NCBI GenBank assembly: GCA_936450465.1 | Contig: OW388296.1 | Span: 29,518,638 to 29,582,637, forward strand | DNA from: Gibbula magus | Lineage: Eukaryota; Mollusca; Gastropoda; Trochida; Trochidae | Direction: 5' to 3' | Length of the DNA: 64,000 nt | Shown here: positions 1 through 64,000 of the stretch, piece after piece | Layout of the letters: each line of letters starts with the position of its first letter | Numbering within the stretch: the stretch's first letter is position 1 | Notes under the pieces: generated by a model | Databases searched by the model: none | What the model saw: only the letters and a program-made list of their open reading frames with translations | What the model was told of the DNA's origin: nothing | Program-made: the position numbers and the translations under genes

Positions 1-213
1 CGATTTTGGACATTACTAACCTTATCTCATACAAGCTGCAGAGCATCTATTTTTATATTAAAACATTTATTGTACCACTAGAAACGTAAATTCTGTTACA
101 GTGAACTTAGTGACTATCAACCTTTTCCAAATTGTCTTTTACAATACTTTTGATATTTCATTCATATGAAGTGCGGAGCATCTATTTTTATATTGAAACA
201 TTTCCCGCACCAG

Positions 214-336
214 GTTGGCACGGGCTAAACTGTGACCTGAGTGTGAACGAATGCGCCAGCTATCCATGCGCCAACGACGGTCTTTGTATTGACAGACATA
301 AAGGATTCATCTGCGCATGCCTAAGTGGATATGAAG
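214..336 (+). CDS. Gene A exon: one EGF repeat
   Basis: Acceptor CCAG ends at 213; donor GTATTT starts at 337. Phase 1 in and out, the classic EGF-exon phase. It encodes the end of one EGF (GWHGLNCD) and most of a calcium-binding EGF ([15 protein letters not shown]...ACLSGYEG), which closes in the next exon with EFCE. The sequence before 214 is intron; no earlier exon is seen. Confidence 0.8.
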
Positions 337-3300
337 GTATTTGGACCAATTAAATTGTTTGAGTCTCCTCGTTCTTTGAACTGTACGCATGAAATTGCAC
401 ACTTCCGAATTTTTAGCATGGTTATCGTCGAATGGTGACTTGATTCATTCATAGTTTCTGCACTCTCGTTCCAGCATAAATTAAAGACGTTTCGAGCTTT
501 GATGCATAATACAACTTTTAAAAAAGGAAATTCGAACAATGGAATTACCTGCAACCAATATGAACTCGGGAACTGAATGTTTAAATTCTTGGACCGAGGT
601 CATCATTACTTTTATCACTTCATTTACATTTACTAGACTCATAAATCACATCTTTAAGTTTATTCAATAGTTTAGAACATATTAGGAAAGTTATCTATAT
701 TATGTACATGTTTGCTTATTGTGTTGTTTGTCGTCTACACGTTCATGGTGCATGACAAATTTTCTTTACATTATAATCGGCACAATTTATAACCTTACAA
801 CCTTTCTCACCATATAAAGCCATCCTGGGAACCAAGCCGTCTTGTTCTAATCAGAGTCAAAGCTGTAATTGGCAACGAACACTGTATTTTTGCGTGGGTA
901 ACAAAACGAATTGGGTAACTATTTTCGAAGCTTTCTTATGCATAGAACATGGCTTAGCACAAAGAGAGCTTCGAAACTCCAGGGTCAGATTTTAATGATG
1001 CATGCACGTAGATCTATACCCCCTGTTCTCTAGGTGAGTTTTGTGAACGAAGACTCGACCCTTGTGTCGTGAACCCTTGTCAACATGGCGGAGTGTGTAC
1101 CGACACAGGAGTCACCTACAACTGCACATGCGCGGAGGGTTGGACCGGAAGTGACTGCGGAACTGATGTGAATGAGTGTCAGGAGTCACCTTGTCTTTAC
1201 GGCGGTACCTGTATAGACTTGTCGGGAGATTTCCAATGTATCTGTTTGGAAGGGTACACTGGAAAATCATGTAACATTGATTTTGATGAATGTGCAAGTA
1301 ATCCATGTCATAATGACGCCAATTGCTCGGATATTGTCAACGGTTTTACGTGCGATTGTCAATTTGGATATTCAGGATCAACCTGTGACTATGAAATTGA
1401 TCACTGTGAAACTAATCCGTGTGAAAACAATGCCACGTGCAGAAGTTCCCCAAATGGCTATCAATGCGCATGCGCTAATGGATACACTGGATCCAAATGT
1501 GACGTTGAAATTAACCTTTGTTCAAGTCTGCCCTGCTTGAATGGCGCAACCTGTACTAACTTTCGGACCAACTTCACATGCGCATGTGTAGACGGGTTCT
1601 CTGGACCAAGATGTGAAATTAACATTGACGAATGCAGTTCTCTCCCCTGTCTGAATAACGCCACGTGTATTGATGGTGTGGCCAACGTAACGTGTGTTTG
1701 TATGAAAGGCTACACGGGACACTTCTGTGAAACAAATATTGACGACTGTACACTTGTGGTTTGTCAAAACAACGGAAGTTGTATTGATGGCGTCGGCTCT
1801 TACTCTTGTCAATGCAGAGATAATTTCAAAGGTGATATTTCTTTCATTCCTTGCATGCATACTGTACATTGCACCGTTGACGTTTCATTGCACTTCTTTA
1901 CTCTTATGATAAAGAACTAATTGGATAATATGCCAATACAGGAAAGATGGAGCTCAACGACACTGTAATATCAGAATATATTTCAACGATAGATATATTT
2001 TGATGTTATCATGTATGTATTTATTTTGTAAAATGTTACAGTGGAAATTTCAACATAACCATTCGAAGTTTAAGGATAGATAGTGAAAAGTATAGGGTAA
2101 ATGGTCCATTCGTCATCAGCTGATATATCGCCTTTCCTCATCAAATTTTATGTTATTGAAGTAATAATATCTTACAGGTACCCACTGTGAGATCATTATA
2201 ACAACACCAACTACAACCGCAACAACAAAATCATCATCAACAACCATCACCACAACAACAGATCATCTTACGACAAATCTTTCCTCTGCAACAACAAGAA
2301 CTACGTCAGGAACGTCAGCAGTACCAACGTCAGCAGTACCAACGTCAGCAACGCCTCATACGACAATCTTAGCGTCCACGTCACCAACGGCTCCTATGGC
2401 AATCCTAACGCCTACGTCACCAACGGCTCCTACGTCAACCCCTACGTCAACTCCAACGTCACCGTTCGACTATACTATTTCAACGATTGGTTCCTCTGAA
2501 ACATCCAGCTATGAACCTCTTGTAAAACGTATAACATCTGAGAAGGTGACAGGCCCATCCACCTCTCCTGTCAGTGTATTGGACAGTACCAACAGTACCG
2601 ACTTGGACTGTGACAACTGTACCATGGGTACTACTGAGGGATCCTTACCACCAACATCTACTGAAAAGGGTAGGCATAAAATTACATTAATTCTGATATT
2701 GAGTGTCTAATGATCTATCAAATTGTTATTTTGCGTTCTTTACAGATACGCTCATATAGGGAACACAAACTATTGATACCTATTATCTATTATATTATAT
2801 CTTATTTATGCATATTTATGATTTTACGACGTTTCTTTACAATCAAATGTAATAGCTGCCTATGATGATTAACGTAATAGTATATGCAACGATTTATAAT
2901 GGAGGATAGTACTGCAGTTCTGCAAATATAGGATATGGGAGCAGTTTGATATAAAGCACTGTATGTTTTATTATAACAATTTACCAATTTACGTATGAGG
3001 TACATCCTGGAAACCAGGGGTACTTTGTTTCGCTCGCTTCACTTTGAAACTAACCCCTGGATTCCTGGCTGCGCTGGGTTCACAAAAAAATGGAAAGTCC
3101 CTTTTGCTAATTATAGCACACCAATGGCGAACCGTGTTTCTAAATTCTCCTTGGCGTAACCAAATAAGGAGGTAAATTATTTTTTTATTTTGGAATTTTC
3201 AGTTATTCATTTAAAAATATATTGTAGCCTATAAGATATCCTAACACTCCACCCGATTGGGAAAAGAACAAATCTAAAATCAGCGATTGAATATCGAAAA

Positions 3301-6300
3301 AAACTCGAAAAAACTCCGAAATTACTCCCAACGGACGCACAGATACCCATTCTATCGGAAACTTGTAATGTCGAAACGTTCTTATTATGTTTTAAACGAA
3401 TTATCGACGAAAATCGACAAATCGCCTAAGGATTTCATTAAGCAACTCCTGTGTATGACGTCACATCGCTAACGAAAGCTAACGGCGGCCCGGCACACTG
3501 TTTAAGGATTGGGATAATCAGCTGGCCAATTTTACTCACTTTGAATGGCCATATCTTAGTAAGTAGCTGACGCTTCGAAATAATCTTATGTGTTTTGTTT
3601 ACTTGAAAGCATTGTCTGTATGAATGAACGAATCAACATAGAAAAAAGGAGAGAGATTCTATTATCTTTAAACAATGACCTTGAAGCGAGCGACATTTGT
3701 TCATATAAGTTCTAACATTAACTCCTGCCCATAATGTCCACTCATTCTAAAAAGAACATATATATGGCATGAGATTGAACGAGCGCTTGCCAGCGGAGCA
3801 GATTTCGCACATTGTTGAAATATCAGAAGTATTTTGTGTCATGTACTGACAATGACAAACATTCGCGCATTTTAAAATAATTTGCATACATTAATAATAC
3901 GTCATTAAACATAAACTTAACGTAATAACATGATAGACTTTGGACAACAAAATGTGTTGTTATAGATTGTCAATAAATTTATGATACATATATGCAATGA
4001 ACAATATACACAGAAAAGGTGAAATAATGCAATAATGCACTGAAAATGAAGCCTCGGTGTCATAACGAACGGCAGTCATTGTTGTCCACGTAAACTCCAC
4101 GGGGAAGGGCGTGTATAAAAGGGAAAGCGCTGATTGGATCTATAGAAAAGCCATAGACATTTCTGTGATTGGTAGTTATATTTAACGCGCGTCGAGCCTT
4201 TTTCCACCTAGGTCTCCAGGGGTTAGTTTCAAAGTGAAGCGAGCGAAACAAAGTACCCCTGGTTTCCAGGATGTATGAGGTACAAAACCATGGATCCCAA
4301 GTTTATGAATCTCTGGTATCGTCATGGTGAATTTTTACATTTCGGGTTATGGTAAAACTTTCATAGGACGAAAGACACCTGATACAAATTTTAAAATCGT
4401 CTCTTATCCACAATTGATTTCTCTTAAAAATAAAGTCGATTTGGTAAACCGGTGTTGACTTTTCTTACCTGTGTTGTGTGACGATATAATCCCTCAGTAT
4501 CCTATTATCTATTCAACAAGGTAAATCACAATATTCTGCACACGGAATATGTCATTGTATATCTTTGATGACAAAGATCGGGTAGCGGCTGGCCTGTAGC
4601 AATTTGAGGTCATATCAACACAAGCGCGCTTTTCTGCAACCAAACATCGATAGTGTGTCAGAGTTTCTTTGTGTAAGCATTGTATAATACCTGGAGCTCT
4701 CAAGGAAACGCCCTTCACTATGCAATCCGTATCATTATTATTATGAATATATGACGTACTTTCGTAAGGCCTAAAGAAATTCGACCTGTCGAATTTTTAA
4801 AAGCGTATTCAGTGAAGTTCACTTTTTCAGACTGGTGTATAAAGTCACTGAACAGTAAAACTAACATGTGTCGCAAGATGTTTGTGATTTTCAAGTGAAG
4901 CGTGACAAGACATAGGCCTACGCCTAGTTCAAAGGTTTAAATTTAGTGTTGTTAAAGGGACACATTTACCAGTAAACAGAAAAGAATAGAATCTCCTCCT
5001 GAAATAACACCCCACATCAAAGACAGACCGCTAGTCCCCTTCAATTTTCAGAAAGTCGCCTAAACGCGAAGACCCACTTTTGCTTTGGAAGATATCATTG
5101 ATTTAACACTAATGCAATTAACGTAAATTTTATTTAAATGTCTAAGCTTATCGGATGGAAGGGTCCTTGATGTGAGTCATATCATCTTGTAAAGCTACTG
5201 CTATAGTCAGGTGTTGTGTACTGATCAATGACTCGTTCCTTGATTGTAAATGATTGATTGGTGCCATGAAGACCATATTTTGATTTCTCATGCATCACGT
5301 GCCTATGGTAAGATTGAAGTGAAGTGAAGCTTAACAATTAATTACACAAATGATCTTCTTGGGAATATTCATGGCAGAGTCGATTTTGGTGATCATGACA
5401 TTGTTTTTATAATTTTTGGTGTAATAATTTGCGCGGGGGATCATGTGGCCCTGGTGACAATTACTTGTATGACTTTTAATCATTATGCAATATTTGTTTC
5501 AGCCCCTGAGATCTGTTTCCCGATTTACGTCAAGGGGAAATTGGAGTCTCGCGACCAATTGGATTTGAACGAGAAAATTGCCGACTTGCTGAAAAAATAC
5601 TCGGGAATATCCGGCAATGTTCGGGTAGTCAGTGATCTCGCTTACTTCAATGACGAAGAGGGGTATGTGAACCACATATTACTATCCTTGTACAAGCTCA
5701 TTATCCACTGAATAAGTTATGCTGTCTTTTACATAACGGTGAAGAGTTTTTACCGTCGCGATATTGTTATTGGTATTATCAACTTTAATTGCTAATGAAA
5801 TAATCAAGCTACTAAAACAAATAAACTGTTTCATATGGAAATGTCATTAAACCAGTAACTAAGAGGTTTCTCTCGTCGACTGGACGCAATCTGGCCTTTT
5901 GCATTACGTGAGATGAAAACACGCTGTAGTTTTACCGACTCGTAGCACCAATCACCAATGTCCTGTTGTGCCGTAGTAAGAGGTTTTCCCGACTCGTAGC
6001 ACCAATCACCAATGTCCTGTTGTGCCGTAGTAAGAGGTTTTCCCGACTCGTAGCACCAATCAACAATGTCCTGTTGTGCCGTAGTAAGAGGTTTTCCCGA
6101 CTCGCAGCACCAATCAACAATGTCCTGTTGTGCCGTAGTAAGAGGTTTTCCCCGACTCGTAGCACCAATCAACAATGTCCTGTTGTGCCGTAGAGAGGTT
6201 TTCCCGACTCGCAGCACCAATCAACAATGTCCTGTTGTGCCGTAGAGAGGTTTTCCCGACTCGTAGCACCAATCAACAATATCCTGCTGTGCCGTAGAGA

Positions 6301-9300
6301 GGTTTTCCCGACTCGTAGCACCATTGTTTTTCTCATTGTTTTTATTATACCCCCGACCTAAAAAGGTCGGGGGTATATAGTAATACCAATGATTCCGTCC
6401 GTCCGTTCTTCTGTCCGTCCGTCTGTCCTTCCGTCCGTCCGTCCTTCCGTCCGAAGATAATTTTTGTCCGATCGTTTACAGAAAAACTATTCATCTCATC
6501 CTTTTCAAATTTGGTACATGTCTTGTCCACCACTAGGAGAGGTGCAGTGCGAAGTTTAAACCGAATTGGTGAATTTTTGAATTTTTGACGAATTTTTTAA
6601 ATTTTTAACTTAGTCAAATTCTGAGCATTTTTTGTCCGATCGATTACAGAAAAAATATTCATCTCATCCTTTTCAAATTTGGTACATGTCTTGTACACCA
6701 CTAGGAGAGGTGCAGTGCGAAGTTTAAACCGAATTGGTGAATTTTTGAATTTTTTGTGAATTTTTTTATTTTTTAACTTGGTCATATTATGAGCATTTTT
6801 TGTCCGATCGATTACAGAAAAGCTATTCATCTCATCCTTTTCAAATTTGGCACATGTATGTCTTCTTCACCACAAGGAGATTTGGTGAATTTTGAATTTT
6901 TGGCGATTTTCAATATTCTTTACTTCATCATATTCGGAGCTAGAATGAATGAAGCTACTTCTGTGTTGTGATTTGTGGTCAGTGATCAGTGGTAATAGCA
7001 GTAGTGTATTATGTTACCCATACCTTTTCAAGTTACTATTATTCCTTTTTTTACGTAAACCACCTTTTTTACATGAAGATCGACACTTGTCCTACCCTTT
7101 TCACAAACAGTTTAATCTTAGCAATTACATTTCATAGCTCATCAATTCTTAGGTGTGCAGACACCTCTCTCTTTAAGTAAAATAATGACGTCAAACTTTA
7201 ACAGTCGGGGGTATTAGTGAGCCACAATCACTTTTTTGCTTGTTTTACAATAGATGTCTTTATGAAATTGTCAAATATTGAATAATCAAAATATGACCCT
7301 CAGTAATATGTTTCAACAACTTTATTTTAATTATGTATTAATAAGATATGTGTGACATGGGAATATCCTCTCGAATGTCGTTTAAACAAAATACCCCGAC
7401 TGAACCCTGTCTTTTAGTTTCATTTTGCAAAGTGAGATTCGAAGCGTAATTCATCAGCCAGAGCGTTTACCGACTGACCTGCTGCAGGATAATGTCAGTC
7501 GTCTTATATTCTGTTATGGTAAAAGTAAAAAGCAACTAATAATCTTAAAAACGATTTATACATGTACTCATCCACCAATTTCTAAATGAAAGCATTGCAA
7601 GAGTTTTCCTCCGAATTAGCGACCTGACACCTCGCGAAATCGTAACAAACTCTGTTCAACTGCAGTCTGTTGGGTTTTATGCCGTAACGGTTTGGGACCA
7701 GATCATAATTTACAATATATATGATTTGGATAATGTAAGAAGACATATATGGTAGTTATATATGGTATCATAACTGATAAGATGTTGCTATGCATCCCCT
7801 GAATCACGTGATTCTAAACTACGCATTCATTTCACTGTGAAGACAATGGATATCAACCTAGGTCAGCCCTCTTTAATCAATGAGCGTCCACATATTATAC
7901 AATGAGGCATTTATGAACCATCCATTGTTATCCACAGTGGAGCGGTGACCGAGATTTCAATAAACGTCACAATTGGAGGACAACGACTTCGTCGAGATGA
8001 CATTGCCGAAGTTTGCCGAAGTTTTCCAATTGACAACTTCCTGAACGACTTCCCCTATCCCATATACATTGGGGCTGTCTTCCCGAATTCGAAGAGTTCA
8101 AAACAAACAGTCGCTGAGGTAAAAAAAACAAACTGGACATAATATTTTTATATGGTGTGAGATATTTAAAAATAAAATCCAAGTTTTGAAAACAAAATTA
8201 ATATAGCAAGGGATTTTCTGATTTTACTAATTTTTTTCTTTCCTTGTGTCCTTAATTTTTCTTTGAAAATTCATAGCTTAACATTGATGCAGAAAGCACA
8301 TATGTATAACAATGCAACTACATATTTTGTAAATCATCAACGGTAAATAATGTAAACATGTTATAATTGTGGTTACATTATCTGTTAGAGTGATGAATTT
8401 ACCGTCATTTTACAATAAGAAACTTAACCTCAACTATAGAATACAATCTGCCTATCTATCTGCTAGAGTATCAGATGACAGGTGAAGTTTAGCGCAAATA
8501 TGTTGCGCAACAGAGATGAACGACCAGTTTTCCATATGTGTGTGAACGAAGTTGCGCAACATATTTGCGCTAAACTTCACCTGTGATCAGATCAGTTTGA
8601 GACGAATCCTTTGTTACTTGTAATGTTAGCTCATAACGTCGACATTCAAACATAAGAAACCGTCAAATCGCTGTTTCCAACTGACTTGACTGAACTGTAA
8701 CCGACCCGTGGCGTGTTCAGTAAAGTAACTGCCCACTAATCGCTGAAGTAGCGCTCGATACAGCAGTTGTATTTTTAGCAAATAAATACGTTTTATTGGT
8801 CTCCCATAACTCTGTATATAATGAGGGGCTCGTTGCGGGTTTATGATTGTTTACCATGTACTTAAACCTGCTACTGTAATGAGGACAGTCTGTAATAGAC
8901 AATCTGTCTGTCTGTCAGTCTTGAGCGGGCTCGTTCAGAAAGGGTACCAATGCGTACGATCATTTTGTTACTATGGTTAAATTCTTAGTTTCGTCTCTAT
9001 GACAAACCACCCCGAAGTCTAAAGTAGCAGTGTTATCATTTTGTTACATGTTCATGTATGCAATTCTCTCCTTACACGTAACTTCAGACATTACTCCTGT
9101 TCTAATATGAATCTCCATTCTCTTCCCACAGAGGTTACTCCCTTCAGATTTTCGATCGTAGGATCGGAAATCTGAACGGAGTAACCTCTGTGGGAAGAGA
9201 ATGGTGAATCTCGTACTACATAAACAGTTAACTGGGATAGTTTACAGCCCGGATTGGCTTCTGTATTGCCAGCAAATAAAGCAATATTTATTTGACTAAC

Positions 9301-10607
9301 GAATATCAGTCGGTGGAAGGAAATTAAAAGGATCAACTTGAAACTGGAACTGAAAAGTTCACCGAAAATAAGAAATTGTCAATGGGAGATGCAATATATG
9401 CATTAACCTTATATACATTTGTATTAATTACAATGACCCACTTATAGATATGTATGTATGTCTTTTTTAGATACGTATGTATGCATCGCAATCGAGAGGT
9501 TACTGTCGTTTACCCAAAGGTTATGAAAAAGACATCAGCTTTCTCAATTTTCAGTATTTAGTTACACAACTGAAATATTAATGCGCCAATCACAATTTTT
9601 TACCATTCGGACCACAAAACCTTCAAATTAGAACAGAGGATATATGGGAAAACAGAACTTGAGTAATCTCATTGAGAAGATAATACATCCGTGAGGTGGA
9701 CATTTCCTGAGACGTTATACCGATAACGTTACATCTGGCAGCTAGATTTTCATTATCTGACTTGAGTATCTTCTACTCTACAGGACAGTACCACCTTCAC
9801 AGCCGCCATGATCTCCGTCGCTGGGGTAATGGTCATAGCAGTTGTCGCCCTTGTTGCATTCGTCATCTACCGGAAACGGAAGTAAGCTTTCTGAGATGTA
9901 CATGTCTTATACAGGTCGGTGTGGAGATATGTAAATGTGATTGTTTATGCTTCTTTCGAGCCTTTAACAATATTATATTTAAATATTTAAACGTAAATTT
10001 ACTCACAAGGGCGTTTATCGCTGATAACAGCTTAGAGAGAAACATACGCCTGTAGTTGTAATTTTAAAATAAAATTATTATTGTTTTTTCACGTTTTTGC
10101 AGGCCACAAGCCCAAAGTACATAACATTTCAATAATGCGATTACGAATGTTTTTTTAATTTTATATTTTATTTTTGTAGGCATACTTTCTTTTAAAGGCG
10201 CTGTAGCACGTTTTTTTCGCTCAAATAAGTCGATGAAATGTATTTTAAAATAATGTCAACAATAGCAAAACACCCTTCTCTCTTCGGAAAACCAAGTTAC
10301 AAATGAGTGTACATGGTTTCTATCTATCTAAACTATCATTATAAATGAGAAATTTGAACAAATAAAATTTGCCAAAAAACGTGCTACAGCGCCTTTAAAC
10401 GCTATTGGTCAGCGATACGTGAATTCACATACGTGTATGTGTGTAAGATACCAACAAAAGGTATTTTCTCTCCCGTGTTTCAGAGATCACAAGTTCCCCA
10501 CTACAGACCGCTTCTCTGTGGATGAGGGCACGAGTCAGTTCGAGAATCAGCTCTACATGCAGCCAGAACGCTATGGAGTCCAGAACAGAGCTTATATCAT
10601 TGAGTAG
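214..10607 (+). CDS. Gene A: EGF-repeat, mucin-stalk, SEA-like type I membrane protein (5' partial)
   Basis: Spliced gene with seven exons in the window: 214-336, 1034-1831, 2178-2669, 5503-5662, 7938-8118, 9784-9881 and 10484-10607. Phases agree at every junction (1,1,1,2,0,2), giving 657 residues plus a TAG stop; earlier exons lie outside. In order: end of one EGF and eight further EGF repeats (mostly calcium-binding type, D-x-D/N-E/D-C), a Ser/Thr/Pro stalk of about 160 residues, a SEA-like module of about 110 residues, one membrane helix followed by YRKRK, and a 41-residue tail ending in AYIIE. Five EGFs carry the C-x4-S/T-C O-fucose consensus known from Notch and its ligands. It is probably a cell-surface adhesion or signalling protein. 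No DSL domain is visible, but the N-terminus is missing. The juxtamembrane module loosely recalls that of Jagged/Serrate, so a Notch-ligand origin is possible but unproven. Confidence 0.85.
337..2177 (+). other. Gene A introns between EGF exons and stalk exon
   Basis: Two introns, 337-1033 and 1832-2177. Apart from splice sites I see no gene, RNA or clear repeat; the sequence is AT-rich and unstructured by eye. Confidence 0.6.
1034..1831 (+). CDS. Gene A exon: seven EGF repeats
   Basis: Long 798-nt exon, phase 1 in and out, acceptor TCTCTAG and donor GTGATA. It encodes seven six-cysteine EGF repeats (CVVNPC, CQESPC, CASNPC, CETNPC, CSSLPC, CSSLPC, CTLVVC); the last is closed by HCE in the next exon. 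Linkers DVNEC, DFDEC, EIDHC, EINLC, NIDEC and NIDDC are of calcium-binding type. The O-fucose pattern C-x4-S/T-C is present in CLYGGTC, CENNATC, CLNGATC, CLNNATC and CQNNGSC. Seven repeats in one exon suggests intron loss or internal duplication. Confidence 0.92.
2178..2669 (+). CDS. Gene A exon: Ser/Thr/Pro-rich mucin-like stalk
   Basis: Exon of 492 nt, phase 1 in and out, acceptor TTACAG and donor GTAGGC. It opens with the last EGF cysteine (GTHCE). The rest is about 155 residues dominated by Thr, Ser and Pro with short repeats (TSAVP twice, ATPH, TSPTAP twice, TSTP), typical of an O-glycosylated stalk. A small Cys pair (DLDCDNC) and N-glycosylation sequons (NST, NCT) lie near the end. Confidence 0.8.
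2993..4283. mobile_element. Non-autonomous MULE-like transposon with 11-bp target duplication
   Basis: The element spans 3004-4272. Its ends are inverted repeats of about 60 bp, nearly perfect: left begins ATCCTGGAAACCAGGGGTAC, right ends with the reverse complement. The 11-bp direct repeat GTATGAGGTAC flanks both sides (2993-3003 and 4273-4283). Long inverted ends with 9-11 bp duplications are typical of Mutator-like elements. The interior shows no transposase reading frame. It sits in the gene A intron 2670-5502; the rest of that intron is unremarkable. Confidence 0.85.
5503..5662 (+). CDS. Gene A exon: SEA-like module, first half
   Basis: Exon of 160 nt, phase 1 in and 2 out, acceptor TTTCAG and strong donor GTATGT. 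It reads [16 protein letters not shown] then an amphipathic helix-like stretch ([14 protein letters not shown]) and a hydrophobic strand ([11 protein letters not shown]). Together with the next exon this gives the strand-helix-strand order of SEA domains, which often sit between a mucin stalk and the membrane. The SEA assignment is inferred from size, position and pattern, not from a profile search. Confidence 0.7.
5936..6323. repeat. 54-bp minisatellite, eight units
   Basis: Units start with CGACTCGTAGCACCAATCA at 5936, 5990, 6044, 6098, 6153, 6205, 6257 and 6309. The first four steps are 54-55 bp; later units lose TA from GTAGTAAGAGG and are 52 bp. The open frames across it on both strands are by-products of the repeat. 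It lies in the gene A intron 5663-7937. Confidence 0.95.
6345..7216. mobile_element. Repeat bounded by GTCGGGGGTAT ends, with CCGT simple repeat and three internal ~165-bp units
   Basis: It starts with a short palindrome around CCCCCGACC/GGTCGGGGG (6350-6373), then a (CCGT)n-like stretch (6397-6455). Three diverging copies follow of a unit with TTTTTGTCCGATCG and TTCATCTCATCCTTTTCAAA (about 6467, 6630 and 6797). It closes near CAGTCGGGGGTATTAG (7202-7217). Class unknown; probably a non-coding dispersed element in the intron. Confidence 0.6.
7938..8118 (+). CDS. Gene A exon: SEA-like module, second half
   Basis: Exon of 181 nt, phase 2 in and 0 out, acceptor CCACAG and donor GTAAAA. It reads [15 protein letters not shown], then a helix-like stretch ([12 protein letters not shown]) and YPIYIGAVF. 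The GG-A followed by alternating hydrophobics sits where autocleaving SEA domains carry G-S-V-V-V; here Ser is Ala, so self-cleavage is doubtful. The intron falls at that position. Confidence 0.72.
8479..8583. repeat. Perfect 33-bp inverted repeat (hairpin)
   Basis: The left arm 8479-8511 starts CAGGTGAAGTTTAGCGCAAA; its exact reverse complement is at 8551-8583, with a 39-nt loop. It lies in the gene A intron 8119-9783. Probably a small inverted-repeat insertion; a structured RNA is possible. Confidence 0.9.
9114..9204. repeat. Near-perfect 91-bp hairpin
   Basis: The left arm begins CCATTCTCTTCCCACAGAGG and pairs with CCTCTGTGGGAAGAGAATGG at the right end, with only a few mismatches near the centre at about 9159. 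TGAATCT flanks both sides (9107-9113, 9205-9211), a possible target duplication. It is a fold-back element or a hairpin-RNA candidate in the gene A intron 8119-9783. Confidence 0.88.
9784..9881 (+). CDS. Gene A exon: transmembrane segment
   Basis: Exon of 98 nt, phase 0 in and 2 out, acceptor CTACAG and donor GTAAGC. It encodes DSTTFTAAM, a hydrophobic helix of about 23 residues ([20 protein letters not shown]) and a basic stop-transfer RKRK. Length and both phases match the transmembrane exon of gene B (30007-30104). Confidence 0.9.
10192..10398 (+). mobile_element. TTAA mini-transposon, copy 1 (short form)
   Basis: TTAA at both ends and inverted ends AGGCGCTGTAGCACGTTTTT. At 207 bp it is an internally deleted member of the ~360-bp family described at 28945. 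It lies in the last gene A intron; the remainder of 9882-10483 holds nothing else I recognise. Confidence 0.9.
10484..10607 (+). CDS. Gene A last exon: short cytoplasmic tail and stop
   Basis: Acceptor TTTCAG ends at 10483. The first A completes Lys, then 40 residues run to TAG at 10605-10607. The tail includes [13 protein letters not shown] and ends in NRAYIIE, with three Tyr that could be trafficking or phosphorylation sites. The end resembles a PDZ-type C-terminus but has a final Glu instead of a hydrophobic residue. The 3'UTR may run to an AATAAA at 11571-11576, uncertain. Confidence 0.85.
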
Positions 10608-11360
10608 CCGGCAGTCTGTAGGGGGATCTCCAGTTCGACCCTCAAATGTTCAGCATTACATGTTCAGCCCTTGGGTCATGTGTAACATATGTGTTACAAT
10701 GCAAAACAGAACATGTTTAAGTGCTTTTAATATAAGAACATTTAATACCGTCACAAGCTAAATCTTCTTTCTTTAATTGGTCATATGACTGATAAATTTG
10801 AACAAAAACATTGTCAACGAGTTAAAGGGAGAATGAATTATTTCACAGGCGTCCACTGCTCGGAATGAATTGTTAATTTAACCCATGTCAGACGTGAAAA
10901 CACTGGGAGTTAGGAGTATTTTTACAATTCCAAAATATTTTCCGTTATATTGGTAAAGATTTTGCAGTGCTCAACCATCGGGTTTGTTACACATATTTAC
11001 GATCGGCTTGAAATTGATTCTTCCTGTCACGTGCGTCCCAATTATTTCACGTTATGCGAGTCGGCTGTCTTACCCTCGCCTTGCAAGTGCATTGTTGCAC
11101 TATCCATGTTCTGCACGTGCTCTTCGCGTTTGTGAAGAAGCGCATTATTCATAATGACAAACAATTTCAAACCGTTGATTTAGCAAGCGAAAGGTTGATA
11201 GTTCGCAACAAAAGCATCAATACTACAAAAAAAACATTCCTCTGGTAGATCCCGAATTCAAAGCTCTAAAACATCACATCCCTCTTAAGTTGGAGAGTCC
11301 ACGTGCAATGATGTCTTGCAAAAGCATCATCCATTGTTTACACAAACGTCATGTGATCAA

Positions 11361-11490
11361 CGCCTGCTGCATTCATTGAATGTGGTAGCCGTTGCTCGCG
11401 CTCCATCTCCGGAATCGAACCCTGATTTCGCGTTACCCGTTGTCGCCATGGTAAGCATAGAACTTACTATCGACAGTTAGTTAAGGCAGT
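11361..11490 (-). pseudogene. 18S rRNA-like pseudogene fragment
   Basis: On the minus strand it matches, from memory, the conserved 18S segment around ACCATGG...AACGGGTAACG, AATCAGGGTTCGATTCCGGA, AACGGCTACCACAT and GCAGCAGGCG. The upstream CTGTCGATAGTA corresponds to the CTTTCGATGGTA region. About one base in ten differs at positions that are nearly invariant in eukaryotes, so this is a decayed fragment of about 130 bp, not a working gene. Confidence 0.85.
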
Positions 11491-12295
11491 AAACAGGGTA
11501 CTGGTATCAGCGTGGGTTACTTATAAGTTTAAATGGGTAACATATATATATGCTATTGATGTGCAAGAGAAATAAAAACCAGCGAAACTTCTAATGAATT
11601 GGTTACTTGCTTCAAATTGCATCAAATCGGAAATACAGATGACTGATTGTTATTTTGTACCAAATATATGTGTTTGATTAAGTTTGATATATGATGTGTA
11701 TGACGTAATCGTTTTTTGATGTGTTGTTTGAGTCACGTGATGTCAAACGTTATGAATGGTGTTATTTTATCGAGAAGTACTGACCGTTGCTAAACATTAT
11801 AATTTTTTAATGCTAGTTTATTCAGTGTGGGGACAATATAAAGGTGAAAGCCGCGATTTCTGATCCAAAACTGGACAATGTTCCGCGGCTGACGCGCGCC
11901 AATTGGCTAAACGTATTTTGGAAACGTACCTATATTAGGCAAAAAGAAAGATGTGGGTTGGTAATGTTTAATAGGTCTTACAACTACTGTGCAAATATAT
12001 GGGACGTGTAATTTTGGTTTTTGCACATGTAAAAGGCTATTGCTATATTTCATTGGAAACCAGTACTTATATATTTGGCGATACAGTATGACTATGCAAG
12101 TCAAGAAAAGTTATTTGAACTTATATCAGAATATCTGGTCTTCCGGCACGTATGAAAGCAAAACAAGATATTATTAAAAGTACTAATTTCACGTTGAGAC
12201 GTTAATCACATGTCATTCTCGTTGTTCAGTACTTCATTTGTTTAGAATGACACAAACATGTTTATACATACATGTATGTACATGTACATGTGAGA

Positions 12296-12630
12296 TTTTT
12301 TCGTGCAGAGTAAGATTTAAACTTATTCAGTCTAACATGCACTGTATATAAAGAAACTCCTCAGCTATGCCGTCTTCAAAGTAACCCAGTATAGTTCTAT
12401 ATGGTAGAACAGGTAATTGAACACCTGACAGGTGGCATGTTTACCACCTGACGTACATGTACTTATATACTGCGTGGAGCATGGCTAGTTATATAATACT
12501 TGTGACTTTATACTGCAAATGGCTGGTAATAACGAACATTTAGAATTGCATAAGGGTACTTTTAAATACGTGTATATAGTTATATTTATGATCACAATAC
12601 ATGCCACTTTTAATGTCCTTCCTTTTAACG

Positions 12631-12670
<40 letters not shown>

Positions 12671-13800
12671 ACAGTAAGGAAAACTGGCAATAGTCACATA
12701 CGGACATGTACGCGTTCCTTCTGACTTATGGACCATCCTAATATTTTAATGATTAACATTAAATATGTAAATGTTATACGGTTCATGCACCATAATACTT
12801 TATCAGTGAATGCTTGGATGATGCTCATATTTTGGTGTTCAGTATATATGCTACAAAGGTTACGAGTAGTTATATACTAGAGTTAAATAGCCCTGGGCTC
12901 CATCCGTGATCTCCGCTTCTACGCATTTATCGTTTACTGATTGATATATTGTTATTATGTTTCCTGTTTACTCATGTATGAACTCTTTATTTTAAACACT
13001 ACATAAAAATCCAATATAATGTTTCGTGCAGAGCAAGATTTAAACTAATTTAGTATGACACATCGTCTATAGAAACTAACGCCGCGCAGGGCTGCTTCAA
13101 ATGTATTTCAAAGTGTAAACTCACTAATTACAGGTGTTTATAGTTGGACAGGTGACAGAAGCCTGGCAGGTGACATGCTAACTAGCTTACGTCCTATACC
13201 TGATATATAGGACACGACGAGCCATGAATATACTTTATACTGGGATAGTTACATACTTAATGTAGATACATGTATATATACACGGCTTGGAGTATGACTA
13301 GTTTCATGTTAACTGCCTATTTATTCATCTAACCTTTGGCATCAATGAAGGTAAAGAATGGCTGTCCTCTCCAGTAACGCCAGAACTGTTGAGACTGTTA
13401 AACTACTCGCACTGAGACAAACTAATAGTAGTAAAACACGTTATACGAACATGTGCACACATGGAAAATATGACCCTGCTTATGTTTGACGTTTCGGTAA
13501 TGAACTTCGTTTATTTTGCCTTCGGCATTTCGTGTGATCTCTTGACATAGCTCCTACGCATTCCAAATTTATTGACTAATTTATTTATTATGTTTCCTGC
13601 TTATTACTATTTGAACTCTGGGTCAATGTTGACAAACAATTGTTTATGTTTACTTCAAATTTTATATTTTATGATTTCAACATTAAAAGTCGAGTTTATT
13701 TAATTACAGGTGTGCTAGGCAGGACAGGTAGGAGAACACCTGGCATGTCACATGCTAACAAATTACGTACATGTACCTTATACTACAACTAATGTAAGGT
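12296..13800. repeat. Degenerate long tandem duplication upstream of gene B
   Basis: Blocks at about 12296-12500, 13020-13320 and 13690-13800 share GTGCAGAG(T/C)AAGATTTAAAC, a GACAGGTGACAG/ACCTGACAGGTGGCAT-type segment, CATGCTAAC and ACGTACATGTAC. The period is about 0.7 kb and divergence is high. No coding potential seen. Confidence 0.55.
12632..12667. repeat. (TA)n microsatellite
   Basis: Uninterrupted alternating TA of about 36 bp between genes A and B. Confidence 0.95.
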
Positions 13801-14113
13801 GACCTGTTTTCAACAAAATTGTAAAATCCAACTTAGGTTAATTTTATTTACTGTATACCTGCGAATATGTTCTTCTTTAATATCGTTAATATCTTTCACC
13901 AAAGTGCCATAAAATAATATGAGTTCGACCAATCTGAGTTAATTTATCAATTAGGGAGAATGTAAACTGAGAACCATAATGCTATTGTCTTTATGGAGGT
14001 TTCCTGTGATGTCTTGACGTTGGTACGCACCTGTTGGTTGGTTTATACTTTCGTGTTTACTCATTGAAATAGCAGTACACATGTGTCAACAACTTTAGTT
14101 TACTACTGAGCAT

Positions 14114-14354
14114 GATGAGTCACAACTTCCAAACGCAAGCCATAACTCTTGCCAGTCTGCATTACTGGCTGATTTAACCCTTGCGGTATTTCCCTCGCTT
14201 TCTTGTGTCGAGGCAGTGAATCGCTGCACTGGAAATGCATAGCGGGCCTGGATTTCTAAACACAGATTTCTTAAGGAAATACTGCAAGGCCTAAATCAGC
14301 CAGTAATGGAGACTGGCAAGAGTTATGCCTTGCATTGGGAAGTTGGATGAGTCA
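14114..14354 (+). mobile_element. 223-bp MULE-like mini-element, copy 1
   Basis: The element spans 14123-14345, starts CAACTTCC and ends GGAAGTTG, with inverted arms of over 50 bp (CATAACTCTTGCCAGTCTGC against its complement). The 9-bp direct repeat GATGAGTCA flanks it at 14114-14122 and 14346-14354. Size and flanks match the second copy at 15019-15241, inserted in the opposite orientation. Confidence 0.92.
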
Positions 14355-14580
14355 TGGGATATATATCTTTTTGAAGGAAGAAATACTTTTGAAAGTACTC
14401 TATACAGGTGAAATATTCAATTTTAAACTTTGACAAAATTTGACATATTTGTTTTGTATAACTTTACTAAATGTGTTAATAATATTTTTAATTCTTTGTA
14501 ATATGTTTGAAAAACATTCCCGACTAGGAATACATTTTTAGAACTACTTTTCTTTATAGTTAACTCAATTATTTGTTTAT

Positions 14581-14741
14581 GTATGGTAAGAACAGGAAGA
14601 TTTTCTGGATAACAATTTCTTTAATGTGAAAATACACGACGTTTCGGAGTACATACAACATCGTGTATTTCACATTCAAGAAGTTGTTATCCAGAAAATC
14701 TTCCTGTTCTTATGTATACCACTTCTAAATGCCCTTTAAAG
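14581..14741. repeat. Palindromic dispersed repeat (AAGAACAGGAAGATTTTCTGG family)
   Basis: Left arm TAAGAACAGGAAGATTTTCT and right arm ending AGAAAATCTTCCTGTTCTTA enclose a centre with ACGTTTCGGAGTACAT. The right flank ACTTCTAAATGCCCTTTAAA recurs, inverted, at 40150-40170. A second copy is at 26127-26303. The CTGATGAAG...CCGAAAC motif in that copy is common at retroelement ends, but the class is uncertain. Confidence 0.75.
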
Positions 14742-15009
14742 ACCTTTATGTATGATATTATAAAATTTATATTTTACTATTTAAATTTGTACATATGTAT
14801 ATATATGCTTATGCTTTTAGGTTAACCTAGTTTAAATGGATGATTTAAGTTGAATGTAAAGTATGAATGGATGAAAATAAAAAGAAATGTAGAAATTATT
14901 ATATGTGTGTATATTTTGGACTATTTGTGTATATTTGTGTTGATTGAAGTCAATGATATAACTATTTATATGTGATATTATTACTTAGCTGTATATACGA
15001 AACATGCAT

Positions 15010-15250
15010 GTCAATGATCAACTTCCCAATGCAAGGCATAACTCTTGCTAGTCTCCATTACTGACTGATTTAGGGCTTGCAGCATTTCCTTAAAAAATCT
15101 GTGTTGAGAAATCCAGGCCCGCTATGCATTTCCAGTGCAGCGATTCACTAGCTTGACACAACAAAGCGAGGTAAATACCGCAAGGTTTAAATCAGCCAGT
15201 AATGCAGACTGGCAAGAATTATGCCTTGTGTTTGGAAGTTGGTCAATGAC
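15010..15250 (-). mobile_element. 223-bp MULE-like mini-element, copy 2 (opposite orientation)
   Basis: The element spans 15019-15241 with the same CAACTTCC...GGAAGTTG ends and the interior reversed relative to copy 1. Flanking GTCAATGAT (15010-15018) and GTCAATGAC (15242-15250) match in 8 of 9 bases. The reading frame at 15135-15341 is a by-product. Confidence 0.9.
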
Positions 15251-17089
15251 ATGTGACGTAGTTGACCCGACTATTCCCCCTGTTGACCCAGTTGTCGCGT
15301 CTCATGGAGTCTGGCATAAATGGGGTATTGAAGCAGTGTAGTGTTGAACCATGTATCATGTCAACCAATTTTATTTTTCCAATTCTTCATTGGTTCCGGG
15401 TATTCTGTTTTAAAATGGTAAATTAAAGGTGAATAATAAACACAACAATTTAAATTCATGTTTAACACGGGCCTTCTAATATCAAATCATAGCAGAAAAT
15501 CTTTGTTTACGAAAGTATTTTGTCTTATGAGAACGTGTCTATTTCATTATTATTTCTTTAAAATATTCAATCATTTACTTTGGTAAACAAAGCTGCAATG
15601 AGTTCCAAGGACGCGTGTTCTCCAGGGTGTGTATACTAATTTGGATGATTGTATAATGTACTTTGAACTGTTCTAGTTGTTGAATGTTTTATATTTGATC
15701 AATACTGATTCTTTGAATAAAACATTTAAATATCTGTTTTGTGTTGTTTAAAAAAAACACCTATACGTTTAAAGGAACAGTACGGCAGAGTCAGTTTTGT
15801 GGAAACGAAACTAAGCATATACTCCTTTTTCACAGGCACTAGACTATAAACACATATATATAATTTTATCTACATTTAATTATCAATAACATATAAAGAA
15901 GGTATGACACGATGGGCCATCTTAGATTCTCGCATATTTCAGGAAAAGGTTAAACTGGTTCCCTTGTTCAATTACGCTTTGTAGGATTCGTAGACTGATT
16001 CTAATTTCCTTTTCCGGGGACATGTGAGAATTCAAACTGGCCGACCGTGTCTCACCATATTCAAATGTTAAACATGTAGATAGTTACGTATACTTATGTC
16101 TGTAAAGTTAGGGTATGGCGCCTTTGTCCCGTTTGTGTATTTACGTATTTAATAACAGTAACATGTTTATTTGAGACATATTTCCTAAAGGGTTATTTTG
16201 GTGAGCATTAGTAGCAAAAAATCATAAATGGGATTTCTGTTTCTAACATTACCAAAACGAAGGCATTAATGAATTTCTGATTTATTAATTGTGCAAAGGA
16301 ATCTAAAACAAACATATTTTAGCAACAGATTATAAATCATAACTTCCAGATAGTTAAGAGATTAAATTTGTTTTATTGTTGACTCCACTCCTGTAGAAAC
16401 CGTTGACGAAAGTCCCATTTTATACGTGCTTCCAAATGAAAAGATCCCTTACATCGATTTTTAACATTTACAGTAAGAGTTCAAGATTCAGAACTTCAGC
16501 ACCTAGCACCTTATTATCTACAGTATACATGTCTAGTGAATAGCTTCATAAGGTTGTCATTTCAGGTTGTCATTGTTGACTCAAATCCTTCGTCTGTTAT
16601 ACATTTTAGGGAATATAATTATAGGTTCATATACAACAAGTTACTAGGATTTCCTTAGATGTGGTTCTGAGTGTATTTCAATCAATCATATACAGACCTT
16701 GTATCATATAACAGAATATGGTTTAGCTGAAACACGCTTGTCTGGAGCAGTTGTAGTAGAGTGTGAAAGGGTGAATGCTAATGGGGTATATCCCTATTTT
16801 TCTGTTACTTTAATGTCAATTTACAAAACAGGATTATATATAAAGATCATTGAGTGTCATTTATGAAAATGCAGTGGAACATTATGTCATTTTGAAGAAT
16901 GAGCTACACCATTTTTTGTTACATTGCGTGAAAAAATGTGCGGGAATACGATTGGACACTTGAGAAAATATTGCATATATACAAATATAAAAAATACAAT
17001 ACAAATATAAAAAATACAATACAAATATTCTTTAATTAATAAATTATCTGTTAACAAGATCATCTTAATACCACTGAGAAACGGAATCA

Positions 17090-17400
17090 TTTAAATTATG
17101 TCTTCTGATTTCAAATATAGTCATTTGGAGCGAATTACAATGTAATTGTAATGGCTTCAAGAAAGTTAATAATGTTGAAAAGAATACGTTTTGGAATGAA
17201 TCGTGTATCGTGTATTAGTGTACCGAGCATATGGCCCAGCTATACTTTTATCATTTAAGTTATGTCTTCTGTATTCATATAGTAATTTGAAACGAATATG
17301 GTGTACCGGCTCTTAAAAATATGATAATGTTAAATGGAAAACGCTTTGGAATCAATCGTGTATCATGGTTTATTGGTGTATCGAGCCCTACTTTTACAGA
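17090..17400. repeat. Tandem duplication, ~155-bp unit
   Basis: TTATGTCTTCTGATTTC and TTATGTCTTCTGTATTC, followed in both by AATAATGTT or GATAATGTT, a GTTTTGGAAT/GCTTTGGAAT motif and AATCGTGTATC, mark two diverged copies (about 17095-17245 and 17258-17400). It lies 250 bp upstream of the gene B start. Confidence 0.7.
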
Positions 17401-17644
17401 TCTGTTCTGAAACACTACGAAATGACAACATATGACATATTCTCGATAACTAAACACTTAAGATGCTGAATAAAACCAAGATAACATCTTAAAACGGCTC
17501 AAGGCATAGTTTAGGTCACGTGACATCTTAATGATTGATTAATAGGTTCGAGCAAGGAAGTCAAAAACGTAAGTGAAAATATGACCGTCGGCACTGCCGT
17601 TTTCCAAATGCAGTACGGAACATAAGCGGCACGTGATCAACACC

Positions 17645-17710
17645 ATGTTGGGGTGGACAAGAGACGCACCGTTTCTTATACTTTGGATTTATTTTTCATG
17701 TTTAATTTCG
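17645..17710 (+). CDS. Gene B exon 1: start codon and signal peptide
   Basis: ATG in context AACACC-ATG; 22 codons ending exactly at donor GTGAGT, phase 0. MLGWTRDAPFLILWIYFSCLIS has an Arg/Asp-containing start and a hydrophobic core, as in a signal peptide. It joins in frame to exon 2. The fit of ATG, hydrophobicity, donor and phase supports it, although it is short. Confidence 0.78.
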
Positions 17711-20700
17711 GTGAGTTTTATTTTAATTTTTTCCCATGATCCAAAATTATAACTTTCCTAACATTGTGATTGAAAGTTTCTAATTTTATGTATTGTTTAT
17801 GTCCATTATAAGAACCGTAACATTGTTTTCCTTTTTAACAAACATCAATAAAGCTTATTCGAAAATTCTGCTCAAACTACAAAATGCATTCATCCTTTGG
17901 AATATATGTTTATACTAAATTGCCACGAGTTTTATTTCGTAAGAATTTTAATATTACTAAGTGTTTTATTGTTCAGGAATAATGTTCATTATATTTTCCC
18001 TAAATGATTACTTCCGCTGTTACAATCATAATCTCATATCAACCTTAACATCATTTGTTGAAATCTTGGTTAAATGATTAAAAAGTGCTTAATTGTCAAT
18101 AATGTTTTACTTTAAAGCGTAAATGCATCAATGATACATGTATTTCATCAGATTGAAGGAGTATAAATATTTGTTCATACCTTGCTCATATGAATATATC
18201 AATTACAAAATAAAACACACGTTAAATATCACGTACAGCCTACTCGACATCGATCTAGTGTATATGTGCATTACGAAACAAATATTTCTGGCGTGCACCT
18301 GCATACGATGAGATTATTGTAACCTAGGTGACACAAGCGTACACCCTCGGCCAAAAGAAACGCCTACTTTATGATCCTTAAAATGAAAGATGCAATAATT
18401 TCTTAAATATAAGTTATGGCGGTCTCCACTTTATGCTGAAGCAATAACGAATATGAAAGTCCATTGAAATCGTGGAAAACTGTGATTCGAGTCAATAACA
18501 TTCATGAAAACCACGCCCAATGAAGACTGCTATTTTCGGTTGATTCACTTGCGCACCTTAACCACGTACATCGGTAGCATCATCACCACTTTAACCCATA
18601 TGCGTGCCTGTATTGTTGCTCGTGGTTGTATGAAAATCTTTTTAAAAGCACTGGTCGAAAACTAAACAATTATTGTTTTCTCATGTCGTGCCTTCTTTCG
18701 TGACATGAACTTCTGAAATTCAAATATATAAATCAGAAATGGTCCAACTTCATTATGTTATAATATTGCTAAACTGTTCATAACAGTTTTTACAATATCT
18801 GATAAGATATCTAGTAGGCGTTTCTTTTGGCCGGGGGTGTATGTCTAAGCATGCCATATAATTGAAATCAGCTTCTGGTCGTAACCTTGCAATGAAAAAT
18901 ATGGGCAGTAAATCTACCATAAAAGACTGCATCTAGTGTTATGCAACGTGAGTTGTGTTCGAAATATACGCAGAAAAAGTTAAGGATCAACTGAAAATGC
19001 AGCGTTAAAGTATTATATGGATCATGATACGAACTGATTGATCCTTTAAATGTTGAACATTTGGTGGTCCTTGAGAATAAATCATAGCATTTGATGAGTT
19101 GAAAAGCTATCAAAGGTTTATTTCAAGGAAAAATAAATCGTATTCTTATACTATGCTTTGAAGAATCATCATCAACTTTGTTTTGTGATGTATTTTATGA
19201 TGCGTTTGAATACACCTTTATATTCCATTCCTTCCAACTAATTCTCAGAGAAAATCATTTTAAAAGAATAGTTTGTTAGTATTTCTTACTCTCCTGGTCC
19301 AGTAACCCAATCGGTTGATTTGTACTGGAGCTATCGCGGAACCCAGCTGCATGGGCTTTGCTTTGCAAGATCTGCTTAACGCCATTGCCCTGAAGATATA
19401 CTATATTTTTATGAGACACTTTAGTGCATGGGTTTGTCATTTTGCCAAATATAACCCACACACAGAGAAACACTTCTCTCAGCTCTACTAAAATAAGCTA
19501 CATTGTATAGGAATTGTCATTTCGTTAACAGTGGTCTGGCACATCCAGGGTTCTGCTTGCAAGTTCAGAAAGTCAAAGTCTATAGTTAATGTAAATATGA
19601 ACATTAAATATTATTTAAAATGTTAATAACGCATCACTTTATTCGATGACAGAAACAGGAAGGGCGATATAAATCACAAACAGGAGAGGGGGTCGCTCAT
19701 TTTGAGATGAATTATGTTATTTCACAATAACTGAACATATACACCTATCAAATGCCTAATGGCAAAACCTAAGACGGCCTCTTTCTCAATATATTTTTAC
19801 ATTAATCAATGACTTATTTGCAATAACACTGATCATATCGATAAAGTTTCCACACTTTCATCAGCCTGGCACCAAGGAGGGTATCCTTGAGATGAATATG
19901 AAGTTAAAGATGTTAATGAAAGTATTGACACTTAACTTAACAAAATCGATGACACATTTCAACAGAAATGGAAATGATAAAAGACTGACTTTTGAACTGT
20001 TTTCAAAGCCTAGCACCACGTCCAATATCCTTCAGAGTAAGAGTAATAATGCAATGAAACTACCTACAAATGACGTATTGATACTAATGTTTGACGTGTA
20101 TTCAATTCTAATCAAAGAAACAGTTTAAAAAAAAAAAAGGTATTCAAACACATGTGTGAATAAAATTTCAACGCATTTTCACAGCCGAGCACCTCAGCCG
20201 GTACCCTAGAGATCCGGTTCGACCAGTATGAAGTTACCTACAAGAGCGGGGTTCACCATGATGGCGGTGACCCCTCCAGCGTCTCCATGTCCCCAGATCC
20301 GGTATGGGAGGAGATCACCCCTGCCCCTGCTACTTCCAACATCACCACCACCCCTTCCCCCCTCCCCCCGGCCTGGCAGACTCCACCCACGTGTACTTCC
20401 CCCGCCAGATACAGATTCCTTCTCTGTATTGACAGAGTCGGGTAAGTCATGTACATTGTTTTGTTTTAAGTGTTAATGTCTAATGTCTAATTTCAATGTC
20501 TAAGTATTGCCATGAAGACACTATTGTTGGATATACAACTTCTTTATATTCCATAGGCGACGTTTCGATATAGGTTGACAAAGATAAAGCATATTTTCTA
20601 TTGTTGGCAATGCCGTTGCTTGACAACATCATTACCAACGTCGGAACGTTATATAGCATAACTACTGTCTTCATTCTTCCTCATCCGAACTCAAAGATGT

Positions 20701-23700
20701 AAAGATGTAAGTTTTTCTAGTCAAAACGAGTATGCATTTAGTATTTTGTACTGAAAAAAAATCACCATTGTATCACATACCATGCGTTTTGACCCTCACG
20801 GTTTAATATATTCATGTATTCTAATCTCCTTGATTCAGTTTCCTCACGCTTTATAATATCAATATGTTTAATATATTCTAGGGTAAATGTATCCCACCTT
20901 GTTTTACATCCATATTCCATCTGATAGTGAAGTAAGCATATGCTTTGAAAAGTCATGTATCTTCACATTAAATATTTTTTTTACAGAAAATATTATTTTT
21001 TAAGTATACATTTGTATAACAATAATATCAAGCGTACGCTTCTCAATTGTATTTTATTTGAAGACAGAAATACAGAAAGGGAAAAACACCTAAAATTTCT
21101 AATGACGTGAAATAGTAAACTTAGCTATATGTAATATAAATTTGAACGAACCACTTGTAATGACGACATTGAGGTGAGGTGAGTTGGTGTTTAACGCCGC
21201 TTTCAGGAGTATTTCACTTATATCGCGGCTGCTGGTATTATAGTCGGGAGAAAGTCCGCAACGCCATGTGTATATGCATTGCGGTGAAACCTGCGAGCAT
21301 CGGCTGGAACAAGCGAACCATGGGTGGTACTACGCTGAAATTCAGTGTAGCATTGCACCCAAACCTTACTGCGTGTAGAACAGTTCTCTACTGCATACAA
21401 AGTTGCCGTGTCCCTGGCGAGATTCGACGACATTGAAAATGGGTGTTGAACTCCCAGTCAACCTGTACGTTATTACTTATTATACCATGTCAGCTTCAGT
21501 AAACATAACAGAATATTAAACCCTATTGATCACCCTACCATATGTTTACTCCTTCTTATATTCCAAGAAGGTCAAACCGTCTTGGTGTTGTTATTAGCCC
21601 GGGGGACAACCTTTTGATTAAGTCAGCACTTGATGAACGTGAAGTTGTTTATTAAATATCTAAAAGTAAACAAGGCATTATTCAATATTATTCATATATC
21701 AGTTCTTCCTATGATGTTTATGATTAAATGTGGCAGACATACATTGAAAGGCACTTGTATTGGCAATGTTTTTATCATTTAATGAGAGAAAATTAATGAG
21801 ATACTGTTTATTATTGTCTTATCTCATACATACAAAATTGGCATATGGCAAGACAATAAAATTGTATGAGCCGCCAAAGGGCTACAATACACACATACAG
21901 TAAAATGACACTAACATTACATGGGGATATTTCGTATAGGTTGAATAGCACTATACACAATTGGTAGAATTGTTAATGTTTGTCAAATCATTTATGTAAT
22001 ATATAAACAATATTCTTTTTTATATTGTTGTTCAGATATGTTGTATGTTGGTTACTATCTTATGCCATTTCTAAGTACAGTAATCGTTGTGGATAATATG
22101 TATTCGGGGTAATGTTCTAAATGTCGTTAACAAATTAAAAGTATAAAGCAAATTCAAGAACACTAAAACTTTTACTGTCTTCAGATACCTTTATTTGGTT
22201 TGGGACACAGACTATTGAAAATTGTTATGTTTATAAATTATATCTTGTTAAGTTTAGACATTTAACATTATTTCGTTACATCAGCCTCTGTTTAAGGTCT
22301 CCAATAAGATTACTTGTATTTGCTCATTTGACATACAACAAATGGAGGGAAAATGCTTTAGAGCCGAGAACGTCATTTGCAAATTATTACAAAACCCTTC
22401 TGGTGAGTCCAATACAAGGACGAAACCGGGCAAGCAATATTTAACCAAAAACCTGGTTACACCCTTTCCATATAATGGACAAACACGTGTTGTATATTGT
22501 ATTCCTTACAATACAATGATGTTGCCGGACCTCGACAGTCCCTCTACTTTAAAAAAATATATTTATACAACATATGACGTCAAAACATGATATATATGTA
22601 CTTCCTTGTTCAAGCCTAAACCTTCTATTTCTATGCACAGCAGACAACAACTAAATGCAGCAATACAAACAACAATAAACCTTCGAGTGGCTCAAAGGCA
22701 ATATATGTTCCGAAGGGTTAACTGTTTAGTGAGAGTTAAGAGCGAACCGTTTCATTTATGGCTTGAAAGATTATCTTATAATAGTTTATGGCTTTAAATA
22801 ACGTCATGGGTGTGTCATTTTATTGAATTGTCCTCCATTAAAAGTTTTCCCCAATTGTTCAGATATCTACATTTAAAAGAATACTTATCAAATAAGTGTT
22901 TATATGTAACTAGAATATTTAAATGTCAATAGCAAAAGTTGTAAATGTACATTAACTTTTAGCCCTGTACATTATTTCGTTTTAGGGATCGTAACACTAG
23001 TACTCTTATGTTCCCTCGACGTTTCTATTTATTCAATGTTCCCATTTATTTCACATGTGGTACTCTCAATGAATGTTACGACGTATCATCTTTCAACTCC
23101 ATGTGCATCGAGAAATGTTCCCATTGATTAGTAAAATGGTTTTCCACTTGATCTCATCTACTATCATTAGTGACTGTTTCCACGGCTCATCTGTTAGCCC
23201 CATGTGTGCACAATGTGGCCATTTGTTAGTAAAACGGTATTTCACTTGATCTGATTTAGTATCCTCATCGAATGCCCCCACTACTCATGTATTAACCCCA
23301 TGTGTACCTATCAATGTGTCCAATTTATTAGTTAAACGGTATTTCACTGATCCACATTAAGTATTCTCATCGAATGTCTCGACGACTCATTCATTAACCG
23401 AACGTGCACCAATCAATGTGCCAATTTATTAGTTAAACGGTATTTCACTGGATCTCATTTAGTATACTCGATGAATGTTCCCACGCCTCATCTGTTAACC
23501 CCTTGTTCTCGTCCAGGGAGGCCCAGGAGTGCGGCCTGGGGCGGGAGGACACCGGACTGACCCAAGTTTCCCAGAGTCTTGTGGGGCCAGACGGGGAGGG
23601 GCATGACATCGTCATGTTCGACAACATGCTGCGGGGCATGCCCAACCCACTGACCAACCCCCTGCGGTACAATGTTCCTAGTTGGCCGGTGAGAAGCTGA

Positions 23701-26700
23701 TTAGTGTATTTTATGGATATTATGTAATACTATTCCGTTTTACCAATTCAGCTAAATTTGCGTTTGTTTCTACTTATATTTTGTGTATAATTTCATTTAT
23801 CTTATTTTTAAAAATAATTTTAATATTTCTCTTGAACTTAATTTTAAGTTGCATTTTTAATTCATCCTTAGAACTACATGGAACTGAAGTGCAATACATT
23901 TAATTTATATTGACCATAAAAGAATTCCCCTTTCTCTCAACTATCAAAAATGCTGTTTACACTATTTCCTACCTGATATAAGTCTTGAATGAATGTGAAA
24001 TAGATATAACTTTTAATGCATTCATTAACAAAACCTCAATTAAAGGCTTTTCCGGAGAAACCAATTTTTATAACTGGACTTTGAAAGTTAATCCCCTTCA
24101 AAGAACTATAAATTATTTCTGATTCCATGAAAATTATTCTTCCAAAACATGTTTTATTTTAACTTGGTACACAATTCTTAGTAAGCACTTTCATATTTAT
24201 GACCTCTGACATTAGTTTGTACATCTATGGTTATATCCTAACTTGTTACATCTTGTTACATCTTGTTACATCTGTTACAGTAAGGAACATCCTAGAATAA
24301 ACTGATCTTGTCCAATTCACCATCGCATATAATCCGATATGTATTGTATGTCTATTAATATTGGTACACGTATTTTCGTCGATACAGAATGGTACATTGA
24401 TTACCACTATTGCAGGGTGCGATACAGGTCACGTTCTACGTGCAGTGCTGCGGAGCTGATGACACGGAGCGCTGTGAGGAGAAGATATCTGGAGAACTGG
24501 CGGTCAAACCAGTCTCACCACAGAGTCTACAACCAACCAGAATCAACATCACAAACCAAGACGGGTAAACACTTGATCCAATCAGAGAAAATATGCATCA
24601 TAACATATTTATATTCAAACTTATCCATATGATTTACTTCATGGTGATACGTCTTTTGAAGAGGTCAGCTAGATACGGTATTGACGGTCAAGATCCATCC
24701 TTGTCTTCTGTCAATAAGATGATTTTGAGGTGCAAAACATGAGGTACATTTTTTAGGTGCAATAGCAAACCTTTGACAAATGCAACAATTAAGTGGAATC
24801 AAAATCGACTTTATATCAAATATTTCTTTCATTGAATCAATAATAATTATTTGATCCATAACAACGTGGTAGTAAAACGTAATTTGGTTAATTACTCAGC
24901 CTCAGAAGATATTGCAGTGTAATATTCTCAATATTAATAAAAAAAAATATTTCACTTGTGTAACACCACCGTATGTATGTGATCACAGAGCAAGTACGCC
25001 ATCCTAATGGTACCTGTCTCGCGGAAATATTCATCAAACTGTTGGCTACTTCGATTCCTTCATATGAACGAGTCTGTAGACGGAAGACTTACCCTCCTTC
25101 AATAAAGTACCACTCTTATGAACTCGTTTGTTACCAAATCATAACTGTATTAAATTTTATGTCGATTATCATCCTTAATTACAGTCTACATGTACTCATA
25201 TAATGCCCCGTATGTCTGACGTCACATCTAGAGAAAATTCTATTGGTGACGTGTCGAACCAATCATCGCCATTTTGTCCGTTCTTATTTATGATGACAAC
25301 AACCAATATCATGTATAAACTTTTGTAAAGGGTATTCCTCAACACCATCTTCTCCAGATTTAGCTTTTATGTCATCTACCATATGTCGATTTTAAATAGA
25401 GCGAAATCGCCTTTGAGCCTGTGTTGGAATACTATTTTACGAACTTTGACCAACAGTATCATCGAATGAAATTCTAGTCAAAGACGAAGTCAGATGATGC
25501 TTCCTGCTCATGGTTCACACTTCCTAGTATTAGTATTGGCGAATGTACGGTAACATTATTGCAGTGTTTCAAGTAGATTGACGATGTTAGACGTGAACAG
25601 GATGCAGAATGCAGAACCCGGATGTTAAACTGTTTACACAATGAAAACGACACGTGGGAATGTTGTTACCTGTCAAGTGAACTATCGTTGTTCTTGCATT
25701 GTGACACCCTGAGACATTGAGTCAACATGTTCATTGTTACAGTTGTAACTTTACCTTCTCCAAGATATAAAATACATGATGACAATAAGGAAAGTAATCT
25801 TTCCCGACAATCAAGTGCGAAAAACATACTACCCGACTGAAAAATTGTCCAGTGCAGAATCTTATGTGGTTGAAACTAGTTAAAATGGTTAATTTAACAG
25901 AGTGCATATATATGTGCAGAATGGTTAAACAATTGTGCCATAGTGTCGTGATTATAATAAAAGGGAGCAGAAATTCTGCAGATATTCACAAACAAATATG
26001 ATTTAAACAATATTTTATTTTTATATAACATATAACAAACATGAAAGTTTGAAAAGTACACTGGAAAAAGCATTTTAGTAAACATGATACAATAGCCTTT
26101 AATAAGGCTTCTCCATATATAATGTTCATAAGAACAGGGAGATTTTCTATGATAACAACTGCTTTAATGTGAAAATACAAGATGTTTCGGAGAATATACT
26201 ACACCCTGATGAAGAAGTGAGTATATACTCCGAAACACACTGTACTATTTTCACATAAAAGAAGTTGTTATCCAGAAAATCTTCATGTTCTATGTTCTTA
26301 TGTCAATTCTAAATACTCTTCAAATACCTATACAATATAAAAAGACCTCCCATTTTTCAGGACTGATGTATTGAAATTCCACAGTATTATCTATATATTA
26401 CTTAAATGCATTATCAACAATACATGGAAGTTCATTCTGAAGATTATTCGTTTAAATGACCACGCCCCATTGTCCCATTGATTCCACAGAGCCAGCATGG
26501 TCCTGTCAGTGACCCTGCGGTGTTCCCAGAACTTCTACGGCGACAACTGCACAACGTTCTGTCGGGACGACAACCAGAACCGCAGGGTGTGTCACCCAGA
26601 GACTGGACAACTCGTCTGTCGACCAGGTGAGTCCACGTATGGTAGCTTAACACGGACAAAATACAATCTTCATAGTCGGTAAGTCGATTTGGAGTTTATC

Positions 26701-29700
26701 GTCGCTTTCAAGAATATTACATTTCAATGCGACGGCTATTTTTATTGCAGAGAGAAAGTTCGCGATATCATAATTGTGTTTAATATCCTAATCTATAATA
26801 TCCTGATACTTGATGGTACTGCACCGAATTTCAATTCAACATTTTCAAGAACGTTACTGCATGTAAAATTGGAGTTACAAATCATTAGATTATGAAATAT
26901 CATTCAAATGAATGTGTTTCTATTGTGTCTTCAAAACATAAAACTCGCTGCAATTTCTGTTGTGTAATTACTGTTACATCTGCAATATGTAAACTTGTAC
27001 TATGTGTAATGTAATGTAAGGGCGTGATGTGAAATACGATAATTATCTGTCAATAAAAAGTAAACATTTTAACTGAAAACAATCCAACATTTTGATCTTG
27101 TGCAATTATGGGAATGTGTTCTGCATGCAACCTTAAGGTCACGTCATACAAGTTGTAGTAATCGTTTAGATTCCGATCAAGATCGCAGGACAAATAATTT
27201 GATAAAGACATCCAATTAACCCCGTGTTGTAAACAATAATTATCTATCATGACATGGACATTTCGTATTATTCATATTCATTGAATTACTCAGGGCAATA
27301 ATTCTCTGTTAAGATCTCTGATAACAATAATACAAATATAAAGCAAAAAAAGTTCGGGTCGCTTTTTAAAGAACATCAAAGGTCCATGTATACTACTGCA
27401 GAAGATCCGTTACCAAAAAATAAGCATATATTCCTATTTCAGTCAATACGTACGACGAAATGTATGTTATAACGATAGATACAAATGGTCTGACTGCCAA
27501 AAATGCAAACACAACCACAATGATTTAAAACCTTAGCCAAAGAAATATAGGTCGTGTCGCGGTTGGAATAAATCGTTACTAAATACTAAATAGCCTTTCT
27601 CTTCCACCTTCCAAATGTACTTTGACCCCGAAAGTGCAGGGCACCTCCCAACACTATTACAGGTCGAAATTAGGTTTTAATTTATAAACATTAAGTTTTA
27701 AATACAAACTATTAAATAAAGTGATAAAATTGTTAGTTAATGATAAATTTTACCCTCTATGTTGCAGGTTTTGCGGGCCCCACCTGCGAGGACGATGTAG
27801 ATGAATGTAAGCTGGGGGTTTGTCTACACGGGAGCACCTGCAACAACATGCCCGGGGGCTTCACGTGCGCATGTCTCACCGGAAGTTCAGGTGCGTTCCT
27901 TTCGCTTCCCTTGGAATAATGAAATATGAGTTCCCTGGAATTGATTAATCTATCTTATAATCTTTGCATGGACTTAAAACTATTTAAATATTAAGAACAT
28001 TTACCCTGATATTTTCAAATATATATGAAATATGTTTGAAAACAATTCATTTATCTATTTGCACATATCCTCATATGTAAACACCCTCGCTCCCTAGATG
28101 GTAATGGTAACTTACAAACTCCAAACATCGCGTCTTCAGGTCGCCTGTGTCAGCAACGTGTAACCACATGTGACAGCACACCCTGTATCAATGGCGGCAC
28201 GTGTGAGGAGAATCTAGACTCAGTTGACTTCCGGTGTGCGTGCCCACCTGGTTGGAAGGGAAAACAGTGTCAACTTGTCGATGACGTCACTACCTCTACC
28301 ACTCAAGAGCCTGCTGCCATTGGCCATATAAAAGGTCAGAGCTAATTAAGTTTTCAAATGGTTTATTCTGATGTTATGGCTTAGTGAAAGTCGAGTATCT
28401 TTTGAATTGAAGACTAGCGTATGCATGCAGATGGCACAAAATTAACAGAACTGGATACTCGGATAACATATGATTACTTTCTGATTCCTAACTTTATTGT
28501 AACAAATTTTACTGTCGATCTCCATATTTTCCTGCATAAATTCTCTTAAAAGCTGCAAATAACCATCTCAGATGTCTTTCAAATAAATTTATCATAAACC
28601 GTTTTAAAAAATGATGCATTTTTTGTCATTAATGTTTATTTTAGTTATTCTGACTTTCAATTAAATATTTTGAAAAAAATAAGTTAGGGACATTGGGATT
28701 GGGTTTTTTAATCAATGAATGAATTGATTATTTAATATTTATGATTTCAAAAACTATTTGTGTCTATATAGCTAGTATATAATGTATGTATGGCCACGTA
28801 AAAATCCAATAATGTAAATATGTATATACAGACTAACCTCCTATGTGAATATTTTCAGACAAGGAGGACATACCAACAGCAGAACCATCTGTAAGTTGAC
28901 CCAAACAACATAACATTTGTACATGTACAGACACGGAAACGTTATTAAAGGGGCAGTAGCACGTTTTTTCGCTCAAATAAGTTGATGACATGTATTTGAA
29001 TAATAATGTCACTAACAGTAAAACACCCCTTCTCTTTGCTGAAAATCATTTTAAAAAGGAGTGTACATGCTTCCATAAAGCCATGGGAATCATTTTTGTC
29101 ATTAAAAATAATAATGTGTTCACAATAAAATGGCTGCCATGCAATTTTTGCTTTATACGCAACATAGTTTTTACAACTACAGATAATTGGTTTTTGTAAT
29201 AAGATGTTTGATCCTCTAAAGTAAATATAAATGACATAAACTATCATTTTAAATGGGAAATTTGAAAAAATAAAATTTCCAAAAAACGTGCTACTGCCCC
29301 TTTAAGATAGGTGCATTTCCCCTATTGAACACATTCATTAAAGCTAGTCATTGACCCGGGTGTTTAAACTACTAATATTTGATACCAAAGGTGTATTAGG
29401 GGGGTTCCATAAACATGGTTGCACACATAACGGTATAAATGGTCGATGTTTCCCTTTATCTACATATGTATTATGGAGAGTATCTACAAAGGAAGCCTGT
29501 CGTATAAGTTTCACAAAACGAGTGTTGTAGTAGCCGATCGAGAGCGAGTTATACATTAATTTTCAAAAGCATCGTATTAAAAAAAGTTATCAATTAGTTT
29601 CTATATGAATTTTGTAAAAGGTAATCAGGAGACAGCCAAACAATTATTGGTATCTTTACGTTAGTATCATATGTTCTGTACGGTCACATACGGTACCTAC

Positions 29701-32012
29701 GAGAACTTGGGCAAATGTAGTCTATCATTTAGCCACAGAAATGAATTATTTCCAAAAAAAATAAAAAAAATAAAATAAATAAAAAAAATAAAAAGGAGCC
29801 TCTGAGATGTGTTCATTTCCAGAAACTGAGCTCAGAGTCTTGTTGTAGACTTGCCTAGGCGCTTTAAAAAGTAAGGGGTCTGGATTACAGACTAGGGCAA
29901 ATGCAACGGCTTCTCGGCAAAAATGCCATAAGTACAAATACGTTTATGGTAAATATGACACTAGTTATGTTTCACTACATTATAACGTGTTTCACTATCC
30001 CTGTAGGATGACTGGACCATCTGGTATGTGGGTATCGCTCTCCTCGCCCTCACAGTGATCGTCATCCTCATCCTCATCATCTGTGTCGTCTGGACCAGTC
30101 GCAAGTACGTACCTATTGCTATTCCACATATAGAAATAGTAAGAAAGGTAGTTAGAGATTGAAGATAATCGTCGTTTCCCTACATTAACATCGTTATGAC
30201 TGTCTTGAAATCAGACCGTCTTGGTCAAGCTGTCATACTTACAAACTGCGTTCTTAAATAATAGTTTAATTTGCATTCATACGACATGTGCACTTTACAT
30301 TTCCTTCATAGATTACCTCGATTTTCTGTCTCCCCAGGCGACGATACCACATAAGTGAGCTGGCTAAACCTGATCCCCCGATCATCCCTGTAGCTGGTGT
30401 GGCTCCAGTCTCCCACTTCGACAACATGGTCTACTTGCATGATCCTGAGCAGATTGACCTTCAACCTCCGACCTCTAGCCTCTACCAGCGCACCCTGGTG
30501 GCAGACGACCCCTACACCAACCAGCGCCCACTATACCAGCACCGGATCGAACCGGATACTCCTTTTGAAGCAGACGACAATGACACGTGCTGTGGTGTGA
30601 CCAGACGAGAGGGCGGACCACCTGCCAGAGAGAACGTGTATTCCACGTGGGGAAGTCTAGGAGGACCTGATGAAGCAGCGTATGAGTCAATCACTCCTCA
30701 AAAAGATGAAGAGAAGAAAAAGGCTGGAGACATTTCAGAAGGTTCTCACACCTACCGAAGAGAGAGTGACCCGGTCCCAAGCACACCGTCTCGAAAAGAG
30801 AGTGATTTGTTGTTTGATTTTACAAATTTCAATCCGTTTGAAACTAAACCACCAGAATCAGACATTGAGGCGCCAAAAGAAACTGATACGAAAGATGTTC
30901 CAAGTCTCCCTAAAGATAACTATGTTCCTTATGTACCGGACGATAAAGCAGAAATGTCAACCTCATATCGACGTGAAAGTGATCCAGTTCCTTACTTCGT
31001 TCTTGAGGACTGTCAACAAAATTATGACTCGGTTCCAACGTTACAGAAAGATGATCCTTCAGATTCAAGCGAAAACCAAATGTCAGTTGAAAATCCCGAA
31101 TATGCAGATCATCGCCCAGAATGTGTAGGCCCAGTTTATCCAGCGCAGACGAATCCCTTCCTATGTAACCCCCAAGAACCGGAGACCGACGACCGTCGTT
31201 CTTCAGTCCCGTCCGTCGACAGCAACATGGTTGGAGACCGCAGACCTCCAGCCATTTCTAGCGTCAGCTCCATGGGCAGCAACGTTATTGGTGACCGCAG
31301 ATCATCCGCTGTGTCTAGCGTTGGTTCCGTGGGCAGCAATGTTATCGGTGATCGCAGACCCTCTGCCGATTCCAACAATAGTTCCACGAACAGCAAGACT
31401 TCATCAGAACTTAGCGATCCCTACTACGATTCAGTCTCGCCCTATGCAAATACACAACAACTATTTTCACAAAATTCAACACCTTCCATTGAGCCAGTTA
31501 ACGCACCAAATACCTCCTCCAAGAAACCGTGTCCAACTCCTCGAACAAGCATCATAGTCCCTTTAAACTCAGATCCTGAAGAAGAGAACTCAGACACAGA
31601 AGACAATCATGCAAGAGACTCACCATCTGCAAGTAATGAACATCTGTTCCCAAGGAAGGATTCTATTCCAGAAGGGTATAGTCCCTTCTCAGAACAACGT
31701 TCAACGATACAGCCGAAAATTAACAAACCACTTGAAGACGACCCTGTAAACAGAACAGTCTTCCTTCCAGAATATCCAATTCCGAGAAATAACTCCGCTC
31801 CAGTTTTGGTGCCTTACCGGAAGATCAGTATTCCAGTGGTTGAGGATCCGCCCCCGGACTGGCGGAAGAATAGCGAGATCACTGTACCTTACATCGGAAA
31901 GAGGCGAAAGAGCGGTGATCTCCTGGCTCGAACTACTTCCGGTAGTGTTCCCACAGCATGGCCGGCAGAAAACAGCCGAAAGAAGAAATATTCTTACGAT
32001 CTTTCAAAATAA
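17645..32012 (+). CDS. Gene B: DSL-family Notch ligand with two EGF repeats and a very long cytoplasmic tail
   Basis: Ten exons: 17645-17710, 20185-20441, 23517-23688, 24416-24564, 26490-26626, 27768-27890, 28140-28334, 28859-28890, 30007-30104 and 30338-32012. All junction phases agree; 2904 nt encode 967 residues plus stop. Order: signal peptide (about 1-22), MNNL-type N-terminal domain (about 26-215), DSL domain (about 225-267), two EGF repeats (about 268-344), short linker, membrane helix (about 383-406), cytoplasmic tail (410-967). DSL proteins bind Notch on neighbouring cells through the MNNL and DSL domains. Two EGF repeats is few (LAG-2-like), and the tail is several times longer than the usual 100-200 residues of Delta or Jagged. 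The start ATG has A at -3 and directly encodes the signal peptide. Delta versus Jagged class cannot be decided; there is no VWC-type Cys-rich region. Confidence 0.9.
17711..20184 (+). other. Gene B intron 1
   Basis: 2.5-kb intron between the signal-peptide and MNNL exons. It holds the TA-flanked mini-transposon at 18340-18841; otherwise I see no exon or structured repeat. Confidence 0.6.
18340..18841. mobile_element. TA-flanked mini-transposon (Tc1/mariner-like ends)
   Basis: Left end TA-CACCCTCGGCCAAAAGAAAC and right end GTTTCTTTTGGCCGGGGGTG-TA form inverted repeats of about 27 bp with two or three mismatches. A TA dinucleotide at each edge fits the Tc1/mariner target. The 0.5-kb interior has no transposase frame, so it is a non-autonomous element. 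Confidence 0.8.
20185..20441 (+). CDS. Gene B exon 2: MNNL domain, first part
   Basis: Acceptor TTCACAG, donor GTAAGT, phase 0 in and 2 out. SAGTLEIRFDQYEV matches the opening strand of the Notch-ligand N-terminal (MNNL/C2) domain. CTSPARYRFLLCI matches its C-x-x-x-F-x-x-C-L pattern. Between them is a Pro/Thr insertion with an N-glycosylation sequon (NIT), longer than usual. Confidence 0.85.
21162..21436 (-). mobile_element. 5'-truncated tRNA-derived SINE
   Basis: Read on the minus strand, 21425-21173 starts inside the tRNA box B (TCGAATCTCGCC), follows the SINE body seen at 61.5 kb (GGTTTGGGTGCAATGCTACA, CCACCCATGGTTCGC) and ends with GCGGCGTTAAAC. An 11-bp direct repeat GACGACATTGA flanks it (21162-21172, 21426-21436). 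The open frames over it are by-products. Confidence 0.92.
23072..23510. repeat. Diverged ~100-bp tandem repeat next to a splice acceptor
   Basis: TATTAGTTAAACGGTATTTC-type cores begin near 23131, 23229, 23331 and 23432. Each is followed by a CACTTGATCTCAT-like stretch and an AATGTTCCCACG...CTCAT...TTAACCCC segment. The last unit runs into the pyrimidine tract and CAG acceptor of gene B exon 3 (23517). Confidence 0.85.
23517..23688 (+). CDS. Gene B exon 3: MNNL domain, middle
   Basis: Acceptor GTCCAG, donor GTGAGA, phase 2 in and 0 out. It gives GEAQECGLG, the third MNNL cysteine, and ends NVPSWP, which corresponds to the F-x-W-P strand seen in Delta/Jagged. The sequence is GC-rich compared with its surroundings. 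Its acceptor lies at the end of a ~100-bp tandem repeat array. Confidence 0.85.
24416..24564 (+). CDS. Gene B exon 4: MNNL domain, end
   Basis: Acceptor TTGCAG, donor GTAAAC, phase 0 in and 2 out. GAIQVTFYVQCCGADD parallels the GTFSLIVEAW strand of Notch ligands; INITN carries a glycosylation sequon. It leads into the DSL exon as in the family. Confidence 0.82.
24565..26489 (+). other. Gene B intron 4
   Basis: 1.9-kb intron; it contains the palindromic repeat at 26127-26303. No exon or other element recognised in 24.6-26.1 kb. The preceding intron (23689-24415) holds only a short TTGTTACATC tandem (24243-24278). Confidence 0.55.
26127..26303. repeat. Palindromic dispersed repeat, copy 2
   Basis: CATAAGAACAGGGAGATTTT at the left and its complement ending GTTCTTATG at the right. 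The centre contains CTGATGAAGAAGTGAGTATA and two CTCCGAAAC motifs facing each other. Same family as 14581-14741. Confidence 0.75.
26490..26626 (+). CDS. Gene B exon 5: DSL domain
   Basis: Acceptor CCACAG, donor GTGAGT, phase 2 in and 1 out. It holds the first five DSL cysteines: RCSQNFYGDNC, TTFC, RVC and QLVC; the sixth is in the next exon (GFAGPTC). Spacing is 8-3-9-8-8. The family norm is 8-3-11-8-8, so loop 3 is two residues short and lacks the usual Gly-His. NFYG stands for the conserved N-Y-Y-G. This is the domain that defines Notch ligands. Confidence 0.92.
27768..27890 (+). CDS. Gene B exon 6: last DSL cysteine and EGF repeat 1
   Basis: Acceptor TTGCAG, donor GTGCGT, phase 1 in and out, 123 nt, the same size as the gene A exon at 214. 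DDVDECKLGVC is of calcium-binding EGF type; CLHGSTC carries the O-fucose consensus. The repeat closes with GRLC in the next exon. Confidence 0.9.
28140..28334 (+). CDS. Gene B exon 7: EGF repeat 2 and linker
   Basis: Acceptor CTTCAG, donor GTCAGA (weak), phase 1 in and out. EGF: CDSTPCINGGTC...CACPPGWKGKQC, with the O-fucose consensus. A Thr-rich linker (DDVTTSTTQEP) follows. The next exon joins in frame, which supports the weak donor. Confidence 0.88.
28859..28890 (+). CDS. Gene B exon 8: 32-nt linker micro-exon
   Basis: TTTTCAG before, GTAAGT after; phase 1 in and 0 out; encodes DKEDIPTAEPS. Both splice sites are strong and it is the only piece that converts phase 1 of exon 7 to phase 0 of exon 9, which supports it despite its size. 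Confidence 0.75.
28945..29305 (+). mobile_element. TTAA mini-transposon, copy 2 (reference copy)
   Basis: TTAA on both sides, inverted ends AGGGGCAGTAGCACGTTTTT, 361 bp, no transposase. The TTAA target is typical of piggyBac-type (or Kolobok-type) elements. The interior includes a TGTTCACAATAAAATGGC segment shared with the other copies. In the gene B intron before the transmembrane exon; the frames over it are not genes. Confidence 0.93.
30007..30104 (+). CDS. Gene B exon 9: transmembrane segment
   Basis: Acceptor CTGTAG, donor GTACGT, 98 nt, phase 0 in and 2 out. DDWTI then a 24-residue helix (WYVGIALLALTVIVILILII CVVW) and basic TSRK. Same length and phases as the gene A transmembrane exon. 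Confidence 0.92.
30338..32012 (+). CDS. Gene B exon 10: long Ser/Pro-rich cytoplasmic tail
   Basis: Acceptor CCCCAG; one open frame of 1675 nt to TAA, residues 410-967. The tail is rich in Ser, Pro, Asp and Glu and looks disordered. It contains YRRESDPVP twice (about 549 and 620), three GDRR(P/S) units spaced by Ser/Val-rich runs (about 696-754), and further basic-x-S sites (RKESD, RKDSIP, RNNSAP, RKISIP, RKNSE, KRRKSG). NPF occurs at about 575 and 682; NPF binds EH-domain endocytic adaptors in other proteins, and Notch ligands must be endocytosed to signal. No known Delta/Jagged tail motif or PDZ end was recognised (it ends YDLSK). Confidence 0.93.
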
Positions 32013-33010
32013 TCTCATTTCCCTAACTCAACATATTATTCAGACTAACTGTCTCTGTTGGTAGTGCATCGACGGAAAGTATTCTTACGAATATTACGAG
32101 TTGTCAGATTATGGTCACAGAAATATGATGATTAAGAAGTGTTGCTATGATATGTAGGGTAGGTAGGGAAGCAGGGAGGTTCTGGTCACAGACATACGGT
32201 GTGAGGACATTACTCTTGAAGCATCGATACAGAACGCCCGGCCAAAAAACACAAATTTTCACGACCATCCAAAATTATAACGAAACAAGCAAAGGACCGA
32301 GGCCTGTTTGTTAATGCTGGTTTTATATTATGGAGAAAAAATGTTGATATTTTGGTATATTGAATAATGATGTTATACTTATGATATCTCATTTTAAGTG
32401 ACAGTAATGGCTATGGTTAATACATAGATACATAATATGTATATGTAAGCCTATTATTGTTATAAATATATTTTGATTATTCTTCAACCGTTTTCAAATG
32501 AAAACCTGTTGGTTTTAATCCGACTTTGAATGTGCATCTTTTGGTTGTAAGTACATATTGTAACATTTTATTTGTGTATATATTGATGCCCTATTCTTGA
32601 TGTGCATGTATTGTCATTAAGGTTATCTTCATTTCCTCAAATAGAATCGCCTTATTGTAGTATGAGTTTTTAAAAAAACACAATTTATTAACTTGTTGAC
32701 TATTTCATTCATGTTTATAACCATTTACTTTCTTGGGGTATAATATTTGTGATCACCATAATCAAATGACGTTATTCAAGTACATGTTTATGAAGAAGCA
32801 ACACATATCGTTTTTGACCTTGTTGATATATTGACCTTTTTCTTGTTTGTATATTAGTGTTATTTTATTTGTATGTGCTATATTCGGATAAACTTTACTT
32901 ATTTTATTTCAACGTTATTAAACAAAAAATATTATTGAAAACATTATGTAAATAGCTACTGAGATTGTGTATACATGTTCGTTTGAATAAAACACATTTT
33001 AGAATGAAAT
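32013..33010 (+). other. Gene B 3' UTR
   Basis: AT-rich non-coding sequence after the TAA stop up to a consensus AATAAA at 32986-32991, about 0.97 kb downstream. Transcript evidence would be needed to place the end exactly. Confidence 0.65.
32986..32991 (+). promoter_or_regulatory. Polyadenylation signal of gene B
   Basis: AATAAA in GTTTGAATAAAACACA; the most likely 3' end signal after the gene B stop, followed immediately by a TTAA mini-transposon. Confidence 0.6.
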
Positions 33011-33050
33011 AGAGCTCATACTCTGGCTTATTTGCTTAAGATAAGCTCAT

Positions 33051-33411
33051 TTAAAGGGGCTGTAGCACGTTGTTTGCAAATTATATTTTTTCAAATTTCC
33101 CATTTATAATGATAGTTTATGTCATTTAAATCAACTTAAGAGGGTAAAACATCTTATTACACAAACCAATTATCCGTAGTGGTAATAATGATGTTGCGTA
33201 TAAAGCAAAAATTGCATGGCGGCCATTTTATTGTGAACACAATTTATTATTTCGAATTACAAGAACGATTTCCTAGGGTTTACCGAACCATGTTCACTCA
33301 ATTTCAACTTGATATTTCGAAGAGAGAAGGGTGTTTTACTATTGGTGACATTATTTTTCAAATACATTTCATCGACTTATTTGAGCAAAAAAACGTGCTA
33401 CTTCCCCTTAA
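33051..33411 (-). mobile_element. TTAA mini-transposon, copy 3
   Basis: Same family, reversed orientation, TTAA at both ends, end sequence AGGGGCTGTAGCACGTT. It sits 60 bp after the gene B poly(A) signal. The 84-aa frame over it is not a gene. Confidence 0.93.
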
Positions 33412-33449
33412 ATATTTCAAATACAAATGTTGATGAAATAAGGATACAT

Positions 33450-33845
33450 ACGATTAAATGAAGTGATATTTGATATGATGACGTGATATATGATCAAAAT
33501 GACGTAATATGTGATATGATGGCGTCACATGTGATATGGTGACGTAATACGAGGAGTTGAAATGACGTAATAGTTGATAAGATGAAGTGATATTTGATAG
33601 CAGTACGTGATATTTGAAGTGAAATTTGATTAGATGACGAAATATGTGATTACATTACGTTCTATTTAATTAAATGACGTACTATTTGATTATATGAATT
33701 GGTACAATGTATTTAATATGATGACATGATTCGTGGTGACGTGACATGTGAAAAGAAGACGTATAGTAGTATTTGAGAAGATGATGTTCTATTTGATTGC
33801 ATAACGTGATATGCGATTAGTTGACGTGTCATATGATTCAATGTC
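33450..33845. repeat. Degenerate ~20-bp minisatellite with TGACGT in most units
   Basis: About 18 units of the form ATGACGTaATATTTGATATG, highly variable. Most units keep TGACG or TACGT followed by an ATAT-TGAT motif. TGACGT is the half-site of the CRE (CREB/ATF) element; function is unknown. Confidence 0.85.
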
Positions 33846-34832
33846 GTCTTTGGAGATCATTCTGAGGAGAAGTTACACAGTCGCACATATCAAAACAATC
33901 TTAGGAACACCCTTCAAATATAAATTATGTGTACGTAGAAGGAATGTTTCCCTCTAATAAACCAAAACCAAACCAAACTGAAGAGGGTTTATTTGCTACC
34001 CAACTACTTTTATATACAAGTACATCAAACAATGTCAAGATACACTTAAGGGTACTCAATTGATAACAAAAACAGTCAGACTAGGTTCATAGTGTCAAGG
34101 CAACCAATTTGACATTCACGCATGAAGTCATTTTTAAGTACAATAAACGTTTTTTTATGTACAATTTAATCAACCCTCCATCATGTGTGTGTCTACTTCT
34201 TAAACAGCACGTTCCTGGACATTGTATAAGGAGTTTATGAAATAAAACAGTTTGATAGCGGAACTGTATTAGAGCTGTAAACAAGCTTATAACGGATACA
34301 CATCATACATCTTTCCGAGCTAATTTATAATGGGTTTTTTTGCATGCAATTTCGGTATGAACAGTACTTTGTTTTAGGGGCCGATATCATTTGGATCATG
34401 CTTATGTCATAGACTGCATCAATCATAATAAATTGTATAAATGATATATATTGATATATAAATAATAGACAACAAATATGAATCCCATTAAAATAAGGGT
34501 GAACATTGGTCACATTAAACAACGAAGTCATTTTGACAATATAAATTGAGATGTCTCTTAATTTGGTAGTATTTAACAGTAATTTGTATTAAATCTATAA
34601 GGGTATTTGTGCTATTTTACAGCTATTTCCACTGTATGTATTTATTCCTGAAGAAAAATAAAAATTTCAAAGGAGTTGCTTGCGCCATGCCTCAGTGATT
34701 TAGTCAAGGTGTTCGCGTATTTGATTAGGCTCTACACGTTACTGGGCTACATCTTCTTCTAACATATGGATATGTAGTCACGAATTTCAAATTCACTTTC
34801 ATATTAATGATAGTTTGAAGACACCACTGTAT

Positions 34833-35196
34833 TTAAAGGGGCAGTAGCACGTTTTTTCGCTCAAATAAGTGGATGAAATGTATTTGAAAAATAATGTCAC
34901 TAATAGTAAAATACCCTTCTGTCTTCAGAAACTCAAGTTAAAAATGAGTGTACATGGTTCCGTAAAGCCATGGGAATAGTTTATATCCTTTGAAATAATA
35001 GAATGTGTTCACAATAAAATGGCCGCCATGCATGTTTTGCATTATACGCAACACCGTTATTACCAATACGGATAATTGGTTTGGGTAATAAGATGTTTAA
35101 CCTCTAAAATCTATATAAATGACATGAACTATCATTACAAATGGGAAATTTGAAAAAAATAAAATTTGAAAAAAAACCGCGCTACTGCCCCTTTAA
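34833..35196 (+). mobile_element. TTAA mini-transposon, copy 4
   Basis: TTAA-flanked, 364 bp, ends AGGGGCAGTAGCACG, same orientation as copies 1, 2 and 5. Confidence 0.93.
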
Positions 35197-37689
35197 CAAG
35201 CCTGTATATCTGTGGCCAAAGTAAGGTTTCGAGGCCGTGTAAATATTTAGTCGCTAAATTCTGGTGAGGTGATTTATACAAGAATAACTGTTACACTTTT
35301 GCTTTAAAAACTTATTGGGAGCATAAATAATTTTGTAAAAGTCATATTGCACACTTTCGAGTGTGATAATTTCTTTATTACCCACTTTATTAATGTTACT
35401 TTTAGTAATAGAGACACGGTAGGTAAAACGGCTTTTCTTTAGGATGACGTCACGTACAATTGTTTATGACGGCACCGTCGAATGTTTGGCAATGTTTTAT
35501 TAACAAAACTGACAGCAAGTTTACTAGATGGTCAAATCAAACTTCTGTCAAAATTAAGATATAAATGTGCTTGCTTAACATGCCCGGAGAAGTCCTCTAT
35601 TCAAATTAAACAACCATTTGAAAGTTTTCCTTTCCTGAGGACAATGTTGTCATGAAGGTGGTGTCAAAAACATGATATTTTATTTATATGATAATAAGGG
35701 GAAAAACAGAGAGATATAACTGTGATAAGTACGTAGATCCAATAAATAAAAAACAAACACACGACATTTGACCGTGAGATGTTAGAAAGTGTATTTATTC
35801 AGGTTCAATCCTCCGAACGAAAACAAATTATGAAATATATAAAACCAAGATTTACTGCTATTTTTATGTGTTGGTGAGTATATTCAAATATCTTATTTGT
35901 GTATTCTTTTAGAAATAAACAACTAAATTAATCTATTTCATACTCTGACTCATGGCCATTGTCAAGGGACAGTTGACCTACATTCCTGTAAAAATATACA
36001 TATTCAGATTTCGCAACATAAATCCCATGCGTAGGAGTTTTTGTTTAACGCCTTGGATAAATCCACCCATAAAATTGTAATAAACTGCCTACAAGCCAGA
36101 AATGATATTCATATACGCAGTTTTAAAAACATTAAATTTCCTACATGTTGTCATTCTACATACGCTGGTGATCTGGGACAGTTCGATACATCAGACACTA
36201 TCGCTGAACTCCTGGAGGGACTCGAACCTCGGACCATAATATAAGTTGTCCTTGAGTGAATGAATCCTGTTATATAAAATGATTTTAGTTTGTTCATTAT
36301 GTTTTCTCTCTAAGTCAGGACCAACTCTAATTCGTGTGATAACAATCGTTTTGGCACAATTACTGACCAGTAAATACGATCTTAATAGAAGTTGCTCCAT
36401 GGCACTTGCTATATACATGCTGGTCGTATATCTGTATTTATTTGCTCTGTTTGACCAGATTTCTAGAATCCACAGCAATGCCCAGTGGTCAGTGACCTGT
36501 GTTATCAACATGATGACCCGGGTCATATCAACGACACCCCTATATCATAACTGTATCTATTCGTCAGTTCATCTATGTACAATTGAATCGTAAATCCTTG
36601 AAATTGACAAGGGTAAGTTAGCTATGTATTGTACATGAGAACCCAACTTCATTAATATAATATTTGGTTATCAAAGCGTTCACGGACCGAGTCTAGAATG
36701 GTTGAAAAGGAACATCAGTAACCGTTGAACACCGTGAAACGAAATAATGGCATTGTAAATCAAGATGACCTCTTTTAAAAAAAAAAATTAATATATATCT
36801 AGCAAAAACAAACGTAAGGATTAAACAATTTATTATCAAATTTAATGAAACATTAAACGAGACGAATTATTCACTTTAAACTGACTATAGTATATTAATA
36901 TCCATATTTGATGTTTCAATACGATGCGGCTGAGTTGTCATCAACTCAAGTTCTCGCATTTGAATAGGTGTTGAGATATAATATTAACTAAGACCTTATT
37001 CTCGCTGTGAAAAGGTCCCGCCTATGACTCGTCCCGGAGACATGTGGTTTGGGGGTTGTATAGAATTACCCACAACACATCATCACTACGTGGTATGGCA
37101 GTCACAATTGAACGTTCACGGTTCATAGCATATATGGGTTACGAAGACACAAATATATCATCATTTGTCCAGAACTTTCGCAATCGCAAAGTGCTTCGTA
37201 ATAACAAGTTTTTATCAATTATATTAAAAAGGTAGTTTATGAGAAGACATACTTGATGAACCTTACTGATAATACTGATGAACAGACAAAATGACTCTTC
37301 CCGCGCTTCCCGTGTTATATAACTTATTACTAGACCATCAACAAAAACATTCAACGAAATGCACGTGCTTCACGTGTTTGTCGTTGAACATGTAGTCAAA
37401 ACAATTCACGTTCTGCACGCGCTATTACAGAACCGAACTCTATTTCACTCACGGCTATGTCAATAGCATATTGAGGGTTTAACAGGAGAACATTTTTGAT
37501 CACGGCGGATAAACATAAATGGTTTATTAGTATTACTTTTTAGAATACACAATGTATTAATAATTATGTTACAAGAATGAGCTAACTTGCGCAATACACT
37601 TAATTTATGACAATTGAATAATACAGTGGTTTTATGTAAACATTAGTTTTGATAATAATATGATATTAAAATTACATTTTTCTATACTC
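35197..37689. other. Intergenic stretch without recognised features
   Basis: AT-rich; the longest open frames (about 111 and 104 codons near 36.2-36.6 kb, opposite strands) overlap each other and show no family pattern or splice context. I see no gene here. Confidence 0.5.
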
Positions 37690-38155
37690 GTTAAAAACTT
37701 TACAAATGAACAGGTAATGGTATTCTTCACCAATGGCATTAGTATCACATAATTTACAACATATTCCACATTATGTCATCTTCCCACTTCAACTGGCAGT
37801 CTATGGCACGCTTTTTGAAAAATGAGTAAAGGTAGATATTCGTTTATTTTAAGTTAAGAGAGGTAACAAAATTACTATTCAGTTTGATAAGCTTAAAAAA
37901 ATTACATTTTCATGAGTTATCTACACACGGAAACGATGGCTGTATAAATTGATCATTAAGGCAGTTTAGTACATTAGCTTTCAGCCAATTAACAGAAAGA
38001 ATACATTGTTTTATCCATACATTACTAGTTTCAATTAATATTTTGTTAATGAAATCAACCCATTTATATATAATTAGCATTGGATTTACAAAACAATATA
38101 TAATATTGTACAATATATCATATAAGGTTGATAAACTTTTGTTTGATTTCCCCAT
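37690..38155 (-). mobile_element. LINE retrotransposon 3'-ORF fragment (minus strand)
   Basis: On the minus strand an 81-residue frame (37910-38155) has the pattern of the region after a LINE reverse transcriptase: W-V-D-F-I-N-K-I-L, VWIKQ, and WLKANVLNCLNDQFIQ. Further along, after frame breaks, 37759-37698 reads CDTNAIGEEYHYLFICKVF. That is the C-x-x-x-x-x-G-x-E-x-H-Y-L-F-x-C finger-like end common to such ORFs. It is a decayed fragment. Confidence 0.7.
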
Positions 38156-38502
38156 TTAACAATTTTGCCCATATTGCCATATACATGTTGTATTAAAATA
38201 AAGCTTAAATTCAAACTCCTTCTCATATGAGACGTTGTTGTCAAATCAGCTGTGATATAAGTGCTTTTAAAAATAACAATAATGTGTGTTTTTAAAAACC
38301 CATACTGTAAGAGTGTTGATTCATACTTTACATTAAAGGATCTTTATTTCTCTGTTACAGGACTTTTATCATTTATTATTATTAATGACACAGTGACATG
38401 TATACGGGAGAATGTTGAAACTAGGCCTGCAACAAATCATGTATAATATTTAGTTTCCAAAGTTGTTTGAAGTCACTTGGTACACATTCTTTGATGATCA
38501 TA

Positions 38503-38519
38503 TATATATATATATATAT
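38503..38519. repeat. Short (AT)n run
   Basis: About 17 bp of alternating AT in AT-rich intergenic DNA; the neighbouring 38.2-39.5 kb shows no gene. Confidence 0.8.
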
Positions 38520-39581
38520 CTTGATTTAATTTACTTTTCTTGACGAAAACAATATTTGCTTGATATGGGTAACATATTCAAACAAATCAGATGTGACAGA
38601 CATATTTAATCTTTTATTTTATATCATCCTGTAAATTATATTATAAGTTGAATGTAAATACTCATAAATACAAAATAAGAATTAATACAAGTTGCAAATT
38701 AAGAAACAGTACCTAAATAGAATAAGTTTGTTACTGAGTGTATATTTCACAATTTCCCTTTTCATAACCATTTGCCAGTTAGTGTAAATAGATACTGAAT
38801 AAAAGACAATAACCGACTATCAATAACAAGACCTTTATTTTATGACTTGACTTTTGGTTATTATTTATCTTCTTAATGGCAAATCGGTGTTAAAATTTGA
38901 AATGTAAGTTAGATAAGCTTGGGTGAATCAAAACTAAAATGCAGCCTTCACAAAAGGATTTAGTCGGACCGAAATTTATTTAATAATAATATTTGCGCCG
39001 TATTTGACATTATTAACACTTTCTTAAGTTTGTAAATGTAAAAAATACCAATATGAATTAGTATATACCGTCGATTTAAAATTCAATTGCTTTTTGTTGA
39101 ATAATAATGCAAACCCAGTAATTTGATCAATGTTTTTATTCATCTCATGAATAAATACCATGTATTTCAAAATCAGGGTTACCTAATCTCCAAATAGTCT
39201 GAGAGAGGGCGATCGACCTATGTGATATTTCACAAGACTCTTCCCACGCGATGTAGATATTAGACCAAGGACATCTCCCAGCCACAAAAAGGCCGGCGTG
39301 TTGTGTTGAAACATCTTGAAGGGGGGAATCAGAGCGTTACGGTCTATACTGATAGGATGAAACATCAACCCTGATAGAATACAGAACACGGCGTATGGAG
39401 CACATAGGCTATGAGTTAAAAGAAATACGGGTAGTAAATATATTCAGCTGGAGAGGAATGTGAAGTGGAGAAAGTCCAAGTCCAATGTCAATGCTGACCA
39501 AACACATTTGAGTACATGTTAACGAGAACTAACCACCGTGAACATTTGTAAAAATTGTTAATGGTTTGAAGTGTAGGAGCT

Positions 39582-39945
39582 TTAAAGGGGCAGTAGCACG
39601 TTTTTTCGCTGAAATCATCGAGGAAATATATTTGAAAAATAATGTCATCAACAGTAAAACACCCTTCTCTTTACTGAAAATCAAGTTAAAATGAATGTAC
39701 ATGGTTCCTTTAGGCCATGGGAATTTGTTTTTGTCATTCGAAATAATAAAATGTGTTCACAATAAAATGACCAACATGCAACTTTTGCTTTATACGTAAC
39801 GCAGTTATAACCACTACGGATAATTGGTTAGTGTAATAAGATGTTTTACCCTCTAAAGTAAATAGAAATGACATAAACTATCATTATAAATGGGAAATTA
39901 GAAAAAATAAAATTTGCAGAAAACGTGCTACTGCCCCTTTTTTAA
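39582..39945 (+). mobile_element. TTAA mini-transposon, copy 5
   Basis: TTAA-flanked, ends AGGGGCAGTAGCACGTTTTT; the right end carries a few extra T before TTAA. Same orientation as copies 1, 2 and 4. Confidence 0.92.
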
Positions 39946-40149
39946 GACTTCAATGTTTGAATATCCAATGATGGCTGGTGAAAGTTACACAGTTTGGTAC
40001 ATGTGAAGTACGTGTGTTGTACACTGTAATATGCAAATAACAACTATTTACTTTGTGTTACTGTAAATCTAAAAACAGAGAATTGATTTAATTCGTATGC
40101 TATGTTTATGTACGTAGTACCAAATGAATGAACATGAATCATTACGTCT

Positions 40150-40200
40150 TTAAAGGGCATTTAGAAGTGACATACATAAGAACAGGAATATTTCTAGATA
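40150..40200. repeat. End fragment of the palindromic repeat family
   Basis: TTTAAAGGGCATTTAGAAGT followed by ACATAAGAACAGGAATATTT is the inverted equivalent of 14705-14741. The rest of the repeat is missing. Confidence 0.65.
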
Positions 40201-40380
40201 TACTATATATACTATAATATTATATATATTATCAAAATTACAGGAACACCTTTACCTTAACCACTTATAAAGTAAAGCTGCAGATTGTGATATACATACT
40301 GTAACACGTACACTCTATATTCGTACCTTTACCATCTTTCCCACGGACCCCAACCCTCTTGCTCCTCTCCAGCCCCAAAC

Positions 40381-40415
40381 CACCCCCCCCCCCCCCCTCC
40401 CCCACACACACACAC
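40381..40415. repeat. C run and (CA)n microsatellite
   Basis: About 16 C followed by TCCCC and (CA)n. Simple repeat only. Confidence 0.9.
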
Positions 40416-40931
40416 TGACATGATTCTTCTACTTGTCAGTTGAATCAAATAATCGTATTCATAAAGTTAATTGTGACAACAATTTTAGAATGTATTACCG
40501 TTATCTTTCTCAACATTAAATTCATTCAACCATTTCAAAAATGGATAAATGACTGTACACTGTAAGTAGAGAATGACATATAACTTATGTACATGTTAAT
40601 GATTCACCTACGTCATAATTACTATTTAGAGGGAGTCGGTGGCGGGGGAGAAGGGGATGGGGAGTCCGGATGACTACTTATCGGGGGATTTACCTGTCGG
40701 GAGATTCTTCGAATGCAAGTTATACCATAGGCGTGATATGAAGCTCAACCAAAAGCTAATAATATCCTCCTGAAGAGAATGTTTTTAAAATTAATGATAC
40801 GCCCAGTGACCTCATTAACGAGAACAGGTGAGGCGAACAGTAGATTCAGCTGTATCATCATCGCATCAGCGTCTGGATAGGAATAGCATACTTGTTAGAG
40901 GGACTTAAACAGCCATTGAGAGTTAGTGCTT

Positions 40932-41151
40932 TTAAAGGGACACTGCGTCGAGGATAAAAATGAGTCTCATCTTTATCTCACTAAGCTGATTAGGATGTCT
41001 GCTAACGAGTTACGCTTCACTTCACTGTCTACATGCAGTAGTTTTTATTACAATTACGTCAATTGTTTGAAATTCGGTGTCTGTGACTTGTTAATCAACA
41101 TAGTTAGATACACATAATCTGATTTTTATTATTGACGCGGTGTCCCTTTAA
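40932..41151. mobile_element. Second TTAA mini-transposon family, 220 bp
   Basis: TTAA at both ends, inverted ends AGGGACACTGCGTC and GACGCGGTGTCCCT. End sequence and interior differ from the eight-copy family. The 63-codon frame inside is not a gene. Confidence 0.8.
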
Positions 41152-42847
41152 TACAAAATTGTCACCACACATAACTGATATCAAACGCTAATCTATAACT
41201 AAAACTATAACAATCTATAACTTGATATATGAAAAAAAAATTATGTAAAACAACGGCAGTATGACGTCATTTTGTTTCCAAGACTTCTAACTCTCAATTA
41301 CCGCACCACTGAATGTGATATCACTTCACGGGTTTTCCTTTATTGCGTTCTACGTAATTCATGACGCAGAACACAATAGCAAGGCGTTTTAGGCTGCAAG
41401 TTAGGTTTCAATTACACAGACACTATGGCAACGCATGTACAACGAATCTTCTCGACTATCTCCGTGTTGCAAGGTGCTCTTGTAACTCCATGTTGATTGT
41501 GGCGATAGTTTTTTAACATCTTGTTATAAGATTGTTCTAGGGACATGCTTCAAACTTGTAACTTGTTTTAAACGATGCGCAATAACATTGTTAATATGTC
41601 TCAATTCATTATATTTCAAATAATTTAATTATTCATCCGCTGAATCCTTTTATCGTCGCTTGTGACTATATTTATTATTAACATTTAACCTGTTTAATGG
41701 TATTTTATTGTGAATTTAGCAGCAATCAATAATGCATATGTGATATTATATATTACCATTGACCACACGATTGAAATACAGTTATTTCAATATCAGTAGG
41801 AGAAATTAAGTGATAAATAAATGAGAACGCCAAGAACAATTTTAGACTGAAACACCTTTCCTATTTAGTGCGAGGCCAGGTACGCCCTTTTGGCATTTCC
41901 ACAGCAATGTATGAAACTATTAACTTTACCTGAGTATGATAACAGAGAAAACTACACTGAAAACACAAGTACATGTATTCTCACTGTCATTATGGCGTAA
42001 AATGTAATCTTTGAATGCCATACTCGGTTATCTTTACATGTCACATACATGTTCTGGATATCTTTATGATATTACTTTGGGTAATTGAAACAACTGTTGT
42101 GTTACCAAAACAAGTTATAGTGACAATAGTGATATCATAATACCGTACTACTTTCAGCTGATCGAGTAAACCTAACTCTCGCCACTTCAGTTTTTCAGTT
42201 CATCATACCATTTACGTATTTTAAGAATCGCCATGCAAAAACTGTTTTTAAAATTATCAGCGTCGAAATGAACACGTATGAAATTCACAGTAAGAAGCTT
42301 GCGTGTAGAAAGTTCAGCAAGAACGGTTGCATTAAAACAACTGGTTAAGGAATGACGGCCCCGTCGACGTCAACAACGTCATTCCTTACCGTTAAATTTG
42401 CTTCCTGATGTCTTGATTTAGGACAATAGTGCCATTGTGATAATGATTGCGTAAATGTGATATTTTATGTAGAAACGAACGAGAGAGTAACGGAAAACGG
42501 GACTGTATTTTTTACGGCTTGACTCCACCTAGATTAATTATGTCAGTAGTGGTATTATTACGCAATGTAGCGCATAGCGATCGTTGTCTCAAATGAATAT
42601 CGAGTTTCGTATACATGCAATAAATTGATCACAAAACTTCGCTCGTGAATAAATCACAACATTTAAAAATACCTCGTTGGAATATTTTCGATATTCAACG
42701 TTCGTTATGTACATGTAATCTCTATTTATTTTGGCAAAGACATAGCATCTATGCGCTGTCAACTTGTGTCAGCGGATGACGTCGCGCTGATAGCAATAGT
42801 GACGTTAACCTCTTTGTGGTGTTTTCAGTGATGAAACAAGTGATACC
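41152..42847. other. Intergenic stretch
   Basis: No gene seen. One short palindrome (about 42342-42392) pairs AAGGAATGACG with CGTCATTCCTTA around a GTCGAC centre. Confidence 0.5.
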
Positions 42848-43210
42848 TTAAAGGGGCAGAAGCACGTTTTTTGCAAATTTTATTTTTTTTAAATTTCCTA
42901 TTTATAATGATAGTTTGTGTCATTTAAATTTACTTTAGAGGGTTAAACATCTTATTACACAAACCAATTATCTGTAGTCGTGATAATGATGTTGCATATA
43001 AAGTTGCGTGGCGGTCATTTTATTGTCAACACATTTTATTATTTCGAATGACAAAACACGATTCCCATGGCTTAGTGAACGATGTACACGTCACTCATTT
43101 TAAGCTTGATTTTCCGAAGAGAGAAGGGTATTTTGCTATTAGTGACATTATTTTTAAAATACAAATCATCAAGTTATTTGAGCGGAAAAAACGTGCTACT
43201 GCCCCTTTAA
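42848..43210 (-). mobile_element. TTAA mini-transposon, copy 6
   Basis: TTAA-flanked, 363 bp, ends AGGGGCAGAAGCACGTTTTT, reversed orientation like copies 3, 7 and 8. Confidence 0.93.
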
Positions 43211-43790
43211 TGCAGTGATGAAGAACATGTTTTTGTGTTTAAATACTCAGTGTTTTCAGCGCAAAGCATTTAACAGCAACCTAACTAACCAACAAGGCGA
43301 GTTGATAGCAGGTTGCGTTACACATCGATATTTATTTGTTAGCCAAATAATTGAAATAGCAAACAATGCATATTGCAATGTATAGCTTGCGAATCAATAG
43401 TCAGATATTCACGTTATGCCAGTGAAATACATGATTAATTTGAAAATTAACAAAGGTGGGCTGTTCACTTGAGCAAAACCTTCGACCTGGTATGTATATC
43501 GCACTATTCCATCTGCATGGAGTTTGGTTAACGCAAAGTCTTAAATAACAATGTGAAGTTTGTTGCGGATCTTATGCACACTACATAAATGCATTACTCG
43601 AATAACCAAACTTGTATTACATGTATTATATTACACACGTAGTCATATCACATATAGCCACCGTCATTTGTTCTCAGCAGGAAAATCCTGAAAGTCATGA
43701 AATCATGCATGATGCTTGTTAAAACAACAGAAGGCACCGTGTGTCATATCAAAACTTGACTTGAGTTTTGTTGTTTTTCTGAGTTGTTTT

Positions 43791-43791
<1 letters not shown>

Positions 43792-43824
<33 letters not shown>
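43792..43824. repeat. Poly-G run of about 32 bp
   Basis: Uninterrupted G tract, about 95 bp before the LINE fragment. It could form quadruplexes; its true length may be affected by sequencing. Confidence 0.9.
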
Positions 43825-43826
<2 letters not shown>

Positions 43827-43918
43827 GGCGGGGAGGTTGAAACCTTAAAGAATAAACCTCATATGTATGTCCAATAATAGATGTCACTCTAGTCACACTA
43901 ATTAACTTCATAACCACA

Positions 43919-44395
43919 ATGGGTAATATTAAGGGTTTATTCCGTATGAGATACGAATGTTGTACAACATTCTTTTCTATTCTTAAGCAAAGATTGCATG
44001 ATGTATTCTACAAAAACTGGCATTGTCAAATATTATCCTCAAGGTTTCTGTGCCACTATTCAAGTATAAAATCGTCCCTTCTTCCTGAAAAATATTTAAC
44101 TGAACTTCATGATGAAACGTCAAGAAGAGTCTTTTGTAAATTACGAATATCATTACATGTTAATACTCTTAAAAAGAAAAATGTCCAGGACGAAAATAGA
44201 AGTTCATTATTTCATTATTGTAATACAGACTGTGTAAAAAATGAATTTCATGTTCTTCTCACCTGTAGCTATTATGAATCTTTAAGAAACAGATATTTAC
44301 CTATGATTTCAACTGTGCACAAAGATGAACAATTAATAATAAAATTGCTGAATTCTATAAATTCAATAGAGGATACTAAACGACCTTCTATTTAA
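43919..44395 (+). mobile_element. LINE retrotransposon 3'-ORF fragment
   Basis: Open frame of 158 codons. FSILKQRLHDVFYKNWH and then LFHYCNTDCVKNEFHVLLTC-SYYESLRNRYLP match the C-terminal part of LINE ORF2. There, after the reverse transcriptase, an H/C-x-x-C...E-x-H-x-L-x-x-C-x-x-Y...LR pattern is typical. No reverse transcriptase core (YADD) lies upstream, so it is a 5'-truncated remnant rather than a host gene. A different family member is at 37690-38155. Confidence 0.75.
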
Positions 44396-46103
44396 TACCA
44401 TTTTTATTAAACGAGTTAATGATTTTGTATAAAACGAGCGAAAGCTGGATGACGAGGTAAAATAACTGCTGGGGCATTGCTGCTGATTAAGAAAGAGTAT
44501 CACTGATAATTCTGTGGTTATATTCTCGATTTATACTGTGCTGCCGGCCAATCACTATTCAATGTATGTTATGAAAAGGTGGTTTTATTTTCTTCGGGTA
44601 AACAGCCCGGGGAAAATTACATCACTAATCCTCTGGGGTGATTTCACACTCTTCAGCTTCAGCTTAATACGTTCTGTGTCCTCAATGGGAATGATCTTTC
44701 GACCACATTGTATGCTCATCTTCAAGCGCAGAAGTCTTTGACCGACCACATGCTTCCTTCATGTTCTTCTAGGATGTAAAGTTAAACGAACATAAAAATG
44801 ATATTAATGACCAACATAAATTGAAAGTGGTACAACCCCTGTTTTACTTATTTGAAGTGTTTTAGTAAGATACACACTCATAAGTTCTGATTTGCCAGAT
44901 ATTATTATTTTTGTATATTGCAATTATTACATTAGTTCTTAGGTTAAGTTTTGAACCACATGTACCTGTTGTAGGCTAAGGTGAGAGGTCATCTATCGCC
45001 TTCTTCAAGTTTCCCATAAGTGCAGGAATGCTGAAATGTTATAAAAGTATCAAATCAATCAAAGAAACATGAATATTCAAAAGGGTATTTCATATTCTAA
45101 CTAAATATAAAGGTCATAATATGATATTCAAAAATATACATCAGTACAACAACTCTTACTTGGTCGTTTTTTTTTAGAATGTAATTTTTATGTATTCGTA
45201 TGAATCAAGAAAGTAGAGACTGTCTTGATACAATAAACATTGACATCGTTTCGATACAATATTTCGAAGGTATTTGATCAACTTTATTTAAATTGTTATT
45301 TCAATCATTAGCATATTGGACACACAATAAGAAAAAAATGAACTGTACCTGCATGCAGTTTTGGAATTTCATGTTGTTTTGCCCTCCGTGAATGACAACA
45401 GTTGTTGCCACTGAAGTTCACGTACACCCGGCAGAAAAGATTCTGTTTCTTCATTCAGTAACGGGTTATACTGGCAAATAATCGCGCCAAAATGTGGATG
45501 ATGAACAAAGCTCTTTGTCTGGGAGAGCACATGGTCTGGCTATTATATAACACCATATGGTGGACAGCGAGCGCCCGGCGATACGGAGCATACATTTGAC
45601 CTACATCTAATTACTAAATTAAGGCTCACTGAATCTTAGAGTGTAATTGATATTATTGTGTAGATGTTAAAAAGTAAGTCCAACATTACACACGCAATAC
45701 AATGAATAATACAAAAAAAACCATATCATGGTTGATATAAGTTAATGGCATTGTCGAAATGAAATGGAATACGGTACATATCATATCATATCAATCAAGG
45801 GTTTCAGTTATTTACTTGTTTATATAAATATAACATTTGCAAGACAATATTTTTCTCAAAAGTATAGTTAATCATCCTTTGTTAAAGCTTCATCTGAAAA
45901 ATGTATTTGAACATGTTTATCATAATAATTAATATTGAATTTCTAGTTCTTTGCTTTGATTACACGTGCAATTTTAAATAATGGATAACTTATTTGGTTT
46001 CTATGGGTCTTTTGATTTGAACAAATGGTTAACAAATGGGTACACGCGCGGGTTCTTAATTATTTCATTATCTGTTTCCATTACACTACATTACACTACA
46101 TAA
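44396..46103. other. Intergenic stretch
   Basis: No gene, RNA or clear repeat recognised; AT-rich with only short chance reading frames. Confidence 0.5.
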
Positions 46104-46777
46104 CACTTGATAGTTTCATGTTGGTTTCCATTTTCGGGAAACAATAATTGTAATTTACACTAATGGAAACCAGCATGAAACTTCACATTAGAGTTTCATG
46201 TTGGTTTCCCTTACGGAAATATTACATATCATAGAGTCCAAAATGGATTCTAGTTGGAAACCAGGTTGCCAAGTTTCAGTGATAGGATAGCAAGTGGATA
46301 CCCCTATTACCAAGTTAACAGTTGGTTTCCCGATTTCAGGATACTCAGTCATGTGTGCTGTGGTAGTTTCATGTTGGTTTCCATTTAATGGAATCTTTCA
46401 ATGCAGATTTCCAGGAATGGAAACCAACATGAAACCTCACTTGATAGTTTCATGTTGGTTTCCATTTTCTGGAATCAATAATTGCAATTTACAGGAATGG
46501 AAACTAACATGAAACTTCATATTGTGGTTTCATGTTGATTTCCATTTCATGGAAACATTGATTGCAATTTCCAGGAATGGAAACCAACATGAAACACATA
46601 ATCAATGTTTCCAGTTGGTTTCCATCACGGAAATACTTAATGTTATAGAATCCAAAATGGATTCTAGTTGGAAACCAGGTTACCCAGTTTCAGCAGATGG
46701 ATACCAAGTGGATACTCCTATTACCCAGTTTCCAGTTGGTTTCCAGATTGCAGGATACTCAGTCATTTTTGCTGTAT
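46104..46777. repeat. Array of palindromic GTTTCATGTTGGTTTCCATT units with two 148-bp spacers
   Basis: Fold-back units of about 70-75 bp start GTTTCATGTTGGTTTCCATT and end with the complement AATGGAAACCAACATGAAAC (near 46112, 46368, 46447 and 46527). Two 148-bp blocks at 46214-46361 and 46628-46775 share AATGGATTCTAGTTGGAAAC and CAGGATACTCAGTCAT and lie 414 bp apart. The open frames here are by-products. Confidence 0.88.
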
Positions 46778-47692
46778 AATAAACTATTGTAAAGTCATAC
46801 TTGCGGCTGTATTACACTAGTTTAATATTGTCGTATAAATATGACACTGCAGTATCTTACACGGGCGAGTAATAACATATTATATTAGCTGAGTCAATGT
46901 TATTGAAAAAGCCTCTGGACGCCATATTACCGACATTGCTAGACATGAAGCCTTCAATATATTCGCCTCTCTTACCTCCAACCGAGGTTAAAGAACAGCT
47001 GATCCATGTAGAGTAGACTTAACGCCAGCAATCGGCGATGAACAGGTATTTGACCTACATTATTGACAGGTGTGCGGTATCGATGAAGATCGATACATAT
47101 AGTGCAGCTGCGGAGGAAGCTCATACAGACACACTGCAGATGCAGACAGAAAGTATTTATTTGAACAATGTGCATAGTTATTTCATGGTATATTCTATTA
47201 TTTTGATATGTTGGCAATCTGTTCTGTGCGTTTTAAGAGCGCCCCTTAATTAAGCTTTTTAACCCTTGTGTTTAAAATTCAGTTAAAAGGGAGCATTGCA
47301 TAATTATATAATCTGTGTAAGGGAAAACCAATAAAAAGTCAGTTTCTTCATAAACATGCAGTGCAGTCACAGTTATCAAACGATCTCAAAGAACTAGTTC
47401 ATAACATAGTACATACCCTCGCAACAGTTTGCCCTCCATCATTCATCATAACGAATACTCTCAATAAATATCGTTAATGTAAGTTAATTTCATATCAGCT
47501 GTGTGTTGAAATAATGATAGGACCCATTTCTATTTACCATAGTTACAATTATGTGTTTATGTCAGGCTTCGTATCGTTGTGTAGTTGATCCCGGAAGTTG
47601 ATTTAGTTCTTGGTAGGTTTTTTGTGTGGCTAAAGCGCTTAGAAATGGCGTCTCTGTAACAACTGCTAGTGCACAATCCTACTATGACTGCA

Positions 47693-48256
47693 ACGGAGAT
47701 TATTACTGCTGCTGCTACTACTACTACTAATGCTACTTCTACTCCTACCACTGCTACAGCGACTTCTGCTACATCAATACCACCACTAATAATAGAACTA
47801 CACCTATTAATACTGTTATCACGGCCACCACCACCACCATTGCCACTACTACTGTCACTACCACCACCACCATCACCACTACCACCACCATTGCCACTAC
47901 TACTGCCACTACCACCATTACAACTGCAACCACGATCACTACCACAGCAACTACCACCGGGACCATCACGACCACTACCATCACCACTACAACTGCCACC
48001 AGCACAACCACTACTAGTGCTACTACCACCATCACCACTGCAACTACAACCACGACCACTGGCACTTCAACTACCATTGCCATTGCCACTGTGACTACCA
48101 CAACCCCCACCACCACAACCACCACAACCACCACTGCTATAACTACACTTACTACCACTACTACGTCATTACCTCTATTATTTCTGCTGCTCCATTGCGA
48201 TCACAACCACAACTACTACTAACACTACCATTTATATAACTGCTTCGCCGTTACAA

Positions 48257-48290
<34 letters not shown>

Positions 48291-48300
48291 GCTGCTGCTG

Positions 48301-48346
<46 letters not shown>

Positions 48347-48386
48347 CACTACTACTGCTGCTGCTGCTACTACTACTACTACTACC

Positions 48387-48422
<36 letters not shown>

Positions 48423-48615
48423 GCTACTACTACCACAACAACTACAACTACTACTACCACCACTACTACTACCACCACTACCACTACTACCACTACTACT
48501 ACTACTACCACTATTACTATTACTACTACTGCTACTACTACTACTGCTACTACTACCACCACTACTACTACTACTACCACTACTACTACCACTACTACAA
48601 CCACTACTACTACTG

Positions 48616-48665
<50 letters not shown>

Positions 48666-48837
48666 GCTGCTACTACTACTGCTACTACCACTACCACTAC
48701 TGCTACCACTACTACTACTACTACTACTACCACAACTACTACTACTACTACCACTACTACTATTACTACTACTACTACTACCACTACTACTACTACTACC
48801 ACTACTACTACCACTACTACTACTACTACTACTACTG

Positions 48838-48886
<49 letters not shown>

Positions 48887-49062
48887 CACTACTACTGCTG
48901 CTGCTGCTACTACTACTAATACTACCACTACTACTACTACTACTACCACAACTACTACTACTACTACTACCACTACTACTACTATTACTACTACTACTAC
49001 TACTACTACCACTACTACTACCACTACTACTACTACTACCACTACTACTACTATCACTACAA
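47693..49062. repeat. Giant ACT/ACC trinucleotide repeat
   Basis: 47693-48230 is imperfect ACC/ACT/GCT-type repeat; 48254-49062 is almost pure (ACT)n with scattered ACC, GCT and ATT variants. Decayed repeat continues to about 49213. All six frames stay open for long stretches because the repeat rarely forms stops; none has a start context, splice sites or non-repeat sequence that suggests a protein. Confidence 0.95.
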
Positions 49063-49377
49063 GTAAACTTACTGTTGCTACTGTTACATGTACTAGTACT
49101 GCTTTTAATACTACACGAGTACTGCCGCTCCTACCACTACATGTACTACTGCTGCCTATTATACTAAAACTACTAATACTGCTACTGCTGCTACTGATGT
49201 TCCACACTACCACTACTTTACCGCTATCAGGGCTCCGTTCTATAACAGCGAGCGCTTATAATCGCTCATTGATTGCTCAATGTAGCGCTCAAGTAGCGCT
49301 CATTCTCTCCTGAACGACACGGTGCAAAACCTCAAAGTTCGCTCGCTGTGCTACGTAGCGCTACATTGAGCTTTGTT

Positions 49378-49742
49378 TTAAAGGGGCAGTAGCACGTTTT
49401 TAGCAAATTTTTCTTCTTCAAATGTACCATTTATAATGATAGTTTATGTCATTTATAATTAATTTAGAAGGTAAAACATCTTATTACACAAACCAATTAT
49501 CTGTAATGGTAATAACGGTGTTGCGTATAAAGCAAAAAATGCATGGCGGCCATTTTATTGTGAACACGATTTATTATTTCGAATGGCAAAAGAAATATCC
49601 ATGGCTTTAAGGAAACATGACCACTCATATTTTAACTTGATTTTCCGAAGAGAGAAGTGTGTTTTACTATTAGTGACATTACTTTTCAAATACATTTCAT
49701 CGACTTATTTCAGCGAAAAAACGTACTACTGCCCCTCTATAA
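49378..49742 (-). mobile_element. TTAA mini-transposon, copy 7
   Basis: Left TTAA with AGGGGCAGTAGCACGTTTTT; the right end is mutated (GCCCCTCTATAAA). Reversed orientation. Directly left of it, 49280-49372 carries a small inverted repeat of GCTCAATGTAGCGCT. Confidence 0.9.
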
Positions 49743-52700
49743 AACATTTAAATAACAGTTTAAAAAATAAATGTGACACGTAATAGTTTATAAAGTCTTC
49801 TGGCCCTCAATGTGAATGAAAGTTTATTCTGTCAAAATGACTACATGTCATTGGACATTACATGTCAATTTATCAATGTATCAACTGCAATACTCTTGAC
49901 GCCATGGTCTACTTGTATATGCACCATTTCGTGTCTAACTTCTACTGTTTAGCATAAATAAATGTGAAATGTAATTATTTACAAATATTTTATATAATCA
50001 ATTTATCAAAGTAAATATGACGACAAATATTTACACGGGATATCATAAATCAATATGAAATGTAATTGTTTTGTTATCTATTGACAAATTATGTTTCAAT
50101 GCACAACTCAACGTCATATCACCTGAGATAACAACTACACATGGTGGTAGATCAATGTGTTGACGATATAAATATTGAACATATTGAATAATTTTATTTT
50201 AGCGCATATGAATTACATAAGATACAGGTGAAATACATACCGTTGCACATTCTTTCTTTAAAATTAGATAAATACAAATTTGATTGAAAATAAACCCCGG
50301 GTCTGTTTGGTTGTTGTATGGTTGGTTGTTTATTGACAGAATTGGACATATTTTAAACGCGTAATGGTTTGACATTTACAAATGAATTAGGGAAACCAGT
50401 AAGCCTTACTTAACAATTATAGCTATTTGTAAATAAGAATAAAAGCGAACTACTTTTATTTAAGCATGTATAAAAGCGCCTGAGCTTTCTAAATTTAAAA
50501 CTTAATTCCCAAAAAATTGAAGTTAAACAATATGTCTCACAAAAACATAAGTTTACGTACAACATCCTTTCTGTCAGAATAAATGTGAGAAAATCGTTAT
50601 TTACCTACAGTGTATTAGCATAGTTAATGTGCTATATTGAGGACCCGGGCCGCCGCAGTATCGGTACGTTAACGACTTCATGACTCTCTCACATTTCATG
50701 CTTTGCACGGGCAAATGTTGACAGTTGCGATTTGACAGAAAGACAACATCGGCGTCCGGTCTCCATGTGCGCTAGGTGGCGAATTCTGCATTGTATTAGG
50801 GGGAATAGGGGAGGGCAACTTCAGCATATGCAATCAATAATTAGGGCCATATCTATACATAAATCAGAAGGACATTAACGTATACCATTGGATTATTAAT
50901 TATTCAATCCCTTACAATAAATTAGATTAACTTGGAGCATTTCTCTTCACTGCAAATAATAGAAAATGGCTTCTTAATTACAGAGAAATGTTTTTTTTAC
51001 AATATAGCGAATAATGAGGTTGTAACTTGCTCGCGTAGCTTATCTTATTAGTCGCCCATGGAATATACTGCAACGATATATTTATACGACAATATTAAAC
51101 TAGTTTCATACCACTGTATATGACGTCACAATAACGCCGTGACAATATGGCACATGATTCGCTGTTTCTTCAACACACTGTCGGCAAATTCGCTTGATTA
51201 TTTTAGTCAAATTATAAAAAGAATACTAATTTCTATTCCATATAATAACAGTTTTATTAACTCGCCATTGCTCGTTTAATACTTAATCATTTAACTCGTT
51301 TCACAGAATACTATTAAATCGGTTATTATCCCTTATGAATTGATGTAATATTTTTACTTAAAACAATTCCGCCCATATGCAGCTGGATTACTGGTTTTCA
51401 AGCGAAGAGAAGGATTTATCTGCTCTCATCTCATGTTCAAGTTTATTTATCCTACCTCATGTAAGAATGTCGATCCCTGATTGGTTCACGTGACCATTAA
51501 CAAATATCAATAAACACCGTCATACGGGTTTATAAATCTTCCCGAGGGTGATTAATGTTCTATATCCCGCAACATGAATAAAGCATGCATCCACGTCAAT
51601 CATTCAATGTCACGTGACACAAGTTAAACGTCATAAAGATCAACTGTTTTCTGTTAAAAATTTTTTTTTTTTAAAATGATATTTTGAGACATGCGGTAAG
51701 ATAAATACGTTATAACATTCACTCATTCAGTTTGTTCGGGTGACATCGTAATTTATCAGACCCGCGTTAGTGTCTACGGCTCGTTGGATAAACACTGAGT
51801 CTGATAAATTAGATGTCACCCTCCACTGAATGTTATAACTTATATCGACAACTCCTTTCTATCTCTATATGTAAACATGTTACTCTCCATGCCTGTGTCA
51901 GTACCAAGAGATTCATGCACAAAATACACTTAACACAAAGGTAACCTTAGTGACATAGTAAACCAATGCACTAAGACGACCTTAGTGAGCTAGTAACCTA
52001 GGTATGTATACATATACCTTGACCTAGGGATAGGAGTGAGTTATTAAGGAGCCTCCTTCACAACCTAGCCACAGGCTAAAGGAAGTGAAATAGCATCAAA
52101 TTGCTTTAAACGTGTGGGTCGATAGGGCAACATTTATTTATGGTTTAAAGAAAACTCCTTTTCAGTTCTAAGTTATCGTAATCACGGATATGATAAACTG
52201 TAAAGGAACTTGTATCTAATATATAATACGATGTAAATATATGGTATTGAATATTTAAAAAATGTTGGAACATTTTCGTGACACAAAGCCTATTTTCACA
52301 AAAACATAATGTTTTATTTTAAAATAAGAAAATATGTTTTTATGGGAAACAATTTATTTATTGTGAACACGCACTTTTTTTTACATGTTGCTAGTAGAGT
52401 ATATTATACATTTAATATTTATATTTAATATATTTAACGATATGTCAAAGAGCTCGTTCTTTCTTTCTTTTTATTTTCACCGAAGGAGCCTGCAAGTTAG
52501 TATATTATACAGTTTTCTGGATAATGTGCCAAAACTCAATTATAAAGTACATGTGAAGACTCTGTCAAATTTGTAAAATCAGACCAGGTATATTTTGTAT
52601 ATATCCCTGTTAACAGTTTCCAATATATATGATAGCCGAAGCACGTTCAAATTCATCAAACTGCTAACAAGGAATTGTAAGACATGTTATTGTATATATC

Positions 52701-52796
52701 TAAATGTATTTTTCATATCATCAAAGGAAGAAATAGCCTAGATTGTATGTTACGTTTATGTGTCTCAATGGTGATTGTCAGTCTGTACGCTATGGC
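49743..52796. other. Intergenic stretch
   Basis: No gene recognised; contains the hairpin at 51700-51845. AT-rich otherwise. Confidence 0.5.
51700..51845. repeat. Imperfect ~146-bp inverted repeat
   Basis: GTTATAACATTC...GGGTGACATC...AATTTATCAGA (51709-51760) pairs with TCTGATAAATT...GATGTCACC...GAATGTTATAAC (51800-51839). Probably a small fold-back element. Confidence 0.8.
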
Positions 52797-53166
52797 TTAA
52801 AGGGGCAGTAGCACGTTTTTTGCAAATTTTATTTTTTCAAATTTCCCATTTATAATGAATCAGTGATAGTTTAGTCATTTATATTTACTTTAGAGAGTAA
52901 AACATCTTATTACACAAACCAGTTATAAAAAGTGGTAATAACGGTGTTGCGTATAAAGCAAAAATTGCATGGCGGCCATTTTATTGTGAACACATTTTAG
53001 TATTTTGAATGATAAAAACGATTTTCATGGTTTTACGGAACCATGTACTCTCTTTTTTTAACTTGATTTTCTGAAGAGAAAATGGTGTTTTACTATTGGT
53101 GACATTATTTTTCAAATACATTTCATCGACTTATTTGAGCGAAAAAACGTGCTACTGTCCCTTTAA
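52797..53166 (-). mobile_element. TTAA mini-transposon, copy 8
   Basis: TTAA-flanked, 370 bp, ends AGGGGCAGTAGCACGTTTTT and AACGTGCTACTGTCCCT. It lies 1 kb upstream of the gene C start; reversed orientation. Confidence 0.93.
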
Positions 53167-53779
53167 ACTGTGTTGAGATGGGTACACGTTTAGTTTTAAC
53201 TATCTGGACCTCAGGTTTAACTCATCATTGAATATCAAATTATATGGGGCTTGTAATAAGTAAAGGATACATTCAGATATATTTGTATTATGACAAGTAT
53301 TGTATCATGACAATGTATGTATACTTTGCTCTAATGTCTGCTTCTTTACCTCTGTAACTGGTCTTTGGTCATGAATAGGCACATTTGAAAGATAACAATG
53401 AGATACTGTTTTATATCGTATCAAATGCTCCTAAAATTTTGATGAAGTATATTTCGAATATTGAACATTATATTTGTTATTGTCTAGTTTCTTGACCCTG
53501 GTAAGTTATTAGTATCTTGTGTCACGTGTAAGACAGCGTGTGTTGTGGTCTGATGTCAGGATTATCCCGATTGTATCGACGTCCAGTCACGGGCTGCTGT
53601 ACGTGACGTTGTTACCTGTCTGTCACGTAACAACTTTCAAGGTATGGACATATATCACGCTAATGAACCAGGTAAATTCACCTGTTCAGGTGAGTAGAGT
53701 TATTCGCAAGTCTAGCAGGGTAACGTGTTATATACACCGATCCATCGTCATCGAGTCAATCATTCTTTCAAAGGCAGTA

Positions 53780-53805
53780 ACTCTGTGACGTCAGTGTCAC
53801 GTGAC
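53780..53805 (+). promoter_or_regulatory. CRE and E-box candidates upstream of gene C
   Basis: Palindromic TGACGTCA at 53786-53793 and CACGTG at 53798-53803, about 370 bp before the gene C start codon in a less AT-rich stretch (53.5-54.1 kb). These are consensus words only; role not shown. Confidence 0.3.
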
Positions 53806-54162
53806 GGGAGTAATGGATGAGTGAATCTCCGAACACTGAAGCTGTCAACAGATCGAGCGCCGAGTCCAGCTGACGGAACGATCTGCGTGTGAAATCGGGG
53901 CCGGTTCGTTTTGTACCTGTCTGTTTGGACGCTGCTTACCTGTCCGAGTTCAACTGATCCCCTCCCCCGCTTACCTGAGTCACCTGGGTCACAAGGAGGC
54001 CTTTGAACGTCAGGCATAAAAACAGTGTAACTTAATAAGTTTTTGACAGCTCTGTCGCCTTACTATGCGGGACTGACGCAGTTGTGTTGTGTGTCGCGGC
54101 ACTGATAAACGGAGTATTGTTGGACACCGGTTTCCCAAAGGTACAGTAGCTACAATACAACG

Positions 54163-54222
54163 ATGCGGAGCCAGGGATCAAGATGCTGGACTCTCCTTCT
54201 CACCTGTGCTACACTAATTCAG
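54163..54222 (+). CDS. Gene C exon 1: start codon and signal peptide (3' partial)
   Basis: ATG with A at -3 (ACAACG-ATG), then 20 codons MRSQGSRCWTLLLTCATLIQ ending exactly at donor GTAAGA, phase 0. A basic start and hydrophobic core fit a signal peptide. The layout mirrors gene B exon 1 (22 codons, phase 0). No later exon was found in the 9.8 kb that follows, so the protein's nature is unknown; a further DSL/EGF family member is a guess from context. Confidence 0.6.
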
Positions 54223-54529
54223 GTAAGAACTATGAGAGAGTTTGTTGACTTGCGCTTTGGAAAGCTAATTTAACTTACTTCGGAGTAGTAAACACGCACA
54301 TGTTGCCGTTTACATAATAGTTAGGGTCGTTTTGTGTATTGGACAGCGCTGGTGTTGTCGGTAATGCTTGCCACAACGATCTATAATAGTATAATATAAA
54401 TACCGTGGTATTTATTAGAGTAGAATGCCCGATGTAGTTACACACGAATATATTCCTTTGACTTTGAACATTAGCTTTTAATTTGTAACAAGCACATGTT
54501 TAGCATTGTCAATGTTGGGAACGTTTCTA

Positions 54530-54611
54530 TTGACAAATATTTCGCCGCTAATTGCTGCGATATTGCCGAAGCGGCGTTAAGCAATAACTCACTCACTTAC
54601 TTGACAAATAT
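54530..54611 (+). mobile_element. Severely 5'-truncated SINE with target duplication
   Basis: The 60-bp insert 54541-54600 holds only a SINE tail (GCGGCGTTAAGC, ACTCACTCACTTAC). It is flanked by the perfect 11-bp direct repeat TTGACAAATAT (54530-54540 and 54601-54611). Confidence 0.85.
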
Positions 54612-56229
54612 CCTGTGATGATATTAAGATTGGTGTGACGATCTTAAAAAATATCCACACATTTCCAAAGGAAAGAGTATCCGTAAAGTATCCCCCAAAA
54701 CAAAACATCTGTAACATCTCCGCTCTACTAAATTGTTGATTTGTTGCCTTTAAAGTTGCTATATCTTATGTTTATTATTTCATATTCACGGCGTTTATAA
54801 TGTACAAATCCCCGATGTAGTTGTTCAAATTAAGTTCAGAGGACGTATTGTTCTACACTTGTTTCTGCAACAAATGTTAGTGAAATTTCCCATTTGTTAT
54901 CCAGTATATACGCTTAGAAAGTCGATCTGCTATCACGAATTTCATCAAGCTTTCTATCGATTCCATTGTTTGATTTGTATGTCACGGAACATTTTCTCAT
55001 GATCTGATTAGCAAGGAGTGACCAAAAGCCAGTTAACAAGGAAGTAAGAGCCAAGCTTATACATGTATTACTGTATTACACGGCATTCGTTTCTCATGTC
55101 TAAACCTACGAGGCGAGCCAACAAAGATTTGCTGTTGTGTATTGGGTCACACATACACTGTACATTGTAGTTCTAACCCACTTACATAGATCCAGGTAAA
55201 TAAGACAGGTAAATAGTGACAATTACATGACTTGACCAGGGGTCAGCTGAGGTCAACTTGATGTGTACTGACCAGTAGAAACATGCTTCAAGTGGTCAGT
55301 TAGCAGGTCGATAGGGTTGAGTGACCGATTACAATGGATTCTGACAAAGGGGATAAAGGGACGCTTCCACGTTCATCTGTGTCAATGGACGGGCATGGAA
55401 CGAGGGTTGAACAAAAACAGCATATTTTTTAGTCTCAGCGTTATTGTTGTAGGTCACAGGATTATACATATTTTTCAAAAAAGATATTGTTAACAAACTT
55501 ACAAATTTATTTGTTTGGAATAACATGTAAAATATTCATTCGGATTACGAGATGGTAACTAAAACGCAGCGTCCATTGTTGTATTAATACAAACATACAT
55601 TTTTAAAAGGGACTTGAAATTAATATTTACTTCTATTATGGATCTATCGTATTTTAATATCCTATTTGTGGATGACTACATTAACATTGAGAATAACATG
55701 TCTTGCCCGTGGATCTTCCTTGTAAACAATAATACGGATGAGATACATATGATGAAAAACGCTCTGTCGAGACACCTTTTACGTGGAACTTTCTCGTTTT
55801 TCAACCGTGTATCAAGCAACCTGTTGTCAACGAAAATGGAAATACCGTAGCCCTAAATTTTGATATTCCTTGATGATGTTTTATGCCTGTGAGTCAACCT
55901 GGATAATTCCCCTAATTATCATTCCCCACGTCATCGGTTGCTGTGTATATCGGGGAAACTTTCAACTCTGCATCACGAAAATGTCTTACCGGTTCAGAGC
56001 ACTGTTGAAGTCAGTGCAGTAATTATAGACCATAACGCGTGGTATTTCAACGGATGACGAATATATATTTATGAGAACGGCTACAAGAGTGTTGAAATCA
56101 ATGTTATACGTAAGTTATGACGTATTTAATTAGTGATAGTGTTGCATATATTTTCAATAAGAAGTGCATTGTGCATTGCTCCCTTTGTTTGTTTGACCAG
56201 TGTGTCTTCGTGCCCGTGCCGCTATCACT

Positions 56230-57250
56230 TGTTGGTCTCGGGTTCCTGTGACTGTGTGTATATGTATCTACCTCTCTCTCTGCTCTTTATGTCTCACTGT
56301 CTCATTGTCTCTCTGTCTCTATCAGGGTTTTCATTCTTGATATATGTCCTTGATTCTGTCTCAGTTTCCTATTCTATCCACAGGGGCTTTATTGCTGAAA
56401 TACGTTCTAGGTCATAGATGCGTTCACTGACAACTATTTACAAGTAAATAGTACTGACTAGTGTGTTGTCAATGGACGAATCTAGGAAATATTTATTTTC
56501 AGCTCACATTCCAGGGTTTCTATCTGACTGGCTGCCTGTCTCTGTCTCAGTTTGTGTTGTATTTCCCTACCTGGAGTTGCACCTCTCCGCCTTGGTCTAT
56601 ATATCTTAATCACGTTTTGTCTGTCTGTCCCTATCTCTAGATCCGTCTCAGTGAGGTGAGACAAAGACCAGGCTTTTTCACAGTCTATTTGTATCAACTC
56701 TCCTCAGTAGTGTCTCTTTGTCTATGTGTCTCTCTCTGACATAGTCTCTGTCTCACTCTATCTACCCATTTACCATTCGACCTAACACTAATGGCAGGTC
56801 ATAAACCACATGGCGAGTCGAAGTGAACTGTTATCATCAATCTTCTTCTCTACCTCGCCCTCTCTCTCTATCCCAACTTGAAAGATATAAACCTTTTAGT
56901 TTCCCTCTACTTTTCCTCCATGTTTGATTTGCAAAACGTTTATCGGGTTGAGCAGACCATATATATGTCCATATGGAAGGGGAAGATAGATTGTAGAGTT
57001 TTTGTCTCCCTCTCTCCTCTCTCTAATGATTTGACCCAGACCCTGTGAAAGGGGCACAGTGAGACAGATTTATCCCAGGGTTCTCTCTCCATCTCCCTAA
57101 CGATGTGACCTCAACCATGACGGTTGCAGCAGAGTACATGACATACGATGAGGCTTTGTGAAAGAGGATAGAGGGAAACGTAAAATGAGGAGGAGGGGGA
57201 GTGGGGGAAGGGGAGGAGGAGGAATGTAAGTCGCAGATGAGGAGAGTGAG
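56230..57250. repeat. CT/GT-rich low-complexity tracts
   Basis: Scattered TCTCTGTCTC and CTCTCTC stretches and, at 57180-57225, a GGAGGAGG purine run. No coding pattern. Confidence 0.7.
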
Positions 57251-60200
57251 ATGACTTGTGAGAAATGCCATGTGTTAGTGTACGTAACGGCGCCAGGTCG
57301 ACTCTACATGCTAAGTCAAACTCGACCTGCTCAGACATTCTTCAACGTAATCACTTACTCAAAAACATCATGTACTCTTGAAATGGTCTGTTCATTGAAA
57401 ATTTAAAATGGAACATGATTGGTTAGAGGTAGCCCTGTTCATATTTGTACCATGGGCAGGTTACCAAGTTACCCAAAGGGTTTTAGTGACGATTGATACC
57501 TTTATTTATATTATTTCATCCTGCCAACCAATACTCATGATACCTGTTTACTTGCATAATGATAATCTTTTTGTTTGCTTTGTCGGATGTTCAGAATTTT
57601 TAACATTCTGAAAATACACCTCATAATTTTGTTTTTAGCCTTCAACAAAAATAATAACTAATTGACCATCCTTATCATTCTATAATATAATATTTTTTCA
57701 TAATCTCACCCTTAATCTGACAAAGTAATCTGGCCTTCATTAAAAAAAACTTTAAGAAGCAGAAATTCTGCAAGATCATTTCACTATTACTTTGTGAAGT
57801 TATCGTTCGTGCGTTGTTAATATTTACCAAGTTAGTGTTATAATTCTCTGCATCTATTCGCCCCAGGACATTTGTCGAACTAAAATAGTTATTGTTTTTG
57901 TCTATCTAGCGTCTGTATCAATGTGTATCTTGTACTAACACGTTCACATGGTGATGCAGCCTGCAGGCAATCCACCTGTAGAAATACAGACACATAGTTA
58001 AGTGATATAACTATAGCCATACTATTGTGTTTAATTCTTATAACGGAATGTCTACATTGGTGTTCGACCATAAACAAAGCTCCTTTAGACCTATGTATAT
58101 AAGAAATGTCAATACGGTGAAAACAAATAAAACTGGTACGTTATGAGGGTGATACATCAACATGCACTTATCCCTGTTTTAGTTAAATCAAATAGCTGTT
58201 ATCAGTATAAGTTCCGTGATTTAAATGAAATATCCTTGACCCCGCTTAAAAACTGCAAAAAATGAAAATATTTACTTGAGTTCGATTTTAATATACTTAC
58301 ATTGATACGAATAAAGGACTTACCAAAGATGGGAGGGCGAGAGATTGACACATTAGGCATGGTCTTTATGGATTTTCAAGAAGATAGGTGTGTGTGCGTG
58401 TGTTGGAGGAGGTCAGTTGCTTGAAACTCTTGTTTAGGTAAATTGGGGAATAACTAGTGTTATCGGTAGGGAAGAAATGCTATATGTAAAACATCTGTCC
58501 TCAGTGTTTCATTCAATGTTTGCCACCGTAACTCACTGTGCATGTGGTTTTAACACATAGTCGATTTTTATTTCTCTATAAACTTGATTTTAAATGTATT
58601 TACATTTTCACTTAAAATAGACGTTAAAACGTGCTAATTACGGAAATAGTTGCGAACGTTTTGCACTCTAATGTTAAGACGTGTTGTTTTTTTGTGTTTT
58701 AGTTTGACATATCACGAAAATATTTGAGTTTCACAAACCTTTTCCTTTTACTTCACAAGGATAAGGAAGTCTAGATGTAATACTTCACTTTTCTCTGTAT
58801 TGATTCAATGAGTATTTTGTTTAAACCTTTTTTTTTGCTCATCTTTAACTTACAATGAGTAGTTGACATTTCTTGCCGAAAACCGCCATATACACTTCAA
58901 TGAGATAAGTAAAAATTAGATTATATATGATTTCTAGGGTAGAATTCACTATTACATTATATTCGACGATATTTTTTATGTTCAGTATTATATTTCCAAA
59001 AGTACCTAATGGTTCATAGATTGACGTTAATCTAATTTCACGAATTTAGTATCCAAATCACATTATCTGGTCACGGCCATCTTGTGACATGATCCTGATG
59101 TCACATGACGTCAAGGATGATGTCAATAAAATTGAAAATGTCTGAATGACCTGATTATAATATAACATGCAATTTCACTCATTGTTAAAATGTATTTTAA
59201 ATGATTGATGACTCATAATTCTCTCGAAAACAATAGTAGAGAGGTATTTGAAAAGCGGAAGTATATTTGCAACATTCGATCCAAATGCCCGAAAAGCATT
59301 CTTGATACCGGTATACATACAGTGAATGCTCTCCGGCTTATCTTTGAAAATCCGGTCGAGTCCGAAGTTTGTCGCCACAATAAAAGTGTCATGACTAACA
59401 TTTTTTTGCAAACAAATTTAATTATTTAAATGCCCTGTTTGAGTTCTCTGGACATTTTCAGGCTAAAATTATTTTTTTTAATTTTTGAAAAAAAATTCCA
59501 ATGGAATTTTTTTCTCCATTAGTGACATTCTCAAGTGGATGCCCATTATTTGATTTATTTTGCTACTAGCTATAGGCGCACATGTTTTTCATTATTCAAG
59601 TCTTTAAAAACATGAAATCACATTACACCAAGAGAGCATATATTAATAAACTATAAATCTATTAAAAACTATCATAGTAATAGTAAATATGTTAATGAAA
59701 ACTTAACACAAGTATTATGTTTCTGACTTTTCATGTTTAACGAATCGATTGTTGATACATCTTTAATATCAACGCCTCTCGCGTGAACTCGTGTGACAAT
59801 TTACACTAAGTAGCGGTGGTGACGGGAACATGGTAGATTTGTGGAGGCAGTGTGAAGTAAGGCTGTTCCTTTGTCCGACGAAGTACCTTACAAAAGGTCT
59901 GAATCTGTGTTGAAGTAACTTGCCCACTTCCCTACCCTCACCATTTGTCATACGTACACCCATGCACTCACCACTGTTGACTCGGTAGGGCCGTGTGCAC
60001 AGGGATGCGTTCAAGATGCAAGCGCTCACTTGACCGTCATGGCCGGTTCACTGCTTCAACCTTGAACGGACCGCTGCGACCGCTTAGCAAATTCGTTGGA
60101 TTGTGGAGGCAGGGTTTTCTTAAAGATGATTTACTGAAGGATAGGTAATGCTATTGATTGTGTTTTATGGACAAGAAACCAAATCATTTAAAAAATGTGA

Positions 60201-60344
60201 CTTGATGTTACCATTGAAATATTCATTTTCAAAAGTACAGCAACATGTAGCTTTGACAAAACTTTGAGTGAAATAAGCTTTCAAAAAAATGCTGAAAGTA
60301 ACGATAAGTCGAGGCCTGTTGAGCGATCTTGAACGCATTCCGTA

Positions 60345-60451
60345 ATGGAGAATGCATGAGGAGCTGTGGATTCGTTGAAAATAATCAACGAGCCCCGAAG
60401 GGGCGAGTTAATTATTTTTAACGAATCCACTGCTCCTCATGCATTCTCCAT
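60345..60451. repeat. 107-bp near-perfect hairpin with GCCCCGAAGGGGC tip
   Basis: ATGGAGAATGCATGAGGAGC...GGATTCGTT pairs with AACGAATCC...GCTCCTCATGCATTCTCCAT with one mismatch in the outer 32 bp. The stem continues inward to the tip GAGCCCCGAAGGGGCGAG. It is a dispersed fold-back element or structured RNA candidate. Confidence 0.9.
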
Positions 60452-60740
60452 CTTAATCCATGTATGACGTCACGAAACATGCATATGTGAGTATTTTAAA
60501 TTTGAAACAATAAAGTTCAATTATGGGACACCAAATCAATTATCTTGCAAATTTCGGCGCTCATTTATCGGATATGGTACAAGTAGCTGCGACCCTCATG
60601 AAATGGAGCAGAGTAAAACTTCCACGCGAAGCGATGTGATTGACAGTTAAGAGTCTGCCTTTCCATGCCTTCCGTGCGTTACACGTCTTGAATAGATCGA
60701 GGGATTCTTACTGACAAACAATCCTAACATTTCTAACAGC

Positions 60741-60805
60741 GTCTTGTGGCCTAATGGCTAGAAGCGCTGACTACCAAGCGAAAGGGTTGCACGTTCGAAT
60801 CCAGG
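60741..60805 (+). repeat. tRNA-like sequence, probably a decayed SINE head
   Basis: TGGCCTAATGGCTAGAAGCG resembles box A and CGTTCGAATCC resembles box B at tRNA spacing, but T-arm and acceptor arms do not pair. Likely the tRNA part of another SINE rather than a gene. Confidence 0.4.
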
Positions 60806-61528
60806 TCCATGCATTACACAAATTAATTTGTCTTGTTGAGAGATATTTTAAGATCCTATTCAGATTCACCAAGACAAAATACATCAGACTCGAAAAATAT
60901 ACTCGATTAGCCGTTACTGAAAATGTCTAAACCTAACACCCCTCCTGACTGGGACAGTCAATAACCAGTAGATTCCTAAATAATAATCAACTTTTAACAC
61001 AATAGAGTGACGTCATGACCATGGGTTAAGTGAGAGTAACATGTACGCTGTCTACCAAGAAGAGAAGACATTCTAACTACATTACAGGACAGAAGTAACG
61101 AGTATGACTTATGTGGAATACCTGGTGTTAACAACCTTCATATCAAACGATTTTGTAAATACTTAGTCAACGACACGTGTTTTGTAAATAACAAAGACGT
61201 TTCAAAATAGTCTGCTACATTCCTCATTTCTCATGGGGACACTTTATCATCATAATTGAAAACATATAAAGTTCATTGCAACATTGACTTCCTTGCAGTT
61301 TCAGTCTTGTTAAAACAGGTTTTTATTGCCTTGATTTGATGGAGATGTTACCAACTGTGTATCACTGAGATGATTCAACAACACACCGTCGGAATATTGC
61401 GTTGTATCGTTATTATCCAGATTTAGCCTTTTGTTCCCTCTCTGAACGTATGCGTTAAGTTTGCTCATTATATTCAACATTTTGCAATTTGTTTCAACAT
61501 TATTACGCAGTATTCTTGAACTCTAGTT

Positions 61529-61869
61529 ATTAAGAAATTTAGGGGGCGGGATAGCGCAGTGGTTAGCGCGTTCGGCTTCGGATCAAGAGGTCCGGGGTTC
61601 GAATCCCGCCAGGGGCATGGAAACTTTGTCTGCAGTAGAGAACTGTTCTACACGCAGTAAGGTTTGGGTGCAATGCTACACTGAATTTCAGCGTAGTACC
61701 ACCCATGGTTCGCTAGTTCCAGCCGCTGCTCGCAGGTTTCACCGCAGTGCATAGCCACATGGCGTTGCGGGCTTTCTCCCTGCCATAATACTAGCAGCCG
61801 TGATATAAGTGAAATACTCTTGAAAGCGGCGTTAAACCCCAACTCACTCACTCACTATTAAGAAATTTA
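61529..61869 (+). mobile_element. Full-length tRNA-derived SINE with 13-bp target duplication
   Basis: The element 61542-61856 (315 bp) begins with a tRNA-like head: box A TAGCGCAGTGGTTAGCGCG, loop CTTCGGA as in tRNA-Arg(UCG), box B GGTTCGAATCC. A conserved body and a tail GCGGCGTTAAAC...ACTCACTCACTCACT follow. ATTAAGAAATTTA flanks it perfectly at 61529-61541 and 61857-61869, so the insertion is fairly recent. The minus-strand frame here is a by-product. Confidence 0.95.
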
Positions 61870-63161
61870 AAAAGTAGTTGTAGTCAGGTATTGCTTCACG
61901 AAACATAAATATGTTAGCGTCATTCATCCATGTCTGTTATGGTTAGTTGAATTTCTATAAGATGTCTGAGATTCGAACCACATGTCTAAGTTTAACATTA
62001 CCTTACATTAAATATTACTTGTGATGACACCTAAAATATTACATTAGATGTTCGCTTAAGCAAGTCCACCTGATCTAAACGCCCTATCGAAGAAAGTTAC
62101 TGATCTGAAGCAAGGTTCATAATCTAGTTTCCTGTTCACACGGAATCGCATACTCTGAATTGGACACGCATATTTTGTAAAATTTAGTATCCTTTTATCC
62201 TTTAATGAAATAATTATAAATGAATTTTCAAAATGTCAGAAGGGGACGATGTCCGACTAACGTTGGCCGAACCCATAATGTATTCAATAACGTTTCCTAA
62301 CACAGTTAATATTAATGAATTTTAAAATATGTGAAGAATGTTTTTCAAATATGGCCATTAAATTCATTCGTACCGTATGTTAGTTGACATTGTCAAATAT
62401 TTCAACATCTACTTCAACCTTAATTCAAATCGCTTAATGTTGTTTTTGTTTGAAAACCATATACTCAGTTATCACATATATCTCACTAATCTGTCACATG
62501 ATACTCGGATCTTTATGTTAAGAAGGGATAAATATAGGTCCTACGTGTAAAATTACCATGACAGAATTCGAAAGAAACCCATAAAATAAACTGTAACTTG
62601 CTTGAAGTTGGGATTCCCGCTGACGTAACAATGAGACACTACACGTACATCAAGGAAGGAAATAGGCTTGATTTATGTCGAAGTGAAAACATTAAATGCA
62701 TCTGTCGCATTAATTTCATGTCTTAATAAAACGTTTTCACGCGAAATTGCAAAATAAAAACCTGATGTTGACATTGTTATAGAATATGTACATTCCTATT
62801 AAATCAAAACAGATAATAATCTATCATAATGACGAAATTATTTAGATGACCGTATGTATATAAACTCTATAAGTAAAGCCGTCAAACTCTCTTTTAGATG
62901 GAAACAATAATGCCTTTGAAATAATGAAGCAAATAAAGTATACATGTCCAATCAAAATATAAAACGTGTGTTAAAATTGATTTCAGAACTTCAAGGAAAC
63001 CATGTTTATTTAGATTAAAAAGATAAATGTATAATACATTGGTAATAAAGAAAGCGACTACTCGTAAGCTTACATCCTTCGTTATAATGGAGGAAAAGTG
63101 TATATCTTTCAAAGGTAAATGATATCAATTATTTCAGGAGGAAATAAAGAATATCTATCTA

Positions 63162-63176
63162 TCTATCTATTGCAGG
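63162..63176. repeat. (CTAT)n microsatellite
   Basis: About four units of CTAT, next to the SINE copy at 63238. Confidence 0.8.
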
Positions 63177-63237
63177 AAATGAACATATTTGTACGAGACC
63201 ATTCATTTGACGTAAAATAAGTTAAAGCTGTAGAATT

Positions 63238-63535
63238 ACTTTGATACGTGCAGTGGTTAGCTCGTTCGACTTCGGATCAAGAGGTACAGGGGTCGAAGTC
63301 CGCCAGGACACTTTGTCTGCTGTACGTGCTGAACTGTTCTACACGCAGTAAGGTTTGGGTGCAATGCTACACTGATTTTCAGTGCAGTACCACCCATGGT
63401 TCGCTAGTTCCAGTCGATGCTCGCAGTGCAATGCATAGCCATATGGCGTTGCGGGCTTTCTCCCTGCAATAATTCTAGCATTCGTGATATAAGTAAAATA
63501 CTCCTGAAAGCGGCGTTAAAAACCCCAGATCACCT
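63238..63535 (+). mobile_element. tRNA-derived SINE, diverged copy
   Basis: GCAGTGGTTAGCTCGTTCGA and GGATCAAGAGG identify the head; GGTTTGGGTGCAATGCTACA and GCGGCGTTAAAAACCCC the body and tail. Box B is damaged (GGGTCGAAGTCC) and a short body deletion is present, so it is older than the 61.5-kb copy. No clear target duplication. Confidence 0.9.
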
Positions 63536-64000
63536 CACCTGAAGCGTAATGATTAAAATAAACGAACTCAAAATGTATTCTTCATGGTGCAGTTCAAATT
63601 TAATTACATTGATAAAACTGTTATGCATAAAAATAAAGGTATTCCCGTGTGCAATCAGCTAAACGCACAGTGACATGGCAGATATTTATTGGTATAAAGA
63701 AAAACTTGACAGTTAAAATCATAAAATATGTGGAAAGTTAAGGACGGAGATAATAAACTTGTCGCAAACCATATATCAAACGTTTTTTCTTCAACGGAAA
63801 TGACTTTTGTTGAAACACTTGAAGGTTTATATAAAATGAAATGAGCAAATAAATTAGTAATGTAAGGGTACGAGTACATATGTGTATGCCGACTTATTCC
63901 AGGAGTGGGTTTGTCGATATTGAAAGTAAAAGCAGAAACGTTTAATGAAAACAGCTTTGCGAACTTTGCGCATAACTTACAAGGGAAATATTTTTACAAT

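Follow-up and report, generated by a model that had tools for sequence, protein, structure and literature searches.

Gene B, predicted on the forward strand of a 64,000-nucleotide stretch of Gibbula magus DNA (here called the window; C8:29518638-29582637 of the 1.47-Gb genome searched), comprises 10 exons between window positions 17645 and 32012 and would encode a protein of 967 aa, in which a small outer part with a DSL domain and two EGF repeats precedes a much longer cytoplasmic tail. Comparison with two abalone proteins, together with splice signals and shuffled sequences, supports the gene structure, the orthology, the conserved islands and the motif excess of the tail as well as the lack of motifs that are canonical for Delta, all at the level of predicted sequence. 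We assign a probability of about 0.45 to the reading that the product of gene B is a divergent membrane protein of the Delta-like kind, with a tail of low complexity acting as a phospho-regulated docking platform.

The predicted product is composed of a signal peptide (~22 residues), an N-terminal part, the DSL domain, two EGFs, a single transmembrane (TM) helix at residues 383-406 and a tail of 560-561 aa, with an outer part of 360 residues (Table 1). The earlier sequence-only reading, which began with the DSL exon at 26490, took in the 3' half of the gene; the start lies further upstream, as abalone proteins used as tblastn queries revealed three further exons upstream of the DSL exon (exons 2 to 4) and a motif scan supplied a signal-peptide exon. 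Human ligands used as queries for possible MNNL exons gave no clear match. Exon 2 is flanked by AG/GT borders, and the exons for the DSL domain, the EGFs, the TM helix and the tail have GT/AG borders and phases in agreement. Signal peptide and TM helix were called from the sequence only. The scan for the signal-peptide exon covered positions 3000-20184 and provided five candidates, the best of which is similar by eye to the start of the Haliotis rufescens protein, MFGSRDARLLKCWIYLCSVITL; exon 1 is nevertheless the least supported exon of the prediction. The overall architecture and the orthology with the abalone proteins are well supported by the sequence comparisons.

Table 1. Predicted exons of gene B and associated features (window positions)
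Feature	Position	Strand	Evidence or remark
Exon 1, signal peptide (MLGWTRDAPFLILWIYFSCLIS)	17645..17710	+	donor gtgagt; top of 5 motif-scan candidates
Exon 2, first part of N-terminal (C2/MNNL-like) region	20185..20441	+	tblastn P0003: 62.8 bits, E 1.5e-12, 41% identity
Exon 3, N-terminal (C2/MNNL-like) region	23517..23688	+	tblastn P0003: 81.6 bits, 60% identity
Exon 4, end of N-terminal (C2/MNNL-like) region	24416..24564	+	tblastn P0003: 59.3 bits, 51% identity
Exon 5, most of DSL domain	26490..26626	+	Pfam DSL 27.7 bits, cut-off 24.2
Exon 6, DSL end and first EGF (calcium-binding type)	27768..27890	+	Pfam EGF_CA 31.4 bits, cut-off 27
Exon 7, second EGF and stalk start	28140..28334	+	Pfam EGF 39.4 bits, cut-off 21.5
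Exon 8, 32-base stalk exon	28859..28890	+	splice borders and phase
Exon 9, transmembrane helix (residues 383-406)	30007..30104	+	69-72% identity to abalone proteins
Exon 10, cytoplasmic tail and stop codon	30338..32012	+	566-codon open frame; related tails in P0002, P0003
57-bp tandem repeat in tail exon, 19-aa units with DRRxS or DRRPP	31220..31386	+	Tandem Repeats Finder
Candidate poly(A) signal AATAAA	32986..32991	+	pattern scan

Several other elements of the window deserve mention. A multi-EGF gene on the same strand (gene A, 114-9882) lies upstream of gene B and may be a tandem relative of it. Eight EGF stretches were recognized in it, seven of them in the frame 1012-1917 and the other at 114-350, followed by a region rich in Thr (2168-2707) and, within 9766-9882, a probable transmembrane exon. 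The gene extends leftward beyond the window with its 5' part, and the adjoining 2.5 kb on that side consists largely of N. Similar sequences, recognized by eye, occur in opposite orientation in intron 8 of gene B (28950-29300) and in its 3' flank (33050-33420), and perhaps represent a dispersed repeat. Positions 47660-49310 are occupied by triplet repeats of great length, which give rise to long frames on either strand; the GC skew is strong (-0.525 in 48001-50000).

A giant tail encoded by one exon behind only two outer EGFs was confirmed for gene B: the last exon has 558 codons including the stop, and the tail amounts to ~561 aa. Its long frame is more than a chance event: the longest stop-free run in 500 shuffles of positions 30312-32012 was 223 codons versus 566 observed, the remaining two frames of this region contain 8 and 49 stops, and the GC content of the 2-kb window with the last exon is 47%, compared with 34% and 31% in the flanking windows. 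The last exon very probably belongs to gene B, since two abalone proteins share the layout with a long tail. An origin from another gene, which the sequence-only reading had named as the observation that would speak against it, is unlikely given that both abalone proteins continue across the same junction from the TM helix into a related tail. The idea that the tail is common to other genes was also rejected, because a search of the own genome with the tail frame (nine candidates scored, E<=1) matched only gene B itself. The tail of gene B had no match in Pfam (E<=1), NCBIfam (E<=0.1) or the PDB sequences (E<=1), and in a tblastn comparison of gene B with other DSL loci, run with low-complexity masking, the best 40 matches all missed the tail.

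The TM helix plus tail (residues 165-752 of the first assembled piece) as a query recovered two abalone proteins with E values of 1.2e-53 and 2.6e-50, both carrying the database name 'uncharacterized protein': P0003 from H. rufescens (LOC124133799, 785 aa) and P0002 from Haliotis asinina (isoform X2, 781 aa). They are 46-47% identical to gene B and share with it the domain order, the two EGFs and a long tail with common islands. However, their tails are shorter (436 aa in H. asinina and 378 aa in H. rufescens), the repeat units in the tails differ from those of gene B, and the deposited sequence of P0002 is without the signal peptide that is predicted for gene B. A search with the whole of P0003 (7987 candidates scored) listed 19 proteins including P0003 itself and P0002; the remaining 17, which cover 9-32% of P0003 and contain EGFs and in part a DSL domain, were not taken as orthologues.

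Conservation among gene B and these two orthologues, both from abalones, is unevenly distributed. Invariant residues number 77 of 192 in the N-terminal part (a value lowered by the missing start of P0002), 30 of 45 in the DSL domain, 45 of 78 in the EGFs, 17 of 24 in the TM helix and 123 of 561 in the tail, and the stalk is poorly conserved (9/35). Within the tail the invariant residues are clustered, with 69 in the first 151 positions, 16 in the next 220 and 38 in the last 190. The resulting islands include FDNMVYLHDPE, LYQR.L..DDPY.NQ, PD.PFE, YRR.SDP, K.PCPTPR and GKR..S.DLL, and a further one, PAENSR.K..SY..SK, is located at the C-terminus. A profile of the aligned tails gave no match at E<=10; it says nothing about the spread of the tail, because the abalone proteins themselves were not recovered.

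With respect to the outer part, the Pfam DSL model scored above its cut-off of 24.2 bits for gene B (27.7 bits, exon 5 alone), P0003 (35.7 bits) and P0002 (34.7 bits), and exon 5 is 67-69% identical to the abalone proteins. The Notch-contact residues of the Jagged1 DSL domain are described as F199, R201, R203 and F207 (PMC3415683). When they were mapped by hand on the DSL alignment with the help of a Jagged1 sequence, the equivalent of F199 and one Arg proved to be retained in gene B and both abalone proteins, and F207 and the FGHY loop were lost in all three. The pattern CRPRxxxFGHYxC accordingly occurs in none of the three proteins of this type, which instead have CRDDNQ, a short stretch and RVC. 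No DOS-type EGF was seen in gene B with the Pfam models EGF_CA and EGF: the EGF following the DSL domain fits EGF_CA and the second one is ordinary. Because the DSL domain lacks this loop and no DOS-type EGF was seen, binding of Notch by gene B appears doubtful.

The N-terminal part is possibly related to the C2/MNNL domain of the ligands. By eye it can be aligned with MNNL, and P0003 is similar to PDB sequences across the DSL domain and its flanks (solved DLL1, DLL4, JAG2, Delta and others), with some matches, among them those to DLL1 and JAG2, reaching as far as the C2 end. Pfam MNNL did not appear among the matches (E<=1) of P0003 and P0002. Weak support came from our own MNNL profile, built from three database and three human sequences, which detected P0003 with an E value of 0.0017 (best of 300 shuffles, 0.029) and P0002 with 0.097, a value that two shuffles surpassed; gene B was not among the 12 matches listed. 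An hhalign comparison with MNNL resulted in a probability of 20.7% (P 2.2e-4), compared with 0.5% (0.11) for reversed sequences. The AF2 model of P0003, based on six sequences, had a pLDDT of 34.5, which is too poor for a fold search.

The DSL genes of the same genome provide an internal standard. A PF01414 search with an E limit of 0.001, in which 150 of the 305 candidates were scored, found at least 16 places, the DSL exon of gene B not being among them, and 11 of the 16 were aligned with gene B and the abalone proteins; those left out were the three places in a 655-aa frame at C4:8.61 Mb, C4:8669065 and C4:88836419. The CRPRxxxFGHYxC pattern is present in 3 of these 11, i.e., the likely Jagged and two likely Deltas. 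Since the loop is missing in the other eight, its loss is common among small DSL genes and not specific to gene B. The likely Delta (C3:40.47 Mb) and Jagged (C3:12.49 Mb) were named from their DSL and EGF pattern, without a tree. For this Delta, a tail of 157 aa was predicted with the best acceptor (181 and 184 aa with two others); it carries NIQN close to the membrane and terminates in ATEV. The Jagged has a predicted tail of 115 aa with NEQN near the membrane and an EVIV end. In both, NxxN is located at tail residues 17-28. At the second likely Delta (C6:73.23 Mb) the frame ends in a hydrophobic C-terminus without a tail, and a GPI-type end is possible; early termination has been given as an explanation for a mollusc Delta2 (He et al. 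2021, PMC8166818). At C4:8.61 Mb, the three DSL places alternate with EGFs in one open frame, and a small DSL locus with two EGFs in one frame is situated on the contig of gene B, ~240 kb downstream (C8:29789001-29795000).

The tail of gene B and those of its orthologues are rich in R[RK]xS, a site of PKA-type (basophilic) kinases. Ten copies are found in gene B, seven in H. asinina and eight in H. rufescens, against shuffle means of 0.51, 0.47 and 0.41, respectively, and the observed count was reached in 0 of 2000 shuffles in each case. Only three sites are aligned in all three tails; most positions shift, and they lie in repeat units that are not the same in gene B and the abalones. Tails of Delta-like proteins from the database have one copy (P0011, goby) or none (P0010), as do the own-genome Delta (one in the first 112 tail residues) and Jagged (none). 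The 14-3-3 pattern RxxSxP occurs six times in gene B (shuffle mean 0.56) and three times in H. asinina (0.39; 12/2000 shuffles), and is not in excess in H. rufescens (one copy vs 0.37; 632/2000 shuffles). The tandem repeat in the tail exon corresponds to two Tandem Repeats Finder rows (31220-31360 and 31269-31386) and coincides with gaps in the abalone rows of the alignment.

Tyrosine motifs are kept in place, as YxNQ and YE[SA]I are aligned in all three tails; YxxPhi is read as an AP-2 motif and YxN as a GRB2 motif. Their total numbers are close to the shuffle level in gene B, H. asinina and H. rufescens, with 6, 1 and 1 copies of YxxPhi (expected 4.2, 2.2 and 2.1) and 2, 1 and 1 copies of YxN (expected 1.4, 0.9 and 0.7). 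NPF is present in two copies in gene B and absent from either abalone tail. The hexapeptide PCPTPR is aligned and identical in all three tails and fits PxxxPR, which has been tested in another context as a CIN85 SH3 site (PMC2833206). Gene B has neither the near-membrane NxxN nor the ATEV/EVIV ends that are present in the own Delta and Jagged, and NxxN is aligned in none of the three tails (tail positions 391 in gene B, 168 in H. asinina, 316 and 330 in H. rufescens). NxxN near the membrane is described as the Neuralized motif and as likewise absent from mammalian DLL4 and JAG2 (PMC12678834), and a Mindbomb N-box and C-box have been described for ligand tails (PMC11887331).

From these traits we infer binding partners, phosphorylation, disorder of the tail and the direction of signalling as follows. 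Gene B would be a single-pass membrane protein that is shared with abalones and belongs to the short, divergent 'Delta-like' members of the DSL family, with its small head (C2/MNNL-like region, DSL domain and two ordinary EGFs) facing outward. Basophilic (PKA-type) kinases would phosphorylate the many R[RK]xS sites of the tail, which could then be bound by phosphoserine readers such as 14-3-3, the invariant PxxxPR could bind CIN85/CD2AP-type SH3 domains, and AP-2 and GRB2-type adaptors are possible partners of YE[SA]I and YxNQ. The kinase state would set the surface level, the endocytosis and the signalling back into the bearing cell, and would replace the Neuralized and PDZ motifs of an ordinary Delta as the means of control. 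A more far-reaching version, tentative and on balance rather unlikely, is that a DSL ligand was turned round in one sea-snail lineage: it would have lost its loop for Notch contact as well as the endocytosis and PDZ motifs of the Delta type, and a tail several times longer than usual, with many repeated basophilic phosphosites and adaptor motifs, would make it a receptor-like protein or a scaffold with signalling into the cell bearing it. The original proposal of a Notch ligand with an additional signalling or scaffolding tail thus survives in part. The two-EGF DSL protein with a giant one-exon tail stands, whereas the designation as a Notch ligand is doubtful, as the loop, the near-membrane NxxN and the canonical ends are missing and the EGFs after the DSL domain are ordinary; the conserved islands and the R[RK]xS excess lend indirect support to the proposed role of the tail.

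Other explanations differ in what they make of the head. The layout of signal peptide, DSL, EGFs and TM helix, the similarity of P0003 to solved ligands and the retained F199 equivalent and Arg would all suit a working Notch agonist, whose head binds and pulls Notch and whose tail is an enlarged endocytosis module that replaces Mindbomb/Neuralized docking. The bilaterian DSL contact sites are likewise described as unconserved in the sponge, and the proteins are still treated as Deltas (PMC3482393). We nonetheless regard an agonist as unlikely, because the CRPRxxxFGHYxC pattern is found in none of the three proteins of this type but in 3/11 own-genome DSLs, a DOS-type EGF was not seen and NxxN is not conserved. 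The loss of the loop from a DSL exon that is otherwise 67-69% identical to the abalones, together with the retained tail islands, is in line with a receptor or adhesion protein that acts independently of Notch, in which the DSL head has been put to a new use and the tail transmits signals inward. This explanation still has to name a partner, however, the head could bind Notch weakly or in cis, and the loop is also missing in eight of the 11 own-genome DSLs compared, so that its loss is not specific; we consider it less probable still than an agonist.

The tail itself could be largely without a function. Its low complexity and lineage-specific repeats could reflect drift, and a mostly drifting, disordered sequence with a function in a few short stretches and a length that varies by repeat expansion would account for the different tail lengths (560, 436 and 378 aa), the tandem repeats and the scarcely conserved middle (16/220). 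The invariant blocks near both ends and the maintenance of 7-10 R[RK]xS copies despite shifting positions make this quite improbable, and the docking platform on a divergent Delta-like protein is the reading that we favour.

If this reading is correct, a conserved DSL member with a long motif-rich tail, but without the Notch-contact loop and the usual motifs for endocytosis and junction docking, would allow reverse signalling by DSL proteins to be tested directly and would offer a starting point for the numerous small, divergent DSL genes of molluscs. That DSL tails are diverse is not new in principle, since the lophotrochozoan DSL genes are reported to be expanded and diverse (PMC8166818) and sponge Deltas to have divergent tails with differing motif sets (PMC3482393). 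He et al. screened 138 lophotrochozoan DSL genes, with Haliotis discus hannai among the species (PMC8166818), and an orthologue of gene B may be contained in their gene list. The titles and abstracts listed by literature searches revealed no DSL protein with an island-conserved tail of this length that lacks the Delta motifs.

Among known systems, the short ligands of the C. elegans LAG-2 type resemble gene B in combining a DSL domain with few EGFs, but have a short tail. The likely Delta and Jagged of G. magus share with gene B the DSL domain, EGFs and a TM segment and differ in the CRPRxxxFGHYxC pattern, the near-membrane NxxN, the ATEV/EVIV ends and their much shorter tails. The claimed contrast with known ligands holds: according to a review, ligand tails measure ~100-150 aa and have roles mainly in endocytosis and in docking at junctions (PMC1965462), and the predicted tails of the own Delta and Jagged have 157 (181-184) and 115 aa. 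A related description is found in a Platynereis paper, which defines 'Delta-like' proteins by a signal peptide, MNLL, DSL, fewer than seven EGFs, a TM segment and an ICD, and Delta by at least nine EGF repeats (PMC5356439). With its two EGFs gene B falls below this minimum for Delta and agrees with the 'Delta-like' proteins in layout and small EGF number, the differences being a tail that far exceeds those of the Delta and Jagged examined here and an N-terminal domain that Pfam does not recognize in the abalone proteins; under this definition, gene B would be 'Delta-like' if the MNLL domain is accepted.
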